Assembly: GCF_900105625.1 (NCBI RefSeq)
Contig: NZ_FNSD01000001.1
Coordinates: forward strand, 2,728,001-2,792,000
Reading direction: 5' to 3'
DNA: 64,000 nucleotides
Source of the DNA: Terriglobus roseus
Lineage (GTDB): Bacteria; Acidobacteriota; Terriglobia; Terriglobales; Acidobacteriaceae
The position numbers and the translations under genes were made by a program. The stretch's first letter is position 1, and each line of letters begins with the position of its first letter. The notes beneath the pieces are model-generated. The model saw only the letters and a list, made by a program, of their open reading frames with translations, was not told where the DNA came from and searched no databases. Positions 1 to 64,000 of this stretch are shown one piece after another.

Positions 1-979
1 TGCGCGTCGAGGTGGCGCCATTGGTATCGCCTACGGCAATACCGACAACCGGCACGTCAACCGGCTTGCCACTGCTCTTGCCGTCTTTCTGAAGCTTGGC
101 GACGTCGATGGTGTTGTGCAGCGTTACCGCGGTGGCGGAGCCTGCCATGTCCGGCAGGAACATCGCGGCGAAGTAGCCATCGGAGGTGCCGGCATAGTCC
201 AGCGGACTGTTGAGGGTCTCGCCGCCGCTGACCTTCTTGAAGTCGGTGTGCTCGGCCTTGCCATCACGCATGGTCTCAATGCGCGATCCGTTGTAGTCCA
301 GCACCTGGTCCTGATCGCCAAAGCCAGCGGGCCACGCCAGCAGCGCGCGTACGGGCGCGCCGTTGATCTTGACGCTGGTCTGGGCCTTCAACACATAGGT
401 GCTGTCAAAGGTGAAGGTCTTGGTCGCTTCCACATTGCCCTGTACGAAATGGAAAGTCAGCGTCTGCGGCGCGGTGAGCGAGCCCGTCGCGCTGGGCACG
501 AACATCGCGGCGCGAAGGCCGTTGGTCACGTTGCTGTCATAGGTGTAGAGCGACAGCGGGAAGCCGTACTGTTTGCTGGCCGCAGCGTTCACCAGGTCCA
601 GCGGCGCGCCGTAGCGGTCGTGGAACTTCTTCAGAATCCAGCTGCGCACCTCGGCGCCGCGATTGCTGAAGGTGATCTTGTAGAGCTCGTTCTCGACGGT
701 CGTCGTCGACTCTGCGGTAGCCGCAACGGCTGGCACGGGAGTAGCACTGGCAGCAGGCTGCTGAACGGCGTTCGCGTTGAACTGTGCGGTCTGGCCCGTT
801 GGTGCGCTCTGCGGAGCCGAGCTCTGCGTCTGCGTCGTGGGCGGCTGCAGCGGCTGTTTCTGCTTGCTGCGGTAAAACTGCAGCCCGGCAAACACGCCAA
901 GCATCACGACCATCATGACAAGGAAGGAGGTATTGCTGGTACCGCCTCCTCCTTGATTGGGGTTCTTAATCTCTGCCAC
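1..979 (-). CDS. yidC: Membrane protein insertase YidC, 5' part (3' end outside window)
   Basis: YidC inserts proteins into the inner membrane with or without SecYEG. Only about 326 codons are present; the gene runs off the left edge. The start is a GTG at 979 preceded by an AAGGAAA ribosome site. The protein opens MAEIKNP, has one membrane segment at about residues 17-35 (SFLVMMVVMLGVFAGLQFY), then a Gln/Pro/Thr-rich linker (about 40-90), then the beta-rich periplasmic domain (VENELYKITFSNRGAEVRSW and onward). That layout is the standard N-terminal half of Gram-negative YidC. The conserved five-helix insertase core, which would prove the call, lies beyond the window. Confidence 0.9.
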   Translation of the reverse strand, partial: MAEIKNPNQGGGGTSNTSFLVMMVVMLGVFAGLQFYRSKQKQPLQPPTTQTQSSAPQSAPTGQTAQFNANAVQQPAASATPVPAVAATAESTTTVENELYKITFSNRGAEVRSWILKKFHDRYGAPLDLVNAAASKQYGFPLSLYTYDSNVTNGLRAAMFVPSATGSLTAPQTLTFHFVQGNVEATKTFTFDSTYVLKAQTSVKINGAPVRALLAWPAGFGDQDQVLDYNGSRIETMRDGKAEHTDFKKVSGGETLNSPLDYAGTSDGYFAAMFLPDMAGSATAVTLHNTIDVAKLQKDGKSSGKPVDVPVVGIAVGDTNGATSTR

Positions 980-1085
980 GGTTTCCTTGTCTACAGGCGC
1001 AGCCCTGCCACGCCGGATTTATCCATCTCCCATGATAAATGGCACGGGAAACGGGCTCGTGAAAGTAAATGGGCTGAGCCGTGCT

Positions 1086-1607
1086 TTAGTGTGATGCAGT
1101 CTGCGGCGGGTAGATGAGGTCGGAGGGGCGGTAGCCGCTTGCTTCCAGCTGCCGATGGATCGTTCGCAGCGTGTCGGCGGGGAGTGCAGGGGTGCGCGAG
1201 AGGATCCAACCGTATTTCCGGCTGGGCTCGCCGACGATTGCCCAGCGATACTGCGGGTCGAGGCCAATGACCCAGTAGTCGCCATAGAACGGCCAGAAGA
1301 ACGTGACCTTGAGCTTCGCGCCGGTGGTCCTGTCTACTACCTTCGCTTTGCCTTTGGCGATCTTAATCGAGCCATCTGCCTGAGTGCAGGCGTTCCGGAC
1401 GGAGATCTCCGTGCCACTCATTGCGTACTCGGCCGTCACATCGCGGACGCACTTCTTCTCGAATCGATTGGGAATGCGCGCGATCTCGTACCAGCGGCCC
1501 AGGTAGCGCTGCAGGTCGACGCGATCCACTGTCCTCAGCGGCGTCTGGGCACGCCCTGAAGTACTTAGCGCGATGGCGAGCGCAGCAAACGATCGCAACA
1601 GCTTCAT
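1086..1607 (-). CDS. Lipocalin family protein (Blc-like), exported
   Basis: A 173-residue bacterial lipocalin. Residues 1-20 form a signal peptide ending in GRAQT. The lipocalin GxW signature is at about 33-42 (YLGRWYEIAR), followed by NRFEKKC and a beta-barrel pattern to residue 165 (GDYWVIGLDPQYRWAIVGEPSRKYGWILSRTP), which matches Blc/VlpA proteins closely. Such proteins bind lipids or other hydrophobic ligands in the envelope. Unlike E. coli Blc, I see no Cys lipobox at the cleavage site, so it is probably soluble in the periplasm. It lies on the same strand as yidC and is divergent from the ribokinase gene. Confidence 0.88.
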   Translation of the reverse strand: MKLLRSFAALAIALSTSGRAQTPLRTVDRVDLQRYLGRWYEIARIPNRFEKKCVRDVTAEYAMSGTEISVRNACTQADGSIKIAKGKAKVVDRTTGAKLKVTFFWPFYGDYWVIGLDPQYRWAIVGEPSRKYGWILSRTPALPADTLRTIHRQLEASGYRPSDLIYPPQTASH

Positions 1608-1703
1608 GGATTCCCTCCGGTACGGGGCGGTTACGGCCCTTTGTCTTCAGAACATCATCTATCGCACGGCCCGGATTGGGAACTGTTCGTGCTATCAAGT
1701 GTC

Positions 1704-2612
1704 ATGGGAAACCTCGTAGTCGTTGGCAGCCTGAATATGGATATGGTCAGCACCGTGGACCGGATGCCCGCGCCCGGCGAGACGGTCACTGGCAGCGGCT
1801 TCTCCACCGTGCCCGGCGGCAAGGGTGCGAACCAGGCGGTCGCGGCCGCCCGGCTCGGCGCGAGTGTCTCGATGCTGGGGTGCGTCGGCTCCGACAGCTT
1901 TGGTGCCACGCTGCAGCAGGGCCTGCATGCCGAGGGCATCGATAACTCCGCGGTACAGGAGTGTCCGGGCTCGAGCGGAGTTGCAGCGATCACCGTAGCC
2001 GCGGATGGAAGCAACAGCATTGTCGTCTACCCCGGCGCGAATGCACTGCTCTCAAACGAGATTGTTGAAAGGGCAGCGTCCGCCATCCGTTCCGCAGCCA
2101 TGGTCCTGGTGCAACTGGAGACGCCGATAGCCACCGTGGAGCGCCTCGCAGAGATCTGCGCTGATGCGGGGACGCCTCTGATGCTCGATCCTGCACCGGC
2201 GCAGACATTGTCGGCAGGACTGCTGCGAAGTACTACGTGGCTTACGCCGAACGAATCGGAGACGCGGACACTGCTTGGGATCGCTGAAGACCTGCCGGTG
2301 GACGAGGCTGCTCAGAGACTGCTTGCGCTGGGGCCGTGGAACGTTGCGCTGAAGGTTGGTGCGCGTGGGGTCTATCTTGCGGGCGCGGCTGTCGCGGGCA
2401 CGCTGGTCTCCGCGCCGGTGGTCCAGGCCGTCGACACTACGGCTGCGGGTGACTGCTTCAATGCGGCCTTTGCCGTAGCGCTCAGCGAAGGGAAGGCGCC
2501 TGTTGAAGCAGCTCGCTTCGCATGCATGGCGGCATCTTTGTCTGCGACGAAGGCCGGAGCCCAGCCATCCATGCCGCTCCGGGAAGAGGTACTGCGGATC
2601 ATGCGCGCTTAG
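1704..2612 (+). CDS. rbsK: Ribokinase / PfkB-family sugar kinase
   Basis: A 302-residue PfkB kinase, predicted to phosphorylate D-ribose at O5 with ATP in the cytoplasm. Visible signatures are the N-terminal GSLNMDMV, the GGKGANQAVAAARLG glycine motif near residue 40, the NE motif (WLTPNESE) and the C-terminal PfkB box DTTAAGDCFNAAF, whose Asp is the catalytic base. The ATG at 1704 is chosen because the protein aligns with ribokinases from MGNLVVVGS; an open frame continues upstream but gives an unrelated leader. It converges with the following MFS gene and the two stop regions overlap by 4 bases. No other rbs genes are nearby, so the substrate could be another furanose. Confidence 0.85.
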   Translation: MGNLVVVGSLNMDMVSTVDRMPAPGETVTGSGFSTVPGGKGANQAVAAARLGASVSMLGCVGSDSFGATLQQGLHAEGIDNSAVQECPGSSGVAAITVAADGSNSIVVYPGANALLSNEIVERAASAIRSAAMVLVQLETPIATVERLAEICADAGTPLMLDPAPAQTLSAGLLRSTTWLTPNESETRTLLGIAEDLPVDEAAQRLLALGPWNVALKVGARGVYLAGAAVAGTLVSAPVVQAVDTTAAGDCFNAAFAVALSEGKAPVEAARFACMAASLSATKAGAQPSMPLREEVLRIMRA

Positions 2613-3901
2613 TCTGCGACACGCATGCCGTCGGGCGCGGCCAGTGTGGCGTAGCTCAGCGCACCCAGCAGCGTTACGCTGGCGCAGACGACGAAGCCCA
2701 GCGTGAACGAGTGGGTGCGGTCGAAGAACCAGCCAGTAAGTACTGGCGCGGCGGATGCGATGACGAAGCTGGCGAAGTTCTGCAGGGCACTCATGGAGGC
2801 GACGAGGCGCGCGGGGCTGACCGTCTGCACATAGCCCCAGCCGCTGGTCCCGGCGAAGTGGATGAAGAAGAGCGCGAAGCTGATGCCTGCGATGGCCTCG
2901 GCGGTACTGCCTGCGCGTGAGACAAAGAACGTAGCCCCAGCGGAGACGATCATGCCGGTCACGAGCTGGATGCGATGCAGCGTGGTCAGCCGAACACCGC
3001 GCTTGGCCCACAGGTCTGCGGAGAAACCACTGCAGAGCATGCCCGCCGCCCCCGCGAGGAAGGGAATCGCGGCGAGCCAGCCGCTCTTCGCGAGGGACAG
3101 GTGCCGTTCCTGCTGCAGGTAGCCCGGGAGCCACGCGGTGTAAAGCCAGTTGGTGTAGTTGATGCCGCCAAAGCCCAGCATCATACCCCAGGCGGTGCGC
3201 TGCCGGATGAGCTCGGCAAAAGCACCGCGTTTCGCATGCGAGTGCGTTGTTCCCGGCTCATCCAAACGCGCTGAAGGCGCGTGACTTCCCAGCCCAGGGC
3301 GAAGCCCTGGGTTCGCATCCCCAACAAGGCCCGCGGGCTGAAGGCTCGCGACAAGATCTTCGCGGTAGGGCGTCGCCGCACGTGGCCGATGCAGCCACAC
3401 CCACAGCGCGGAGACGACGAGCCCCGCTGCGCCGAGGATCATGAACATCACGCGCCAGCCGGTGCGGATCATCAGCAGGGTGAGCAGTGGCGGCGCGATC
3501 GCCAGCCCGAAGGTCTGCGAGCTGCTCATGATCGCGGTGGCGCGGCCTCGCGTGCGGTCGGTGAACCACTCGCGCACGCTGCGCACGCCTGCAGGGTAGA
3601 ACGGCGCCTCACCCATGCCCAGCAGGATGCGGAAGACGATGAACATGGGAAAGCTGGTGACGAGGCCGGTGAGCAGTTGCGCGCCGCTCCAGATGGCGAG
3701 ACCCGCGCCGAGAACGCTGCGCGTTCCCAGGCGGTCGAGCAGGCCGATCAGTGGTAGTTGCGAGAGGCCGTAGGCGAATGAAAACGCGCTGAGCAGCCAG
3801 CCCATCTCCGTGCCGGAGAGATGCAGCTCCGATCGCACCGTGGTGTTCGCGATGGAGAGCGAGGACCGGTCGAAGAAGTTGACCACGCCCGCGGCAAACA
3901 A
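2609..3901 (-). CDS. MFS transporter, ACS (anion:cation symporter) type, probable sugar acid transport
   Basis: An MFS permease of about 430 residues, last gene of the hexuronate/lar operon. The motif GMGEAPFYPAGVRSVREWF and the NFFDRSSLSIAN start match the ACS family, which includes ExuT, GudP and DgoT, so a uronate or aldonate is the likely substrate. The TTG at 3901 falls inside the first membrane helix. The same frame stays open upstream (LRAHQAITLGLL), so the true N-terminus may be near a CTG at 3967 that has a GGCGAGG stretch before it. Between helices 6 and 7 (3264-3353) the frame runs through a palindromic repeat that adds roughly 30 residues to the cytoplasmic loop. Confidence 0.82.
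   Translation of the reverse strand: MFAAGVVNFFDRSSLSIANTTVRSELHLSGTEMGWLLSAFSFAYGLSQLPLIGLLDRLGTRSVLGAGLAIWSGAQLLTGLVTSFPMFIVFRILLGMGEAPFYPAGVRSVREWFTDRTRGRATAIMSSSQTFGLAIAPPLLTLLMIRTGWRVMFMILGAAGLVVSALWVWLHRPRAATPYREDLVASLQPAGLVGDANPGLRPGLGSHAPSARLDEPGTTHSHAKRGAFAELIRQRTAWGMMLGFGGINYTNWLYTAWLPGYLQQERHLSLAKSGWLAAIPFLAGAAGMLCSGFSADLWAKRGVRLTTLHRIQLVTGMIVSAGATFFVSRAGSTAEAIAGISFALFFIHFAGTSGWGYVQTVSPARLVASMSALQNFASFVIASAAPVLTGWFFDRTHSFTLGFVVCASVTLLGALSYATLAAPDGMRVAD
3264..3353. repeat. Palindromic repeat element inside the MFS gene
   Basis: Three adjacent inverted repeats: CGCGCTGAAGGCGCG, then CCCAGGGCGAAGCCCTGGG, then GCCCGCGGGCTGAAGGC. The style (x-GCTGAAGGC-x hairpins followed by TTCGCATCCC) matches the intergenic elements elsewhere in the window. 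On the minus strand the element has no stop and is read as SLQPAGLVGDANPGLRPGLG and flanking residues in the central loop of the transporter. Confidence 0.7.
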
Positions 3902-4004
3902 CAGCCCAAGCGTGATGGCCTGGTGCGCACGCAGGCTGCGTTCGTTGGTCGGTGTGGTGTGGTTCAGAGAGCCGCCTCGCCGCAGGTTTGCAGGCAGCCT
4001 GAGG

Positions 4005-4757
4005 CTATCGCACTGCGCGGTTTGCGTACAGCGTGCTCACGTAGCCCGCGCCAAAGCCATTGTCGATGTTGACTACCGTCACGTTGGGCGAGCAGCTGTT
4101 CAGCATGCCCAGCATCGCCGTCACACCGCCGAACGACGCTCCGTAGCCAACGCTCGTTGGCACTGCGATGACGGGCACTGCGACCAGGCCGCCGACGACC
4201 GAGGGCAACGCACCCTCCATGCCGGCGCAGACGATGACGGCATCTGCCGTGCGAATTGCAGGCAGATGCGCGAGCAGGCGATGCAGACCGGCGACGCCGA
4301 CATCGGTGAAGCGCGAAACCTCTGCGCCGAAAAAGTCTGCGGTCAATGCTGCTTCTTCTGCGACCGGTAGATCGCTGGTGCCGGCACAGATCACGGCGAC
4401 TCGGCCACCGGACTTCTTCGCGCCCGCGCCGCAGGTGATGCAGCGAGCGACCGGGTGATAGGTCGCCTCAGGCACCAACTCGCGTGTTGCTTCGAATGCC
4501 GCATCGTCTGCGCGAGTGGCCAGCGCGGGCGTGCCGTTCGCATGAATGCGCGCGAGGATCATTGCCGTCTGTTCGGCAGTCTTACCAGAGGCGAAGACCA
4601 CCTCCGGCATGCCGCTGCGCAGGCTGCGGTGGTGGTCAACCTTGGCGAAGTCCAGGTCTTCGAAGGGGAGCGAGGCCAGCTTGTCGGCGACCTCGTCGGC
4701 AGAGCGCGTGCCCGCGCTTAGTTCGCCGAGAAGTTTGAGTAAAGCGTCACGCTGCAT
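4005..4757 (-). CDS. larB: Nickel pincer cofactor biosynthesis protein LarB
   Basis: A 250-residue LarB homologue. In the Lactobacillus pathway LarB carboxylates and hydrolyses nicotinic acid adenine dinucleotide to the pyridinium-3,5-biscarboxylate mononucleotide precursor of the nickel-pincer nucleotide. The C-terminal half is an AIR-carboxylase (PurE-like) domain: AVICAGTSDLPVAEEAA, FTDVGVAGLHRL, VIVCAGMEGALPSVVGGL, TSVGYGASFGG and NIDNGFGAG. The ATG at 4757 follows AGAAAGAGAACT; longer upstream frames only translate the repeat between larB and larE. It is downstream of larE and larA in one operon. No larC (nickel insertion) is seen in the window. Confidence 0.93.
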   Translation of the reverse strand: MQRDALLKLLGELSAGTRSADEVADKLASLPFEDLDFAKVDHHRSLRSGMPEVVFASGKTAEQTAMILARIHANGTPALATRADDAAFEATRELVPEATYHPVARCITCGAGAKKSGGRVAVICAGTSDLPVAEEAALTADFFGAEVSRFTDVGVAGLHRLLAHLPAIRTADAVIVCAGMEGALPSVVGGLVAVPVIAVPTSVGYGASFGGVTAMLGMLNSCSPNVTVVNIDNGFGAGYVSTLYANRAVR

Positions 4758-4776
4758 AGTTCTCTTTCTATCCAAC

Positions 4777-4902
4777 AACAAAGCGGGTGCCCCATACATG
4801 CGCAGCTTCATCGCGCATGTGTGGGATCTCAAATTCGTGCCCGCGGAGAATCTGTATCCCGCACATCGCGTGGTGCGCGAGGTACGGGGCACCCGCTTCG
4901 TT
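4777..4902. repeat. Palindromic repeat element between larE and larB
   Basis: The ends are inverted copies: AACAAAGCGGGTGCCCC at 4777-4793 and GGGGCACCCGCTTCGTT at 4886-4902. Between them are smaller arms with GCGCATGTGTGGGAT and ATCCCGCACATCGCG. The element fills the whole larE-larB gap and its right arm overlaps the larE stop. The GGGGCACCC core recurs at about 26.2, 28.1, 46.1, 46.3 and 47.75 kb. Confidence 0.8.
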
Positions 4903-5764
4903 ATGCTGCATGAGTCTTCGTCCCTGCAACCAGGCTCGATACGGGCAGCAGGGCGTTCATGCTGCCGCTGCGATAGCCCTCGGTATCCAGCGTCACGTAG
5001 GTGAAGCCTGCGGCCTTCACGCGCTGGGTGATCTTTGCCATCATGTCCAGCGATAGTGCGGAGGCAAGCTCGCTGCGCTCAATCTCAACGCGTGCCAGGT
5101 CACCGTGGTGACGCACACGCAGTTGCCGAAAGCCGAGCGCGAGCAACGACTCTTCCGCTTCCTCGACCTGTCGCAGAGCCTCTGCGGTGACAGGCCGTCC
5201 GTATTCGAGACGCGACGATAAGCAGGCGGACGCAGGTCGATCCCAGACGGTCAGATTCGCAGCCTGCGCCAGCGCGCGAATCTCCTGCTTGCCCAAACCT
5301 GCATCGTTCAGCGGAGCGACTGCGTTGTGCTGCTCCGCGGCCTTCTGGCCGGGGCGAAAGTCTCCGCTGTCGTCGCGGTTTCGGCCGTAGGCCATGGCGG
5401 TAATGCCGGTCTCGCGCAGCACGCCTTCCATGGTCAGGAAGAGTTCATCCTTGCAATGAAAGCAGCGCGCGCCGTCGTTCTTTACGTACTCCGCGCGGTC
5501 CATCTCAGCGGTCTGCACCACGCGTAGTGGAATGCCATGGTCCTGCGCGAACTGCATGGCGAACTCAAGATGTGTGCGCGGCAGACTCGGCGAATCGGCA
5601 ATAACCGCGAGCATGCGATCGCCCAGCACCTGGCAGGCCTCCCATGCGAGATATGCCGAGTCCACGCCGCCGCTGTACGCGACAGCGAGCCGGTCGTAGC
5701 GCCGCAGCTCCTGCTGGAGTGCCGTGCGGTGGAGTTCGAGTTGGCTGTTGTCGTGGGATGCCAT
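4901..5764 (-). CDS. larE: ATP-dependent sacrificial sulfur transferase LarE
   Basis: A 287-residue LarE homologue. LarE adenylates the carboxylates of the LarB product and donates sulfur from its own cysteine (sacrificial type) or through an Fe-S cluster. Seen here: the PP-loop SGGVDS at 31-36, RCFHCK at 100-105, and WDRPASACLSSR, in which Cys181 sits where the sacrificial Cys of Lactobacillus LarE lies. The ATG at 5764 (MASHD) is preferred because the alternative GTG at 5788 would start inside a repeat element; neither start has a strong ribosome site. It lies between larA and larB, separated from each by a repeat. Confidence 0.93.
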   Translation of the reverse strand: MASHDNSQLELHRTALQQELRRYDRLAVAYSGGVDSAYLAWEACQVLGDRMLAVIADSPSLPRTHLEFAMQFAQDHGIPLRVVQTAEMDRAEYVKNDGARCFHCKDELFLTMEGVLRETGITAMAYGRNRDDSGDFRPGQKAAEQHNAVAPLNDAGLGKQEIRALAQAANLTVWDRPASACLSSRLEYGRPVTAEALRQVEEAEESLLALGFRQLRVRHHGDLARVEIERSELASALSLDMMAKITQRVKAAGFTYVTLDTEGYRSGSMNALLPVSSLVAGTKTHAA

Positions 5765-5779
5765 AAATGTCCGCGTGCG

Positions 5780-5913
5780 GAAGGGCACAGCTTCAGCTGT
5801 GCCGCAAACCCGTCGTTATGTATCTAATTTGTTTCTCTGCCCGCAAAGCGGGCAGAGAAACAAATAAAAGTTAGAGGAATCGTTCTTTGGCACAGCTAAA
5901 GCTGTGCCCTTCC
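5780..5913. repeat. Compound palindromic repeat between larA and larE
   Basis: The outer arms are GAAGGGCACAGC...GCTGTGCC (5780-5803) and its relative ending in GCTGTGCCCTTCC (5889-5913). Nested inside is a perfect 17-base-pair hairpin with arms TTTGTTTCTCTGCCCGC (5828-5844) and GCGGGCAGAGAAACAAA (5848-5864) around an AAA loop. It could fold strongly in the operon mRNA and affect larA-larE coupling. Confidence 0.8.
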
Positions 5914-5965
5914 AATCAACGAGCAGTTCCGTATAGGACGCTGCTCGCGTCGATCAAACGACAAG

Positions 5966-7300
5966 CTAGACCACATCCCCTGCGGCAACCTGCTCACGCG
6001 ACAGGTCCTTGCGTGATGGGTTGTCGAGCTTTTCCTTCGTGGACCACAGGCCGGCGGAGGGCGTGCTGATGTAAAAGACCTCTTCGCCGTCAGGCATGGT
6101 GTTCCAGCCTTCCTTCATTACGGCGGGATCGTAGCGCTTCGTCATCTCATGGATGTCCGCGTACTGGTACCCCACCTGCTCGATCTCTTCCTTCGTCAGG
6201 TGCCCGGGAGCGTAGGTGATGGTGAAGCGGCCTTCGCTGCTGCCGTGGATCAGGTGCGCCACGCCGTGCGGAATCTCCTGCATGTCGGCTTCTGTTTTGT
6301 AGAGAGCCAGCGTGCGCGGTGTTCCCTTGTAGCCGTACTTGCGGATCAGTGCATCCACTTCCGGCTGCTCGCCGAAGCGCTCGACGCCCGGCGCAAGGAT
6401 CAGCAGTTCGCCTCCATCGGCGATCGCCATACGTGTGCGGTAGACGGCCTTGTTGGCTACCCATGTTGCGCGGAACTCGTCGGCCTGCATGACGGCGACA
6501 ACCTTCTTCAGCGGCTTGTCGAAGAGTGTGATGTTCTGGTCGCGGCTTCGCTTGGCAGCCTGCAGATACGTGTCCAGATCGTCGCCGACGAAGATGCCGC
6601 TGGTGACCAGCTTGTTCTCCGCATCGCGCTGCATGACGATCTGCAGGTACACATCGGGCAGGTGCTTCAGGTGCTCGTCTTCGCTCCAGTTGTAGCAGGC
6701 GCGCAGCGGTGTCACCAGGCAGCCGAGATTGTTCTCAATGCCATAGACGGCGGCCGCAATGTGCGACGCGCAGATGGTGTCCTTGCCGCCCAGACCGATG
6801 TAGTAGTTCTTGTTGTGGTTCGCGAAGCCAAGCACTTCATGCGGCACCACGTGACCCACGTTGATGATCAGGTCCCACTGCTCATCCATGAGCTTGCTGT
6901 TCAGGTCGACGGGGATGTCCCAGTCCGCGGCGCCGTCCGTCGTCTCTTTCACGAGCGAGGCGGGGATGGTTGCGACGTGCGTGCAGCCGTTGCGCCAGTC
7001 GTGCGGGAAGATGCGCTCTTCGGGAATCGAGCCGAACATCCACTTGTTCTCGGCTTCGGTGTGCGGCACGTGCTGACCCAGCGTCGGAATCACCTCCACG
7101 TGCGCATCCGGCAGAGCGTTGTAGAGATATTCGGTGATCCATCCGCTGCCGCTGTGCGCGCGCGTCAGGTCAGGCGGCAGCAGCAGAACACGCTTCAGGT
7201 CCTTGTTGATACGCGTACGCGCTTCGCTCAATAGCTTGTCGCAGGCTTCCTTGATCTGCGCATCCGATACGTGCGGTGCTTCTACCTTGAACCAGGCCAC
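5966..7300 (-). CDS. larA: LarA-family nickel-dependent 2-hydroxyacid racemase/epimerase
   Basis: A 444-residue LarA homologue (DUF2088 superfamily) that should bind the nickel-pincer nucleotide and invert the C2 carbon of a 2-hydroxyacid by hydride transfer. The start is a GTG at 7300 behind GAGGGAAA. LarA landmarks are visible: PPDLTRAHSG (Asp44, Arg47), LGQH (His77), VPHEVLGF (His154), NHNK (Lys164, the position of the Lys that tethers the cofactor) and CASH (His180). The usual GGxK before the lysine reads NHNK here, a subgroup difference. The context (uxaE, exuT, SDR) argues for an aldonate or uronate-derived substrate rather than lactate; gluconate/mannonate 2-epimerisation is one option, by inference. 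Confidence 0.85.
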   Translation of the reverse strand: MAWFKVEAPHVSDAQIKEACDKLLSEARTRINKDLKRVLLLPPDLTRAHSGSGWITEYLYNALPDAHVEVIPTLGQHVPHTEAENKWMFGSIPEERIFPHDWRNGCTHVATIPASLVKETTDGAADWDIPVDLNSKLMDEQWDLIINVGHVVPHEVLGFANHNKNYYIGLGGKDTICASHIAAAVYGIENNLGCLVTPLRACYNWSEDEHLKHLPDVYLQIVMQRDAENKLVTSGIFVGDDLDTYLQAAKRSRDQNITLFDKPLKKVVAVMQADEFRATWVANKAVYRTRMAIADGGELLILAPGVERFGEQPEVDALIRKYGYKGTPRTLALYKTEADMQEIPHGVAHLIHGSSEGRFTITYAPGHLTKEEIEQVGYQYADIHEMTKRYDPAVMKEGWNTMPDGEEVFYISTPSAGLWSTKEKLDNPSRKDLSREQVAAGDVV

Positions 7301-7518
7301 TTGAATTTCCCTCAGCGGCCATGGGCCGCGCGTTCTGCGATTGATCTTGCGCCACGCTTCAGGCCGTGACGCCCCTCTGTAACTCACTTCTTGCATCGAG
7401 CTTCGTCGCTGCGAAATTCCCTGCCTGCCTTGATTCGCAAGGGCACGGCTCAAGCCGTGCCCTTACGATTCTTCGCAGCCAAGCACTTCGTGCTCGACTC
7501 CGGTGCTTCTACGTCTTG
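7301..7518. repeat. uxaE-larA spacer with palindromic repeat
   Basis: A 218-base spacer inside the operon. It contains the palindrome AAGGGCACGGCT (7439-7450) / CAAGCCGTGCCCTT (7451-7464), the same family as the copies at about 5.8, 46.0 and 47.7 kb. No gene or promoter is recognised apart from the larA ribosome site. Confidence 0.65.
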
Positions 7519-8766
7519 TTAGCCGATGAAGATCGGCTTGATGTGCCGGTCGAAAAGGTTCGTTGTCACGTTGCGCGCGACCACTGCCTCGTTCGCTTCC
7601 AGCGCATCGGTATAACGTGCGCCCATCTTTGCTGCAACCTTGAAGCCGACGTGCAGCAACTGGCGCAGGTCCGGATTGTACTGCTCGTCATTCTCGTCAT
7701 GGCGCAGCGCGCGCACGTACTGCTCGCTCGTCCAGCCGTTGACGGTCTCAGGCGATGGCAGGTTTGCCGTCTTGATGTCGATGACGGTTGCGTACGGTGC
7801 GCAGAGTTCTTCGGAGTGCGCGAAGGCTTCGGCATAGACTTCCTTCGCCAGAGCGAGGGCATCACCGCCTGCTTCTGCCAGACCGATGAGCTCTTCCAGC
7901 CAGGTGGTGCCGGCAGTCTTTACGTGAACGCCAGCGCCCGTGTCCTTCAGTGCTTCGCGGATCGACTGGTAGATCGAGAACTTATCGGAACCCGAGTGAA
8001 CGCTGAGCTTCAGGTTCGCGGGCAGGCCGTACTTGTCGATGGCGTAGGCGATCGTGGCCAGGTCCTCGCGGAACTCCTTGTCGAATTGCGGCACATCGCC
8101 CACGTAATCCACGCCCTTATTGAAGCGGCCGGTGAACTTGGGTGCAATGGTCTGGATCGGCAGCTTCTCATCGGCGATGGCGGCGAGGATGATGAGAAGC
8201 TCGGGCGGCGTCTGCGGTGCATCCGTCTCGTCCATACTGATCTCTGCGACGAAGTCCTCGTTGCCCTTCTTGTCCACGACCGCCTTGTAAATCTCCGCAG
8301 CGTGCTGCACGGCTGCCAAGAACTGCTTCGCGGTCTTCTCAACGAAGGCCTTGTCCAGTGAGAAGGGCTTGTCGATTCCGGGGATTGTGATCTCGCCGAT
8401 CAACTCCGGATGACGCGCGACGAACTTGGCAATCTCCGCGTCATCGCTCTTCTGGCCGATGTTGTCCGCCACGTCGATGGTGAAGAAATCGCACGGCGCA
8501 ACGAAGCGCTCGTAGGTCTTCAGGTTGATGTGATCGGCATCGAGGAAGTAAGGCTTGGTCCAGCCCAGTTCCTTCACAGCTGCATCCGCCGCGGATCGCG
8601 TACCGCTGGGTTCACTGCCAATGATCAGGTGCTCGCGATTGCTCTTGTTCCATACCGGCGCGACATCGGCGCCAGCCTCTGCACCCAGGATGCAGGCTTG
8701 TAACTGCGCCTTGGCCTGATGTGCAAAACGGTCGCCCATACCGAGCGAAAACTTGGGTAGCTGCAT
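7519..8766 (-). CDS. uxaE: Tagaturonate epimerase UxaE
   Basis: A 415-residue member of the TM0440/UxaE family, which interconverts D-tagaturonate and D-fructuronate and so merges galacturonate and glucuronate catabolism. Family landmarks read from the sequence: GDRFAHQAKAQL near the N-terminus, DADHI (about 76-80), FFTIDVAD, EISMDETDAP, TGRFNKGVDYVGD, SVHSGSDKFSIY, HVKTAGTTWLEE and RQLLHVGF near the C-terminus. The ATG at 8766 (MQLPKFSLG) is used; an AAGGGAG sits 11 bases upstream. The protein is shorter at the N-terminus than the Thermotoga enzyme as I recall it. It lies between the SDR gene and larA in the operon. Confidence 0.87.
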   Translation of the reverse strand: MQLPKFSLGMGDRFAHQAKAQLQACILGAEAGADVAPVWNKSNREHLIIGSEPSGTRSAADAAVKELGWTKPYFLDADHINLKTYERFVAPCDFFTIDVADNIGQKSDDAEIAKFVARHPELIGEITIPGIDKPFSLDKAFVEKTAKQFLAAVQHAAEIYKAVVDKKGNEDFVAEISMDETDAPQTPPELLIILAAIADEKLPIQTIAPKFTGRFNKGVDYVGDVPQFDKEFREDLATIAYAIDKYGLPANLKLSVHSGSDKFSIYQSIREALKDTGAGVHVKTAGTTWLEELIGLAEAGGDALALAKEVYAEAFAHSEELCAPYATVIDIKTANLPSPETVNGWTSEQYVRALRHDENDEQYNPDLRQLLHVGFKVAAKMGARYTDALEANEAVVARNVTTNLFDRHIKPIFIG

Positions 8767-8796
8767 GTTCTTGGTGACTCCCTTACCTGTCCGCAT

Positions 8797-8810
8797 AAAA
8801 ACGTTTCGAT
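8797..8810. promoter_or_regulatory. Possible LacI-type operator upstream of uxaE
   Basis: AAAAACGTTTCGAT has the palindromic core AAACGTTT (8799-8806), about 33 bases before the uxaE start and inside the SDR-uxaE gap. It resembles LacI-family operators and the GAAACGTTTC site near the third receptor gene. No LacI-type gene is in the window, so the regulator is unknown. Confidence 0.3.
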
Positions 8811-8906
8811 AATAACCTTCCCAAGGAAGTTTTGTCTCCAGGGATCGCGCCTTTTCGGCAATTGCCAGCGATCCTGGGCCAACTCAGGGAGGTCAGGCGG
8901 AACCAG

Positions 8907-9680
8907 CTACTGGTTCACGCCACTCGCGAGGAATCCGCCATCGACAACGATCGTGTGCCCATTGGTAAACGATGCTGCGTCGCTCGCCAGGTAAATGGCC
9001 GCGCCCACAAGTTCTTCTGTTTTGCCAAACCGGTTCATCGGGGTGCGCATGCGCAGTTCCTGCCCGCGGGGCGAACCGTCCAGCAGCGCCGCATTCAACT
9101 CGGTACGGAAGACGCCGGGAGCAATGCCGTTCACGTTCACACCATGCTTCGACCACTCCACCGCAAGCGAACGGATCAGCGACAGCACGCCGGCCTTGCT
9201 GGCGGCATAGGCAGCAACTTCATTCAACGCCACGTAGCTGTTCAGCGACGCGATATTGATGATGCGGCCGTACTGCTGGTCGATCATGTGCTTGCCAAAG
9301 ACCTGGCAGCAGCGGAGCATGCCGGTCAGGTTGGTATCGATGATGTCCGTCCACTCTTCTTCGGAGACGGTGAGCGTGGGCGTGCGCTTGATCTTGCCGG
9401 CGCAGTTCACGAGGATGTCGACTTTACCGAACTGCTCAACGCAGGCCGTCAGCAGGGCTTCAATCTGGTCGCGGTGCGTCTGGTCGGTGGGCTGGCGCAG
9501 GGTCTTGCGGCCGATTGCCTCGATCTCTGCGGCGACTTCGTTGACCTGCTCGACGCGGCGGCCAGTGCTCACAACATCTGCGCCGGCCTTCGCCAGACCA
9601 AGGCTCATGGCGCGGCCGATGCCGCTGGTGCCGCCGATCACGACCGCTACGCGGCCTTCCAAACTCAGGGGATGCTTCAC
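8907..9680 (-). CDS. SDR oxidoreductase, candidate fructuronate/aldonate dehydrogenase
   Basis: A 257-residue classical short-chain dehydrogenase. NAD(P)-binding GGTSGIGRA is at about 19-27, followed by NCAG, the catalytic Ser in NIASLNSY, YAASK (Tyr and Lys of the active site) and a C-terminal IVVDGGF. The start is a GTG at 9680 with GGAGG eight bases upstream, just past the exuT stop. Similar SDRs include gluconate 5-dehydrogenase, KduD and the SDR-type D-mannonate oxidoreductase of Bacillus (UxuB/YjmF). No long-chain UxaB/UxuB reductase is present, so this protein is the best candidate for the keto-uronate reduction step; the exact substrate cannot be read from sequence. Confidence 0.8.
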   Translation of the reverse strand: MKHPLSLEGRVAVVIGGTSGIGRAMSLGLAKAGADVVSTGRRVEQVNEVAAEIEAIGRKTLRQPTDQTHRDQIEALLTACVEQFGKVDILVNCAGKIKRTPTLTVSEEEWTDIIDTNLTGMLRCCQVFGKHMIDQQYGRIINIASLNSYVALNEVAAYAASKAGVLSLIRSLAVEWSKHGVNVNGIAPGVFRTELNAALLDGSPRGQELRMRTPMNRFGKTEELVGAAIYLASDAASFTNGHTIVVDGGFLASGVNQ

Positions 9681-9684
9681 TTGC

Positions 9685-10983
9685 TTATGCCTCCAGATTG
9701 ACGCGCTGCAGACCACCCGCGAACAGGCGCAGGATGACCCAGGCGATCATGTAAACGCTGCCGGCCAGGACGAACAGCGACGTGTAGCTGCCGGTCAACT
9801 GCAGGATGTGTCCTGCTTCCAGCGACAGAAGAACGCCGCCAACCGATCCTGCCATGGCGGTGATGCCGGTGACGCTGCCCACCGCGCGCGGCGGAAAGAT
9901 GTCAGAGACGGTGGTGTACATATTTGCCGACCAACCCTGGTGGCCCGAGACCGCAAGGCTCAAAACCAGGATGGAGCCGGTGATCGTCGTCATGTGGCTG
10001 GCGAAGAGCATGGGCAGCGAAAACAGGGCGCAGATAAACATCGACAACAGGCGCGCATTGCCCTCGCGCATGCCGCTCTTCACGAAGATCTTCGGGATCC
10101 ATCCACCGGCGATGCCGCCCACGGCCGATGCGCCATAGATGATCATCAGCGGCGCACCCATGTGCGACAGGCCCAGGTGATATTGCGCATCCAGGAAGCC
10201 CGGCATCCAGAAGAGATAGAACCACCAGATGGAATCGGTCAGGAAGCGTGCGGCAGAGCACGCCCACGTCTGCTTGAACGCCAGCAGCTGCAACCAGCGG
10301 GGTTGTGCTCCGCCTTCGGTCGGCGCTTCTTCGTCGGACTGAATGTAGTGCAGCTCGGCGCGCGAAACTGTTTTGTGTGCAGCCGGTGTGCGGTAACTCG
10401 TGTACCACCAGATGATCCACGGCGCGCCCAGCAGGCCGGTCACCAGGAAAGCAGCATGCCAGCCGTAACGCAGCGTGATCCACGGCACGAAGAAGGGTGC
10501 CACCATGGCGCCGGTCGTGGTGCCCGCGTTGAAGAGACCCGTTGCGAACGAACGATCTTTTTTCGGGAACCAGTCAGCGACAGTCTTGATGGCAGCGGGG
10601 AAGTTGCCGGCCTCACCCAGGCCCAGCGCGAAGCGTGCGGTGGCAAAACCGAACGCCGTGGTCACAAGTGCGTGCGCCATGCCGGCCAGGCTCCAGATGC
10701 CCATGATCAGCGCATAGCCGAGGCGCGTACCCAGCTTGTCTACAAGTCTGCCGGCGGCGAGCAGTCCCAACGCATAGGCGACCTGGAAGCAGGCAATGAT
10801 GTAGCCGTAGTTCTGCTCGGTCAGGCCGATGTCATGCATCAGCGTGGGCTTGAGGATGCCGATGACCTGGCGGTCCATGTAGTTGATGGTGGTGGCGACG
10901 AACAGCATCATGCACACCATCCACCGAACGTTGCTGGTGCGCGTCTCTAGATACGTATCGCGTGTCGATTCGAGGGTGCTCAC
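9685..10983 (-). CDS. exuT: Hexuronate transporter ExuT (MFS)
   Basis: A 432-residue MFS permease of the ACS family. INYMDRQVIGILKPTL in the first helix and GLGEAGNFPAAIKTVADWFPKKDRSFATGLFNAGT match ExuT proteins, which import D-galacturonate and D-glucuronate with protons. About twelve hydrophobic segments are visible. The GTG at 10983 (MSTLESTRDTY) is favoured because GGAG sits just upstream; an ATG-led version 12 codons longer is possible. It is the first gene of the leftward operon and faces the FadR-type regulator across a 207-base gap that must hold the operon promoter and probably its operator. Confidence 0.85.
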   Translation of the reverse strand: MSTLESTRDTYLETRTSNVRWMVCMMLFVATTINYMDRQVIGILKPTLMHDIGLTEQNYGYIIACFQVAYALGLLAAGRLVDKLGTRLGYALIMGIWSLAGMAHALVTTAFGFATARFALGLGEAGNFPAAIKTVADWFPKKDRSFATGLFNAGTTTGAMVAPFFVPWITLRYGWHAAFLVTGLLGAPWIIWWYTSYRTPAAHKTVSRAELHYIQSDEEAPTEGGAQPRWLQLLAFKQTWACSAARFLTDSIWWFYLFWMPGFLDAQYHLGLSHMGAPLMIIYGASAVGGIAGGWIPKIFVKSGMREGNARLLSMFICALFSLPMLFASHMTTITGSILVLSLAVSGHQGWSANMYTTVSDIFPPRAVGSVTGITAMAGSVGGVLLSLEAGHILQLTGSYTSLFVLAGSVYMIAWVILRLFAGGLQRVNLEA

Positions 10984-11190
10984 AGCGCTCCGGGAAACTG
11001 CATGTTTGGCGTGCCGCACAGGCTTACATCGGAAGCCGTCGGCAGCATATATCAGGCCTGCCAGAAAGTCCCGTGAGCGTGAAGAGGTCCGACCACTGCC
11101 TTATAGATGTATTCCTCCGCTCATTCCACTGTCAACGCTGCGGCATGTCTTCCTTCCCTTTTTCGGCGGGTCTGTGCAGAATTGGCTGAT
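10984..11190. promoter_or_regulatory. Divergent control region between exuT and the FadR-type gene
   Basis: The 207 bases separating two divergent gene starts. By position it should contain both promoters and the binding site of the FadR-type regulator. I could not pick out a convincing GntR/FadR palindrome by eye, so only the arrangement is claimed. Confidence 0.45.
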
Positions 11191-11985
11191 ATGCCCAGCC
11201 TCCAGATTGCAAGTACCGGGGAAGACCGCCAAATGACCATGCGCGTCGTCGAGCGGATTCGAACCCTGCTGGAAGACGGCACGTTACAGCCGGGCGACAA
11301 GCTGCCGCCGGAACGTGAATTCGCCAGGACGCTCGGTATCAGCCGCAGCAGCCTGCGCGCGGGGATCGGCTACCTGGCGGCCATGGGCCTCTTGCAGGTG
11401 CGGCATGGCGTTGGAGCGTTCCTGTCGGAGTCGCCGACCCAGTTCGGCGCAGCATCCCTGCCGTTTCTGGATGCGCTTCACGGGTACGAGATGGGGCAGC
11501 TCTTCGAAGCGCGCCGCGTGCTGGAGGGCCACCTGGCCGCGCTGGCCGCGGACCGCATCAGCGAGCGGCACCTGGCGCAGATGGCAGAAGAGCTTGAGGA
11601 GATGGACGCGACTGTCGATACGCCGCAGGACTATCTGATCCACGACGTCCGCTTTCATCGCATCATCGCGCAGGCCGCAGGAAACAGCATCCTCGCGGCC
11701 ATCATGGAGAGCCTCACCGGCGCGCTGTATGCCGCTCGCCGCGCGAACGCCGAACAGACGGTTGATCTGGCACTCACCACCGCGCTGCACCGCGGGGTCT
11801 ATCGCGCCATCCGGTCCGGCAACGCCCGCGCCGCGCGTGCTGCCATGGAGCGGCATTTGATGGAAGCGGAGGATGCCCAGAAAAAGGAAGCCACGGCGCC
11901 GGTGCGGATCAAGCCGGCAGTTGCTGCAAAAAAGACGGCGAAGACGACGCGGGCTCTGGCAAAGTCCAAAGAGCCTGCGAAGTAA
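11191..11985 (+). CDS. GntR/FadR-family transcriptional regulator of the hexuronate operon
   Basis: 264 residues. The N-terminal winged helix is typical of GntR (LQPGDKLPPEREFARTLGISRSSLRAGIGYLAAMGLLQVRHGVGAFL, about residues 31-77) and is followed by an all-helical FCD ligand domain (about 95-225) with the conserved DVRFHRIIAQAAGN. ExuR and UxuR, the E. coli hexuronate repressors, belong to this subfamily. The ATG at 11191 gives the usual N-terminus but lacks a clear ribosome site. The last 30 or so residues are an unusual Lys/Ala-rich tail (VAAKKTAKTTRALAKSKEPAK) like histone H1 tails, which could add nonspecific DNA binding. The gene is divergent from exuT. Confidence 0.87.
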   Translation: MPSLQIASTGEDRQMTMRVVERIRTLLEDGTLQPGDKLPPEREFARTLGISRSSLRAGIGYLAAMGLLQVRHGVGAFLSESPTQFGAASLPFLDALHGYEMGQLFEARRVLEGHLAALAADRISERHLAQMAEELEEMDATVDTPQDYLIHDVRFHRIIAQAAGNSILAAIMESLTGALYAARRANAEQTVDLALTTALHRGVYRAIRSGNARAARAAMERHLMEAEDAQKKEATAPVRIKPAVAAKKTAKTTRALAKSKEPAK

Positions 11986-12133
11986 GCCGTTGAGGCGTGA
12001 GAGTTGGGATGCGTAGTAGCCGGTAGCGTAAAGCCGGTTGAGCAGAAGCCGATTGCCCCATTCTTTCGCGATGAAGCTGCAAAAGAATGGGGCACCAAAA
12101 CTCCTCGCGAATGGCGAGTGATCGGATCGCGCG
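11986..12133. repeat. Palindromic element between convergent regulator and uxaC genes
   Basis: TTGCCCCATTCTTT (12053-12066) pairs with AAAGAATGGGGCA (12082-12094). The A/T-rich stem ends let it act as a bidirectional terminator between the convergent genes. It is related to the repeat at 36952-36993, which also has GCCCCATTTT / GGTGGGGCAT arms. Confidence 0.6.
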
Positions 12134-13528
12134 TTACAACTTGTAAGCCGCTCGCACCAGGTTCACCGTCAGATCCTGCGCCAGGGTGAAGGCCTCGTCC
12201 TCATCCAGACGATGCTCCGCTACCAGCCGAGCCAGGAACGCGCAGTCCGTACGGCGAGCCACATCGTGCCGTGCCGGAATCGACAGGAAGGCGCGTGTGT
12301 CGTCGTTGAAGCCCACCGTGTTGTAGAAGCCGGCGGTTTCGGTCGCTGTCTCGCGGAAGCGCATCATGCCTTCGAAGCTGTCATGGAACCACCACGGCGG
12401 TCCCAGTCGCAGCGCGGGATAGTGACCCGCCAGAGGCGCCAGCTCGCGGCTGAACACGGTCTCGTCCAACGTGAACAGGATGATCGTCAGGTCACGCTCA
12501 TTGCCCACGATGTCGAGCATGGGCTGCAGCGCGTGCACATAGTCCGTTGCCGTCGGGATGTCCGCGCCCATGTCGCGGCCGAACTTCTCGAAGATCTCGA
12601 AGTTATGGTTGCGCATGCTGCCCGGGTGGATCTGCATGACGAGGCCGTCTTCGACCGACATCTTCGCCATCTCCGTCAGCATCTGCGCGCGGAAGATCTC
12701 GGCGTCATCTTCGTCGGCATCGCCGTTCAAAATGGTGGCGAAGAGTGCCTCGCACTCCTCGTCATCCAGGTCGGCAGTGCGAGCGGTAGGATGGCCGTGA
12801 TCGGTGGCCGTCGCGCCGAGGGACTTGAAGCGTTCTCGCTGCTTGCGCAGGGCGTTGAGATATCCCTTCCAGGAAGAGGTATCTTCATTGCTGATCTGGC
12901 CAAGCTTGTCGATGTTCTCGAGGAACCCTGCAAATTCAGGGTCGACCACGGAGTCCGGACGGAAGGTGGGAATGATGCGGCCCTTCCAGTCGCCTGCGCG
13001 CAGGGTCTGAATGTCCGTCAGAGGATCGGTGGCGGCATCGGTCGTCGCCAGCACTTCCATCTTGAAGCTTTCGAACAGCGCGCGTGGCCGGAACTCCGGC
13101 GTTGCCAGCTTCTCGCTGATGGTGTCGAAGTACAGGTCGGCGGTCTTTTCGCTCAGGCGCTCGGTCATGCCGAACTGCTCCTGGAAGGCGTAATCCAGCC
13201 ACAGGCGCGACGGCGTGCCACGAAACAGGTAGTAGTGCTTGGCGAAGATATGCCAGACGGCGCGCGGATTCTCAATCACCGGCTTGCCGATCTCCAGCTC
13301 TTCCAGGCGCACGCCCTGGCTGTACAGCATGCGATGGACATAGTGGTCGGGCTGGATGAAGAGCTTCGCAGGATCGGGGAACGCCTCATTCGAGGTGAAC
13401 CAGCCGGCATTCGTGTGACCATGCGGGCTGATGATCGGTAGGTTGCGCACCGTCGCATACAGCCGGCGTGCGATGTCGCGGGTAGTGGGGTCTGCCGGAA
13501 ACAGCCGGTCATCGTGCAGCAGGGCCAT
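12134..13528 (-). CDS. uxaC: Uronate isomerase UxaC
   Basis: A 464-residue amidohydrolase-fold isomerase that converts D-glucuronate to D-fructuronate and D-galacturonate to D-tagaturonate, the entry step of the pathway. The start is the ATG at 13528 (MALLHDDRLFP) with GAAGGACG before it. Family landmarks: ISPHGHTNAGWF with the first metal-binding HxH, LYSQGV, a long internal region with WKGRIIPTFRPDSVVDPEF, MQIHPGSMRNHN, and SRELAPLAGHYPALRLGPPWWFHDS. It stands apart from the exuT operon on the far side of the regulator gene, and the fragment at 13540 lies only 11 bases upstream. Confidence 0.92.
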   Translation of the reverse strand: MALLHDDRLFPADPTTRDIARRLYATVRNLPIISPHGHTNAGWFTSNEAFPDPAKLFIQPDHYVHRMLYSQGVRLEELEIGKPVIENPRAVWHIFAKHYYLFRGTPSRLWLDYAFQEQFGMTERLSEKTADLYFDTISEKLATPEFRPRALFESFKMEVLATTDAATDPLTDIQTLRAGDWKGRIIPTFRPDSVVDPEFAGFLENIDKLGQISNEDTSSWKGYLNALRKQRERFKSLGATATDHGHPTARTADLDDEECEALFATILNGDADEDDAEIFRAQMLTEMAKMSVEDGLVMQIHPGSMRNHNFEIFEKFGRDMGADIPTATDYVHALQPMLDIVGNERDLTIILFTLDETVFSRELAPLAGHYPALRLGPPWWFHDSFEGMMRFRETATETAGFYNTVGFNDDTRAFLSIPARHDVARRTDCAFLARLVAEHRLDEDEAFTLAQDLTVNLVRAAYKL

Positions 13529-13539
13529 TGGGTCGTCCT

Positions 13540-13803
13540 TCAAAACTGAGCATTCACTGCCACCGCAGGTCCGGTGGTCATACCACCATAAACCTCTGTG
13601 CCCCAGGTCCGCACAAACGCACTCCTGCGCACCGTTCGGGTGCCTCGGCCGTCCAGCCCCGCTCTCCCCTGTGTGTCGGCAAGCGCAAAGAAGCGATGCG
13701 TCGACACGTTGTATTCGCTCAGAGAGGTCGCGTGGACTTCGATCACCGTCTGGAGCACCCGCTGCCGCCAATAGTTAGGTAAACAACCTAAATTGGGAAA
13801 CCC
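13540..13803 (-). pseudogene. Remnant of an outer-membrane protein gene (3' end)
   Basis: An 87-codon open stretch with no good start, ending 11 bases before the uxaC start. From NYWRQRVLQTVIEVHA onward it reads like a real protein and ends AVAVNAQF; a C-terminal aromatic residue after alternating hydrophobic residues is typical of beta-barrel outer-membrane proteins. The first few codons look like noncoding sequence. It may be the tail of a deleted porin or receptor gene of the uronate locus. I do not recognise the family. Confidence 0.35.
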
Positions 13804-14286
13804 TTATCAGCAGCAGGGAAGAGTGGATGCGCGACTATCGCCCGGGCGTTTTGCAACCACGCACAATTATCTTTGACACGCCCATGGCGCAATGTTACGT
13901 TCGCATTACTCCAACATCTGAATCTCTCCAGCCCAAGGAAATACGGGCCTGGGAAACGATCTCCAGTGCTGGTCTCACCTGCTCCAAACGTGTCACTGCA
14001 GTCAGTTCTCTCTGATGTCCATGCCGTCTCGCCGAGGCGGCCCGCAGCGCAACGTCGTACGCCGTAGCAGTTGTTCCGTCTTCATCGTTTTTCGTTCTGA
14101 CAGTCCAGCGTTCCCGCATGTGGTTCTTCCGCGCGCTTGCACCGTCGTCTCTTCGCAGAGATGGCATTCCGCGAGGCGGTAGCCCATTCGTGTTCCAGAT
14201 TCGATTGATGTCGCGCGTGCACCCAGTGGCACAGTGTGTTCGCGGTTTTGTGCCTTGTTTCAGTTGTTCTTTTCAGGAGGCAGTAG
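13804..14286. other. Noncoding leader region before the first receptor gene
   Basis: About 480 bases with no supported gene. It must carry the promoter of the first receptor gene. A LacI-like imperfect palindrome, AATGTTACGTTCGCATT, is at 13891-13907. The 3' end has a clear AGGAGG site before the ATG at 14287. No RNA gene is recognised. Confidence 0.5.
13891..13907. promoter_or_regulatory. Imperfect palindrome, possible LacI-type operator
   Basis: AATGTTACGTTCGCATT reads nearly the same on both strands (AATG...CATT arms around a central ACGT). It lies about 380 bases before the receptor gene and 360 bases before uxaC. Similarity to LacI-family sites is by eye only. Confidence 0.25.
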
Positions 14287-17200
14287 ATGAGATCTTCGTT
14301 CTCAGGGCTTCGGCTAGTACCAACGGCCGTCGCCGCTGTAGTGATGCTTGCAAGCGCCCCGGGCGCGCTTGCGCAAACGAATTACGGCTCCGTTCGTGGT
14401 CAGATCAAGGACGGAACGGGAGCCCATATCAAGGACGCGCAGGTAACGCTGACCAACCTTGATACGAAGGTCGAGCGTTCCTCGCATACCACCGACGCAG
14501 GCGACTACGTCTTCAGTGCGGTCGATCCCGGCAACTATCGCATTACCGTTGTGGACAAGGGCTTCAAGACCTACGAGGATAGCGGCCTTCGCGTGGAACT
14601 CGGTGCGACCACTACCATCGATGCTTCGCTGCAGATCGGCGCATCCGGAGAGACCGTCGAAGTGACTGCGGAGTCGCCACTGCTGGATACCGCAAGTGCC
14701 TCCGGTGGACAACTGTTCAGCGAACAGCAGATTCAGGACCTGCCGAATCTGGGGCGAAATCCATTCATCTTTGAAAAGTTCGACAGCGGCGTGGTCACCA
14801 CAGGCGATCCGCGTTATGTTCGCGCGGAAGATCAGACGGGCCTCTCACAAGTTTCACTGGCCGGCGCTCCCATTGGGTCCAATAACTACGTCGTCGACGG
14901 CATTCCCATTTCGACATCGTCGGGTGGTGTCACCTTCATTCCCTCACCTGAGGCTGTGTCTGACGCCAAAGTGCAGGTGAATACCTACGATGCTGAGGCG
15001 GGCCGGACCGGTGGCGGTATCTTCAACACCTCGCTCAAGTCAGGTTCGACGCAATATCACGGTTCGCTTTACGGCGAGACGCGCCAGACACCCTGGTCTG
15101 CCAACCTATGGTTCAATCCGGCCAACGCGACCACCGGTCTTAAGGGCGCCACACTGGACAACACGACCTACCTGTACGCCGGCGCTTTCGGTGGTCCGTT
15201 GCCCTTTATGAAGAAGATCAAATGGCTGGATAACACCTTCTTCTGGGTGACAGAAGAAGGTTACCGACAGGCACAGCCGCTGACCGGTGCAACCACGGCA
15301 TTCTTTCTGCCCACGGCGGCAGAACGCAACGGCGACTTCTCTGGCGACGGCATCACGCTGTATGACCCGACCCGGGGTAATCCCACGGGTTCCAACCGTG
15401 TGTGCCAGATTACTAGCGCCGGCGATTGCACCTCCGGCACAAAGAATGTGATCCCGACGTCGTATATCAATCCCATTGGGAAATACATTCTGAATCAGTT
15501 TCCGGCACCGCAGAGCAATATCGGATATGCCGCGGCGTTGGCCGGCCCGCAGAATAACTTCACCAACAACGTAACGTTCAAGACTCGTTCCGACATGTAC
15601 AGCGGAAAGCTGAGCCACACCTTCGCTCCGTGGTGGACGGCATCCAGCTCCTATGTGCACCTGGCGACGCAGGAGCCCACGGGCGATACGATCGGTGTTC
15701 TCGTCTCGAGCCGTAATCAGAAGCTCCTGCGTTACAACGACGCGACGGCCCTGAACAACACCTTCACCATCAGCCCCACGCTGTTGCTGACGGTTGGATA
15801 TGGCTTCAACCGCTATTACAGCGGCACGTTGCAGGGGTCTACCGGCTTCGACGCCACCAGCGGATTCGGCGGCTCGGGTTTCCCGTCTTCCCTGGTAAAC
15901 CAGTTCCAATCGAAAACCTTTCCGTCCATCGGCATTTCGAACATCGGCATGGGGTCGATCGGCCTCGGCGCATCCAACAGCGGTCCCACAATCAACTTCT
16001 CACGCAACCTGGTTGTGGGCTTCACCAAGACGCTGAACAAGCACAATGTGAAGTTTGGTTATGTCTTCCGTGCGATGAGCGCATACAACCCCTCGACGGC
16101 CAATGGCGGCGGCACCTTCAACTTCACGGGCGCCTACTCCAACAAGACAGGTGGTACCGTGTCGGGACCGTATGCCTATGCGGACATCCTGATGGGCCTG
16201 CCTGCGACGGCAACAGCGCAGGTTACCGCCATCGCCAACAGCTTCGTCGAGAACTATCATGCGGTCTACCTGCAGGACGATGTCCGTCTGACCTCGAAGT
16301 TCACACTGAACGTCGGTGTGCGCTATGAGTACGAACTGGGCGAGAAGGAGCGCAATAACAACTTCAATGTCGGATTCGACCAGAACATCAGCTATGCGAT
16401 CCCGGGCTCTGCCATTGGCACGGCAAAGGGTGGTCTTCGCTATGCCGGTCAAAACGGCGCTCCCACTCACTGCTGCAATCTGAGCCACGTGAAGTTTTCA
16501 CCGCGCATCGGTATCGCATATCAGGTGCTGCCGAAGACAGTCTTTCACGCGGGGTTTGGTGTCTTCTACGCGCCTGTCGGCATCGTGAACCCAACGATCG
16601 GTTATGCGCAGACGACCAGCTACACGCCGGTCGACTTCGTCTCAGGCGCCGCAGCCGGCACGAAGGTAGGCTCGGCGGCGTACCTGTCAACACCGTTCCC
16701 GACCGGTCTCATCACGCCATCGGGCAACAGCCTCGGACCGCTCACAAGCCTGGGGAGCTCGCTCGCCACGCTGCAGGACTTCGCTCGCCGCTTTCCATTC
16801 GTCCAGCAATACTCGGCGGACATTCAACAGGAATTGCCGGCCGGCTTCGTCTTCAAGTTGAGTTACGTTGGCGCTCACTCCCGCAACATCGCAAACTCCT
16901 ACAACATTGACCAGGCATCGGCTTCGCAGCTTTCCGCCGCCAAGGTTGCTGGAACGGACCTGACAACGACCGTGACCAATCCTTACTACGTGGCCTCGGT
17001 CGCTTCTGGCGGAACCAACTACGCCACATCCCTGACCCCAACCGTCCGGCGCGCCCAGCTTTTGCTGCCCTTCCCACAGTTCACCGGTGTCACCGTCAAC
17101 GGCTCCAACGGCTACTCGAACTACAATTCGATGGCCGTCAAGGTGCAGAAGCGGATGTCGCACGGCGTCACGCTTCTTAGCACCTACACCTGGGCTGCCA

Positions 17201-17952
17201 ACTGGGACAATCTGTGGAGCGCTTCCTCGCAGATCTATTCGGCTGGCGGACCTCAGGATGTTTTTAACCCGAAGGCGGAATACTCCCGCGCGCTCAGCTC
17301 TGTACCCAACCGCTTCACCGCAGCCATCTCGTACGAGTTGCCGTTCGGTCGCGGCAAACTAATTGGTAGCCACGTGAACCGTCTGGTGGACGAGGCCATC
17401 AACGGCTGGCAGATCAACGACGAGTGGATCATGCAGAACGGCGTGCCGCTGCCCATCTCGCAGACCAACATGAACAGCGATCGCGGCGTCACGGGCTTCG
17501 GTGGTGCGACACAGCGTCCGAACCTGGTGGGCGATGCGCATGATGCCTGCCGCAGCGGAAGTCCTCAGGGTCGCCTGGGCAACACGGCCTATGGCGTGCT
17601 GCCCAAGTACCTGAACGCGAATGCCTTCTCAGCCGCGCAACCCTTCACCTTCGGTACGGCGCCACGCTTGTTGCCCTGCCGCGGACCGGGTATCAACACC
17701 TCGGACGTATCGATCAACAAGTCATTCTCCATTGGGGAACACGTAAAAGCTCAATTCCGTGCTGAGGCGTTGAACGCCTTCAACACACCACAATTCGACG
17801 CGCCGAATACCGTGCTGATCGTGAGTCAGAACGGCATCAATGCAGCACCGACCGTTACAGGCGGTAATACGGGTGCCACCCAATTGGGAAACATCACGAA
17901 CACGGTAGGTTTCGCACGCATCATCCAGTTGGGCGGAAAGATCACCTTCTAA
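14287..17952 (+). CDS. TonB-dependent receptor, Oar-like, with carboxypeptidase-regulatory-like domain (1)
   Basis: A 1221-residue outer-membrane receptor. AGGAGG precedes the ATG. Signal peptide to about residue 34 (ALAQT); a transthyretin-like carboxypeptidase-regulatory domain at about 37-115 (YGSVRGQIKDGTGAHIKDAQVTL through TIDASLQIG); plug domain at about 120-250 (VEVTAESPLLDTASAS, QIQDLPNLGRNPF, NNYVVDGIPIS); then a long beta-barrel ending GGKITF with the terminal Phe. Acidobacteria carry many of these and use them for uptake of oligosaccharides or other large substrates, without SusD lipoproteins. It is less similar to the next two receptors than they are to each other. The substrate is unknown; closeness to uxaC suggests, but does not show, an oligogalacturonide link. 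Confidence 0.88.
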   Translation: MRSSFSGLRLVPTAVAAVVMLASAPGALAQTNYGSVRGQIKDGTGAHIKDAQVTLTNLDTKVERSSHTTDAGDYVFSAVDPGNYRITVVDKGFKTYEDSGLRVELGATTTIDASLQIGASGETVEVTAESPLLDTASASGGQLFSEQQIQDLPNLGRNPFIFEKFDSGVVTTGDPRYVRAEDQTGLSQVSLAGAPIGSNNYVVDGIPISTSSGGVTFIPSPEAVSDAKVQVNTYDAEAGRTGGGIFNTSLKSGSTQYHGSLYGETRQTPWSANLWFNPANATTGLKGATLDNTTYLYAGAFGGPLPFMKKIKWLDNTFFWVTEEGYRQAQPLTGATTAFFLPTAAERNGDFSGDGITLYDPTRGNPTGSNRVCQITSAGDCTSGTKNVIPTSYINPIGKYILNQFPAPQSNIGYAAALAGPQNNFTNNVTFKTRSDMYSGKLSHTFAPWWTASSSYVHLATQEPTGDTIGVLVSSRNQKLLRYNDATALNNTFTISPTLLLTVGYGFNRYYSGTLQGSTGFDATSGFGGSGFPSSLVNQFQSKTFPSIGISNIGMGSIGLGASNSGPTINFSRNLVVGFTKTLNKHNVKFGYVFRAMSAYNPSTANGGGTFNFTGAYSNKTGGTVSGPYAYADILMGLPATATAQVTAIANSFVENYHAVYLQDDVRLTSKFTLNVGVRYEYELGEKERNNNFNVGFDQNISYAIPGSAIGTAKGGLRYAGQNGAPTHCCNLSHVKFSPRIGIAYQVLPKTVFHAGFGVFYAPVGIVNPTIGYAQTTSYTPVDFVSGAAAGTKVGSAAYLSTPFPTGLITPSGNSLGPLTSLGSSLATLQDFARRFPFVQQYSADIQQELPAGFVFKLSYVGAHSRNIANSYNIDQASASQLSAAKVAGTDLTTTVTNPYYVASVASGGTNYATSLTPTVRRAQLLLPFPQFTGVTVNGSNGYSNYNSMAVKVQKRMSHGVTLLSTYTWAANWDNLWSASSQIYSAGGPQDVFNPKAEYSRALSSVPNRFTAAISYELPFGRGKLIGSHVNRLVDEAINGWQINDEWIMQNGVPLPISQTNMNSDRGVTGFGGATQRPNLVGDAHDACRSGSPQGRLGNTAYGVLPKYLNANAFSAAQPFTFGTAPRLLPCRGPGINTSDVSINKSFSIGEHVKAQFRAEALNAFNTPQFDAPNTVLIVSQNGINAAPTVTGGNTGATQLGNITNTVGFARIIQLGGKITF

Positions 17953-17974
17953 GCCCTCAGAAGCAACACCTCCA

Positions 17975-18010
17975 CAGGGTCCCGCGATCTGCGGGGCCCC
18001 TTTTTTTTGC
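17975..18010 (+). terminator. Rho-independent terminator after receptor 1
   Basis: GGGTCCCGC-GATCT-GCGGGGCCC, with one G-T wobble, followed by a run of eight or more T, 20-odd bases after the stop codon. Confidence 0.88.
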
Positions 18011-18027
18011 GCCCAAAGAGTGACTCC

Positions 18028-18063
18028 ATCGAGCGGCCTCTCGCCACGAGAAGGCCGCTCGAT
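18028..18063. repeat. Long perfect hairpin downstream of the terminator
   Basis: ATCGAGCGGCCT pairs with AGGCCGCTCGAT, 12 perfect base pairs, with a smaller CTCG-CCAC-GAG hairpin inside. There is no T run, so it is not a standard terminator. Confidence 0.6.
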
Positions 18064-18531
18064 GTGCTTCCCGGCAGACACGGGAAAGATCTCATCGGCG
18101 GTCTCGAGCGCATGACTGCGGGAACGGATGGGGCGGCGAGCAACATCGCGCCTGACACGTCGGGCACATTTTGCAGAGCAAAACCAGCGCCCGTGAACGG
18201 ACTTTCACAACTTATTTCGCAGTACGAAATGAATCGTTATTGTGAAGCCGCAAAGTGCGTATCGCATTGCACAACAGCAGGTTACGCGTGGTGCCGACCG
18301 GAAAATAACTGTTTCTTTTCAATTTTTCCGTGTGATATAAGGCCCGCCGTCGAGAAGATCCCACGAAATGCGCGTTGAACGTTCCAACCGGAACATCTGC
18401 GGGCGCGGGAGGGGACCGGAAGCGACGGGTCTGTACCGGTGCGAAGTGAAACGTCTCAAAACTTTCCCGCCCCGGGTTGCGAAAGCGGGTTCATGAAAGT
18501 CCGCGAGCAGCAAAAATTTGGAGGCACAACG
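18064..18531. other. Noncoding leader region before receptor 2
   Basis: About 470 bases without a supported gene. It includes the TGAAACGTCTCA motif at 18447-18458 and a GGAGG ribosome site eight bases before the ATG at 18532. The AT-rich stretch around 18300-18350 is a plausible promoter area. Confidence 0.5.
18447..18458. promoter_or_regulatory. TGAAACGTCTCA motif upstream of receptor 2
   Basis: An imperfect palindrome 74 bases before the receptor 2 start. The paralogous receptor 3 has TGAATCGTCTCA at 22471-22482 in its leader, so the motif seems conserved between the two. It also resembles LacI-family operators. Confidence 0.35.
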
Positions 18532-21500
18532 ATGTTGGAAATCACTCAGCACCAACGCGCGAAACGGACCGGCGGCCATGCCGTGAGTCCTTCGCCATCA
18601 CACGAGACCGCTTCATCGTGGAGTTCCGCTGTTCGGAGCACGGCGCGCCGCAGCTCTCTGGCTCTCCTCCTGGCTGCATTGCCCCTTGCAGCAGTCGGTG
18701 TCCTGTCGCCTGCGGCTTACGGCCAGGCCAGCTCCAGTTCCGACGCTGCCGGCAAGGTCACGGACATCACCGGCGCGGTTGTGCCTGGAGCCACCGTCCA
18801 CGTCATCAACAACGGTACGAAGGCCGAACGTACGACCCAGACCAACGGTTCCGGCGAATGGTCCGTTCCAAACATCCCACCTGCAAACTACTCGGTACGT
18901 GTGGAGAAGCAGGGCTTCAAGACCTCCACGATTCCATCGCTCGATGTGCAGATCGGTCAGACCGCGAATGGCTCCATGACGCTGCAGGTAGGTGGGTCGA
19001 CGGAGACCGTTGAAGTGAGCACGCTGCCGCCACAGTTGCAGACGCAGGAAGCGACAGTTGGACAGGTCATCGATCAGAAGCAGATCAACGATCTTCCATT
19101 GAATGGCCGTAACGTCCTCCAGCTTGCGACCCTCGCCCCGGGCGTTTCACCACCACAGACTGGACAGACAGGCGCACCGGCGCAGACCGGCACCGCCTCC
19201 AACTCTCGCAACCTTTACATCACAGTCGACGGTGGCCGCGGTAACTCCACGAACTACGTGCTCGACGGAACGTATGTTCGCTCGGTTCGCTTCAACAACA
19301 TGTCCCTGTTGCCGAACACCGACACCCTGCAGGAGTTCAACCTGCTTCGCTCGACCTTCTCAACCGAATATGGCCAGGGGCAGGCGGTTGTCTCGATGGT
19401 GACGAAGTCCGGTACGAACAGCCTTCACGGGTCTGGTTACTTGTTTGCGCGTAACGGCATCTTTGACGCCCGGAATTACTTCGCACCTCCTTCTACGGGC
19501 CCCAAGCCGGACTTCCATCGTTACCAGTTTGGTGGCACCTTTGGCGGTCCCATCATCAAGGACAAGCTCTTTATCTTTGGTGGTTATGAAGGCCAGCGGT
19601 CGTCGCGATCCACGGTCAACCAGGCATTGTTCCCGACGCAGAACGAGCTGAACGGCACATGGGATGCGACCAGCAGCCAGGCGCTGCCGTCTACACCGTC
19701 GCAGCAGTACCGCACGCCGATTGGTTACAGCAAGACCAACCCTGCCGGCTTAACTGTGACAAACTCGGTGGCACGGGCACTCAACCCGACGTATCCGGTT
19801 TTGACCAGCGACGCTGCCACCATCAATGGGGCTAACAACTATGCCCTGATCCTGCCGTTCACGGATAATTATGACTCGTACACCGTTCGCGGCGATGTGA
19901 CGCTCACCTCCAAGCACTCCATGTTTGGCCGCTACGCCAACTACAATGCAAGCCAGGTAACGCCCACTGCAACGGGCAGCTCCACCTCAAACCCGCTGCT
20001 TGGTCGTAATGCTGTGCTGGGCGACACCTATCTCATCACTTCCAAGCTGGTGAACGAGGTCCGTCTTGGTTGGAATGAGTTCTACAACATCACGCTTGGC
20101 GTGCTGCAGAACTCCAGCACCAACTGGGCAGCCGTGGAAGGCCTCAGCAATGTGACAGCACTGAGCAGCCCACGGCAGAACGGTCGCGCTGGATACACGA
20201 TTGCTGGATTTGGTAATGTAGGCGACGGCTCAGGTGACCAGGGCGGCCATGAAAACATCCTGAGTGTTGGTGACACGCTCTCCGACGTACTCGGCAAGCA
20301 CACACTCAAGGTGGGCTTCCAGGGCCAGAATCGCCGACTGTGGCAGATTGCCGATAACAACTCTCGAGGGATTGCGACCTTCGATAACTGCACCCCGGCG
20401 ACCTATGCGGCAGGCTACACGCCGACTGGTCCGAATGATCCAACCAACGTGACCTCAGTGGGCAACTGCCCTGTTGGAACGAAGACTTACGTTGTGAACG
20501 GAACGACTTACTTCTACAACAAGTTCCAAAACTACGCGCGAGGCATGTGCACCTCGGGCTGCAACGGCAACGCGGGCACAACCCTTGGCCACTATCGCGA
20601 TAACACCTACGGTGCCTTCATCTCGGACACCTGGAACATCGGCCATGGCCTGACTGCCAACCTTGGTTTGCGTTGGGAGTACAACCAGCCTTTCCACGAG
20701 CAGAATCAGCTCGAGGGATCGCTTGATCCAGGTACGGGCCTCATTACCTTTACAAAAATACCGGCGGTCATCCCCGCTTCGTATCGTCCCTATATTGACT
20801 TCAGCCGCACTTATCAGCCGGGTATCATCCAGCCCTTCAAGAAGGGTTTCATGCCCCGCGTTGGTCTGGCGTATGAGGTACATCCCGGAACCGTCGTTCG
20901 CGCCGGCTATGGCATTTACTTCGACAACCTGAATACAAACGAACTGCAGTTCACCCGCTACGCTGCGCCGCTGTATTACCAGCAGTCGTTCAACAACCAG
21001 TTCGTTAACGGCGGCACTTACTTTAACAACGGCGTGCCGGTCAACCAGCCTTCGTTGTATCCGGATCCAACCACGTCCACGACCCTGCCCGCTCCGTTCT
21101 CCATCTTCCCGTTCAACAAGCAGCCGTTGACGCAGGAATGGAATGTCAGCCTGCAGCAGGATCTGGGGCATGGCGTCATTATGGAAATGGCTTACACGGG
21201 TAGCAACACGCACCACATGTGGAAGCGCTACGACCAGAACATGTACATCCAGTACCCGTTCCAGATCGCTTCGAATCTGACGACACGCCCGTTCGCGCAA
21301 TTTGGTCCTGGCATCCTTACCAGCTCCACGTTAGGCTCCGCGAACTTCAACGGCGGTTCGATCAAACTCGAACAGCGGACGAAGAACGGTCTGTACTACC
21401 TGGGCAGCTACCAGTGGTCGAAGAACCTGGACAACATCTCGGGTGAGGCGGGTGCAAACGATTCGTCTTACGCGACGACGACGTCGTTCGATCACTCCTA

Positions 21501-22116
21501 TTCCAACTTCGATGTCCGCAATCGTGCGGTCATCTCGGGTGGATACGAACTGCCGATGGGCAAGGGACACAAGATGTTCAGTGGCCCGGTTGGTACAGCG
21601 CTGGCCGGTGGCTGGAGCCTGCAGCCGGCGGTTCAATTGCGCACGGGGTATCCATTCAACATCGCTGGTTCAGGCTGTGCCTTCGCGAACTTCATCGCCT
21701 GCCGCGTCTACCTCGCTCCCGGCCGTACGGTTGCGAGTTCCTACAAGGCCAACCGTGGGATCAGCAACTGGTTCGACCCCACGGCCTATTCGCAGTCACC
21801 AACGGTGGCAACCTTCACCGGTACTCCCGGTGCCTATGTCTCCGCAGCCCGTCCCATCCCGAACCTTCAGGGTTGGGTGACGCGTAACACCGGTCGTGGC
21901 CCTGGCACTGTTTCGTTCGACCTCTCGGGCATCAAGAACTTCCGGATCCATGAGCGGTTCAACATGCAGTTCCGTGCTGAGGCGTACAACATCATCAACC
22001 ACGGTATCTTTAACAATCCCTCGGGTGCTCTTGGCACGCCAACAGCGGTGGGCAGAATCACTGGAACCTCGTTGGATAACCGCAGCCTGCAGTTCGCCAT
22101 CAAGGGGACCTTCTAA
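18532..22116 (+). CDS. TonB-dependent receptor, Oar-like, with carboxypeptidase-regulatory-like domain (2)
   Basis: A 1194-residue outer-membrane receptor. The ATG at 18532 follows GGAGG at eight bases. It has a long basic leader, then a hydrophobic signal segment (SSLALLLAALPLAAVGVLS) with cleavage near YGQA at about residue 67; a regulatory-like domain at about 75-155 (GKVTDITGAVVPGATVHVIN); a plug with QINDLPLNGRNVLQLATLAPGV and NYVLDGTYVRSVRF; and a barrel ending AIKGTF. It is closely related to the next receptor over its whole length (shared motifs include QEFNLLRSTFSTEYGQGQAV and NITLGVLQ), so the pair arose by duplication. The substrate is unknown. Confidence 0.9.
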   Translation: MLEITQHQRAKRTGGHAVSPSPSHETASSWSSAVRSTARRSSLALLLAALPLAAVGVLSPAAYGQASSSSDAAGKVTDITGAVVPGATVHVINNGTKAERTTQTNGSGEWSVPNIPPANYSVRVEKQGFKTSTIPSLDVQIGQTANGSMTLQVGGSTETVEVSTLPPQLQTQEATVGQVIDQKQINDLPLNGRNVLQLATLAPGVSPPQTGQTGAPAQTGTASNSRNLYITVDGGRGNSTNYVLDGTYVRSVRFNNMSLLPNTDTLQEFNLLRSTFSTEYGQGQAVVSMVTKSGTNSLHGSGYLFARNGIFDARNYFAPPSTGPKPDFHRYQFGGTFGGPIIKDKLFIFGGYEGQRSSRSTVNQALFPTQNELNGTWDATSSQALPSTPSQQYRTPIGYSKTNPAGLTVTNSVARALNPTYPVLTSDAATINGANNYALILPFTDNYDSYTVRGDVTLTSKHSMFGRYANYNASQVTPTATGSSTSNPLLGRNAVLGDTYLITSKLVNEVRLGWNEFYNITLGVLQNSSTNWAAVEGLSNVTALSSPRQNGRAGYTIAGFGNVGDGSGDQGGHENILSVGDTLSDVLGKHTLKVGFQGQNRRLWQIADNNSRGIATFDNCTPATYAAGYTPTGPNDPTNVTSVGNCPVGTKTYVVNGTTYFYNKFQNYARGMCTSGCNGNAGTTLGHYRDNTYGAFISDTWNIGHGLTANLGLRWEYNQPFHEQNQLEGSLDPGTGLITFTKIPAVIPASYRPYIDFSRTYQPGIIQPFKKGFMPRVGLAYEVHPGTVVRAGYGIYFDNLNTNELQFTRYAAPLYYQQSFNNQFVNGGTYFNNGVPVNQPSLYPDPTTSTTLPAPFSIFPFNKQPLTQEWNVSLQQDLGHGVIMEMAYTGSNTHHMWKRYDQNMYIQYPFQIASNLTTRPFAQFGPGILTSSTLGSANFNGGSIKLEQRTKNGLYYLGSYQWSKNLDNISGEAGANDSSYATTTSFDHSYSNFDVRNRAVISGGYELPMGKGHKMFSGPVGTALAGGWSLQPAVQLRTGYPFNIAGSGCAFANFIACRVYLAPGRTVASSYKANRGISNWFDPTAYSQSPTVATFTGTPGAYVSAARPIPNLQGWVTRNTGRGPGTVSFDLSGIKNFRIHERFNMQFRAEAYNIINHGIFNNPSGALGTPTAVGRITGTSLDNRSLQFAIKGTF

Positions 22117-22170
22117 CCAAAGTTGAACCCGCACCAAAGGTCGAAGAGCACGTTCGACTCTGCCGTGAAG

Positions 22171-22215
22171 AAGCCTGACGAACCCCGATCATGGGGCCGT
22201 CAGGCTTTCTTGTTT
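22171..22215 (+). terminator. Rho-independent terminator after receptor 2
   Basis: AAGCCTGACG (22171-22180) pairs with CGTCAGGCTT (22199-22208), with an inner CCCC...GGGG stem and a following TTCTTGTTT. Confidence 0.85.
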
Positions 22216-22264
22216 CGCATCATGCGACGGCTCCACTTCTGCAGCCTCAGTGTCGTATCGCATG

Positions 22265-22278
22265 TCGAAACGTTTCAA
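22265..22278. promoter_or_regulatory. Perfect GAAACGTTTC palindrome (LacI-like operator)
   Basis: TCGAAACGTTTCAA, about 345 bases before the receptor 3 start. Its core matches the AAACGTTT site upstream of uxaE. Confidence 0.4.
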
Positions 22279-22470
22279 TACTGGGAAAATCTGTTACTTC
22301 ACTCCGCAGTGACTTCAAGTCTGCGGAACGCCGTCGTGCGTGTGCGGATTGATGCGTCTCAAAAAACGGGACAGTTGCTCATGCCACTTTTTACGCCGGT
22401 TTTCAACGATTGCTTGCTTATGGCATAATCCTCCGTCGCTGAGATCTTGCATTGCAATACCGCGAAAGAA

Positions 22471-22482
22471 TGAATCGTCTCA
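22471..22482. promoter_or_regulatory. TGAATCGTCTCA motif upstream of receptor 3
   Basis: Differs by one base from the motif upstream of receptor 2 and lies 140 bases before the start codon. Confidence 0.3.
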
Positions 22483-22621
22483 ATGATGATTCGGCAGTCG
22501 CGCAAGATCGAAATTCGGCGCCTCGCCTGCCTGCACACGAGCCGGAAACTACCGGGTTCGCCCTGCAATACAGGCGGTGTAGGTAAGGCTTCACATGAGG
22601 ACGATTTTGGAGGCAACACCG

Positions 22622-25600
22622 ATGTTTAAGAAACAAGCTCTCTCTCCCGGGAGTGCATGGCATGCAGCGGTACGCACCGCGCGCCGTTCATCCCTGGCAA
22701 TCCTGATGGCTGCGGTGCCAGTTCTGGCACTCAACGTCGCAACCCCGTCCGCCTACGGCCAGGCCAGCTCCAGTTCAGACGCAGCCGGCAAGGTTACTGA
22801 CCAGACCGGCGCCACCGTTCCCGGCGCTACGGTTCACCTGATTAACAACGGCACGAAGGCTGAGCGCACAGCCATCACCAATGATCAGGGTGACTGGTCC
22901 ATTGCCAACATCCCGCCCTCCAGCTACACCATTCGCGTCGAGAAGGCCGGCTTCAAAACCTCTGTCATTCCCGCGATCGACGTCGAGATCGGCAAGAGCG
23001 CCAACGGCTCGGTGGTTCTCGCCGTCGGCGGTACAGACGAGACGGTAGAAGTCTCTACGCTGCCGCCCCAGTTGCAGACGCAGGAAGCTACCGTCGGCCA
23101 GGTCATCGATCAGAAGCAGATCAACGATCTGCCGCTGAACGGCCGTAACGTTCTCCAGCTGGCAACGCTGGCGCCGGGTGTTTCGCCCGCACAGCAAAAC
23201 CAGACCGGAAATCCTTGCGCCGCCTGCGGATCCCGCTCGCTGTACATCACCGTTGATGGTGGTCGCGCCAGCTCGACGAACTACGTTCTTGACGGCACCT
23301 ACATCCGCTCGGTCCGCTTCAACACGCTCTCGCTGGTTCCCAACACCGACACGCTGCAGGAGTTCAACCTGCTGCGATCGACCTTCTCCACGGAGTACGG
23401 TCAGGGCCAGGCTGTCGTTTCGATGGTGACTAAATCGGGTACGAACCAGATCCACGGATCGGGTTACGAGTTTGCCCGTAATGCCATCTTCGACGCGCGC
23501 AACTACTTCGCGACCTACGCCAGCAACCCCACGAAGCCTGACTTCAAGCGTCACCAGTTCGGTGGCACCCTCGGCTTCCCCATCATCAAGGACAAGCTGT
23601 TCGTCTTCGGTGGTTATGAGGGGCTGCGCTCGTCGCGTGACACCGTGCTGCTCGGTCTCTTCCCCACGAAGAACCAGCTGAATGGCGGCAACACGCCGAC
23701 CGCAGCACCGACTGTTGCGCTGACCAGCCGCGCAGCCATCGCACTGAACCCCACGTATCCCACGGTGGCCAGCGATACGGGCACCATCGCCGGTGGTAAT
23801 AACTACACCTTCACCGCGCCGTTCACGGATAACTACAACCAGTACACGGTCCGTGGCGACTGGACGGTCTCGCAGAAGAGCACGATCTTTGGCCGTTACA
23901 TTAACTACGACTCCAGCCAGATCACACCGCTGGTCAACGGCAGCAGCAATTCAAACCCTCTGCTGGGACGCAACGCCGTGCTCGGCAACACCTACGTCAT
24001 CGGCAGCAAGATCGTGAATGAAGTTCGTGTCGGTTGGAACGAGTTCTACAACATCACGCTCGGCGTGCTGCAGAGCCAGGGGCCCAATGGCAACTGGGCA
24101 GTCGCGGAAGGTCTCAGCAACCTGACCGCAGCGAACAGTCCGCGTCAGAACGGCCGCGCCGCATTCACCATCAATGGCTTCACCAACGTCGGCGACGGTG
24201 GTGGTGACCAGGGCGGTCACGAAAACATCCTCAGCGCCGGCGACTCCATCTCGGACGTTCTGGGCAAGCACACGCTCAAGGCCGGCTTCCAGTTTCAGAA
24301 CCGCCGTCTTTGGCAGATCGCGGACAACAATGCTCGCGGCGCAGCAACCTTCGACAACTGCAGCGCCACCGTTTGCGATGCCGCGAACAAGACCAACCCT
24401 GTCACCGGCACCTTTTACACGAAGTTCGAAAACTACGCCCGCGGTTATTGCACCTCTTCGTGCAATGGCAACACGGGCACCACGCTGGGTCACTACCGCG
24501 ACAACACGTACGGTGCCTTCATCAACGACACATGGCAGGTTGGTCACGGTCTGACCGTCAACGCCGGCATGCGTTGGGAGTACAACTCGCCCTTCGTGGA
24601 GCAGAACGGCCAGGAAGGCTCGCTTGATCCGACCACCGGCCTGATCACCTTCAGCAAGATCCCGACGAACATCCCCGCAGCGTACCGTCCGTACATCGAC
24701 TTCTCGCGGACCTACCAGCCCGGCATCGTCAATCCGCAGAAGAAGGGCTTCATGCCCCGCCTCGGAATTGCCTACCAGCCGAACTCCGGCACGGTTATCC
24801 GCGCCGGTTACGGTATCTACCTCGAGAACCTGAACACCAACGAGCTGCAGTTCACGCGTTACGCAGCTCCGTTGTACTTCCAGCAGGCATTCAGCAATGT
24901 CTTCACCAACAATCTTTTCCCGGACCCGCTCACCGCAACGCAGATTCCGTCGCCCTTCTCCATCCGTCCGGACAATGGTCGGCCGCTGACGCAGGAGTGG
25001 AACCTGAGCCTGCAGCAGGACCTGGGTCACGGCCTGCTTGTGGAATTCGCTTACACCGGCAGCAACACGCACAAGCTCTGGAAGCGTTATGACCAGAACC
25101 AGTGCATCCAGTACCCCTTTGTCCTGCCCACGAATCCCACCGTCTGCACACGTCCTTACACACAGTTCGGCCAGGGCATCCTGACCAGCACAACGTTTGG
25201 CGCTTCCAATTTCAACGGCGGTTCCGTCAAGGTTGAGAAGCGTGCCAAGAACGGTCTCTTCATCCTTGGCAGCTACCAGTGGTCGAAGAACCTGGATAAC
25301 AGCTCGGGTGAGGCCGGTTCCAACGACTCGTCCTTCGCTACCAACACGGCCTTCGATCACTCGTACTCGAACTTCGACGTTCGCAATCGCGCAGCTATCT
25401 CCGGCGGTTATGAACTGCCCTTCGGTAAGGGCAAGGCGTTCGCGCAGGGCAAGATCGGTACGGCTCTACTCGGCGGTTGGACACTTCAGCCCGCTGTACA
25501 GCTCCGCACGGGTTACCCCTTCAGCATCAACGCTTCCGGTTGCAACTTTGCGGGCAATATCTCCTGCCGCGTTTGGCTTGCGCCCGGTCGTACCGTGGCC

Positions 25601-25984
25601 AGCTCCTTCAAAAAGAACCCCTCGCCCTTCAACTGGTTCGATGCAACGGCATATTCGGGTTCCCCGGTCGCCGCGACCGTCACCCGCAACGCCGACGGTA
25701 CCTACAACTCCTCAGCACGCGCTTTTCCCATCGTTCAGGGTTGGGTAACGCGTAACACGGGTCGTGGTCCTGGTACGGCACAGGTCGACTTCTCCGCCAT
25801 CAAGAACTTCCGGATCCACGAGCGCTTCAACACGCAGTTCCGTGCGGAAGCCTACAACATCATCAACCGCGGTATCTTCTCCACACCCGCTAACAACATC
25901 AACACGCCTGCCACACTCGGCAAGGTACAGAGCACCTCGGCTGATAACCGCAGCATCCAGCTCGCTGTGAAGGTGTTGTTCTAA
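22622..25984 (+). CDS. TonB-dependent receptor, Oar-like, with carboxypeptidase-regulatory-like domain (3)
   Basis: A 1120-residue paralogue of the preceding receptor. The ATG at 22622 (MFKKQALSPG) has GGAGG upstream. Signal segment SSLAILMAAVPVLALNVATPS with cleavage near YGQA (about residue 45); a regulatory-like domain at about 55-130 (GKVTDQTGATVPGATVHLIN); plug with the same QINDLPLNGRN motif and NYVLDGTYIRSVRF; barrel ending AVKVLF. It is shorter than receptor 2 mainly through missing surface-loop segments in the barrel, which could mean a different ligand. Cys pairs in the loops (NPCAACGS, CTSSCNGN) may form disulfides. It has its own leader and terminator, so it is probably transcribed alone. 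Confidence 0.9.
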   Translation: MFKKQALSPGSAWHAAVRTARRSSLAILMAAVPVLALNVATPSAYGQASSSSDAAGKVTDQTGATVPGATVHLINNGTKAERTAITNDQGDWSIANIPPSSYTIRVEKAGFKTSVIPAIDVEIGKSANGSVVLAVGGTDETVEVSTLPPQLQTQEATVGQVIDQKQINDLPLNGRNVLQLATLAPGVSPAQQNQTGNPCAACGSRSLYITVDGGRASSTNYVLDGTYIRSVRFNTLSLVPNTDTLQEFNLLRSTFSTEYGQGQAVVSMVTKSGTNQIHGSGYEFARNAIFDARNYFATYASNPTKPDFKRHQFGGTLGFPIIKDKLFVFGGYEGLRSSRDTVLLGLFPTKNQLNGGNTPTAAPTVALTSRAAIALNPTYPTVASDTGTIAGGNNYTFTAPFTDNYNQYTVRGDWTVSQKSTIFGRYINYDSSQITPLVNGSSNSNPLLGRNAVLGNTYVIGSKIVNEVRVGWNEFYNITLGVLQSQGPNGNWAVAEGLSNLTAANSPRQNGRAAFTINGFTNVGDGGGDQGGHENILSAGDSISDVLGKHTLKAGFQFQNRRLWQIADNNARGAATFDNCSATVCDAANKTNPVTGTFYTKFENYARGYCTSSCNGNTGTTLGHYRDNTYGAFINDTWQVGHGLTVNAGMRWEYNSPFVEQNGQEGSLDPTTGLITFSKIPTNIPAAYRPYIDFSRTYQPGIVNPQKKGFMPRLGIAYQPNSGTVIRAGYGIYLENLNTNELQFTRYAAPLYFQQAFSNVFTNNLFPDPLTATQIPSPFSIRPDNGRPLTQEWNLSLQQDLGHGLLVEFAYTGSNTHKLWKRYDQNQCIQYPFVLPTNPTVCTRPYTQFGQGILTSTTFGASNFNGGSVKVEKRAKNGLFILGSYQWSKNLDNSSGEAGSNDSSFATNTAFDHSYSNFDVRNRAAISGGYELPFGKGKAFAQGKIGTALLGGWTLQPAVQLRTGYPFSINASGCNFAGNISCRVWLAPGRTVASSFKKNPSPFNWFDATAYSGSPVAATVTRNADGTYNSSARAFPIVQGWVTRNTGRGPGTAQVDFSAIKNFRIHERFNTQFRAEAYNIINRGIFSTPANNINTPATLGKVQSTSADNRSIQLAVKVLF

Positions 25985-26035
25985 CGCTACAAACCAAGGA
26001 TGGCGCGGAGATCAGCCCGCGCCTCCATCGTGTCA

Positions 26036-26090
26036 AAGCAAAGAGGCAGGGAATACGCGAAGGCGTGGTTCCTGCCTCTTCTGCTTGCCG
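26036..26090 (+). terminator. Probable terminator after receptor 3
   Basis: AAGAGGCAGGGAA (26041-26053) pairs with TTCCTGCCTCTT (26069-26080) around a loop that itself contains CGCGAAGGCG. The T-rich tail is weak. Confidence 0.7.
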
Positions 26091-26124
26091 ATTCATTGCT
26101 GCCGGGCGCGCCACTATATTGGCG

Positions 26125-26220
26125 CCTCATTCATGCGCGCTTTTTGCGCATGTGTGGGATTGTTGGTTCACGGATCCCGCACATGGCTTTGCCACGTATG
26201 GGGCACCCGATCTTGCGTGG
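26125..26220. repeat. Palindromic repeat element (GGGGCACCC family)
   Basis: Contains GCGCGCTTTTTGCGCATGTG, ATCCCGCACATGG and ATGGGGCACCCGA. It lies between receptor 3 and the convergent amidase gene and shares motifs with the element between larE and larB. Confidence 0.65.
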
Positions 26221-26236
26221 TTCGATAGGTCGGCGC

Positions 26237-27961
26237 TTATCGCGCGTTTGGAAGCAGGCCGATCTCGACGAGCACCGGTGGCCGGCGCAGCTTTGTGGCC
26301 TGCTCGTAGGCGTAGGCCCAGCCGAGCAGATCGCCGTCGCGCCATGGGCGTGCGCTGATCTCCAGGCCGAAGGGCAAACCACTGTCGTAAAACCCGGCTG
26401 GCACAACCACCGCAGGCACGCCAATGCGGTTCACCCAACCGGTGTTGCTGTGCGGGCCGCTGCTGAGTTGGCCGTTCTGCGGCATGGTTTCATCGGGTGG
26501 CGGCATCTGCGCACTAGGGTAGACCAGCCCGTCCAGGCGCAGACGATCAAGCGCTGCCGTGTATTCGGTAAGTGCGGTGCGTTGCGGCGTGAAGTAGTTC
26601 GTGTCAGCATTCGGGTCGCCCTTGAGTGCAACCTGTGGTGTGGGCGGACGCGGTGGTGTAGTGGGTGGTGCGTTGGGATTCGGTACGCCCGTTATGGTCG
26701 CAGGCAGTAGTGATCCGATAGCCTTTTCGTAGGCTGAGGCGGAGCGATACTCTGCCGGTCCAAACGTCGAAAGCCAGCCATTGGTACCGTCGAGCCGGTA
26801 GGCGGTCGTGGTGATCTTGCGGATGTCCTGCGCGAAGGTGTCGGGCAGCAGCGTGTCATCGATCACGACTTCAGCACCTGCTGCACGCAGTTGGTCGATG
26901 GCCTTCATCAGCATGGCGCGCGTCTCCGGCTGCATGCCGTTGTTGGGCCGCGCGGGCTGGCTGACACCGAAGCCCGTGTTGCCGGCAAGGATGAAGGCCG
27001 GAACACCGAAGCGCTTGCCTTTGAGCGCGTCCTTCTTCAGATAAGGAAGATAGGGGCCGAGCTGTGCAGAGTCTGCTCCGGTGGTGCGACCTTCACCAAC
27101 AGTGCGGAAGTCGGGGGGATCGGCGGGCGATTTTCCGCCGCTCATGACATCGAGTGCAATCGCTGCGTCCGTCACGTTGCGTGCGATAGGGCCGGTGTTG
27201 TCCAGCAGCCAGTCCAACGGCGCAATCCCGGCGATGCTGGTGAGGCCGCGCGTCGGCAGCACGCCAACGACAGAGCTCGTGCCGGCAGGCATGCGGATGC
27301 TGTTGGCGGTATCGGTTCCCGTGCCGAGCATGGCGAAGTTACTGGTTACCGCGGTTACGGTTCCGCCGCTGGATCCACCGGGTGAGAAGCGCACATCGTA
27401 TGCGTTGCCGGTGCGGCCGAAGGCAGTGGAGCGATTCGTATCGCTGGCGGCAAAGTCCGGCATGTTGGTGATGCCGAGGATCACGGCTCCCGCAGCGCGG
27501 AGTCGGGCGACCACAGTCGCGTCCTTATCCGCGACAAACTGATGACCGGGGAGGGCGAAGCCCTGCCAGCCGTCCGTGTCGATCAGGCCCTTCACCGCGC
27601 TGTTGGCCTTGATCACAACGGGTACGCCCCACAGTGGCTTCGTCGCATCGGGCTTGCCCGCGTCAAGAGCCTTCGCCGTTGCCAGCGCCCCCGCTGTGTC
27701 CACCGTCTGCACCGCCCGGTAGATGCCGTTATAGCGAGCGATGCGGCCCATGTACCAGCGGGTCACCTGCTCCACGGTGTACTTGCGCTTTGCATACAGC
27801 GCCTGCAGATGCGGGGTGTCGATCTCCAGCAGATCAGCGTCCATCTTTGCCTGCTGTGTCGCGGGCAGGATGGGAAGATTCGCGGGAACCGGGATGGGTG
27901 CCTGCGCGGAAAGCGACGGGACAAGACTCACCGCAACAAGTGCAAGCAGGGTCAGGCGCAT
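26237..27961 (-). CDS. Exported amidase (amidase-signature family)
   Basis: 574 residues. N-terminal signal peptide (MRLTLLALVAVSLVPSLSAQ), so it should act in the periplasm or outside the cell. The amidase-signature Ser-cisSer-Lys triad is visible: Lys in VPVVIKAN (about 115), the cis-Ser in SPGGSSGGT (about 193) and the nucleophilic Ser in TDTANSIRMPA (about 217). The usual GGS before the nucleophile reads ANS, a mild deviation. Other parts match annotated amidases of Terriglobus-like genomes (DNTGPIARNVTDAAIALDVM). The substrate is unknown. The start ATG at 27961 has GGAG upstream. The gene has no operon partner. Confidence 0.87.
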   Translation of the reverse strand: MRLTLLALVAVSLVPSLSAQAPIPVPANLPILPATQQAKMDADLLEIDTPHLQALYAKRKYTVEQVTRWYMGRIARYNGIYRAVQTVDTAGALATAKALDAGKPDATKPLWGVPVVIKANSAVKGLIDTDGWQGFALPGHQFVADKDATVVARLRAAGAVILGITNMPDFAASDTNRSTAFGRTGNAYDVRFSPGGSSGGTVTAVTSNFAMLGTGTDTANSIRMPAGTSSVVGVLPTRGLTSIAGIAPLDWLLDNTGPIARNVTDAAIALDVMSGGKSPADPPDFRTVGEGRTTGADSAQLGPYLPYLKKDALKGKRFGVPAFILAGNTGFGVSQPARPNNGMQPETRAMLMKAIDQLRAAGAEVVIDDTLLPDTFAQDIRKITTTAYRLDGTNGWLSTFGPAEYRSASAYEKAIGSLLPATITGVPNPNAPPTTPPRPPTPQVALKGDPNADTNYFTPQRTALTEYTAALDRLRLDGLVYPSAQMPPPDETMPQNGQLSSGPHSNTGWVNRIGVPAVVVPAGFYDSGLPFGLEISARPWRDGDLLGWAYAYEQATKLRRPPVLVEIGLLPNAR

Positions 27962-27997
27962 GGAGGCTCCGGATCGGAAGGATGCATCCGTTGTAGC

Positions 27998-28124
27998 ACG
28001 AGCCTTTCATAAAATGGGGTGCCCCGCGTCTCGCTTCTGAGACGTGGGTTTTCGCCTTCCGTAGAAAGTATCGGGATCACCGAACCACGTCTCAAAGGCG
28101 AGACGTGGGGCACCCGCTCTTACG
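27998..28124. repeat. Palindromic repeat element with GTCTC arms
   Basis: GGGGTGCCCC, GCGTCTCGCTTCTGAGACG, then ACGTCTCAAAGGCGAGACGT and GGGGCACCC. The outer GGGTGCCCC / GGGGCACCC arms are inverted copies. It fills the gap between the amidase and VOC genes. Confidence 0.75.
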
Positions 28125-28502
28125 TCAACCGACGTGTTGCGAAAGGGAGAGGATGTTGCCGTCCGGGTCGGTGAACCACGCGACCTTATCGCCGCCCGGT
28201 GCGGACCAGATGCCGAGATCGTCCTGTTGCAGGAAGCCGAAGCGGCTGAAGACGACGCCCTTAGCCGTCAGCGACTTTACGTCGTCTTCGATGGAGGTCG
28301 TCTGCCACCCCAGGATGGTGAATTGCGCTGGCGTCACCGCAGCCATCTTCACCAGGCGCATCATGTTGTCGCCGCTCTGAAAGACGAGCGCGAAGCCGTC
28401 GTCCTTCACGAACTCCAGGCCCACGGTGTCGCGATAGAAAGCGATAGCGCGCTCCATGTCTGTGATGGGAACAAAGCCGATCAAATTGCCGGGTGCTGCC
28501 AT
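28125..28502 (-). CDS. VOC (glyoxalase/bleomycin resistance-fold) protein
   Basis: 125 residues with one full VOC module: FVPITDMERAIAFYRDTVGLEF near the N-terminus and APGGDKVAWFTDPDGNILSLSQ at the end, the typical betaalphabetabetabeta repeats. Potential metal-ligand positions are not conserved clearly enough to name a reaction. AGGAGG lies seven bases before the ATG at 28502. The next gene upstream (28524) is on the same strand with a 21-base gap, so the two are probably co-transcribed. Confidence 0.85.
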   Translation of the reverse strand: MAAPGNLIGFVPITDMERAIAFYRDTVGLEFVKDDGFALVFQSGDNMMRLVKMAAVTPAQFTILGWQTTSIEDDVKSLTAKGVVFSRFGFLQQDDLGIWSAPGGDKVAWFTDPDGNILSLSQHVG

Positions 28503-28523
28503 CGACCGCCTCCTGAAATGGCT

Positions 28524-28820
28524 CTACTGCACGCTGCCGCTGATCTCGTCGATGGGGCCGTCCAGTTCGGCCTCCATGCCGCCGCGAAGCTGCTCCAGGA
28601 AGTCCTCGGCATCCACCTGGTCATCCTGCTGAGCGTGTGCTTCGGCGATATGGCGTGCCAGGTCAGCCAGAAGCACGCCCCAGGCGGAGGGCTCTTCCCA
28701 CATGCCGAACGCCAGCGCTACGTGCTGCTCGCCGCCAGCGATCCAGACGCGCAAAATCTCCAGCGAGCGAGGGTCGCGCGAGGCGGCGGCGGGAATGGGC
28801 AAAGCATCTTTTTGGGACAT
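28524..28820 (-). CDS. Small DUF5076-like protein
   Basis: 98 residues from the ATG at 28820 (MSQKDALPIPAAASRDPRSLEIL). The segment EILRVWIAGGEQHVALAFGMWEEPSAWGVLLADLARHIAEA resembles proteins annotated as DUF5076, which have no known function. A longer frame upstream is not needed. GGAGG sits 12 bases before this ATG, a little far. It is acidic at the C-terminus and has no membrane segment. It precedes the VOC gene in a likely two-gene unit. Confidence 0.65.
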   Translation of the reverse strand: MSQKDALPIPAAASRDPRSLEILRVWIAGGEQHVALAFGMWEEPSAWGVLLADLARHIAEAHAQQDDQVDAEDFLEQLRGGMEAELDGPIDEISGSVQ

Positions 28821-29085
28821 GAACGAGGGAATCCTCCGTGACCAACACGATACCTCAGAGACGTCCGGTGCCGTGAGAGTGCTGCGCGATGCTCGCACAC
28901 CGGTCTCCCGCTCGTGCGCCGCGAGAAGATTTCCTCAGATCAAGAAAGATCGCAGGAAAAGTCGTTCATTACTAAGTGTGTGCACCGAATTCGACGCATA
29001 TTCTACCTCGCGTCGGCGGCTTCAAAACCGCCTATCCTGAGTAGGTACAGGCGCACCTTGGTGCGTCGTCTCGAAGGTTTCTCAT

Positions 29086-30471
29086 ATGGCAACATTTCTC
29101 CAGATCGTCGAGCGCGACGGACTTCCAGCCTCCGTTCACACGGAGCGCGTCATCCTTGGCTCCATGCTGTCCGACCCCGTGGCGGTTGTTGATGCTACGG
29201 CAAAGCTGCAGGCAGACGACTTCTCGCTGGACTCTCATCGCCGCATCTACGGTGCCATGCTGGAGTTGTCGGAGCTGGGCCATGCCATCGACTTCATCAC
29301 CGTCTCCGAAATCCTGATCCGGCGAAGGGAGCTGGAGGCGGTAGGCGGCCGGCCGTATGTGATGTCGCTTGCCGAGGATCTGCCGCGGCACCTGGCCATT
29401 GAGAGCTACGTCCAGGTCGTGAAGGACAAGAGCATCATGCGGAAGCTGATGCAGGTATGCGAGCTGGGCATGAACCGCGCCGCCGACCAGACCGAGATCT
29501 CGATGGACGTGCTGGGCGACGTCGAGAACCGCCTGATGGAGATCAGTGAGGGAGCCATCAAGCGTGGCTTCTCTGACGTCGGGCAGATCGTCTCGGAGAG
29601 CTTCGGATCGATCGATCAACTCTACGAGCAGGGCCGCGAGATCACCGGCCTGGAGACGCACTACACCGAGTTCGACCGTATGACCAGCGGCCTGCAGAAG
29701 GCTGACCTGATGATCATTGCGGCACGCCCTTCTATGGGCAAGACGGCATGGGCTATCAACATTGCGCAGAACTGCGCGGTGCGTGATGCGAAGGTGGTCG
29801 CGGTCTTCTCGCTGGAAATGTCGAAGGAATCGCTGCTCCGACGCATGCTCGCCAGCGAAGCACTGGTGAACTCGCGCAAGATTCAGACAGGTTTCCTGCC
29901 CAAGGAAGACAAGCAGAAACTGATCAACGCGCTCGACCGCCTGATGAGCAGCAAGATGTTCATCGATGACACACCCGGCATCACGCTGACGGAGATGCGT
30001 GCGAAGGTGCGCCGCCTGAAGCAGCAGGAGGGGCAGCTCGATCTCATCATGATCGACTACCTGCAGCTCATGACGATTGCCTCGCAGGGCCCGGGCGGCA
30101 AGCGGCCTGAGAATCGAAACCAGGAAGTGTCGCAGATCTCACGCGGCCTGAAGGCGCTTGCGAAGGAAATGAATGTGCCCGTCGTCGCGCTGTCGCAGCT
30201 GTCGCGTGGCAGTGAACAGCGGCAGGGCGACAAGAAGCCGCTGCTGAGCGATCTTCGCGAGTCCGGATCGATCGAGCAGGATGCCGACGTCGTCTGCTTC
30301 ATTCACCGCGAGGAGTATTACGACCGCGAGAACGAAGATATTAAGGGACAGGCAGAGATCATCATCGCGAAGCAGCGTAACGGTCCGACCGGCACCGTGA
30401 AGATGGCTTATCTTTCCGACTTCACACGCTTTGAGAATCTTGCAAGCGGCACGCCGGGCGGCGACTACTAA
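29086..30471 (+). CDS. dnaB: Replicative DNA helicase DnaB
   Basis: A 461-residue hexameric 5'-3' helicase of the replication fork. The N-terminal DnaB domain (about 15-120: ASVHTERVILGSMLSDP, DDFSLDSHRRIYGAM) is followed by the RecA-like motor from about 175. Walker A is AARPSMGKTAWA (about 207-218), Walker B is LIMIDYLQLM, and SQLSRGSEQR and LRESGSIEQDADVV follow, with the arginine-finger region near the end. The ATG at 29086 has AAGG upstream. The gene converges with manA and their stop codons overlap by 4 bases. No intein or insertion is seen. Confidence 0.97.
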   Translation: MATFLQIVERDGLPASVHTERVILGSMLSDPVAVVDATAKLQADDFSLDSHRRIYGAMLELSELGHAIDFITVSEILIRRRELEAVGGRPYVMSLAEDLPRHLAIESYVQVVKDKSIMRKLMQVCELGMNRAADQTEISMDVLGDVENRLMEISEGAIKRGFSDVGQIVSESFGSIDQLYEQGREITGLETHYTEFDRMTSGLQKADLMIIAARPSMGKTAWAINIAQNCAVRDAKVVAVFSLEMSKESLLRRMLASEALVNSRKIQTGFLPKEDKQKLINALDRLMSSKMFIDDTPGITLTEMRAKVRRLKQQEGQLDLIMIDYLQLMTIASQGPGGKRPENRNQEVSQISRGLKALAKEMNVPVVALSQLSRGSEQRQGDKKPLLSDLRESGSIEQDADVVCFIHREEYYDRENEDIKGQAEIIIAKQRNGPTGTVKMAYLSDFTRFENLASGTPGGDY

Positions 30472-31427
30472 GGAGTCGCCCGCACCAGTTCCATCGCGCT
30501 CGCGGCTTTTACGGTGATGCCTGTGGTTCCTGCAGGCACGATCACGGAGGATCCTGCGGGCATCAGGACGCGTGCTTCGTCGCTGACGACTTCCGCATCG
30601 CCGTACAGCGCCATCAGGCAGTGTGGCTCGTCAAGTACGTCGTTCAGGTCGATGGTGTCACCGGCCTGCAGTTGGAAGCTGTCGACGGTGAAGTACTGCT
30701 CTTCGATCAGGCGTGTTCCAGTGCGGCCACCCACTTCAATCGGCTTGGGCGCGATCTTGCCTGCCCGTGTGTCCGCCTTGCTGACGGCGAGACCCTTTTC
30801 CAGATGCAGTTCACGTGGACGGCCATAGTCATACAGGCGATAGGTGGTGTCGCTGGTCTGCTGAACCTCGAGGATCGTGACACCGGGTCCAATGGCGTGG
30901 ACGGTACCGGCGTCGACGAAGACCATGTCGCCCTTGGCGACAGGCAGATGCTCCAGCAGGTCTTCCGCTGTGCCATCGGCAATCGCGGTGCGCAGGTCGG
31001 TGACAGCGACACCTGCTCTCAGACCGCAGGCCACGGTGGCGCCAGGCTCGGCTTCCAGGACGTACCAGCACTCCGTCTTGCCACGGCCAATGCCCATTGC
31101 GGCTGCTTCCTCGTCGTTGGGATGCACCTGCACAGAGAGCTTCGCATCTGGGAACAGCAGCTTCACCAGTAATGGGAATTCCGCGTCTGCGGATGCGGGA
31201 CCCAACAGTTCCGCCGTGTGTTCCGTTGCGATAGCCCCCAGTGTCATGCCGGCATAAGGGCCGTCATTCGCAACGCTGGCGGGACCGGTCAGCCAGGCCT
31301 CGCCGATTGGCTCTGCTGCTGCGTCGCCTTGGGGCACTGCAGTGGGGTACCAGGGCGAAAGATCGGGGCGGCCCCAGGTGCGGCTCTCAAACTTTGGGTG
31401 CAGACGGAAGGGTGGCAGCGTGCTCAT
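30468..31427 (-). CDS. manA: Mannose-6-phosphate isomerase, class I
   Basis: A 319-residue cupin-type zinc enzyme interconverting mannose 6-phosphate and fructose 6-phosphate. Metal-ligand motifs are visible: SVQVHPND (Gln and His), KTECWYVLEAEPGA (Glu) and DMVFVDAGTVHAIG (His). The length fits the short Bacillus-type class I proteins rather than the 390-residue E. coli type. The ATG at 31427 is 97 bases from the divergent DUF885 gene, so both promoters share that gap. It provides mannose entry and, in reverse, precursors for exopolysaccharide. Confidence 0.92.
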   Translation of the reverse strand: MSTLPPFRLHPKFESRTWGRPDLSPWYPTAVPQGDAAAEPIGEAWLTGPASVANDGPYAGMTLGAIATEHTAELLGPASADAEFPLLVKLLFPDAKLSVQVHPNDEEAAAMGIGRGKTECWYVLEAEPGATVACGLRAGVAVTDLRTAIADGTAEDLLEHLPVAKGDMVFVDAGTVHAIGPGVTILEVQQTSDTTYRLYDYGRPRELHLEKGLAVSKADTRAGKIAPKPIEVGGRTGTRLIEEQYFTVDSFQLQAGDTIDLNDVLDEPHCLMALYGDAEVVSDEARVLMPAGSSVIVPAGTTGITVKAASAMELVRATP

Positions 31428-31524
31428 GGACTCTATTGTCTTCCATCAGCGTTTGCTTTTCATCTCGTCGCTTGTTCGTGCAAAAGACTTTCTGTCTGGA
31501 GACATCACTGCTAGCCTGTGGCGT

Positions 31525-33267
31525 ATGCGACTTCTTCCCGCTCTCCTTCTCTGCTGCACCGCAGTGCCGGCCCTTGCGCAGCCTGCACCCGTTGCAGACC
31601 GCGTTGCACAACAGAACGCGCTCTTTGAGGAGTACTTTCAGGCGAACCTGAAACGGAATCCGACCAGCGCAACTTCGCTTGGAGACTTCCGCTACAACGC
31701 GCTGCTGGCCGAGGTGTCGCTGGATGCCATCGCGAAAGAGCACGCAGACAGCGATGCATTTCTCGCACGCCTGAAGGCTATCCCCACCACCGGCATGGAC
31801 GACACGGACCTCACGTCGCACCAGTTGCTCGTGCGTCGCCTGGAGCAGTCTGATGTCAGCTACAGCCTGAAGAACTACGAGATGCCGGTGAACCAGCAGA
31901 GCGGCGTTCACACCGGACTGGCTGACCTGCCACTCTCCGTGCCGTTCGATTCGGTGCAGCACTACGAGGATTACATCGCGCGTCTGCATGCGATTCCGCG
32001 TGTGTTGAAGCAGACCGCCGAGGTGATGCGCCAGGGCTTGAAGGATGGCCTGATGCCGCCGAAGCTCATCACGGACAAGCTTGCAGGACAGTGTGACGGC
32101 ATCGTTGCCGCCGACCCGTTCCTCTTGCCGCTGAAGAAATTTCCGGCGAGCTTCAGCGATGCGGATAAGGCGAAGCTCACGGAGGCGATGACCTCTGCGG
32201 TCAACACGGATGTTCTCCCGGCGTACAAGCAGTTTGCGACATTCCTGCGGGAGGAGTACGCGCCCAAGGGCCGCACGGCGCTCTCCATCGAGAGCCTGCC
32301 GGATGGCAAGCGCCGCTACGCAGAAGCGGTGAAGCAGATGACCACGCTGGAGGTGACACCGGCGCAGGTGCACGCCATCGGCCTCAGCGAAGTGAAGCGC
32401 ATTACGGAAGATATGACCGTGCTTGCGAAGAAGGCGGGCTACAAGGATCTGGCAAGCTGGCGCGCTGCCATCAATGCGGACCCTAAGTGGAAGCCGACGA
32501 GCGAGGAACAGATCGTCGATGACTTCGCAAAGTACATCCACCAGATGGAGCCAAAGCTGCCACAGCTCTTCAACCTGCTGCCGAAGTCTCCCGTTACGGT
32601 CGAGGCTATTCCCGACTTTGCCGCAGCCGAAGCTACGCACTACAACGCAGGCTCGCCCGATGGAAAGCGTCCTGGTCGAGTCGTCGTGGCAGTCGCCAAT
32701 CCCACCACACGCACGCTGGTGCTGGATGAGGCGGTGGCGTATCACGAGGGCGTGCCCGGACACCACAACCAGATCAGCGTAGCGCAGACCTTGAAGGGTC
32801 TCCCGAAGTTCCGGCTGCGCGGCGGATACACCGCATACACCGAAGGCTGGGCGCTCTATGCGGAGGAGCTTGGCAAGGAAGTGGGCTTCTACCAGGATCC
32901 GATCTCTGACTATGGCCGCCTGAACTCCGAGCTGTTCCGTGCGGTGCGGCTTGTGGTCGATACGGGTATCCACGATCTTGGGTGGTCACGCGAAAAGGTG
33001 ATCGCATACATGCACGAGAACGACGTGAACGATGCCCTGGCGCAGACGGAGACGGATCGTTACATCGCATGGCCAGGACAGGCGCTCGCGTACAAGATGG
33101 GACAGCTTGAAATTCGCAAGCTGCGCGATAGAGCCAAGGCAAAGCTCGGCGCCAGGTACGACATTAAGGCCTTCCACGATGAAGTGCTCGACGGCGGCGC
33201 GATGCCCCTCGATGTACTGGATGCGCGCGTCTCCAAGTGGATTGATCAGCAGGCTGCAGCGAAGTAG
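31525..33267 (+). CDS. Exported DUF885 family protein, probable metallopeptidase-like
   Basis: A 580-residue protein with a signal peptide (MRLLPALLLCCTAVPALAQ). The body matches the DUF885 family, common in Acidobacteria. Its hallmark AVAYHEGVPGHHNQIS (about residues 405-420) supplies an HExxxGHH motif that looks like a zinc site, and PGQALAYKMGQLEIRKLR near the end is also conserved. Function is not established for most members; peptidase activity is a common prediction. The ATG at 31525 is chosen because it opens directly on the signal peptide; an upstream in-frame extension overlaps manA antisense. Confidence 0.85.
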   Translation: MRLLPALLLCCTAVPALAQPAPVADRVAQQNALFEEYFQANLKRNPTSATSLGDFRYNALLAEVSLDAIAKEHADSDAFLARLKAIPTTGMDDTDLTSHQLLVRRLEQSDVSYSLKNYEMPVNQQSGVHTGLADLPLSVPFDSVQHYEDYIARLHAIPRVLKQTAEVMRQGLKDGLMPPKLITDKLAGQCDGIVAADPFLLPLKKFPASFSDADKAKLTEAMTSAVNTDVLPAYKQFATFLREEYAPKGRTALSIESLPDGKRRYAEAVKQMTTLEVTPAQVHAIGLSEVKRITEDMTVLAKKAGYKDLASWRAAINADPKWKPTSEEQIVDDFAKYIHQMEPKLPQLFNLLPKSPVTVEAIPDFAAAEATHYNAGSPDGKRPGRVVVAVANPTTRTLVLDEAVAYHEGVPGHHNQISVAQTLKGLPKFRLRGGYTAYTEGWALYAEELGKEVGFYQDPISDYGRLNSELFRAVRLVVDTGIHDLGWSREKVIAYMHENDVNDALAQTETDRYIAWPGQALAYKMGQLEIRKLRDRAKAKLGARYDIKAFHDEVLDGGAMPLDVLDARVSKWIDQQAAAK

Positions 33268-33461
33268 GCTGCAGCGGTGCTGCTCGATCGCACCGAGGGA
33301 TACTGTCGCACACGGCGCGTCGCGCATAACCCAAGACGTTGCCCTGGGCTGGGAAGGCGTGGGCCCTCAGCCTGTTGATTCGAAGCTCCCGAACTTAAAC
33401 CCAGCGACCTCTGTCACGTGCAGTAGGGCGCTGAAAGACAAACGTCTCAGCGGGACGCGCT

Positions 33462-34487
33462 TTAGCCAATCGCGGATCGCAGTGTGGCCGCTGCGGATTC
33501 CGGCGTGATGTCACGCTGCGGTGAGCCAAGAAGCTCAAAGCCCACCATGAACTTTCGCACCGTCGCAGAGCGCAGCAGCGGTGGATAGAAGTGCGCGTGC
33601 AACTGCCACTCGGGATGCGGTTCGTCATCGCATGGAGCACCGTGAAAGCCCATGGAATAGGGGAAGGGCGCTTCGAAGACGCGGTTGTAGCCCGCGGTCA
33701 CCTGCTTCAGCATCTCCGCGAGACCCTCGCGTTGCGATGTGCTCAGCGCGCTGATGGAGGTCACGTGTTCGCGCGGCAGCAGTAGCGTTTCAAACGGCCA
33801 CACTGCCCAGAAGGGAACGAGCGCGACCCATGCCTCGTTCTCTGCGACGATGCGCTCGCGTTGCTGCAGCTCGGTGCGCAGGTAGGCCATCAGCAGCGGC
33901 TCACCGTGTTGTGTGAAGTGCGCCATCTGTGCGCGGGTCTCGGTGGCTGGCTCGTTGGGCACGTGTTCGGTGGCCCAGATCTGCCCATGCGGATGCGGGT
34001 TACTGGCACCCATCATGGCACCACGGTTTTCGAAGACCTGGACGTAGCGAATCTCGGGATGTGCGGCCAGTTCTACTTCCTGCTGGGCCCACACGTCGAC
34101 GACACGGCGAATCGCAGGCACTTCCATCGTCGCCAGTGTGAGGTCATGCCGCGGGCTGAAGCAGAGGACGCGGCAGATGCCACGCTCTGTCTCGGCGCGC
34201 AGCAGGCCGTTGATGTCCTGGTCGATCTGCGGCGCTTCGGGTTTCAGGGCCGCGTAGTCGTTGGTGAAGACGAAGGTGCCATCGTACTGGGGCGTCTGCT
34301 CACCGCCGGCGCGTGGGTTGCCGGGACACAGGTAGCAGGCCGGGTCATAGTGCGGCACCGAGGCCGTTGCGATGTCCTCGGTCTGACCCTGCCACGGACG
34401 CTGTGTGCGATGCGGCGATACCAGGACCCACTCTGCCTTGAGTGGGTTCCATCGGCGGTGGGGCGATTGCAGCAGGATGTCGTTCAC
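33462..34487 (-). CDS. galT: Galactose-1-phosphate uridylyltransferase GalT
   Basis: A 341-residue HIT-superfamily enzyme of the Leloir pathway. [22 protein letters not shown] and [16 protein letters not shown] (zinc site) are at the N-terminus, and the active-site motif [13 protein letters not shown] (His-Pro-His; the middle His is uridylylated) lies near residue 170. The start is a GTG at 34487 that overlaps the galK stop as GTGA, with GGAG upstream, so galK and galT are translationally coupled. UDP-glucose 4-epimerase is not next to it, though a GalE-like gene lies at 57.7 kb. Confidence 0.94.
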
Positions 34488-35599
34488 GCGTTGCGCTCCA
34501 GGCGTGCCACTGCACCGTCGGACGGGGTGCATCGGTAAATTTCCGCATCTATCTGATAACGCTTACGATACGCCGACGCGAGATCTCTTTGAAACGATTC
34601 AGCCGCCGTCGTTAAGACCAGGTTTACGGTGCAGCCGCCGAAGCCGCCGCCTGTGAGACGGGAGCCATAACAACCGTACAGAGTGACTGCGGTTGCGGCC
34701 AGAAAATCTATTTCCGCCACACTGTCCTGGAAGTCGTCGCGCTGGCTCGCGTGCGACCGATTCATGGCATCACCCAGTGCTGCGGCATCGCCGCGCTTCA
34801 TAGATTCGGCTGCTTCGCGGACCCGGGCATTTTCAGTGATGACGTGCTTGCAGCGCAGGTAGGACTCCGCCGGGATTGCGGAGCGGCAGGCCTCGAGCTG
34901 TTCCATGGAAGCGTCACCGAGGTCGCGCACCTGCGGGTAGGCCTGACAGATGGCGGCCTGCCCCACCTCAAGCTCGTTGCGGCGCGTGCCGTAGTCGCCA
35001 TTGGCGATCGAGTGTTTCACCATGGAATTCGCGACGACGACACTGCACTCCGCAAGTGCTCCGGAGTTCATGGGCAAGTGCTCAAACGACAGGTCGCGCG
35101 TGTTCAGCAGAAGCGCATGGCCCTCTATAGCGGCGGTCACAACGAACTGATCCATGATGCCGCACGGCGATCCTACATATCGGTTCTCCGCACGCTGGCA
35201 GAGCAGCGCCATCTCCTGCGCGGAGAGGCTTGCCTTGCTGTGGTGCAGCAGGGCAACGGTGGTTGCTACCTCGATGGAGGCGGACGAACTGAGCCCCGCT
35301 CCGAGCGGTACATCGCCATCCAGATTCAGCGAGAACGGTGGAACCTCAAGGCCCAGCGCCAGCAACTCACGCAGAACGCCCACGGGGTAGTCGCTCCAGT
35401 CATTGGCTTTGGGTGTGTCATCACCGGCATACGTATCGCGCGTGTTTTCGAAGGCGGTTGAGGTGAACCGGTAGCCCGCGTCTGCCGCGCTGATGGATGC
35501 GGTCGTCGCAAAGGGAATGGCCATGGGCAGTACCAGGCCGCCGGTGTAGTCCGTGTGCTCGCCCAGCAGGTTCACGCGACCCGGGGCTGTGTACTGCAT
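34484..35599 (-). CDS. galK: Galactokinase GalK
   Basis: A 371-residue GHMP kinase that phosphorylates alpha-D-galactose at C1. [21 protein letters not shown] (substrate signature) opens the protein, then [14 protein letters not shown] (ATP loop), CGIMDQFV, and [13 protein letters not shown] near the end. The start is uncertain. The ATG at 35599 puts the signature at residue 4, short for the family, but a longer start at 35718 would leave only 26 bases before the divergent alpha-galactosidase gene and adds residues unlike other galactokinases. Coupled to galT by an overlapping stop/start. Confidence 0.9.
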
Positions 35600-35744
35600 G
35601 CTGCAATGTTTGACCGGTACCAGGGGACACCTCTCGCTCAGCAGGATATCGCGGGCTTGCGCTCCTTGGCCCGCCACTTGCAAGTTGTAGCCGCTGGCGT
35701 ATCCTTCTCCCCGGACATTCATCTGCACTTTTGGAGTAAGCAAA

Positions 35745-36932
35745 ATGCGCCGACTCGCGCTCTCGTTGATCGCCCTCGTCACACTGTTGCCGGTTGCCCG
35801 CGCACAGTCCAAACCCATGCTGGCCGCAACACCACCGATGGGATGGAATAGTTGGAACTGGTTCGCCGGCAAGGTCACGCAGGAGGATGTAAAGCAGGCC
35901 GCTGACCTGATCGTCTCCAGCGGCATGCGCGATGCAGGCTACGTCTACGTCAACATTGACGACACGTGGGAGGGCAAGCGCGATGCCAGCGGCGTGCTGC
36001 ACACGAACGAAAAGTTCCCGGACATGAAGGGGCTTGCCGACTACGTCCACAGCAAGGGCCTGAAGCTTGGCATCTACAGCGGACCGGGCGACCAGACATG
36101 CGCCCACTACGAGGCGAGCCTAGGCCATGAGCAGCAGGACGCCGATCTGTATGCGTCGTGGGGGATCGACTATCTGAAATACGACCTGTGCGGCTTCCGC
36201 ACCAAGATGAACGCGGATGCGCCCAACGACAAGCTGAAGCAGAACGCGATGATGCGCGATGCCTACATGAAAATGCACGACGCGCTGGTGAAGACGGGCC
36301 GGCCTATCGTGTACAGCCTTTGCCAATACGGCTTTGATTCCGTATGGCAGTGGGGCGCAGAGGTGGGCGGCAACCTGTGGCGCACCACGGATGACGTGAA
36401 GGAGAACTTCCCCAGCATCGCGCTCATCGCCAACAGCAACGTCGGTCTGGGCAAGTACGCAGGTCCCGGTCACTGGAACGATCCGGACATGTTGGAGGTC
36501 GGCAACGGCAAGCTGACGCTGGATGAGAACCGCACGCACATGGGCATGTGGGCGATGCTCGCCGCGCCGTTGCTGGCAGGCAACAACCTGACCAAGCTGA
36601 CATCGGAGATCACCGGCGTCCTGACCAATCGTGAGGTCATCGCCATTGACCAGGACTCGCTGGGACGTCAGGCAGAGCGCGTCTACCAGGAGGGACCAGT
36701 GCAGATCTGGTCGCGTCCTCTGGCCGATGGTGGACGCGCACTCGCGATCATCAACTTCGGCGAAGACACCACGTTCCTTCGCGGTATCCCATTGCACCTG
36801 AAAGAGGCGGGTGTAACTACCGGCATGAAGGCACGCGACGTCTGGGCGGCGAAGGACCTCGGCGCTATCAAGGACGACTACAAGGTCGTGCTACGGCGGC
36901 ATGAGATGCTGCTGCTCCGCTTCTCAAAGTAA
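35745..36932 (+). CDS. Alpha-galactosidase, GH27, exported
   Basis: 395 residues with a signal peptide (MRRLALSLIALVTLLPVARAQ). GH27 motifs: TPPMGWNSWNWF at about 28-39, VNIDDTWEG, GLKLGIYSGPGDQTCAHYEASLGHE, the nucleophile Asp in YLKYDLCGF (about 143), and PGHWNDPDMLEVGNG near the second catalytic carboxylate. It removes terminal alpha-galactose from oligosaccharides such as raffinose or galactomannan. GGAG precedes the ATG. It is divergent from galK-galT, which would process the released galactose, so this is a small galactoside-use locus. Confidence 0.94.
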   Translation: MRRLALSLIALVTLLPVARAQSKPMLAATPPMGWNSWNWFAGKVTQEDVKQAADLIVSSGMRDAGYVYVNIDDTWEGKRDASGVLHTNEKFPDMKGLADYVHSKGLKLGIYSGPGDQTCAHYEASLGHEQQDADLYASWGIDYLKYDLCGFRTKMNADAPNDKLKQNAMMRDAYMKMHDALVKTGRPIVYSLCQYGFDSVWQWGAEVGGNLWRTTDDVKENFPSIALIANSNVGLGKYAGPGHWNDPDMLEVGNGKLTLDENRTHMGMWAMLAAPLLAGNNLTKLTSEITGVLTNREVIAIDQDSLGRQAERVYQEGPVQIWSRPLADGGRALAIINFGEDTTFLRGIPLHLKEAGVTTGMKARDVWAAKDLGAIKDDYKVVLRRHEMLLLRFSK

Positions 36933-36944
36933 CGGAACAAGACA

Positions 36945-37105
36945 AACCCGGATGCCCCATTTTCTCCGCGCTTCATTGCGGAAGGTGGGGCATTCGAGCG
37001 TAGTGCGCGAACTTTACGGTGGTGGTGCGGTCGAGCTCGCGCGAAATTCCACTCATGCGCATGGAGCGCGCATGGGATGGAACACCCCTACGTTGCACCA
37101 ATTCG
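36945..37105. repeat. Palindromic repeats between the GH27 and CDF genes
   Basis: ATGCCCCATTTTCTCCGC pairs with GCGGAAGGTGGGGCAT (36952-36993). A second palindrome, CATGCGCATGGAGCGCGCATG, follows at about 37053-37074. Same style as the elements at 12.0 and 4.8 kb; it may double as a terminator between the two convergent genes. Confidence 0.65.
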
Positions 37106-37113
37106 GGGAATGA

Positions 37114-38076
37114 CTAGTGCGAGTGACCGGCGTGCGCGTGGGCTTCCATGGTGCAGAAGACGGTGGGTGCGTGGGCCATCTTGCACAGGCCGTTCTCTTC
37201 CGGCTGGATGGTGGCGTGCTCGATGCCGAAGTCGTCGTGCAGCATTCTGTCGATCTTTGCCACGACCGCTGTGGTCTCCAGCAGTGTGTATTCGGCAGGC
37301 AGAGCGACGTGGCAGCTCAGAAGATTGCGGCCTTCGCCCACGGTCCACACATGAACGTCGTGCACGCCGCAGACGGGATCGATGCCACCAATGCGTGCGG
37401 CCATCTCTTCGACATCCAGACCCTTGGGAGCCTTTTCCATCAGGACGTCGCTGGCATCGCGGACGATCCCAATCGCCGACCAGAAGATGAAGACAGCGAT
37501 CATCAGCGAGACAATCGGATCGGCGTAGAGCCATCCGGTGTAATGCACAATAACGCCGGCGAGGACGACAGCGACGGCAGAGAGTGCATCGCCTGCCATG
37601 TGGATGAACGCGGCGCGGCTGTTCAGGCTGTGCTTTGCATCGCCCGCGAGAGCAAGTGCGATGACCGTATTCATGAGCACGGAGATACAGGCGACGCCGA
37701 TCATCAGGTTGCCCGTGATGGCTTCCGGATGGCGGAAGCGCCCGACGGCCTCAATGGCGATCCAGATCGCGATGACGACGAGGGTGCTGGAGTTGAAGAG
37801 GGCGGTCAGTGTGGAGATGCGGATGTAGCCGTAAGTGTGTCGCCCCGCAGCAGGCTTCTTGATGGCCGCGACGGCATACGCAGCAAGGCCGAGCGCGACG
37901 GCATCGCTCACGTTGTGGCCCGCGTCCGAGAGCAGCGCAAGCGAGTGAGAAATCAGACCGGCGATCGCCTCACCCGCACAGAACAGAAGCGTGACGACGA
38001 GCGAGATCCACATGCGTTTACCGCTGGTGGGCCCATGCACATGTCCATGCCCGCTGTGATCGTGATCGTGCGCCAT
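37114..38076 (-). CDS. Cation diffusion facilitator (CDF) metal exporter
   Basis: A 320-residue inner-membrane H+/metal antiporter of the ZitB/CzcD type. His-rich N-terminus (MAHDHDHSGHGHVHG) and C-terminal AHAHAGHSH are metal-binding tails. Six membrane segments are visible in the first 210 residues; the transport site has HSLALLSDAGHNVSDA in helix 2 (HxxxD) and HMAGDALSAV in helix 5, a pattern that favours Zn or Co. A cytoplasmic ferredoxin-like domain follows (about 210-300; CGVHDVHVWTVGEGRNLLSCHVAL). The ATG at 38076 has AGGAGG only three bases away; a GTG six codons upstream is possible. Confidence 0.92.
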   Translation of the reverse strand: MAHDHDHSGHGHVHGPTSGKRMWISLVVTLLFCAGEAIAGLISHSLALLSDAGHNVSDAVALGLAAYAVAAIKKPAAGRHTYGYIRISTLTALFNSSTLVVIAIWIAIEAVGRFRHPEAITGNLMIGVACISVLMNTVIALALAGDAKHSLNSRAAFIHMAGDALSAVAVVLAGVIVHYTGWLYADPIVSLMIAVFIFWSAIGIVRDASDVLMEKAPKGLDVEEMAARIGGIDPVCGVHDVHVWTVGEGRNLLSCHVALPAEYTLLETTAVVAKIDRMLHDDFGIEHATIQPEENGLCKMAHAPTVFCTMEAHAHAGHSH

Positions 38077-38202
38077 GACCCTCCTGCGTTCCAAGCTCTT
38101 TCAGGGTAGCCCCTGGGCAGCAGTCACGGTAGGTTCACCGCGACGTTTCCCATTTATGGCACAATCTGCTCTGTCCCACCATCAAGGCTCGCAGAGGATT
38201 GG

Positions 38203-38778
38203 ATGACTTATCGCGGCACCTGGACTGTGGTTCATGGCATGCTGTTTGGCGGCTTCTTCCTTTTGGCGGCCTATGCCATGGTGATGGAACTTTTTCGCGC
38301 CTGGCACGGTCCGGTCGCAGCACCCATGTCAGCACGCGGCCGACGGCTTGAGTCGACGTATCTCGCGGTAACGGCGTTGCTCGGCTGGCTGGCCGTGTTC
38401 TCAGGAACCTACATTGTCTATCCCTGGTACCGTGCCGTTCAGCCCGCGGGGGCCGATCTTCATGCGTATCCACGGTCGCTGCTGCTGGCTTCCGCGCAGA
38501 CGGCGGGGCTGCACTCCCTTGGTATGGAGTGGAAGGAGCATGTAGCGTTCCTGGCGCCCATTGCGTTCACCATGCTGGCGTGGGTATTTGCGCGATATCC
38601 GGGTGAGATTCGCAGGCATCCCGAGGTGCGGCGGACGCTGCTTGGTTTCGGACTCGCAGCTCTGCTGGCCACAGCCGTGCCCGCAGTTGTGGGCGCCTTC
38701 CTGAACAAGGCAGCTCCGACCGAGGGTACGAGAGCAGTGCCGGAACCACATGCGGTGGCTCGCCTGGAGGTGCGTTGA
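38203..38778 (+). CDS. Four-helix membrane protein, unknown function
   Basis: 191 residues with about four hydrophobic segments (roughly 9-28, 50-72, 112-130, 145-166), the pattern of an integral inner-membrane protein. His residues occur at helix ends (VVHGML, AGLHSLGMEWKEH), which might bind haem or metal, but I see no named motif. The stop codon overlaps the start of the next small membrane protein by one base (TGATG), so the two are translationally coupled and may form a complex. I do not recognise the family with certainty. Confidence 0.65.
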   Translation: MTYRGTWTVVHGMLFGGFFLLAAYAMVMELFRAWHGPVAAPMSARGRRLESTYLAVTALLGWLAVFSGTYIVYPWYRAVQPAGADLHAYPRSLLLASAQTAGLHSLGMEWKEHVAFLAPIAFTMLAWVFARYPGEIRRHPEVRRTLLGFGLAALLATAVPAVVGAFLNKAAPTEGTRAVPEPHAVARLEVR

Positions 38779-39092
38779 TGCGACCTGCATCTGAACCAGG
38801 ACTGGGGGGTGTGGCCGCGGCGATGGTGGCGGCAGGCGCCGGCTCATTCGCCATGGGTGTCTTCTACATCCTGGGCGCGCTGAAGCCGGCTTACTTCAAC
38901 CTGTACAAGCCTTCGGGCGCGCTCTCAGGCGTCAGCACGGCTGCCATTGTGGTCTGGCTGGCAGTTTGGGCAGTGCTGGGGAAGCGCTGGCAGACACGGC
39001 CAATCCGCATGGGAGCAGCAGGAGCGCTGGCTCTGAGTCTGCTGGCGCTGGGTCTGCTGCTGACATATCCGCCCGTGGAACGGATGTTCTAA
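38778..39092 (+). CDS. Small membrane protein coupled to the preceding gene
   Basis: 104 residues with three hydrophobic segments (about 13-35, 52-68, 77-96). The ATG at 38778 overlaps the upstream stop codon by one base. No catalytic motif is visible. A nearby inverted repeat, CCTCCCGCCC / GGGCAGGAGG at 39104-39131, lies between this gene and the convergent sthA. Function unknown. Confidence 0.6.
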   Translation: MRPASEPGLGGVAAAMVAAGAGSFAMGVFYILGALKPAYFNLYKPSGALSGVSTAAIVVWLAVWAVLGKRWQTRPIRMGAAGALALSLLALGLLLTYPPVERMF

Positions 39093-39103
39093 GCGTTGTT
39101 CCT

Positions 39104-39131
39104 CCCGCCCGGGATCATCATGGGCAGGAGG
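39104..39131. terminator. Inverted repeat between convergent genes, possible terminator
   Basis: CCTCCCGCCC and GGGCAGGAGG pair with one mismatch around a 9-base loop. There is no T run, so termination is a guess from position. Confidence 0.4.
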
Positions 39132-39146
39132 ACCGGATTCGGTGGC

Positions 39147-40559
39147 TCAGTCGCCGCGACGGAGGCGGTTCAGGCCGTTGAAGGCGGCTACTTTGTAGCA
39201 CTCGGCGAGTGTCGGGTAGTTGAAGACGGTCTCGACGAAGTAGTCGATATTGCCGCCGAGCGCCATGACAGCCTGGCCGATGTGCAGCAGCTCGCTGGCC
39301 CCTTCGCCGATGATGTGCACGCCGAGGATCGACTTGTTCTCACGATGGAAGATGAGCTTCAGACGACCCGTCGTGTCGCCACGGATCTGGCCGCGGGCGA
39401 TCTCGCGGTAGTAGGCCACGCCCACTTCGTAGGGCACGTCTTCCTCTGTGAGCTGCTCTTCGGTCTTGCCGAGGAAGCTGATCTCCGGAATCGTCCAGAT
39501 ACCGTACGGGTAGAAGCTCGGGTTCGACAGGATGCTCTCGTCACCGAAAGCGCGAGCGGCTGAGATGCGGCCCTGCTCCATCGATACCGAGGCAAGCGAC
39601 GGGAAGCCGATGACGTCGCCGACGGCGAAGACCGAGGGACACTTCGTCCGGTAATCCTTGTCGACGGGGATGCGACCGCGGCTGTCGGATTCCACGCCAA
39701 TGTTGCCGAGCTGCAGCTCATCCACGTTGCCCTGGCGACCGACGGCGTACAGCAGCGCGTCGCCCTGGACCTTCTTTTTGCTCTCAAGCAGCGCGGTCAC
39801 AGTGCCGTCTTCGTTCTCGACGACGGACTCCACCTCTTCGTTGAGGCGCATGGTGACGCGGCTGTCGCGCAGGTGATAGCTGAGCGCTTCGACGATCTCC
39901 TGATCCGCAAACTCCAGCAGGCGCGGACGGCGCTCAATGAGCGTGCAGCGAACGCCGAGTGCCGCAAACATACAGGTGTACTCGACGCCGATGACGCCGC
40001 CACCGACGATGATCATCGTCTTGGGCAGCTGCTTCAGATCCAGCACAAGATCGCTGTTGATGATGGTGGTGCCATTGATGGGCACCTTGTCGCTGGCTGC
40101 CGGCTTGGTGCCGGTGGCAATGATGATGTTCTTCGACTCGTAGACGTTGTCGCCGCGCGAGTTCGTCACCTTCAGGTGTGTCGGGTCGACGAACGATGCG
40201 GTGCCCGTGAACATGTCGATATTGTTGCGGGACAGTTGCGCTTCGGTGACGTCAATCTCGGTCTTGATGACATGCTGCACACGGAAGGCGAGATCCGCCA
40301 TCGTGATGCGCTCTTTCACGCGATAGTTCATGCCGTAGATCGAGCGGTAGTTGTAGCCGCTCAGGTGAAGAACGGCTTCACGCATGGTCTTGGAAGGGAT
40401 CGTGCCGGTGTTGATACAGGCACCGCCGACGACTTCGCGCATCTCGATCAGCGCTACTCGTTTGCCCAACTTCGCACCATAGATAGCGGCGCGTTGTCCC
40501 GCGGGTCCGGAACCGATGACGATCAGGTCGTACACATTGCCCGTTGGTGCACTGCTCAT
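39147..40559 (-). CDS. sthA: Soluble NAD(P)+ transhydrogenase (Si-specific) SthA
   Basis: A 470-residue flavoprotein of the pyridine nucleotide-disulfide reductase family that transfers hydride between NADPH and NAD+. FAD-binding VIGSGPAGQRAA is near residue 15. The redox-site region reads GGACINTGTIPSKTMRE: only one of the two disulfide cysteines is present, as expected for SthA and not for lipoamide or glutathione reductase. NAD-binding IIVGGGVIGVEYTCMFAALG follows near 180, and GEGASELLHIGQAVMALGG is the dimerisation domain. ATG at 40559. Confidence 0.9.
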   Translation of the reverse strand: MSSAPTGNVYDLIVIGSGPAGQRAAIYGAKLGKRVALIEMREVVGGACINTGTIPSKTMREAVLHLSGYNYRSIYGMNYRVKERITMADLAFRVQHVIKTEIDVTEAQLSRNNIDMFTGTASFVDPTHLKVTNSRGDNVYESKNIIIATGTKPAASDKVPINGTTIINSDLVLDLKQLPKTMIIVGGGVIGVEYTCMFAALGVRCTLIERRPRLLEFADQEIVEALSYHLRDSRVTMRLNEEVESVVENEDGTVTALLESKKKVQGDALLYAVGRQGNVDELQLGNIGVESDSRGRIPVDKDYRTKCPSVFAVGDVIGFPSLASVSMEQGRISAARAFGDESILSNPSFYPYGIWTIPEISFLGKTEEQLTEEDVPYEVGVAYYREIARGQIRGDTTGRLKLIFHRENKSILGVHIIGEGASELLHIGQAVMALGGNIDYFVETVFNYPTLAECYKVAAFNGLNRLRRGD

Positions 40560-40881
40560 GGCGATGGCGGCTTTCCTCTGGTTGGCAGGACGCGGCGCGC
40601 TTTTCTCTGCGGTTCGTGGTGCATAAAAGGCCGGTTCAGAAGAGCCGCTGTTGTGCGATTTTTCTGCCGGGTTTCGGACTTCAGGCTACCACAGCAACCC
40701 CGGCCATTCTGTGAAGCGCAACGCTTGCGCAGGCAGAATGGGTCACTTGATTAACGACGACTTGCGACAATTCCTCACAACACACGTGCTGCGGCTACAC
40801 TTGGTTGCGAGTTTGTCGCGGCCGCGAACTATACCCGCTGCCAGACCCTTATCGACCACATTCGCAAGGGAGATCAGCCGC

Positions 40882-42612
40882 GTGAAGGAGTTTCGTCGCG
40901 AGTTTCTACGCAGAGCCGGACTCACCGCAGCCGGGGGCGCGGTCACACTGGCGCAGCCAGCGCTGGCACAGTCACCGGCGCGCAAGGCTGCAGTCGCAAC
41001 CGCAGCGCACGAGGCGTACTTCAACGTCCGCACATACGGCGCAACGGGCGATGGTGTCACCATCGACTCGCCTGCGGTCAACCGAGCGATCCAGGCGGCA
41101 GCGAACGCTGGCGGCGGAACCGTCGTCTTCCCGGCTGGCGTCTACGCGTGCTTCTCCATTCGCCTCAAGAGCAACGTGGCGCTCTTTCTGCAGCAGGGCG
41201 CGACGATCCTCGCCGCTCCCATCGCTCGAGACGGCGTCGCGACGGGCGGTTACGACGCTGCCGAGCCGCAGAATCCCGCGATCGAGCCTTATCAGGACTA
41301 CGGTCACAATCATTGGCACAACTCGCTGCTGTGGGGCGAGAACCTGCATGACATCGGCATCTTCGGCCCCGGATTGATCTGGGGCAAGAACCTCAGCCGT
41401 GGCCACGACGACGACGCTGAACTTCCGCTCAGCGGCAAGCCCGGCGTCGCCAACAAGGCGATCGCGCTCAAGAACTGTCGCAATGTCATCCTCAGCGACT
41501 TCTCCATGCTGCAGGCCGGGTGGTTCGGCATCCTGGCGACCGGCGTCGACAACCTGACCATCGACAACGTCAAGATCGACACCAATCGCGACGGCATCGA
41601 TGTGGACTGCTGCCGCAACGTGCGCATCAGCAACTGCACGGTGAACTCGCCGTGGGACGACGGCATCTGCCCGAAGAGCAGCTTCGCGCTGGGCTACGCG
41701 CGGCCCACCGAGAACGTCACCGTCACAGGCTGCTTCGTTACCGGCGGCTACCAGCTTGGCTCCGTGCTGGACGGCACGTGGAAGCGGCACGTCAATCCGG
41801 TGCGGTTCTTCGGGCACGGCCGCATCAAGTGCGGTACCGAGTCGAACGGCGGCTTCCTCAACATCACCATCAGCAACTGCATCTTCGAGCACTGTCGCGG
41901 CTTCGCGCTGGAGACGGCCGATGGCGCTCGGCTGGAAGACGTTACCTTCAGCAACATCACCATGCGTGGCGTGCGCGGCGCGCCGCTCTTCCTGCGGCTG
42001 CAGTCGCGCATGCGCGGGCCGAAGGAGATTCCTGTCGGAACGCTCAAGCGCGTGCTGATGAGCAACATTACGAGCCACGATGCGGACCCGATGCCGAGCA
42101 TCTTCGCCGGCATTCCTGGGCACGCGCTGGAAGACATCCAGCTCAGCGACAGCTACTTCCACGCGGCTGCGCTCAGCAGCGTGGGCTCGTCCGCCGTGGT
42201 GAAGATGGACGCGGCCGACAAGGGCTTCGCATCCAGCGGCTTCGGACAGGCCGGCCCGGCGGCACTCGGTCCGGACGGCCTGCCGCAGGAGCTGCCGCAG
42301 GGCTATCCGGAGCCCAACATGTTCGGCGACGTGCCAGCGAGCGGGCTCTACGCTCGCCACGTTCGCGGACTGCAAGTCAGCAACGTGGAGTTCGCAACCG
42401 CCGCGCCGGACCCAATCACCGACGCAGCACCGAAGCCTCGACCGGCCTTGCTGGTGGTCGATTGCGACACCGTCGATCTCTTCCGGCTGCGGCTGCCACA
42501 CCGAGTCCGCACCAACCAGTTCCGTCTGCACAACGTCCGCGACTTCCGTCTCTTCGGCTGCCAGTTCTACGGCGACCAGCAGATCGAGAGCGTTGACGAC
42601 CACCTCGTCTAG
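40882..42612 (+). CDS. Polygalacturonase, GH28, Tat-exported
   Basis: 576 residues from a GTG at 40882, with AAGGGAG nine bases upstream. The N-terminus carries a twin-arginine signal (EFRREFLRRAGLTAAGG) ending near LAQPALAQS. The right-handed beta-helix of GH28 follows: YFNVRTYGATGDGVTIDSPAVNRAIQAA, then the catalytic carboxylates in DTNRDGIDVDCC and SPWDDGICPKSS, and RIKCGTESNGGF in place of the usual RIK motif. It should hydrolyse galacturonan (pectin) outside the cytoplasm, supplying substrate for the uxaC/exuT locus 30 kb away. Repeated NITISNC-like strands are the beta-helix turns. Confidence 0.9.
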   Translation: MKEFRREFLRRAGLTAAGGAVTLAQPALAQSPARKAAVATAAHEAYFNVRTYGATGDGVTIDSPAVNRAIQAAANAGGGTVVFPAGVYACFSIRLKSNVALFLQQGATILAAPIARDGVATGGYDAAEPQNPAIEPYQDYGHNHWHNSLLWGENLHDIGIFGPGLIWGKNLSRGHDDDAELPLSGKPGVANKAIALKNCRNVILSDFSMLQAGWFGILATGVDNLTIDNVKIDTNRDGIDVDCCRNVRISNCTVNSPWDDGICPKSSFALGYARPTENVTVTGCFVTGGYQLGSVLDGTWKRHVNPVRFFGHGRIKCGTESNGGFLNITISNCIFEHCRGFALETADGARLEDVTFSNITMRGVRGAPLFLRLQSRMRGPKEIPVGTLKRVLMSNITSHDADPMPSIFAGIPGHALEDIQLSDSYFHAAALSSVGSSAVVKMDAADKGFASSGFGQAGPAALGPDGLPQELPQGYPEPNMFGDVPASGLYARHVRGLQVSNVEFATAAPDPITDAAPKPRPALLVVDCDTVDLFRLRLPHRVRTNQFRLHNVRDFRLFGCQFYGDQQIESVDDHLV

Positions 42613-42644
42613 CCGGCGCACTCGGCACTCGGAAGTCGACAGGC

Positions 42645-42675
42645 AAAACCGCTGCCAGCACCTGGCAGCGGTTTG
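42645..42675. terminator. Hairpin terminator after the GH28 gene
   Basis: AAACCGCTGCCAG pairs perfectly with CTGGCAGCGGTTT around a 3-base loop. The A and T ends allow function on both strands. Confidence 0.8.
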
Positions 42676-42730
42676 TCGTCTGAGTCCAGACAGGCGGGGG
42701 GGCCCCCTCCCCCGGTTTCCCCTAAATATT

Positions 42731-42810
42731 AGATTCGAAACAGGTTGACGATTCCCGAATCGGCAAAAATCTGATTCGACACGGGTTACACGCAAAAAAT
42801 CAGATTCGAA
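42731..42810. repeat. Three spaced AGATTCGAAA-like repeats
   Basis: AGATTCGAAA at 42731, CTGATTCGAC at 42771 and CAGATTCGAA at 42801, with a CGATTCCCGAATCG palindrome between the first two. The spacing is 40 and 30 bases. Confidence 0.5.
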
Positions 42811-42988
42811 AGGACTTAGCCGCCACAGGGCATGGCGCACCGAATGCCCCGGCGACGGGGCGTGAGATGCGCCTATCTCAATTGTAGCGATCCCAAAGAA
42901 GTCACCGGCCAACTTTATCTCCTTGTGTTTTGTTGGAGATGGCTGGTTTGGGGGCTTGACAGCTTTTCCGTCCGCGTCCGGGCGCGAG

Positions 42989-43435
42989 CTACTGCTTCAC
43001 GGCAATGGCCGAGATCTCAATCTTCGCGTCGCCGATGAGGCCCGCAACCTTCACGGTAGCCCGCGCAGGCTTGGGGTTGGGCATCAGCTTCTTGTAGACC
43101 TCATTCATGCGGGGGACGTCGTTCAGGTCCGTGATGTAGACGGTGACGTTGACCAGGTCGCTCATCTTGAAGCCGGCCTTCTCAACAAGCCGCTGGATGG
43201 CAGCAATAGTGTTGGCAGTCTGCTCCTCAATGGCAAGACCGTCCAGCTTGCCCTTCGTGGGGCCGCTGGTAGCCGGGCCCTGCTGGCCGGCGACGTAAAG
43301 CGTCTTGCCGGCGACAACAGCGTCCGAGAAGGGCATCTGCGGGTTGAAGTCGATGGCCTTGTTCGCCTGGGCGTGTACAGCAAAAGGGGCAGCGAGCAGA
43401 AGGGCGAGAGCGGCGCGGGTGACGTGTTTGGTCAT
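42989..43435 (-). CDS. RidA/YjgF-family protein with signal peptide
   Basis: 148 residues. The first 22 form a signal peptide (MTKHVTRAALALLLAAPFAVHAQ), unusual for this family, whose best-known members are cytoplasmic enamine/imine deaminases. The mature part follows RidA: PQMPFSDAVVAGKTLYVAGQQG, IQRLVEKAGFKMSDLVNVTVYITDLND, and the end KPARATVKVAGLIGDAKIEISAIAV. RidA deaminases have an Arg in this PxRxxxxV segment; here ARATVKV keeps it. A periplasmic role is inferred from the signal. ATG at 43435; weak ribosome site. Confidence 0.85.
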   Translation of the reverse strand: MTKHVTRAALALLLAAPFAVHAQANKAIDFNPQMPFSDAVVAGKTLYVAGQQGPATSGPTKGKLDGLAIEEQTANTIAAIQRLVEKAGFKMSDLVNVTVYITDLNDVPRMNEVYKKLMPNPKPARATVKVAGLIGDAKIEISAIAVKQ

Positions 43436-43703
43436 GGGAAATGTTACATCTTGGAGTTGCAGGGGTAAGGCTGCGTAGCGAGGTTTGAGCGCAAGTGAGG
43501 TGCGAGAACGCCCCGAAGCGAGCGTGGATGTGCCGACTTCTTAGTGAGCTCTTTGCGAAATAGCATGCCAACGGACTCTCTTCTTTAGAGATGAATGGAT
43601 CTGGAGTCGATAGCTTTCGCTGCGAGACTCCTGAGAACGATGGCTTTGAGCCCAAGCGCATCTATAGTGAGCCAACGAGATGGACAACGGAATGGAGCCA
43701 GTC

Positions 43704-44474
43704 ATGCAGAGAGTTTCGTGGACCCGCGAACAACTCCTGATAGCTTTCAAACTTTACTGCGAGTTACCGTTTGGTCAGATGCATTCAAAGAATCCCGATA
43801 TCGTCCGCATTTCGAAAGCACTCGGTAGAACTCCATCCTCGCTAGCGATGAAGCTGACAAACATCGCCAGTTTGGACCCAGCCATCTACCTTACTGGCCG
43901 TAAAGGGCTAACCGGCGCTTCCAAGGCTGATTCAGACATGTGGTTTGAGATGACAGACGACTGGGAGCGGTTCTGGTTGGTAGCAAAGCAGGCCTCAGAT
44001 AGGGTTTCGGAGAATTCTCCTGATGTTCAAACCATAGTCGAACCGTCAGAGGGCGAAATCAGCTACGAAGGACAAACGAGGGAGGCGATGGCTCGCATAC
44101 GAGTTGGACAGCCGCTGTTTCGGGAAAGCGTTCTGTCTGCCTATGACTACAAATGCTGTATCAGTGGAACGCATCTACGTGGACTGCTGGTAGCTAGTCA
44201 CATCATTCCTTGGAAAGCTGACACTAAGAATAGGCTTAACCCTCGTAACGGACTTTGTCTTTCGGCGATTCATGATCGGGCTTTCGACGCTGGCCTTATC
44301 ACTTTGGCGAAAGACTTCACTCTCTTGCTTTCAAGAGCGCTCGTTCGTAATGACAATGCATTCTTGAGATCTGCCTTTACGCAGTATGAAGGACAGGCGA
44401 TTTCGCTCCCCGATAAGTTTCCACCCGACGCAGAATTCTTGAGCTACCACCGGAAGGAGATCTTTCTGCAATGA
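43704..44474 (+). CDS. HNH endonuclease family protein
   Basis: 256 residues. The N-terminal part (about 1-95) has the WTREQLLIAFKLYCELPFGQMHS...IGRTPSSLAMKLTNIASLDP-type helical module seen on many stand-alone HNH nucleases. The C-terminal HNH_2-like nuclease core is at about 135-205: YKCCISGTHLRG, ASHIIPW (His166), NRLNPRNGLCLSAIHDRAFD (Asn and His190). The ATG at 43704 has GGAG six bases upstream; ATGs at 43680 and 43692 are in frame but less well placed. GC content and codon use look lower and less biased than in the neighbours, suggesting transfer. The next gene overlaps it by 4 bases. Confidence 0.85.
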   Translation: MQRVSWTREQLLIAFKLYCELPFGQMHSKNPDIVRISKALGRTPSSLAMKLTNIASLDPAIYLTGRKGLTGASKADSDMWFEMTDDWERFWLVAKQASDRVSENSPDVQTIVEPSEGEISYEGQTREAMARIRVGQPLFRESVLSAYDYKCCISGTHLRGLLVASHIIPWKADTKNRLNPRNGLCLSAIHDRAFDAGLITLAKDFTLLLSRALVRNDNAFLRSAFTQYEGQAISLPDKFPPDAEFLSYHRKEIFLQ

Positions 44475-44800
44475 GCGCAGCTTGTAATGTCGAGTTCTCT
44501 TATCTCTATCGGGATGCGGGCAACTTCAAACAATATGGCCACGTCGTTTTCTCTAATCACTCAAATGCCACGTTAAAGGCGGTCACAGACCAGCTTTCGG
44601 CGGCTTTGATCGACGGCTTTTTCTTCGAGGCATCTGCTGCCAGAGTACCGGATCTCTTTTTTGATAAATTCCCGTTTAATCCAGACCTAGACCACAGCTG
44701 GCATGAATTTCACGCTATTTTCTTCACGGACAAAGACGTCGACGACGCTCACAGACGTGATGTATCAACGTTCTTGGAGCAAATGAAGCTCAACGGATAG
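44471..44800 (+). CDS. Small protein coupled to the HNH nuclease, unknown function
   Basis: 109 residues starting in an ATGA overlap with the nuclease stop, so it is translationally coupled. It has aromatic-rich segments (VEFSYLYRDAGNFKQYG, FFFEASAARVPDLFFDKF, HSWHEFHAIFF) and no membrane helix or signal. I do not recognise a family. The tight overlap suggests a partner or regulator of the nuclease; an inhibitor role is only a guess. Confidence 0.7.
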   Translation: MSAACNVEFSYLYRDAGNFKQYGHVVFSNHSNATLKAVTDQLSAALIDGFFFEASAARVPDLFFDKFPFNPDLDHSWHEFHAIFFTDKDVDDAHRRDVSTFLEQMKLNG

Positions 44801-44960
44801 TCAGTTAGAAGCCAATAAGTCTTGCGCTTTTTCCGCGAAGAGACTTGTCCTTGATACGGCACTACCGGAAATCAAATAACGCTACAGCTCAGGCATAGCG
44901 CCACTGTGGAAGGTCGCGGCCACAGGCAGCCACTCATCGTTAGGTATCACGAGGTTTGCC

Positions 44961-45514
44961 ATGGGGTTCGATTGGAAGCTGCAGTTGCAGCGCTATGTGA
45001 TCGAGGATGGGAGTGCGGAGCACTACGTGGGTGAGGTGTTCACCTGGGTGGCTGAATTTCATTGCGCGGCCGTGCTCGAACTCTCAACGGTGAGAGAAAG
45101 ATTAGCGTTTCCAGTCGAGAGAAACCGTTATCGCGTGAATGCAGAGGTTATCTATATCTCACAAGACCCTCGACACGATTGCTGCGTTCTTGATTTCGGG
45201 ATCACGGCAATATCGGAGACGGGATCGCTTCTCGGGGTGCCGCTTCCACCCGGGTGTCGAGAGGGAGATTACGTCGCCGGAGATGTTTGGTTGGAGTCTC
45301 CCCTTTGTACCTGCATTTAGCCTTACGACATCCGCCACAGATGGCGCGTGAAACGGATCACCGTGAGATCCCTGACACCGGGTCGCTGAAAGCTGAGTCG
45401 TACACCTTGCACTGCAGTCATGTTTCCGGCCCCGCTGCGGTGTTGGGTAAGCCACCCATCGATGAGAAGGCGCTGGTGTATCTGAAGCCACTTCGGGCGG
45501 GCGGAAGGTTCTGA
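44961..45514 (+). pseudogene. Orphan gene with an apparent frameshift near 45290
   Basis: The ATG at 44961 has GAGG upstream. The first frame encodes 119 residues (MGFDWKLQLQRYVIEDGS... ending GDVWLESPLCTCI). Its likely continuation lies in another frame from about 45290 (GVSPLYLHLALRHPPQM ... PLRAGGRF) and ends in a TGA that overlaps the ATG of the next gene (TGATG at 45512-45516). That overlap argues the second frame is genuine, so a single-base indel has split the gene. The intact protein would be about 184 residues with no signal peptide. Its function is not recognised. A sequencing error is possible. Confidence 0.5.
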
Positions 45515-45927
45515 TGTGTGTTGAAGTTCGCGGCGAAATGCAATCTGTGATTGGGGTGTGGCTCTCAAGCAAGCAGGCGAGCTACGCGGATGTATGTGGG
45601 GTAATCCCTGAGATCGGTATCCAACCTTTCTGGCGAGCACTTAGGGTGCGGCGCGAAGGAGCGGAGGGTAGGTTACATAGGCAGCTGTCTGAAGAAGGCA
45701 TTGGTTTGTACGCGCCAGCATTTCCGATCTTGTCGGGACTTGAGGAAATGCACGTCGACATTTCGTGGGTGGATGCGGAGAAGATTCCCGCTCTGCTTTA
45801 CGAGATCGACATCGGTCGCGCTGCCTGCGAGGATCCGTGGGGGCAGGCCGTGTTCGATGCCCTTAAAGGATGCGCGACTAGGGCTCTGGCGGTGGCTGAT
45901 GGGATTAGTCTTTCACCCTGCTGGTGA
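45514..45927 (+). CDS. Orphan protein, copy 1 of a duplicated pair
   Basis: 137 residues. It starts in a TGATG overlap with the preceding frame, with GGAAGG upstream. The second copy is at 47162-47569. The N-terminal 75 residues differ moderately (VEVRGEMQSVIGVWLSSKQASYADVCG versus the matching region of copy 2), while the C-terminal 60 are almost identical (DISWVDAEKIPALL, EIDIGRAACEDPWGQAVFDALKG). It is acidic, without a signal or membrane helix. Family unknown; the pattern of small duplicated acidic orphans resembles immunity-type genes, but no toxin is visible. Confidence 0.7.
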   Translation: MCVEVRGEMQSVIGVWLSSKQASYADVCGVIPEIGIQPFWRALRVRREGAEGRLHRQLSEEGIGLYAPAFPILSGLEEMHVDISWVDAEKIPALLYEIDIGRAACEDPWGQAVFDALKGCATRALAVADGISLSPCW

Positions 45928-46428
45928 GTTGAAGGTGGACAAGGCCAGCCGCGAGATTCTGTGATCGCGCGGGAAAAACTGCATCGTCCTCCAAAGGGCA
46001 TTGGCCGCGCGTTTGTTTTGGGTGGGGTTTTATCGGCACGGCTGAAGCCGTGCCCTTCCGAATGGGGTCGCGCGCTGCGCGAATGGCCCGTGTCTAAGTG
46101 GCGAGACATGGGGCACCCGGATTGGTGGCCTACGGGCTGTTTGGAGTGGGGTGCCGGGGCTGAAGCCCGGCTTCTGGAGGATTGGGTGTTTCCGTGGCCT
46201 GAAGGCCACTGCTTTCTCCGGATCGTGCTCGCGCGATATTCCCATGTCTCAGGTGCGAGACATGGGGCACCCGATTCGTGATGCTTTGGGTAGTCGGAGA
46301 GGATTTTAGACTCGCGCTTTCGCGCGAATGCCCCGGCAGCCTGACCAACGGTGCAGTGGATTTGTGATTCCCTAAGCTCTTTGCAACCTGCACAATGACA
46401 GTGATTTCGTCGCTGGAGGTTGCTATCC
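45928..46428. repeat. Repeat-rich intergenic region, copy 1
   Basis: 500 bases with no supported gene. It contains GGCACGGCTGAAGCCGTGCC, GCGCGCTGCGCG, GCCGGGGCTGAAGCCCGGC, GGCCTGAAGGCC and two GAGACATGGGGCACCC units, the same palindrome vocabulary as the other intergenic elements. Bases 45756-46215 are near-identical to 47398-47857. Confidence 0.8.
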
Positions 46429-46902
46429 ATGATCCGTCTCGTTCTTCTCTGGAATGCTGTCCTTACCGTACTTGTTGTGGTCTTGCTGGTGGGCAATCGT
46501 CACGATCGCTCAGCCAAGCCGCCACTACAGGCGAGCGTACCGCAAGCCGACGTGTTGCGGGCGAGGCGTGTCGAGGTTGTGGATCACGAGGGGCATGTGA
46601 CCGCAGAGTTTGGCGAGACTTTGGACGGTTCTGCGGCAGGGTTGTCGCTGTTCGATCCAAACGGACGAAGAGCAGTGACTCTCGCACTGAACGATCGTGG
46701 TTATGGGACGCTCTTCTTCCATGCGAAGAAGAGAAGTGGCAACGTCGCGGTCGGATACTTCACGGGAAGTGATCAGGTGGCCCCGCTTTCTGAGGAAGAT
46801 CCCCTGGGAGGCTGGGGAATTCTCGTTCAAAGACCTGCTTTTGAGGCACCGCAAGTATTCGGCGTTCAGATCGACGGGAGACCAATTCCCACGTCGCCGT
46901 AG
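46429..46902 (+). CDS. Membrane-anchored orphan protein
   Basis: 157 residues. One N-terminal membrane segment (MIRLVLLWNAVLTVLVVVLLVGN), then a periplasmic part with VEVVDHEGHVTAEFGE, GLSLFDPNGRRAVTLAL and FGVQIDGRPIPTSP. The repeated xVxDxxGxxxAxFG pattern is seen in small secreted bacterial proteins with beta-strand repeats, but I cannot name the family. GGAGG lies ten bases before the ATG. A truncated second copy starts at 46935. Confidence 0.7.
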   Translation: MIRLVLLWNAVLTVLVVVLLVGNRHDRSAKPPLQASVPQADVLRARRVEVVDHEGHVTAEFGETLDGSAAGLSLFDPNGRRAVTLALNDRGYGTLFFHAKKRSGNVAVGYFTGSDQVAPLSEEDPLGGWGILVQRPAFEAPQVFGVQIDGRPIPTSP

Positions 46903-46934
46903 ACGTCGAACCAGAGCCCTAGAGATTGCAATCC

Positions 46935-47128
46935 ATGATCCGTCTCGTTCTCCTCTGGAATGCGGTACTTACTGTACTTGTTGCGGTGCTCCTCGTGAGC
47001 AGTCGCCACGGTCGCTTAGACAAGACATTATTGGAATGGATGTGAACGGGAATGAACTGCATTCAAATCACCTTGTCCTGAGTGCAGATCGTTGCTCGGT
47101 CGCCACGTCCTATCCTGTAGTTCCATAG
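46935..47128 (+). pseudogene. Truncated copy of the membrane-anchored orphan gene
   Basis: MIRLVLLWNAVLTVLVAVLL is nearly identical to the gene at 46429, but the frame stops at 47043-47045 after 36 codons. The following DNA in another frame (MDVNGNELHSNHLVLSADRC, ending TSYPVVP near 47128) looks like a decayed remainder, consistent with deletion of the middle of the gene. Confidence 0.65.
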
Positions 47129-47161
47129 GGACACCGGCCTGAACAGAAGGAAGGGCACTAG

Positions 47162-47569
47162 ATGGGGGTTGAAGTTCGCGGAAACATGCAATCAGTAGTT
47201 CGTGTTTGGCTTTCGGGCAAGCGCACGAGTTACGCAGATGCATGCGGTCTGATCCCACATATAGGCATCTTGTCTTTTTGGAGAGCACTCGGAGTCCATG
47301 ACTTCGAAGAGCGACTCCAGAAGGAGCTATTGGAAGGAGGCGTAGGTATCTTTGCGCCAGGTTTTCCGATCTTGTCAGAACTCAGCCAGATGCAGATCGA
47401 CATTTCGTGGGTGGATGCGGAGAAGATTCCCGCTCTGCTTTGCGAGATCGACATCGGTCGCGCTGCCTGCGAGGATCCGTGGGGGCAGGCCGTGTTCGAT
47501 GCCCTTAAAGGATGCGCGACTAGAGCTCTGGCGGTGGCTGATGGGATTCGTCTTTCACCCTGCTGGTGA
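47162..47569 (+). CDS. Orphan protein, copy 2 of a duplicated pair
   Basis: 135 residues, paralogue of the gene at 45514. The ATG at 47162 follows GAAGGAAGG. N-terminal half: VEVRGNMQSVVRVWLSGKRTS and GVGIFAPGFPILSELSQM. The C-terminal half matches copy 1 almost base for base, as does the DNA after it, which points to recent recombination or gene conversion. No recognised domain. Confidence 0.7.
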   Translation: MGVEVRGNMQSVVRVWLSGKRTSYADACGLIPHIGILSFWRALGVHDFEERLQKELLEGGVGIFAPGFPILSELSQMQIDISWVDAEKIPALLCEIDIGRAACEDPWGQAVFDALKGCATRALAVADGIRLSPCW

Positions 47570-47954
47570 GTTGAAGGTGGACAGGGCCAGCCGCGAGATT
47601 CTCTGATCGCGCGGCAAAAACTGCATCGTCCTCCAAAGGCATTGGCCGCGCGTTTGTTTTGGGTGGGGTTTTATCGGCACGGCTGAAGCCGTGCCCTTCC
47701 GAATGGGGTCGCGCGCTGCGCGAATGGCCCGTGTCTAAGTGGCGAGACATGGGGCACCCGGATTGGTGGCCTGCGGGATGTTTGGAGTGGGGTGCCGGGG
47801 CTGAAGCCCGGCTTCTTGAGCATTGGGGTGTTTCCGTGGCTTGAAGGCCACTGCTTTCCGGTTCGCGCTTTGCGCGAAGGCCCACTCATGACTATGGAGC
47901 TGTCATGAATGGGGCACCCGACTGGTGGGTGGCTCGGAGCGGGAACCCGTCGGG
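47570..47954. repeat. Repeat-rich intergenic region, copy 2
   Basis: Near-duplicate of 45928-46215, then its own palindromes: GGCTTGAAGGCC, GCGCTTTGCGC, and CATGACTATGGAGCTGTCATG near 47886. It ends at the lepA stop. No gene is supported. Confidence 0.8.
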
Positions 47955-49754
47955 TTACTCGCCGATTTTTAGGACTGCCAGGAAGGCTTCCTGGGGGATG
48001 TCTACCTGGCCTATGCGCTTCATGCGCTTTTTGCCTTCTTTTTGCTTGTTGAGGAGCTTCTTCTTTCGGCTGATGTCGCCGCCGTAGCATTTTGCGATGA
48101 CGTCTTTGCGGATGGCGCTGACGGTTTCGCGGGCTACGATTTTGGCTCCGATGGCGGCCTGGATGGCGACCTCGAACATCTGGCGCGGGATGAGTTCCTT
48201 CATCTTGTGGACGAGAGCCTTGCCGCGTTCGTAGGCGAAGTCGCGGTGGACGATGACGGAGAGCGCGTCGACGGGTTCGCCGCCGACGAGGATGTCCATC
48301 TTGACCATGGGGCTGGTCCACATGCCGCTGAGGTGGTAGTCGAGTGAGGCGTAGCCGCGGGATACGGACTTGAGCCGGTCGTAGAAGTCGAGGACGATTT
48401 CGTTGAGCGGGAGTTCGTAGGTGATCATGACGCGGTTGGCGCTGACGTACTCCATGTTCTGCTGCTTGCCGCGCTTTTCCTCGACGAGCTTGAGGATGTT
48501 GCCGACGTACTCCTCGTTGGTGAGGATTTTAGCGATGATGACGGGCTCTTCGATGCTCTCGATGGTGGTGGGATCGGGCCAGCGGCTGGGGTTCTCGACC
48601 TCGACCATGGCGCCGCCGGTGAGGTGGATCTTGTAGCGCACGCCGGGCGCGGTGGTGATGAGGTCAAGGCCGAACTCGCGCTCGAGGCGCTCCTGGATGA
48701 TCTCCATGTGGAGCAGGCCGAGGAAGCCGCAGCGGAAGCCGAAACCAAGGGCTACGGACGACTCCGGTTCGAAGGAGAAGCTGGCGTCGTTGAGCTTGAG
48801 TTTTCCTAGCGCCTCGCGTAACGCCCCGTGCTCGTGCGATTCGATGGTGTAGAGGCCGGCGAAGACCATGGACTTGATGTCTTCAAAGCCGGGGAGCATT
48901 TCGGTGGCGGGCTCGGCGGGGTCGGTGATGGTGTCGCCGACCTTGGTGTCTGCGACGTCTTTGATGGTCGCGACGAAGAAGCCGACTTCGCCTGCGGAGA
49001 GCTCTTTGATCTCGACGGCCTTGGGCGTGAGGACGCCCATGGATTCGACGTCGAAGACCTTGCCGTTGCTCATGAGCTTGATGCGCTGGCCGGTGCGGAG
49101 AACGCCGTTGATGACGCGGGCGAGCACGATGACGCCCTTGTAGGGGTCGAACCAGCTGTCGAAGATGAGTGCCTGGAGCGGCTTGGTGGCGTCGCCCTGC
49201 GGTGGTGGCAGGAGGGTGACGACGGCCTCGAGGATGTCGGCGACGTTGAGGCCGGTCTTTGCGCTGACGCAGATGGCATCGTCTGCAGGCAGGCCCACGG
49301 TGGTTTCGATCATCTCCTTGGTGCGCTGGATGTCGGCGCTGGGGAGGTCGATCTTGTTGATGATGGGCAGTATCTCAAGGCCGTTGGAGATGGCGAGATA
49401 GGCGTTGGCCAGTGTCTGCGCTTCAACGCCCTGGGTGGCGTCAACCACCAGCAGTGCACCCTCGCACGAGGCGAGCGAGCGCGAGACTTCGTAGGAGAAG
49501 TCGACGTGGCCGGGCGTGTCGATGAGGTTGAGCTGGTAGGTGATGCCGTCGGAGGCCTGGTACATCATGCGGACGGAGTGGGCCTTGATGGTGATGCCAC
49601 GCTCGCGTTCGAGGTCCATGGCGTCGAGGACCTGGGCCTGCATCTCACGCTGGGTCAGCGAGCCGGTGAGCTCGAGCAGGCGGTCGCTGAGGGTGCTTTT
49701 GCCGTGGTCAATGTGCGCGATGATCGCGAAATTACGGATGTATTTGGGGTCCAT
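47955..49754 (-). CDS. lepA: Elongation factor 4 (LepA)
   Basis: A 599-residue ribosomal GTPase that back-translocates stalled ribosomes. The GTPase motifs are intact: AHIDHGKST (G1, about 14-22), [12 protein letters not shown] (G3), NKIDLPSAD (G4). EF-G-like domains II, III and V follow ([23 protein letters not shown] reads here as [14 protein letters not shown]), and the LepA-specific C-terminal domain has [22 protein letters not shown]. Length is standard. ATG at 49754. The gene is divergent from the rRNA methyltransferase gene with a 110-base gap. Confidence 0.97.
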
Positions 49755-49864
49755 GCGGTCTGTGGTTAGTTTACAGGGCTGGGGGTGGCGTGCCGGATCT
49801 GTCGTGGATCCCGGTGCTCATCGTTCCGGGTGCAGCCCTTGATGCTTGCGTGCGACCATAAGGG

Positions 49865-51319
49865 ATGGCTGAGATTCCTCCCCGCAATATCAATGGACCG
49901 CGTATTCCCGATTTACGCCGCAAGTCGGCTGGTCCGGCTCGGCCGAGTAGTTCTCGCAACGGCGATGGTCCTGCTCGCCGTAGCGATGGTTTTGTTCGCA
50001 AGCCCGGTGGCGCGCAGCGTGGGTCCGATCCTCGCAAGCCGGTTGGGCGGACGCCGTGGGTGGATCGTGAGCCGAAGCTGCTGGAGGCCGATGAGGTTGG
50101 ACCTGCTGCCGTCGTCAATCACAAGGCTGCGGACAAGCTGCGGGCCGGGCACCTTTGGGTGTATCGGACGGATGTTGAGGAGCTGATCCCCGCTCTGGGT
50201 GCGGTCGCGATGCCTGCGGGCGGGTTGATCACGCTGATGGATGCGCGGCGGATTCCGTTTGGGTCGGCGATCTATAGCGAGGCTTCGCTGATCGCGGCGC
50301 GCAAGGTTTCGGCCGAGCCGAAGATCCATCGTGGCGAGTACCTCGAAGATGTTGTGACACGGGTGCGTGCGGCGCTGGCGCTGCGTACGCCGATGCTGGC
50401 CGACGGATCGACTGACGCTGTGCGGCTGATCTTCTCTGAGGCGGATGACCTGCCGGGCATTGTGGCCGATCGCTATCGGAACCTGGTGATTCTGCAGTTG
50501 CTGACACAGGGCACGGCGCAGGACGACATGCGCGAGGTGCTGGCGCGTGAGCTTGCCGTGGACGGTGTCGATGTCATCATCGAGCGGCCCGATCCGCGGA
50601 TTCGTGAGTTGGAGAAGCTGCCGGCGCCGTCGACGGAGCCTCTATTTGTTCGGGAAGGACACGCCGGACCGCCGAAGACGGAGTTCACACTGAACGGTCT
50701 GAAGCTGGGCTTCGATGCGAATGCCGGTCAGAAGACGGGCGCGTTTCTGGATCAGCGGATGAACTACGCGGCGGCTGCGTCGTATGCGCATGGCGAGGCG
50801 CTGGATATTTGTACGTACCAGGGTGGATTTGCGCTGCATATGGCGCGTGTCTGCACGCATGTGACGGGTGTGGATGCGAGCCGCAGCGCGCTGGAGACGG
50901 CGGAGGCGAATCTGGAGCGCAATCGCGCGCAGATCAATGCCCAGGTCGAGTGGATCGAGGCCGATGCCTTCGAATTGCTGCGCGCGTATGACACGGAGAA
51001 GCGGCAGTTCGACACCATCGTGCTGGATCCGCCGGCGTTTGCGAAGACAAAGCGTGCGGCCGAGGGCGCGATGCGCGGCTATAAGGAGATGAATCTGCGC
51101 GCGCTGCGGATGCTGCGTCCCGGCGGCACGTTGATCACCTGCTCCTGCAGCCACCACGTGTCACGCGAGGAGTTTACGGCGACGGTTGCCGAGGCCGCTG
51201 CGGATGCCGGCCAGCATGTGCGGATGTTGGAGACACGTGGCGCTGCACTGGATCATCCTGAGGTGCTGACGCTGCCGGAGACGGCCTATCTGAAGTGCCT
51301 GATTCTGCGCGTGGACTAG
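49865..51319 (+). CDS. Class I rRNA methyltransferase, RlmI-like
   Basis: 484 residues. A disordered, Arg/Pro-rich N-terminus (about 1-75) is followed by a PUA-like RNA-binding domain (about 80-160; AADKLRAGHLWVYRTDVEEL), then a SAM-dependent methyltransferase domain (about 270-484) with FLDQRMNY, DICTYQGGFALHMAR (SAM motif I), GVDASRSALETAEANLERN and FDTIVLDPPAFAKTKR (catalytic motif) and a CSCSHHVS segment. RlmI methylates C1962 of 23S rRNA to m5C. The N-terminal extension is unlike E. coli RlmI. ATG at 49865 has only a close AAGGG. Confidence 0.87.
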   Translation: MAEIPPRNINGPRIPDLRRKSAGPARPSSSRNGDGPARRSDGFVRKPGGAQRGSDPRKPVGRTPWVDREPKLLEADEVGPAAVVNHKAADKLRAGHLWVYRTDVEELIPALGAVAMPAGGLITLMDARRIPFGSAIYSEASLIAARKVSAEPKIHRGEYLEDVVTRVRAALALRTPMLADGSTDAVRLIFSEADDLPGIVADRYRNLVILQLLTQGTAQDDMREVLARELAVDGVDVIIERPDPRIRELEKLPAPSTEPLFVREGHAGPPKTEFTLNGLKLGFDANAGQKTGAFLDQRMNYAAAASYAHGEALDICTYQGGFALHMARVCTHVTGVDASRSALETAEANLERNRAQINAQVEWIEADAFELLRAYDTEKRQFDTIVLDPPAFAKTKRAAEGAMRGYKEMNLRALRMLRPGGTLITCSCSHHVSREEFTATVAEAAADAGQHVRMLETRGAALDHPEVLTLPETAYLKCLILRVD

Positions 51320-51343
51320 GCTAAATCCGCAAACATGATCGAA

Positions 51344-51370
51344 GAAGCCCGGCATCGTTGCCGGGCTTTT
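51344..51370 (+). terminator. Rho-independent terminator after the methyltransferase gene
   Basis: AAGCCCGGC-ATCGTT-GCCGGGCTT followed by TT; a compact perfect stem 25 bases after the stop. Confidence 0.85.
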
Positions 51371-51612
51371 CCCGTCTGCGCCTCCAATCGGTCAGCCTTC
51401 CGGGCGATTCACAAAGGAAGCGCTGAACGCAGGAGACCGATTCGTTTACGACAGTGCTATGAATTGTCGGCATGTGGCGCAATCTGACTATGTTTTCAGC
51501 TTGCCTTCATCTTCGCTGACAGCTAAAAAGAACACTCCACCGCGCTTCCCCTGCTGCTCCGCTGCGGTTCAACGCCAGCGTCAAACTTCGCACTTTTGCA
51601 CGAGGCCTCTGC
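51371..51612. other. Noncoding leader before the secreted nuclease gene
   Basis: About 240 bases between the terminator and the next start. It presumably contains the promoter; no clear -35/-10 pair or operator stands out by eye. Confidence 0.4.
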
Positions 51613-54600
51613 TTGAAAATCCTATCTGCAACGAAGCGTCTGATGACGCCGCTGTTCCTGTCCCTGCTTGCGCTTGCGCCGACCGCGTTCGCCCAGAGCC
51701 ATGTCGTGATGTCGCAGGTATACGGCGGCGGCGGCAATGCCAGCGCAACCTATCGCTATGATTTCGTCGAGCTCTATAACCCGACCGCAGCGGCAGTCGA
51801 CCTGAGCAGCTACACGATTCAATATGCTTCGGCGACGTCGACCAGCGCCACTGCCTGGTCGAAGGTTCAGTTGAGCGGCAGCATTCAGCCGGGCAAGTAC
51901 TTCCTGGCACAGCTCTGCATCGGAAATACCGGCACGTCCAACGGCATTCTGCCGCCGACGGCGGACTTCACGGCACCCAATACGGACAACGCCACCTCCT
52001 GCGTTCCGGCGCTGGCTGCGGGTGCTGGCAAGGTTGCCCTGGTCAGCAACACCACGTTGCTGAGCGGTACCGGCGGCACGGTGACCGGCCTGTCCGGCAC
52101 GGGCTGCCCCACCACGAACACGGCAGCCATCGTGGACTTCGTTGGATACGGCAGCACGGCGAACTGCACGGAATCGTTGACGAGCGCTGTCAGCAGGACG
52201 GCGGATCTGTCTTCCACCAAGTCCGCCATTCGCGACGCATCCAATGATGACACCGGCGATACCGCCACCGACTTCACCGTGGGCACGCCGAATCCGCGCA
52301 ACAGCAGTTACGGCACCACGCCGGCTGCCACGCTTGCGATTGCAAGCAGCACTGCGACGCCCGCCAGCATTGCTCCGGGTGACAGCACCGTACTCAGTGT
52401 CACGGTGACTCCGGGTAGCGCGACGACTGCAGTTACGGCAACGGTCGACCTCACCTCTGTCGGTGGCAGCGCCACCCAGGTACTGGTTGCGGGCACCACT
52501 GCCAACACGTACACCTACACGCTGTCCAGCACAGGCAGCCTTGCGGCCAATACGTACACCCTTCCGGTCACGGTGACGGATAACACCAGTGCGACTGCGA
52601 CGCAGAACATCTCCCTGCGCGTGGCCGTGGCGGGTGCCACGACGCCCATCGCCACCATCCAGGCGAACCGTTCCACCTACATTGGCACGCAGATCACTTT
52701 CTCGGGAGTGATCACGGTTGTGACGAACGCCGGTTACTACATGCAGACGGCCTCGGCGACGCCCGGTTCCACCGGAGACGAAGGCATTTACGTCTATAGC
52801 GGCTCCGGCAAGAACCCGGTAGGCGCGGTCGTAGGAAACAATGTGACCGTCACTGGAACGTTGACCCAGTACCCGCTTCCCACGGTCAGCCACACGCCTT
52901 CGCTCGAAGTCACGACGGCGACGCTCACAGTGAACAGCACCGGCCAGGCGGTTCCGGCGGCAATCGTTCTGCCGGCAGGCTTTCCCACCGCTGCGGGTGA
53001 CATCAATCAGCTGCGCAAGTACGAGAGCATGCTTGTCTCGTTCCCGTCGTTGACGGCAACGGGCGGTACCGATGCCACGCTGACGGAGGCCACGGAGACC
53101 ACCGTCTCCAGCGGCCAGTTCTACGCGGTTGCGACCGGCACGCCGCGCCCCTTCCGCGAACCCGGCATGGACTTCCGTGACTTCCCCACGGCTACCTGCC
53201 CCACCTTTGCCAGCTGCCCCGCTGCGAGCAATCCTGCGACGGTTGCGGGCGACGTTCGCCCGGCAAACCTGACCCTGTATGACGACAACCCCGAGCGACT
53301 GGTGATCGAAAGCTCTCTGGGTGGTGGAGCTGCCATTGATGTTGTGGCCGGCGCCGTCCTTACCAATCCTGTGGGCGTGGTCGACTATACGTACTCCACG
53401 GACTATCCGTATGGCGACCCTGCGCGGATCATCCTCACCACGGCAAACCGTCCCACGGTTACCGCCAGTCCGCTGACGGTTGCGGCCTTGCCGTTGCCCT
53501 CTGCAAACCAGTTCACCGTGGCTGCGTACAACGTCGAACGCTTTTTCGATACCAACGCGGCGAATGACGTGTACTTCAACCCGGTAACGGGCAACACCGG
53601 CGGTACCTCCGCAGTGGATGTCACGTCGGATGCTTACGCACGCCGTCTGAAGAAGTTCTCGCTGGCGGTTCGCACTGTCCTCAACAATCCGGACATCATC
53701 TCGGTCGAAGAGGCGGAAAACATCCAGGTACTGAAGGACATGGCTACCCAGATCGACGCGGACACCACGACCGGTCCCAAGCCCGGTTACGTTGCATACG
53801 GCACCGACTCGACCACGACGTTTACCAATGACGTAGGCGGCATCTCCATTGGCTTCCTGGTCAAGCCCAGCACGACCAATGTCACCAAGTGGGAGCAGGT
53901 GGGGACCACCACGCTGGTTGCAGCGGGTACTTCTGCTCTGAATGACCGGCCGTCGCAGGTACTCCATGCCACTATCAACCGCGGTACGGGCGCAACGCCC
54001 TATCCCATCACTGTCATCTCCAATCACCTGCGTTCGCTGAATGCCGTCAACACTGCAACCGTGCAGAGCAAGAAGGAGCTGCAGGCAGAGATGCTTGCCA
54101 ACCTGATCCAGGGCTACCAGACTGCGGGTGAGCATGTCATTGCCGTCGGCGACATGAACGCCTTCCAGTTCTCGGATGGTTATACGGACACGCTCGGAAC
54201 CATCACCGGCAACGTATCACCGGCTGGCACCGCGGTCATGCCGGGCAAGGCCATTGTGAATCCTGCAGCGGTCGACATCATCACGAAGCTGCCGGCAGCA
54301 CAGCAGCAGAGCTATACCGAGTGGGGCAGCGCGCAGGTGCTGGACCATGCCATCGTCACCGCGGATATTGCGGGTTCCACGACGCTGGCCGTTGGCCACA
54401 TCAACGCGGATTTCCCGGTCGCTCTGTACAACGATGCAACGACGCCAGCAGCCTCGTCGGATCACGACCCGCTGCTGGCTTACCTCGCCCTTCCGACGCC
54501 AGTTACCTCGGCAACGCTGACCGGCACCGCGGTCTTCCCCTCCGTCCTGGTGGGTAACACTTCGGCTGGTCAGGTGTTCACGCTGACCAACACGGGCGAG

Positions 54601-55650
54601 ACGGCCGTCACCTTCACCAGCGCTGTTGCAAGCGGCGATTTCGCTGCCAGCAATAATTGCCCGGCCAGCATTGCGGTGGCTGCAACCTGCGCCATCAACG
54701 TGGTCTTCAAGCCCACGGTGACGGGCGCACGCACGGGCGCGCTGACGGTCACAACGTCTGCTGCGGTCGCGCCGGTTGCACTGACCGGCACGGGCATTGG
54801 ACCGGTGGCGACGCTGTCCGCGCCGGCTGCTTTCCCCGCCACGGTGGTCGGTGTCCAGAGTGCCGCACAGGCACTCACCTTAACGAACACGGGTACAACG
54901 CCTCTTACATTCACGAGTGCAGTTGCAACCGGTGACTTCGCCGCAACCAACAACTGCCCCGCCAGCCTGGCGGTCGGCGCAACCTGCTCCATCAGCGTGA
55001 CGTTCAAACCCACGGCGACCGGTGCACGCGCGGGAACGCTGACGGTAACGACCTCGGGCACGCTTCTGCCGGTTGCGCTTACGGGCACGGGCACGGCAGC
55101 GGACTTCAGCCTGGGGGACAGCACCACGGCCGGAACCACCACCAACATCACGGTGCCGGCTGGCCTCAGCTCGACGGCCACGCTGAAGTTCACATCTCTG
55201 AACGGCTTCTCGGGCAGCATCACGCTGGCCTGCGCGGCTCCGACGAGCGGTGCGGTTACGGGCGCAACATGCACGGTAACGTCGCCGGTCACACTGGCTG
55301 CGGCTGGGACAGCAACAGCAACCGTCACCATTGCCACTACGGCTCGCACAACGGCTTCGGGGCTCGGCGTACTGCCGGCTTCGGGCATGGGACGAGGGAT
55401 GCTGGCAATGTTGACGGTGCTGGTGGCAGGCGGCCTGTTCGCCGTTCGCCGCGCCGGACGCAACGTTCGGCTGGGTGGCTTGCTGGCTCTGCTGTTCGCC
55501 CTGACACTGGGCCTGGGCGGCTGCTCCAGCACGCACCTGACGACGAGCGCAAACGCTAACGGCACACCCGCCGGAATCTATGTGTACACCGTCACGGCAA
55601 CCTCCGGTTCGGTGTCGCATACGGAACTGGTGAACGTGACCGTTCAGTAA
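51613..55650 (+). CDS. Secreted endonuclease/exonuclease/phosphatase (ExeM-like) with choice-of-anchor D repeats
   Basis: 1345 residues, TTG start at 51613 with GAGG upstream (ATG at 51643 is an alternative). Signal peptide to about 28 (TAFAQS); lamin-tail domain at about 30-210 (DFVELYNPTAAAVDLSSYTIQY); Ig-like and OB-fold-like segments; EEP nuclease domain at about 635-960 with AAYNVERFF, SVEEAENIQ (metal Glu), ISNHLRS, VGDMNAF, VLDHAIV and SSDHDPLLA (catalytic His). Two choice-of-anchor D Ig-like repeats follow (about 965-1062, 1066-1161). Near the C-terminus are hydrophobic segments and a Cys in LGLGGCSSTH. It likely degrades extracellular DNA for phosphate or biofilm remodelling, as ExeM/NucH proteins do. 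Confidence 0.85.
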   Translation: MKILSATKRLMTPLFLSLLALAPTAFAQSHVVMSQVYGGGGNASATYRYDFVELYNPTAAAVDLSSYTIQYASATSTSATAWSKVQLSGSIQPGKYFLAQLCIGNTGTSNGILPPTADFTAPNTDNATSCVPALAAGAGKVALVSNTTLLSGTGGTVTGLSGTGCPTTNTAAIVDFVGYGSTANCTESLTSAVSRTADLSSTKSAIRDASNDDTGDTATDFTVGTPNPRNSSYGTTPAATLAIASSTATPASIAPGDSTVLSVTVTPGSATTAVTATVDLTSVGGSATQVLVAGTTANTYTYTLSSTGSLAANTYTLPVTVTDNTSATATQNISLRVAVAGATTPIATIQANRSTYIGTQITFSGVITVVTNAGYYMQTASATPGSTGDEGIYVYSGSGKNPVGAVVGNNVTVTGTLTQYPLPTVSHTPSLEVTTATLTVNSTGQAVPAAIVLPAGFPTAAGDINQLRKYESMLVSFPSLTATGGTDATLTEATETTVSSGQFYAVATGTPRPFREPGMDFRDFPTATCPTFASCPAASNPATVAGDVRPANLTLYDDNPERLVIESSLGGGAAIDVVAGAVLTNPVGVVDYTYSTDYPYGDPARIILTTANRPTVTASPLTVAALPLPSANQFTVAAYNVERFFDTNAANDVYFNPVTGNTGGTSAVDVTSDAYARRLKKFSLAVRTVLNNPDIISVEEAENIQVLKDMATQIDADTTTGPKPGYVAYGTDSTTTFTNDVGGISIGFLVKPSTTNVTKWEQVGTTTLVAAGTSALNDRPSQVLHATINRGTGATPYPITVISNHLRSLNAVNTATVQSKKELQAEMLANLIQGYQTAGEHVIAVGDMNAFQFSDGYTDTLGTITGNVSPAGTAVMPGKAIVNPAAVDIITKLPAAQQQSYTEWGSAQVLDHAIVTADIAGSTTLAVGHINADFPVALYNDATTPAASSDHDPLLAYLALPTPVTSATLTGTAVFPSVLVGNTSAGQVFTLTNTGETAVTFTSAVASGDFAASNNCPASIAVAATCAINVVFKPTVTGARTGALTVTTSAAVAPVALTGTGIGPVATLSAPAAFPATVVGVQSAAQALTLTNTGTTPLTFTSAVATGDFAATNNCPASLAVGATCSISVTFKPTATGARAGTLTVTTSGTLLPVALTGTGTAADFSLGDSTTAGTTTNITVPAGLSSTATLKFTSLNGFSGSITLACAAPTSGAVTGATCTVTSPVTLAAAGTATATVTIATTARTTASGLGVLPASGMGRGMLAMLTVLVAGGLFAVRRAGRNVRLGGLLALLFALTLGLGGCSSTHLTTSANANGTPAGIYVYTVTATSGSVSHTELVNVTVQ

Positions 55651-55673
55651 GCCAACGTTTCATCACGCAACAG

Positions 55674-55703
55674 AAGAGGCCGCGCGAAAGCGTGGCCTCT
55701 TTG
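55674..55703 (+). terminator. Rho-independent terminator after the nuclease gene
   Basis: AAGAGGCCGCGC-GAA-AGCGTGGCCTCTT, followed by TTGC; about 25 bases after the stop. Confidence 0.82.
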
Positions 55704-55878
55704 CATTTCACATCAAGCGCATCCGGCCATGGGGCTTGCGACATAGTGTCCTCGACCGTTGTGGTGTTCCTGGACTCCCGGCCCCAGCAAGGGAATGTTG
55801 TGAAGAGGCATCATTCTGCGCCGCGATGATCCTCAGTGTCGGGAACTAAGGCGATTCGTAGGGCGTCTGCATCCTACA

Positions 55879-57042
55879 ATGAATTGCTTGCCAAGCCCGA
55901 CCACCAGAGCGCCAAAGCCGGGACTCACCCGCCAGCAATGCCAGACCTTCACGCAGAATCTGCGTGCGTGGTATCGCGTGCATGCGCGTGTGTTGCCGTG
56001 GCGTGGCGTCCGCGATCCGTACCGCACATGGATCTCAGAGATCATGCTGCAGCAGACCCGCGTGAATGCCGTGATCGATCATTACGCGCGCTTCCTGGAG
56101 CGCTTTCCAACCGTGGTGGCGCTGGCGCTTGCACCGGAAGAAGAGGTGCTGGCACTGTGGAGCGGCCTGGGCTACTACCGGCGTGCGCGCATGCTGCACC
56201 GTACGGCGAAGCTGGTGGTGGAGGAACACGGCGGTACGCTGCCATCCAATGCGGTGGAGCTGCGAAGGCTGCCGGGCATCGGCGCCTATACCTCTGCGGC
56301 GATTGCGAGTATTGCGTTTGGTGAGCCGGTGGCCGTGGTCGATGGCAACGTGGAGCGCGTTCTGCTGCGCGTAACCGGCCGGCCGGAAACACCGGGTGCG
56401 GCCGCTGCTGCCTTCATCAACATCACGGCACAGGCTCTCGTGCCGCAGACGAATGCGGGCGATCACAACCAGGCCATGATGGAGCTGGGTGCGACCGTTT
56501 GCCTGCCACGCGGACCGCTGTGCGATCGATGCCCGGTCTATGACGAGTGCATCACACGCGGGGAACATGTCACCGCGCCACGCGCTGCCATGCGGTCCAA
56601 ACGCGTGCGCTACGCCCTGACCACACGCAAGGCCGCCGGAGGCGTCGCCGTCCAGGTGCTGCTGCAGCGAAGGCCGGCAAAGGCATCGCTTATGGCTGGC
56701 ATGCTGGAATTGCCGGAGCTGCAAACCACCGAGGAGGCCCCAGGCTCCTTTGTGCTGACGGATGAGCCGGTGCTGCGCGTGCGGCACGCCATCGTGGGCA
56801 CGAACTATTACGTGGAAGTGATCGGCATTCCGCAGCGTCGTGCAACCACGAAGATGGCCCAGCGCAAGGACAGCATGGACTGGGTGCTGACGAACGACCT
56901 GCCGAACCAGCCCATCACGGGCCTGACGCGTAAGGTGTTGCAGCGGCTGCGGCTTATGAAGTCGTCCGCAGGTGTGGGCAGCCAGGATGTACCGCTGCTG
57001 ATCGGCCGCGGGGGCAAGGTTCTTGTCGGCGACGACGCCTGA
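55879..57042 (+). CDS. mutY: A/G-specific adenine DNA glycosylase MutY
   Basis: A 387-residue base-excision repair enzyme that removes A opposite 8-oxoG. Catalytic Glu54 is in WISEIMLQQTRV, the helix-hairpin-helix is LPGIGAYTSAAIASIAFGEP, and the catalytic Asp is in AVVDGNVERV. The Fe-S cluster ligands are CLPRGPLCDRCPVYDEC (C-x6-C-x2-C-x5-C). The C-terminal NUDIX-like domain (about 240-360; QVLLQRRPAKASLMAGMLELPEL) recognises 8-oxoG. The N-terminus before about residue 25 is extra; a start further in is possible. No obvious ribosome site. Confidence 0.94.
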   Translation: MNCLPSPTTRAPKPGLTRQQCQTFTQNLRAWYRVHARVLPWRGVRDPYRTWISEIMLQQTRVNAVIDHYARFLERFPTVVALALAPEEEVLALWSGLGYYRRARMLHRTAKLVVEEHGGTLPSNAVELRRLPGIGAYTSAAIASIAFGEPVAVVDGNVERVLLRVTGRPETPGAAAAAFINITAQALVPQTNAGDHNQAMMELGATVCLPRGPLCDRCPVYDECITRGEHVTAPRAAMRSKRVRYALTTRKAAGGVAVQVLLQRRPAKASLMAGMLELPELQTTEEAPGSFVLTDEPVLRVRHAIVGTNYYVEVIGIPQRRATTKMAQRKDSMDWVLTNDLPNQPITGLTRKVLQRLRLMKSSAGVGSQDVPLLIGRGGKVLVGDDA

Positions 57043-57181
57043 TGTTCTCCGGATGTCGCAACCCCTTCACGCCACGGACATCCCATAGGGGTACGATCTT
57101 TGCGGATCGAATTTCGCGGAGTGACGGCCAGGGGCCGGCTCCGTTTTCAAGAGCTTCCACGAACCGACAGGAGAACACGAA

Positions 57182-57613
57182 ATGGCAACGGAACGCAGCA
57201 GCAGTGCAGTCTGGAACGGCGGCTTGAAAGATGGCAAGGGCACCATCACCACCGGCAGCGGTGTGATGAAGGAGCAGAGCTACAGCTTTGTGTCGCGCTT
57301 TGAAAACGGCACGGGCACCAACCCGGAAGAGCTGATCGCAGCGGCGCACGCCGGCTGCTTCTCCATGGCACTGTCAGCAGAGCTTGAGAAGGCCGGTCAC
57401 AAGGGTGACCAGGTCGCGACCACCGCCACTGTCGTTCTTGAGTTTGTGGACGGCGCACCGACCGTGACGAAGATCCATCTGAAGACCGAGGCGAAGGTGC
57501 CCGGCATCGATGACAAGGCATTCCAGGAGATCGCGGCGGGCGCAAAGGCAAACTGCCCCATCTCGCGCCTGCTGGCCGCGGCAAAGATCGATCTGGTCGC
57601 TTCGCTGGTGTAG
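57182..57613 (+). CDS. osmC: OsmC family peroxiredoxin
   Basis: 143 residues of the OsmC subfamily, which reduces organic hydroperoxides with a Cys pair. The first redox Cys is in [17 protein letters not shown] (about 59) and the second in [15 protein letters not shown] (about 125). AGGAGA lies eight bases before the ATG. Single-gene unit followed by a perfect palindrome that probably terminates transcription. Confidence 0.93.
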
Positions 57614-57629
57614 ATCGCACATGGGTGAA

Positions 57630-57669
57630 GGGAGCACCCACGTCTCGGAACTGAGACGTGGGTGCTCCC
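57630..57669. repeat. Perfect 17-bp palindrome between osmC and the epimerase gene
   Basis: GGGAGCACCCACGTCTC pairs with GAGACGTGGGTGCTCCC around a 6-base loop. It carries the ACGTCTC/GAGACGT arms seen in the element at 28.0 kb, so it is a family member, and it may serve as a bidirectional terminator between the convergent genes. Confidence 0.85.
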
Positions 57670-57670
57670 G

Positions 57671-58624
57671 CTACACGGCCTTCGTGAAGTCTGCCTGATA
57701 CCAGTCCACGGTGCGCTGCAGTCCCTCTTCAAAGCCGACGGTGGGCGCGTAACCGAAGGCCTCGCGAGCCGCTTCAATGCTGGCCTCAGAGTTCTTCACA
57801 TCGCCCGCGCGCTCTGGTCCGTATTCTGGCTTGATCTCCGTCTTCAAGAGAGACGCGATGACATCGTAGGTCTCGTTCAGCGTGTGCCGCACGCCGGTGG
57901 CGACGTTGAAGACACGGCCTGCAACGTTCGCCGCAGGCGCATCGCTGGCCAGCAGATTCGCATGGACCGCGTTTGCGATGTAAGTGAAGTCGCGTCCCTG
58001 TTCGCCGTCCCCGAAGATCACGGGCCGCTCACCCTTTTGCAGTTGCAGGATGAAGCGCGCCATCACACCGGAGTAGGGTGAGTCCGGCACCTGCCGCGGT
58101 CCGAAGATGTTGAAGTAGCGCAGGCAGACCGTCTCCATGCCATAAACCTGCCAGTAGCTCTTCATGTAGAGTTCACCCGCCATCTTTTGTACGGGGTATG
58201 GCGCGATAGGCATGGGCACCATGGTCTCCACGCGCGGGAAGCCCGGCTGATTGCCATAAGCGGAACTCGATGCGGCGAAGACCACGCGCTTCACACCCGC
58301 CGCACGCGCCGCTTCCAGCAGCTCAAACGTACCCTCGAGATTCGCGACGTGCGATGTGCGTGGATCCATGACGCTGCGCGGCACCGAAGGCAGCGCGGCC
58401 TGGTGGAAGATCACCTCCACACCCTCGCACGCACGTGCCAGCGCATCGCGATCAAGCAGGGAAGCCTCGAAGAACTCGATCTGCTCGCGCACATGCGCGA
58501 GGTTGCTCGCACGGCCTGTCGCGAAGTTATCCAATCCACGCACGCGTTCGCCGCGCGCCAGCAATGCATCGACCAGGTGCGATCCAATGAAGCCCGCCGC
58601 ACCCGTTACCAGAACAGTTTTCAC
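57671..58624 (-). CDS. NAD-dependent sugar epimerase/dehydratase, GalE/WbpP-like
   Basis: A 317-residue extended SDR acting on nucleotide sugars. NAD-binding VTGAAGFIGSHL at the N-terminus, the active-site Ser in FAASSSAYG and YPVQK (Tyr and Lys) near 145-150, then LRYFNIFGPRQ, GDGEQGRDFTYI and a C-terminal substrate lid. The SSAYGNQP pattern fits UDP-GlcNAc or UDP-glucose 4-epimerases used for surface polysaccharide. The start is a GTG at 58624 (MKTVLVTG) without a strong ribosome site. It is divergent from the glycosyltransferase gene. Confidence 0.87.
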   Translation of the reverse strand: MKTVLVTGAAGFIGSHLVDALLARGERVRGLDNFATGRASNLAHVREQIEFFEASLLDRDALARACEGVEVIFHQAALPSVPRSVMDPRTSHVANLEGTFELLEAARAAGVKRVVFAASSSAYGNQPGFPRVETMVPMPIAPYPVQKMAGELYMKSYWQVYGMETVCLRYFNIFGPRQVPDSPYSGVMARFILQLQKGERPVIFGDGEQGRDFTYIANAVHANLLASDAPAANVAGRVFNVATGVRHTLNETYDVIASLLKTEIKPEYGPERAGDVKNSEASIEAAREAFGYAPTVGFEEGLQRTVDWYQADFTKAV

Positions 58625-58801
58625 ATCGACCAGTATCGCAGGGCTGCCCGCCCATGGCGCTAACCGCTTTATCGGCGGTGCGGGTACATCGTTGCCCTCG
58701 TGAGAACAATCCAAGAACCCGGTCCAGGTTATGGCCGCGGTCGTGCTCCATGCGCGTGTGCGTCTCGCCCGCTTGAGCGGCGATGCGCCGGAGCGAGCCT
58801 C

Positions 58802-60808
58802 ATGCGTGCACCCTCGAGCTTGGAACTGCAGGTGACATCCACCGCCGACCTCGCAATGTTGGAAGAGCTCTTTCACCGTGGAGCGCATGCGCAGTCAGAG
58901 GCGCTGGCACGTGAGCTCCTCTCGATCGACCCGCAGTTGCCCTTCGCGGCGAAGGTGCTCGCTGCCAGCGTCGCGGCGCGTGGTGCTCTTGCGGAGGCGA
59001 TCACGCTCTATCGCAATGCGCCGGTCACCCTGCAGGAGGACTGGCAGTTCCACAACAACTTCGGCAACACGTTGAAAGCGGCGGGGCAGCGAGACGAGGC
59101 GGCTGTCCACTACCGGCGCGCCATCGCACTGCATGGCTCGTCCATCGAGCCCTTCTACAATCTGGGCGTCACGATGATTGAGACAGGCAATCTGCACGAG
59201 GCAGAGCGCTGGCTGCGCCACGTGCTTCGCGTGGATCCAGCGCATGGCCTAACCCACACGAATCTCGGCAACATCCTGAACGCGCATGGCCATCTGCGGC
59301 AGGCTGAGATGCACTACCAATGCGCCATGCTCACGATGTCGGCAGATGCTCGCCTGCTGAATAACTATGGCCAGTTGCTGAACAAGCTCCATCGCTTCGC
59401 CCAGGCAGAGGCGTTCTATCGCGAGTCCATCACACGTGACGAATGCTTTCCACATCCGTACGTCAACCTTGCGGAACTTGTGGCGGGCCACGGCCTGGTC
59501 GAGGAAGCGGAGACGCTGCTGCGCCACGCGCTTTCGCTGGATGCGAATCTCGCAAAAGCGCATAGCAATCTGCTGTTTGTGATGGCACTGCGCGATACCT
59601 GCCAGCCCACGGCGTTGCTGGCGGAGCACATGGCCTTCGCGGCACGCTTCGAAGCGCCGCTGAAAGTCCACTGGCCGCAGCACACGAATACGCGCGAGCC
59701 CGAACGGACGCTGCGCGTCGGTTTTGTATCGGGCGATCTGTCCGATCATCCCATTGCCCGTTACCTGTTGCCCGCCTTGCGGCAACTCGCGCGCCATGCG
59801 GACCTGGATCTGTATGCGTACAGCAGCGGTATGAAGAATGATGCCTACACCGTGCAGTACCGAGCGCTGATGTGTCATTGGCACGACACTGCCCTGATGC
59901 CGGATGACGAGCTTGCACGGCTCATCATGGCCGACCGTATCGATGTCCTGATCGATCTGTCGGGTCATAGCGGTGACAACCGTCTGCTGACCTTTGCACG
60001 GAGACCTGCGCCGGTGCAGGTCAGTTGGATGGGCTACGTCGGGACCACGGGCCTTGAAGCGATGGACTACTTCGCTGGTGATGAACACCTGACGCCGTCG
60101 AGCATGCGGGCGCAATTTCGCGAGAAGATTCTGTACCTGCCCGCGACCACGACCTTTCAGCCGCACGAACCGGCCATCGCGCCGAACGTGTTGCCCGTGC
60201 TGGCGAGCGGTGTCTTCACCTTCTGCTGCCTGGCGCGCATCAACAAGCTGAACCGTTCCACGGTCGTGTGGTGGTCCCGCATCCTGCACGGCGCACCCAC
60301 ATCGCGCATGATGCTGGCCGCACTGCCCGGCGGCACGGAGCCGGAGCGCGTCAGAGCGTGGTTCGCAGAGCAGGGCATCGGTGCAGATCGCCTGGTCTTC
60401 ACGCATGCTCGCACGGTGGAGGAACAGCTGCGACTGCATCACCAGGCTGATCTCTGTCTCGATACCTTTCCCTACAACGGAGCCACCACCATCAGCCACG
60501 CGCTGTGCATGGGCGTGCCCACGTTGACGCAGCGCGGCACACTGCCGGGCAGCATGCTGGGCGCATCCATCAACGCACACGTTGGCATCCCTGACCTCAT
60601 CGCCGCAGATGCAGAGGATTACGTACGAAAGGCGATTGCATTCACCCATGACTTACCCGCGCTGGCGTCGCTACGCAGGGAACTACCCGGTCAGTTTGCG
60701 TCGAGCGCACTGCAGCAGCATGAGTTCGTCACAGACACGCTTGTGTCCCGGCTGCGGGCGGCGTGGCGGCGCTGGTGCCATGGTCTGCCTCCCGACCATC
60801 TCCGATAA
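58802..60808 (+). CDS. TPR protein with O-GlcNAc transferase-like (GT41) domain
   Basis: 668 residues. About seven tetratricopeptide units fill the first 290 residues (for example FYNLGVTMIETGNLHEAERWL and HTNLGNILNAHGHLRQAEMH). The GT41 catalytic region runs from about 300: LRVGFVSGDLSDHPIARYLLPAL, PAPVQVSWMGYVGTTG, FCCLARINKLNRSTVVWW, and DLCLDTFPYNGATTISHALCMGVPTLT, the donor-binding loop. Such bacterial proteins glycosylate surface or cytoplasmic proteins. The ATG at 58802 follows GGAG at eight bases. Its divergent neighbour is a nucleotide-sugar epimerase that could make the donor. Confidence 0.9.
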   Translation: MRAPSSLELQVTSTADLAMLEELFHRGAHAQSEALARELLSIDPQLPFAAKVLAASVAARGALAEAITLYRNAPVTLQEDWQFHNNFGNTLKAAGQRDEAAVHYRRAIALHGSSIEPFYNLGVTMIETGNLHEAERWLRHVLRVDPAHGLTHTNLGNILNAHGHLRQAEMHYQCAMLTMSADARLLNNYGQLLNKLHRFAQAEAFYRESITRDECFPHPYVNLAELVAGHGLVEEAETLLRHALSLDANLAKAHSNLLFVMALRDTCQPTALLAEHMAFAARFEAPLKVHWPQHTNTREPERTLRVGFVSGDLSDHPIARYLLPALRQLARHADLDLYAYSSGMKNDAYTVQYRALMCHWHDTALMPDDELARLIMADRIDVLIDLSGHSGDNRLLTFARRPAPVQVSWMGYVGTTGLEAMDYFAGDEHLTPSSMRAQFREKILYLPATTTFQPHEPAIAPNVLPVLASGVFTFCCLARINKLNRSTVVWWSRILHGAPTSRMMLAALPGGTEPERVRAWFAEQGIGADRLVFTHARTVEEQLRLHHQADLCLDTFPYNGATTISHALCMGVPTLTQRGTLPGSMLGASINAHVGIPDLIAADAEDYVRKAIAFTHDLPALASLRRELPGQFASSALQQHEFVTDTLVSRLRAAWRRWCHGLPPDHLR

Positions 60809-60810
60809 AC

Positions 60811-60830
60811 ATGCAACGAAATGGTTGCGT
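60811..60830. promoter_or_regulatory. Operator-like palindrome 1 upstream of the SRPBCC-ArsR pair
   Basis: ATGCAACGAAATGGTTGCGT: arms GCAAC / GTTGC around six bases. It matches the second site 44 bases downstream in arm sequence and spacing. Confidence 0.65.
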
Positions 60831-60854
60831 AAGCGCCGGCGTGTCTGGCAGAAT

Positions 60855-60874
60855 ATGCAACCGGAGGGTTGCAT
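60855..60874. promoter_or_regulatory. Operator-like palindrome 2 covering the ribosome site
   Basis: ATGCAACCGGAGGGTTGCAT: perfect 8-base arms around GGAG. It spans the GGAGG ribosome site and the first two bases of the ATG at 60873. Bound repressor or the RNA hairpin would both block expression. Confidence 0.7.
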
Positions 60875-61328
60875 GACAGATAACTGCATTGAAAAAGAGA
60901 TCGACATTGCGGCGCCGGTCTCGCGGGTGTGGCGGGCGCTGGTGGATCATCGTGAATTTGGCGCATGGTTCCTGGTCAATATGGCGGGGCCGTTCGTGGC
61001 CGGTGAGCTCGTCATCGGCCAGATCACGCATCCCGGCTACGAGCATGTCCAGATGTCGATCCGCATTGTGCAGATGGAGCCCGAGCAGCTGTTCTCGTTC
61101 TCGTGGCTGCCTTATGCGATCGATCCGGCGGTCGACTACTCCGGCGAGACGCCCACGCTGTGCGAGTTCCACCTGACCCCAACGGCTACCGGCACGCACC
61201 TGCGCGTGACCGAGTGCGGCTTCGACAAGGTTCCGGAGTGGCGGCGCGAACTGGCCTTCCGCATGAACAGCAATGGATGGGCGCAGCAGATGGGTAACAT
61301 CAGGAAATATGTCGAAGCCAACCTCTAG
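60873..61328 (+). CDS. SRPBCC/AHSA1-domain protein
   Basis: 151 residues of the START-like AHSA1 fold: IEKEIDIAAPVSRVWRALVDHREFGAWF at the start, a long beta-sheet, and FRMNSNGWAQQMGNIRKYVEANL as the C-terminal helix. Members bind hydrophobic small molecules; no enzyme function is set. The ATG at 60873 (MTDNC) lies five bases after GGAGG. The next gene, an ArsR regulator, starts 20 bases inside this one; this SRPBCC-ArsR pairing is common and usually autoregulated. Confidence 0.88.
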   Translation: MTDNCIEKEIDIAAPVSRVWRALVDHREFGAWFLVNMAGPFVAGELVIGQITHPGYEHVQMSIRIVQMEPEQLFSFSWLPYAIDPAVDYSGETPTLCEFHLTPTATGTHLRVTECGFDKVPEWRRELAFRMNSNGWAQQMGNIRKYVEANL

Positions 61329-61725
61329 GCCCAACAGCGCGAGCAGTCCTTCCTCGAAGTCCTCTGCAGCGCGCAGGACCTCCAATGCACGGGTGAAGGT
61401 GCCCGCCGACCACCGGCCGGCTGCGCTCTTCGCTGCGCTTGGGGACGAGACGCGACTCGGCCTGCTGACGCGGCTCAGTTCCGGCAGGCCATCGTCCATC
61501 CAGTCCCTGACGGAGGGAACGGACATGACCCGGCAGGCGGTCACGAAGCATCTGCGCGTGCTGGAAAGCGCAGGTCTGGTGCGTTGCCGCAGGGCGGGCC
61601 GTGCCAGCGACGTGACGCTGCTGCCGCAACCGCTGGACAAGGCACGGCGGTACTTGGAGAGCATCTCCGCCCAGTGGGACGCAGCCCTGCTCCGCCTGAA
61701 AGCCCTCGCCGAGCGGCCGGAATAG
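61309..61725 (+). CDS. ArsR-family transcriptional repressor
   Basis: 138 residues. A Ser-rich N-terminal tail (about 1-30), then a winged helix: ALFAALGDETRLGLLTRLSSGRPSSIQSLTEGTDMTRQAVTKHLRVLESAGLVRCRRAGR. There are no Cys metal ligands, so it is likely of the non-metal SdpR-like subgroup. It overlaps the SRPBCC gene by 20 bases. The two GCAAC-N6-10-GTTGC palindromes at 60811 and 60855 are the obvious candidates for its binding sites. Confidence 0.9.
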   Translation: MSKPTSRPNSASSPSSKSSAARRTSNARVKVPADHRPAALFAALGDETRLGLLTRLSSGRPSSIQSLTEGTDMTRQAVTKHLRVLESAGLVRCRRAGRASDVTLLPQPLDKARRYLESISAQWDAALLRLKALAERPE

Positions 61726-61812
61726 CCCGGATGCAAGGAAGGGCCAATCTCAAGCTATAATCAAGCCTGCTTCGACGTTCCGCGCTCACCAGCGCGTGAG
61801 CACGGGCGCCGC

Positions 61813-61905
61813 GGAGAGTTGGCCGAGTGGCTGAAGGCGGCGGTTTGCTAAACCGTTATAGGGCCAAAAGCTCTATCGGGGGTTCGAATCCCCCACTCTC
61901 CGCCA
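61813..61905 (+). tRNA. tRNA-Ser (anticodon GCT)
   Basis: Acceptor arms GGAGAGT / ACTCTCC close a class II tRNA of about 90 bases plus an encoded CCA. The D arm is GGCCGAGTGGCTGAAGGC, the anticodon loop is TTGCTAA with anticodon GCT (reads AGC/AGT), a long variable arm follows, and the T arm has GGTTCGAATCC. It is the probable integration target of the element that begins just downstream. Confidence 0.95.
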
Positions 61906-62030
61906 CTTCTTTTCCGTATTAATCCGCAAAGGTCCTGTTCCGCGCTTTTTACATGCATAGATCCCCCCTTGTGTGCAAATATTTAGTCCAGATGTGTCCG
62001 CTCCTGCTCTGGGGAATCCACCCCCAGAAG

Positions 62031-62073
62031 GGGGTACATCTGGGGTAAGCGGATTTTGAAACGGGGGTACATC
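62031..62073. promoter_or_regulatory. Direct repeats GGGGGTACATC before the integrase gene
   Basis: GGGGGTACATC occurs ending at 62040 and again at 62063-62073, each flanked by short inverted arms (CCCCAGA / TCTGGGG and AAACGGG / CCCGTTTT). They may be integrase arm-type or excisionase sites, or an operator for int. Confidence 0.45.
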
Positions 62074-62089
62074 CCGTTTTGGGGATGCT

Positions 62090-63295
62090 TTGAAGCTGAC
62101 TGATACGCGTATCAAGAAAGCAAAGTTTGGGGAGAAGAACGTTCGTCTACCCGATGGCGGTGGTCTTTTTCTCCTTCTAACCCCTGCAAAGGGACGGCTT
62201 TGGCGTTGGAAATACCGCTTCCAGGGCAAGGAGAAGCTGATGACCTTCGGGACATATCCTGAGGTGACGCTTGCCGCGGTACGCGTGAAGCATAGTGCAG
62301 CAAGGAAGCTCTTGAAAGAGGGTCATGACCCGATGGCTGAGCGGAAAGCGACACGCGCAGCCGCAGAGGGTATCAACCGAGACTCCTTCAAAAAGATCGC
62401 AGAGCAGTGGCATGAACACTGGGCGGTTGGAAAAAGCGAGCGACATGCGGATGCTGTTCTCCGGCGGCTAAAGGCCGATGTATTTCCTGCTTTTGGGGCG
62501 CGTTCGATCCGCGAGATCGAAGCGCCAACACTGGTCGCTATGGTCAAAACGATCGAGGAGCGCGGCGCGAACGACATCGCCAAACGTGCACTGGAAACGA
62601 CCGGGCAGGTCTTCCGCTATGCGATCGCTCACGGATTCGCAAGCCGGAATCCTGCAGCAGATTTCAAGCCTGCCGACGTCCTGAAATCCGCTAAGAAGAC
62701 AAACTATGCCCGGGTCGATGCAAAGCAGCTACCCGCACTCTTGCGCAGCATTGAGATCTACCAGGGGACCCCAGTGACTCGGCTTGCAATCAAGCTCCTT
62801 GCGCATACCTTCGTGCGCACAGGCGAACTCATTGGTGGACTCTGGAGCGAGATCGATTTTGAAGAGAAGCGTTGGACTATCCCAGCAGAGCGGATGAAGA
62901 TGCGAACGCAACACATCATCCCGCTCTCGACGCAGTCGATCGAGATTTTAGAGCTGCTTCGGCAGCTCACCGGTGACGCTAAGCTCCTTCTCCCAGGCGA
63001 CAGGCTGAAGGAGAAGCCGATGTCGAACAACACGGTCCTCGTAGCTCTTGCGCGGATGGGTTACCGCGGCATCATGACCGGCCACGGGTTCCGAGGGCTG
63101 GCTTCGACGGTCTTACACGAGCAGGCATTCCCACACGAACACATCGAGCTGCAGCTCGCGCATGCGCCGCGGAATGCAGTCAGCGCGGCCTATAACCACG
63201 CTCTTTATATCGCGCCTCGCGTCAAAATGATGCAGTGGTGGAGCGACTATCTCGAAGCGCAGCAGCGTGGCAAAACACCACAGCCGAACTCGTAG
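62090..63295 (+). CDS. int: Tyrosine integrase, P4 type
   Basis: 401 residues. N-terminal DUF4102 arm-binding domain (MKLTDTRIKKAKFGEKNVRLPDGGGLFLLL and FGTYPEVTLAAVR), a SAM-like core-binding domain (about 95-190) and the catalytic domain with Arg in HTFVRTGELIG, H-x-x-R in GHGFRGLAS and the nucleophilic Tyr in SAAYNHALY. TTG start at 62090. The position, 185 bases after the 3' end of tRNA-Ser, is classic for P4-like islands. The catalytic residues are intact, so the element may still be mobile; its right end is beyond the window. Confidence 0.95.
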   Translation: MKLTDTRIKKAKFGEKNVRLPDGGGLFLLLTPAKGRLWRWKYRFQGKEKLMTFGTYPEVTLAAVRVKHSAARKLLKEGHDPMAERKATRAAAEGINRDSFKKIAEQWHEHWAVGKSERHADAVLRRLKADVFPAFGARSIREIEAPTLVAMVKTIEERGANDIAKRALETTGQVFRYAIAHGFASRNPAADFKPADVLKSAKKTNYARVDAKQLPALLRSIEIYQGTPVTRLAIKLLAHTFVRTGELIGGLWSEIDFEEKRWTIPAERMKMRTQHIIPLSTQSIEILELLRQLTGDAKLLLPGDRLKEKPMSNNTVLVALARMGYRGIMTGHGFRGLASTVLHEQAFPHEHIELQLAHAPRNAVSAAYNHALYIAPRVKMMQWWSDYLEAQQRGKTPQPNS

Positions 63296-63302
63296 ATAGC
63301 CA

Positions 63303-63830
63303 TCAGTGTTTGGGCAAAGCGGCTCCGTACTGGAATGCAATCTTCTGCACGACGGCAAACGTGGAACTGATGCGCTGCGATGCATTCGATTCCATTTGGG
63401 CCAAGCCTGCATCGGAACGAAGAAGGTCCTCCACGGGTGTTTCGCTTGAGCCGTTTGCCGATGCGAACAGAGACCTTATAAGGGTGCTCTCGATGGATCC
63501 ATCACTTGCCAACTCAGAACGGGCTTGCCTAGCGCGCGCAAGCTCCAGCCAGGCGTCGGTGTGGTCCAAGTAGGCGGAGCGAAACTCAGGCGGACACTCT
63601 GAGGTGTCGATGTTTTTCATCGCGCTTACGCGCTGCGGCAAGTCCCTGATCGCACTAGTCCGATCGTCCAGCTGAAGGACGCGTTCGACGGCCGCTTTGT
63701 ACTGCAGGCGCTGAGCTTCGACTCGACTCTGCTCCAAGCGCTGCTGTGCTGCCACCACTTCGTCAGCAGTGGGCCCGCATCCTGATGTAAAACACAAGCC
63801 GATGACGAGAATCGCTCCAAAAATACGCAT
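63303..63830 (-). CDS. Putative lipoprotein within the integrated element
   Basis: 175 residues. A lipoprotein signal with lipobox TSGC (MRIFGAILVIGLCFTSGCG), then a helical, charged region (about 25-130; VVAAQQRLEQSRVEAQRLQYKAAVERVLQ) likely to form a coiled coil. GGAGG lies just before the ATG at 63830. It converges with int, 7 bases apart. Function unknown; it belongs to the cargo of the integrated element. Confidence 0.75.
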   Translation of the reverse strand: MRIFGAILVIGLCFTSGCGPTADEVVAAQQRLEQSRVEAQRLQYKAAVERVLQLDDRTSAIRDLPQRVSAMKNIDTSECPPEFRSAYLDHTDAWLELARARQARSELASDGSIESTLIRSLFASANGSSETPVEDLLRSDAGLAQMESNASQRISSTFAVVQKIAFQYGAALPKH

Positions 63831-63970
63831 ATATCCTCCAGAGGAGCGAAGGCGATGTCTCGTCCAGCGGTGCTAGTATGCGGACATTCCACGCTCATCT
63901 GTTCTTTGCGAAATAAGTCGGTGAGAACCGTCAGAGCTATCGGTGCCCATCCTTAGGAGAAGGTGCAGTC

Positions 63971-64000
63971 ATGGACTCTCTATCGAAACAGCAGCATTTG
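63971..64000 (+). CDS. Start of a gene running off the right edge
   Basis: ATG at 63971 with AGGAGAAGG about 10 bases upstream, open to the window end (MDSLSKQQHL). Too short to identify. Confidence 0.45.
   Translation, partial: MDSLSKQQHL

Follow-up and report, generated by a model that had tools for sequence, protein, structure and literature searches.

The window analysed here, a stretch of 64,000 nucleotides from Terriglobus roseus, contains a gene of the LarA superfamily within an operon for hexuronate catabolism, together with larB and larE, which raises the question of what this LarA acts on and how its cofactor is completed. Sequence comparisons make it fairly probable that the operon directs mannonate to gluconate through LarA, and that the LarA enzymes of this clade are independent of LarC.

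Organization of the hexuronate operon

The sequence-only reading placed exuT, an SDR gene, uxaE, larA, larE, larB and a second transporter on one strand, and the ORF and family calls put all of them on the minus strand (Table 1). Its span of 4005–10983 agrees with the likely starts, from LarB at 4757 through LarE at 5764 and LarA at 7300 to ExuT at 10983, where start codons were read against T. roseus. The divergent regulator, described as FadR-type, is indeed an FCD-GntR gene, and the gaps that had been called repeat-filled contain the palindrome GGCACRGCTNNAGCYGTGCC on either side of larA. Three copies are found around larA and five in the whole window, all five exact in a search that tolerated up to one mismatch, while 100 shuffles gave zero copies. 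The transporter gene 3' of larB is also kept in two relatives compared, G163 and T. roseus.

Table 1. Features of the operon and its surroundings (positions in the window)
Feature	Position	Strand	Evidence
Second MFS transporter, ACS-like, 3' of larB	2609..3901	-	PF07690; TIGR00893 254.9 bits, under cut-off 395
larB, pyridinium carboxylase/hydrolase of cofactor synthesis	4005..4757 (ORF to 4892)	-	NF033503 282.5 bits, cut-off 175
larE, sulfur insertase	4901..5764	-	TIGR00268 305.4 bits, cut-off 150
Two palindromes, larE-larA gap	5784-5803 and 5889-5908		palindrome search
larA, putative group-18 hexonate 2-epimerase	5966..7300 (ORF to 7453)	-	NF052594 586.9 bits, cut-off 500
Palindrome, larA-uxaE gap	7442-7461		palindrome search
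uxaE, tagaturonate/fructuronate epimerase	7519..8796	-	PF16257 178 bits, cut-off 27.1
SDR dehydrogenase, KduD-like	8907..9716	-	239.7 bits, under cut-off 338.85
exuT-like MFS transporter, ACS-type	9685..10983 (ORF to 11019)	-	TIGR00893 232.6 bits, under cut-off 395
GntR/FCD regulator, divergent	11107..11985	+	PF07729, PF00392
uxaC, uronate isomerase, just beyond operon	12134..13771	-	NF002794 563.1 bits, cut-off 387

A hexuronate isomerase pathway is marked by UxaC together with either UxaE or UxaB, encoded within the operon or beside it, and UxaC and UxaE are both found here. ExuT would import glucuronate or galacturonate, UxaC would isomerize these to fructuronate or tagaturonate, and UxaE would interconvert the two products. 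The SDR, which matches PRK08277 ‘D-mannonate oxidoreductase’ with 215.8 bits, under the cut-off of 281, is probably a fructuronate reductase yielding D-mannonate. LarA would invert C2 of D-mannonate to give D-gluconate, and a gluconokinase encoded elsewhere would convert this to 6-phosphogluconate; gntK lies ~195 kb away from the operon in the same genome (G000). LarB and LarE would begin the LarA cofactor, and no gene was recognised in this genome for the usual last step, the insertion of nickel by LarC.

The predicted substrate of LarA

The window LarA is 98% identical to that of the T. roseus compared with it. It belongs to LarAH group 18 (NF052594, ‘putative hexonate epimerase’), whose cut-off is also passed by seven named relatives and by G013, and for which a hexonate substrate was hypothesised in the passages covered of PMC7583248. 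In a profile search of solved structures the closest match by sequence is 4nar, which according to the same source is GntE2 (LarAH20) of T. maritima, a D-gluconate 2-epimerase in a hexuronate cluster; the sequence similarity is only distant (104.9 bits). A control search found UxaE in T. maritima, as in the Terriglobus operon.

The specificity positions of GntE correspond to F175, F176, W358 and T359 of LarA and are occupied by E, V, A and H in the D-gluconate 2-epimerase (PMC11770544). This signature is complete in the window LarA as E184, V185, A377 and H378 (numbering of window:5966-7387), invariant in 23 aligned rows, where E184 and V185 were assigned from the alignment with 5huq and A377 and H378, less directly, from that with 4nar. 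Also invariant in the 23 rows are R76, H106, H183, K193 and H209, which comprise the pair of catalytic His and the cofactor residues Arg, Lys and His. That LarA is a lactate racemase whose position in the operon is incidental, as membership in the superfamily might allow, is hardly credible, given a score of 29.7 against the cut-off of 460 for the lactate racemase model NF033504 and the residues E, V, A, H in place of F, F, W, E/Q.

Among 197 Acidobacteriota genomes, a LarA match (E <= 1e-45) was found in 25/25 with UxaE and in 14/172 without it, counts that rest on sequences not independent of one another, for which Fisher values overstate the certainty. GntK is encoded in the LarA stretch of 12 of the 18 Acidobacteriaceae carrying a group-18 LarA, and over its cut-off in 0/8 such genomes outside this family. 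Within the clade of the window LarA (20 genomes), the stretches around LarA or LarE-LarB contain a gluconokinase-like kinase in six genomes and Gnd in four; any of UxaC, UxaE, a UxuB-type enzyme, the kinase or Gnd is present in 12/20, and no pathway genes were found in the stretches examined from 5/20. Since related clusters hold genes for gluconokinase, a mannitol-dehydrogenase-type enzyme and 6-phosphogluconate dehydrogenase, conversion of D-mannonate to D-gluconate is the likely reaction of LarA, in line with its family and signature residues.

The role in uronate breakdown proposed for LarA by the sequence-only reading is thus well supported by family, signature and neighbourhoods as a prediction, but it is not new. 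As recounted in the passages covered of PMC6978723 (2020), Rodionova et al. in 2012 proposed the conversion of mannonate to gluconate for gntE of T. maritima and listed Lactobacillus, Acidobacterium and Terriglobus as carriers of gntE homologues, and gluconate 2-epimerase activity was shown for the Thermotoga and Corynebacterium enzymes (PMC7583248, in part). The Lactobacillus suebicus route likewise joins uronate isomerization to 6-phosphogluconate, but in that organism phosphorylation of mannonate comes first, and the resulting 6-phosphomannonate is epimerized by an enzyme whose gene was not identified (PMC6978723, same passages).

A search of the genome with PF03786 revealed no UxuA mannonate dehydratase, which is encoded in G163. 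This absence could be read as making LarA the obligate outlet for mannonate, a reading rejected on finding a ManD-type mannonate dehydratase over its cut-off (699.2, cut-off 550); because this enzyme is encoded, the LarA branch would not be obligate. The genome also encodes a glucarate dehydratase. With ManD passing mannonate to KDG, LarA might instead act on another C2 pair, altronate/allonate or the aldarates glucarate/mannarate. In the literature passages covered no group-18 member has been assayed, and an aldarate was suggested for the neighbouring group 19 (PMC7583248, in part). In G013, where UxaE was not found, and in SCN 69-37, LarA has as neighbours a member of the galactarate/altronate-dehydratase family and a YjhG-like dehydratase gene. 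Such a substrate is nevertheless unlikely, as the GntK genes beside LarA in Acidobacteriaceae and the Gnd and kinase genes near the clade clusters point to gluconate as the product, and the GntE signature is complete.

LarC and the clade of the window LarA

LarC is a CTP-dependent cyclometallase, which installs nickel in the systems described in the passages covered of PMC11796402. The sequence-only reading had the cofactor made by LarB, LarE and LarC; the first two are encoded, while LarC was not found in the window's genome with PF01969 or TIGR00299, and the ‘nickel-dependent’ character given to the branch is therefore not settled. The lar run itself does not include larC, a point absent from that reading.

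PF01969 gave no LarC in G000, G163 and G013, nor in T. roseus and 12 further genomes of the LarA clade. TIGR00299, applied at E <= 10 to three of these 16 LarC-less genomes, matched no protein of G000 or G013, and its one match in G163 was at chance level (E 0.18). Neither model would recognise an insertase that is unrelated or extremely diverged. In the LarA clade as a whole (20 rows, five phyla, support 100/98) LarC was not found in 16 members, is partial in two and present in two (L166 and L171). One partial LarC is a 162-residue C-terminal ORF that overlaps the end of a hydrolase gene (G202), and the other a 433-residue ORF whose N-terminal half gives no LarC match (G200). Among the remaining 32 genomes of the larger LarA clade 7 are without LarC. 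All seven are MAG records, as are 9/16 of the LarC-less genomes inside the clade, so incompleteness adds noise to these counts.

LarB is over its cut-off in 14/16 LarC-less clade genomes, and in 11 genomes LarE adjoins or is fused to LarB with no LarC between them. The window LarE carries a CXXC motif followed by a further Cys, the pattern of the [4Fe-4S] type (PMC9283937, passages covered), and the three Cys are kept in >90% of 35 LarE rows. In the LarE and LarB trees the Terriglobus proteins cluster with those of LarC-bearing Acidobacteriaceae, and LarC loss therefore seems to follow the type of LarA. The LarE or LarB type was rejected as its cause, LarE being distinctive by one Val only and LarB by no residue at the thresholds used. 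A new metal ligand in LarA was also considered and rejected, since a comparison of the clade with its neighbours revealed no clade-specific Cys or His; Asp161 is a clade-typical carboxylate (17/18), and at this position Asp does not rank in the top four residues of 32 neighbours.

A substitute for LarC was sought among ORFs near LarA and LarE-LarB in 14 lineages (13 of the clade and one Paenibacillaceae MAG), compared all against all. After removal of the LarA, LarB, LarE, UxaC, SDR, UxaE, kinase and Gnd queries, 40 ORFs had kin in at least three lineages, and no candidate insertase was found among them. Those identified by Pfam include TRAP binding proteins, LacI regulators, a GFO/IDH/MocA oxidoreductase and an ABC ATPase, and those without Pfam identity are mostly common to three Actinomycetota only. 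The sole remaining ORF common to Terriglobus (L298, 7488-9398, minus strand) was set aside, as it partly overlaps LarB on the opposite strand and looks like a shadow. Neither of two long ORFs provides LarE with an extra domain that could serve as LarC: in L170 a 636-residue ORF joins LarE in frame to what looks by eye like a LacI-type regulator, and the 588-residue ORF of L169 is LarE plus LarB.

This distribution suggests that LarA enzymes of the clade need no LarC and are metallated otherwise or use another metal on the pincer nucleotide. More specifically, and tentatively, the LarA of this clade, spread over several phyla, may take the LarE product directly and be metallated on the protein, or may work with a pincer nucleotide that carries a different metal or no metal, its arrival having made LarC dispensable on several separate LarB/LarE backgrounds. 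An ordinary nickel-pincer cofactor could also be completed by an insertase encoded elsewhere in the genome, either an unrelated one or a LarC that has diverged strongly; this is a real possibility, though less likely than not. LarA retains every cofactor-binding residue, LarB and LarE are kept too, and LarC is the nickel installer where described; against this, the identical search gives LarC at least 347 bits in other genomes, split or partial ones apart, and no shared extra gene occurs near the clusters, though a replacement need not be linked. The partial LarC genes would also fit decay of LarC that left the LarA system of the clade a non-functional remnant, which is very improbable considering that the key residues of LarA are invariant in aligned LarC-less members from three phyla and that the reading frames of LarE and LarB have been retained, several in clusters with pathway genes.

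Comparison with known systems and significance

In the established maturation system LarB, LarE and LarC act together, whereas Terriglobus has adjacent LarB and LarE and no LarC was found; the control search did find LarC in T. maritima. PMC11796402, in the passages covered, describes the reverse case, LarBEC without LarA. The lack of LarC in group 18, whose curated cut-off the window LarA exceeds, is unmentioned in the passages covered, and LarA with LarB and LarE and without LarC found no mention in the literature searched, including passages of PMC7583248, PMC11796402, PMC9283937 and PMC12611868. This is weak evidence that the missing LarC of the Terriglobus genome and most LarA-clade relatives is new.

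The pathway is of lesser weight. It carries an existing idea over to Acidobacteria and Actinobacteria of the soil, for which gene neighbourhoods speak strongly, and points to the probable substrate of group 18. If LarA of the clade is active without LarC, nickel would enter the pincer nucleotide without a cyclometallase, or through an unknown insertase, or the metal would not be nickel. Any of these outcomes would revise how the cofactor is understood and might simplify the preparation of loaded LarA enzymes.

Organization of the larBEA operon

The genes of LarB, LarE, LarA, UxaE, an SDR dehydrogenase and an ExuT-like transporter form a single minus-strand run divergent from a GntR/FCD regulator. 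This arrangement, described in the sequence-only reading, is confirmed by open-reading frames and family profiles. UxaC is located past the regulator, and a second MFS transporter lies downstream of the run. The assembly (4.8 Mb, two contigs) has 99.9% completeness. The closest outside match of LarA, with 98% identity, is from Terriglobus roseus DSM 18391, where the gene order is the same, and the organism is assigned to Terriglobus for this reason; the start codons of larA, larE and larB were chosen with the help of this comparison. The perfect 20-bp palindrome GGCACRGCTNNAGCYGTGCC occurs five times in the window versus none in 100 shuffles, and three of the copies sit around larA, in the gaps flanking the gene.

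Features of the window, with positions in nucleotides
Feature	Position	Strand	Remark
larB-larE-larA-uxaE-SDR-exuT run	4005-10983	minus	
LarB	4005-4757	minus	
LarE	4901-5764	minus	
LarA	5966-7300	minus	
Palindrome GGCACRGCTNNAGCYGTGCC	5784-5803, 5889-5908, 7442-7461, 46035-46054, 47676-47695		
Three consecutive large outer-membrane beta-barrel proteins	14287-25984	plus	PF25183 and carboxypeptidase-regulatory domain; adjoin uxaC
Pectate-lyase-like beta-helix protein	40651-42612	plus	perhaps a uronate source
Tyrosine-type phage integrase	62090-63295	plus	arm-binding domain; close to window end

Substrate of LarA and the uronate pathway

LarA scores 586.9 bits with the NCBIfam model NF052594 (“nickel-dependent putative hexonate epimerase”, cut-off 500) and 29.7 bits with the lactate racemase model (cut-off 460). 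The solved structure closest in sequence is 4nar, identified in a section of PMC7583248 as GntE2 of T. maritima, and in an alignment of 23 rows the specificity residues agree with the gluconate 2-epimerase set in an excerpt of PMC11770544. The proposed route would lead from uronate through fructuronate and mannonate to gluconate and 6-phosphogluconate, and the gene neighbours fit it.

The sequence-only proposal that the operon LarA could take mannonate to gluconate is likely from its neighbours, family and residues, but it is not new, its central idea being already in print (PMC6978723, PMC7583248). According to the former, Rodionova et al. (2012) suggested that mannonate is epimerised to gluconate, on which a gluconokinase then acts; they also noted homologues of gntE in Lactobacillus, Acidobacterium and Terriglobus. 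The latter describes the reaction as demonstrated for the enzymes of T. maritima and C. glutamicum, and its hypothesis for group 18, the subgroup of this LarA, is a hexonate substrate.

Among 197 Acidobacteriota genomes, group-18 LarA is over the cut-off in 26, UxaE is found in 25, a UxuA-family match in 19 and GntK over the cut-off in 20. A LarA match at E ≤ 1e-45, which in UxaE genomes includes some proteins outside group 18, occurs in 25/25 of these genomes with UxaE versus 14/172 without it; because the genomes are related, the p-value of this association is indicative only. Group-18 LarA is carried by 18 of the 22 sampled Acidobacteriaceae; 15 of the 18 have UxaE, 15 GntK and eight any UxuA-family match (full-length-like in three). 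The regions surrounding the 18 group-18 genes (17 to 20 kb each, plus the window) contain the SDR in 17 cases, UxaC in 15, UxaE in 12 and GntK in 12. GntK was over the cut-off in none of the eight group-18 LarA genomes outside the family.

In the window genome, gntK lies ~195 kb from the operon and the UxuA-family search gave no match. Five enolase-superfamily genes are over the cut-off: ManD (over its own cut-off), glucarate dehydratase, o-succinylbenzoate synthase and two without assignment at the threshold used. Gluconate is thus likely formed, yet mannonate has a second outlet through the encoded dehydratase.

Absence of LarC

The new, testable point is the absence of LarC, the nickel inserter. 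LarC (PF01969) is present in 29 of 34 Acidobacteriota genomes, the exceptions being the window genome, its congener G163, and G013, G065 and G107. With TIGR00299 at E ≤ 10, the window genome, G013 and G065 gave nothing, and the matches in G163 and G107 were no better than chance (E 0.18 or worse). G065 and G107 are also without LarB over the cut-off, and their LarA is of a different kind. All 37 genomes searched for LarB were also searched for LarC; of the 35 with LarB over the cut-off, only the window genome, G163 and G013 are without LarC. In G065 and G107 (Acidobacteriaceae of one genus; L118, L101), the distant LarA homologue adjoins an SDR and an ExuT-like gene.

Among 50 genomes with the nearest LarA relatives, LarB is over the cut-off in 45 and LarC is matched in 30, including two MAGs where the match is limited to the C-terminal part: in G202 a 162-residue end of LarC is left, which overlaps the end of a hydrolase gene, and in G200 the first half of the frame no longer matches. 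LarC of Paenibacillus thalictri (G237, L196; C10:164913-167200) is in two pieces on opposite strands, ~1.1 kb apart, possibly a rearrangement. In G022, G194 and G171, LarB and LarC are present and the NF052594 search matched no LarA; these genomes resemble the LarBEC-without-LarA cases of PMC11796402.

The LarA clade and its possible spread

Of the 56 LarA sequences placed in a tree, 20 including that of the window form a clade (support 100/98), of which 16 are without LarC, two have a partial one (L159, L161) and two have LarC (L166, L171). In the remainder of the larger clade, 7/32 are without LarC, all MAG records. The 16 genomes belong to Acidobacteriota, Actinomycetota, Armatimonadota, Kiritimatiellota and Planctomycetota. 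Nine of them are MAG records, and four have no MAG label, namely T. roseus (titled complete sequence), Oceanitalea stevensii, Flaviflexus massiliensis and Ruaniaceae KH17; the other three are the window genome, G163 and G013. Fourteen of the 16 have LarB over the cut-off, the Armatimonadetes and Pontiellaceae MAGs being without it. In 11, LarE and LarB are direct neighbours or fused, with LarC not between them; the order larE-larC-larB is found in 15/15 LarC-bearing Acidobacteriaceae stretches with all three genes. A Propionibacteriaceae MAG (L169, 13086-14852) has LarE and LarB fused in one 588-residue reading frame. In Ruaniaceae KH17 (L170, 11936-13846), LarE appears by eye in frame with an N-terminal LacI-type regulator, a possible regulator-enzyme fusion.

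At least one of UxaC, UxaE, a UxuB-type gene, a kinase and Gnd is found in 12 of the 20 clade genomes, including the window genome, G163 and T. roseus, and none in the examined stretches, some short, of Bin6.3, clean356, Propionibacteriaceae Hs463, Chthoniobacterales SKW161 and Humisphaera. The stretches of G013 and SCN 69-37 contain dehydratases, that of BP_11 only a transporter and an SDR. In other phyla, UxaC, a mannitol-dehydrogenase-type gene, FGGY kinases and 6-phosphogluconate dehydrogenase (over the cut-off in the one tested by NCBIfam) lie near LarA of this clade or near LarE-LarB elsewhere in the same genome. Gluconokinase is the best model, below the cut-off, for the FGGY kinases in the three cases tested, two from the clade and one from a neighbour. 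The mannitol-dehydrogenase-type neighbour is only a putative fructuronate reductase, because the best match of the one tested is D-arabinitol 4-dehydrogenase, below the cut-off.

In quick trees, of which that of LarE has long branches, the LarE and LarB proteins from Terriglobus and Bin6.3 branch as sisters of their counterparts in LarC-bearing Acidobacteriaceae (SH-aLRT 91 and 85). Those of an Edaphobacter MAG fall in the same part without a resolved position, and those of Actinomycetota form a separate group. The LarA proteins of the same genomes, unlike their LarE and LarB, cluster together. The simplest reading of these trees is that this LarA type may have spread between phyla, LarC being lost wherever the new LarA replaced another type. 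If so, LarC-independence would be expected of the LarA protein itself.
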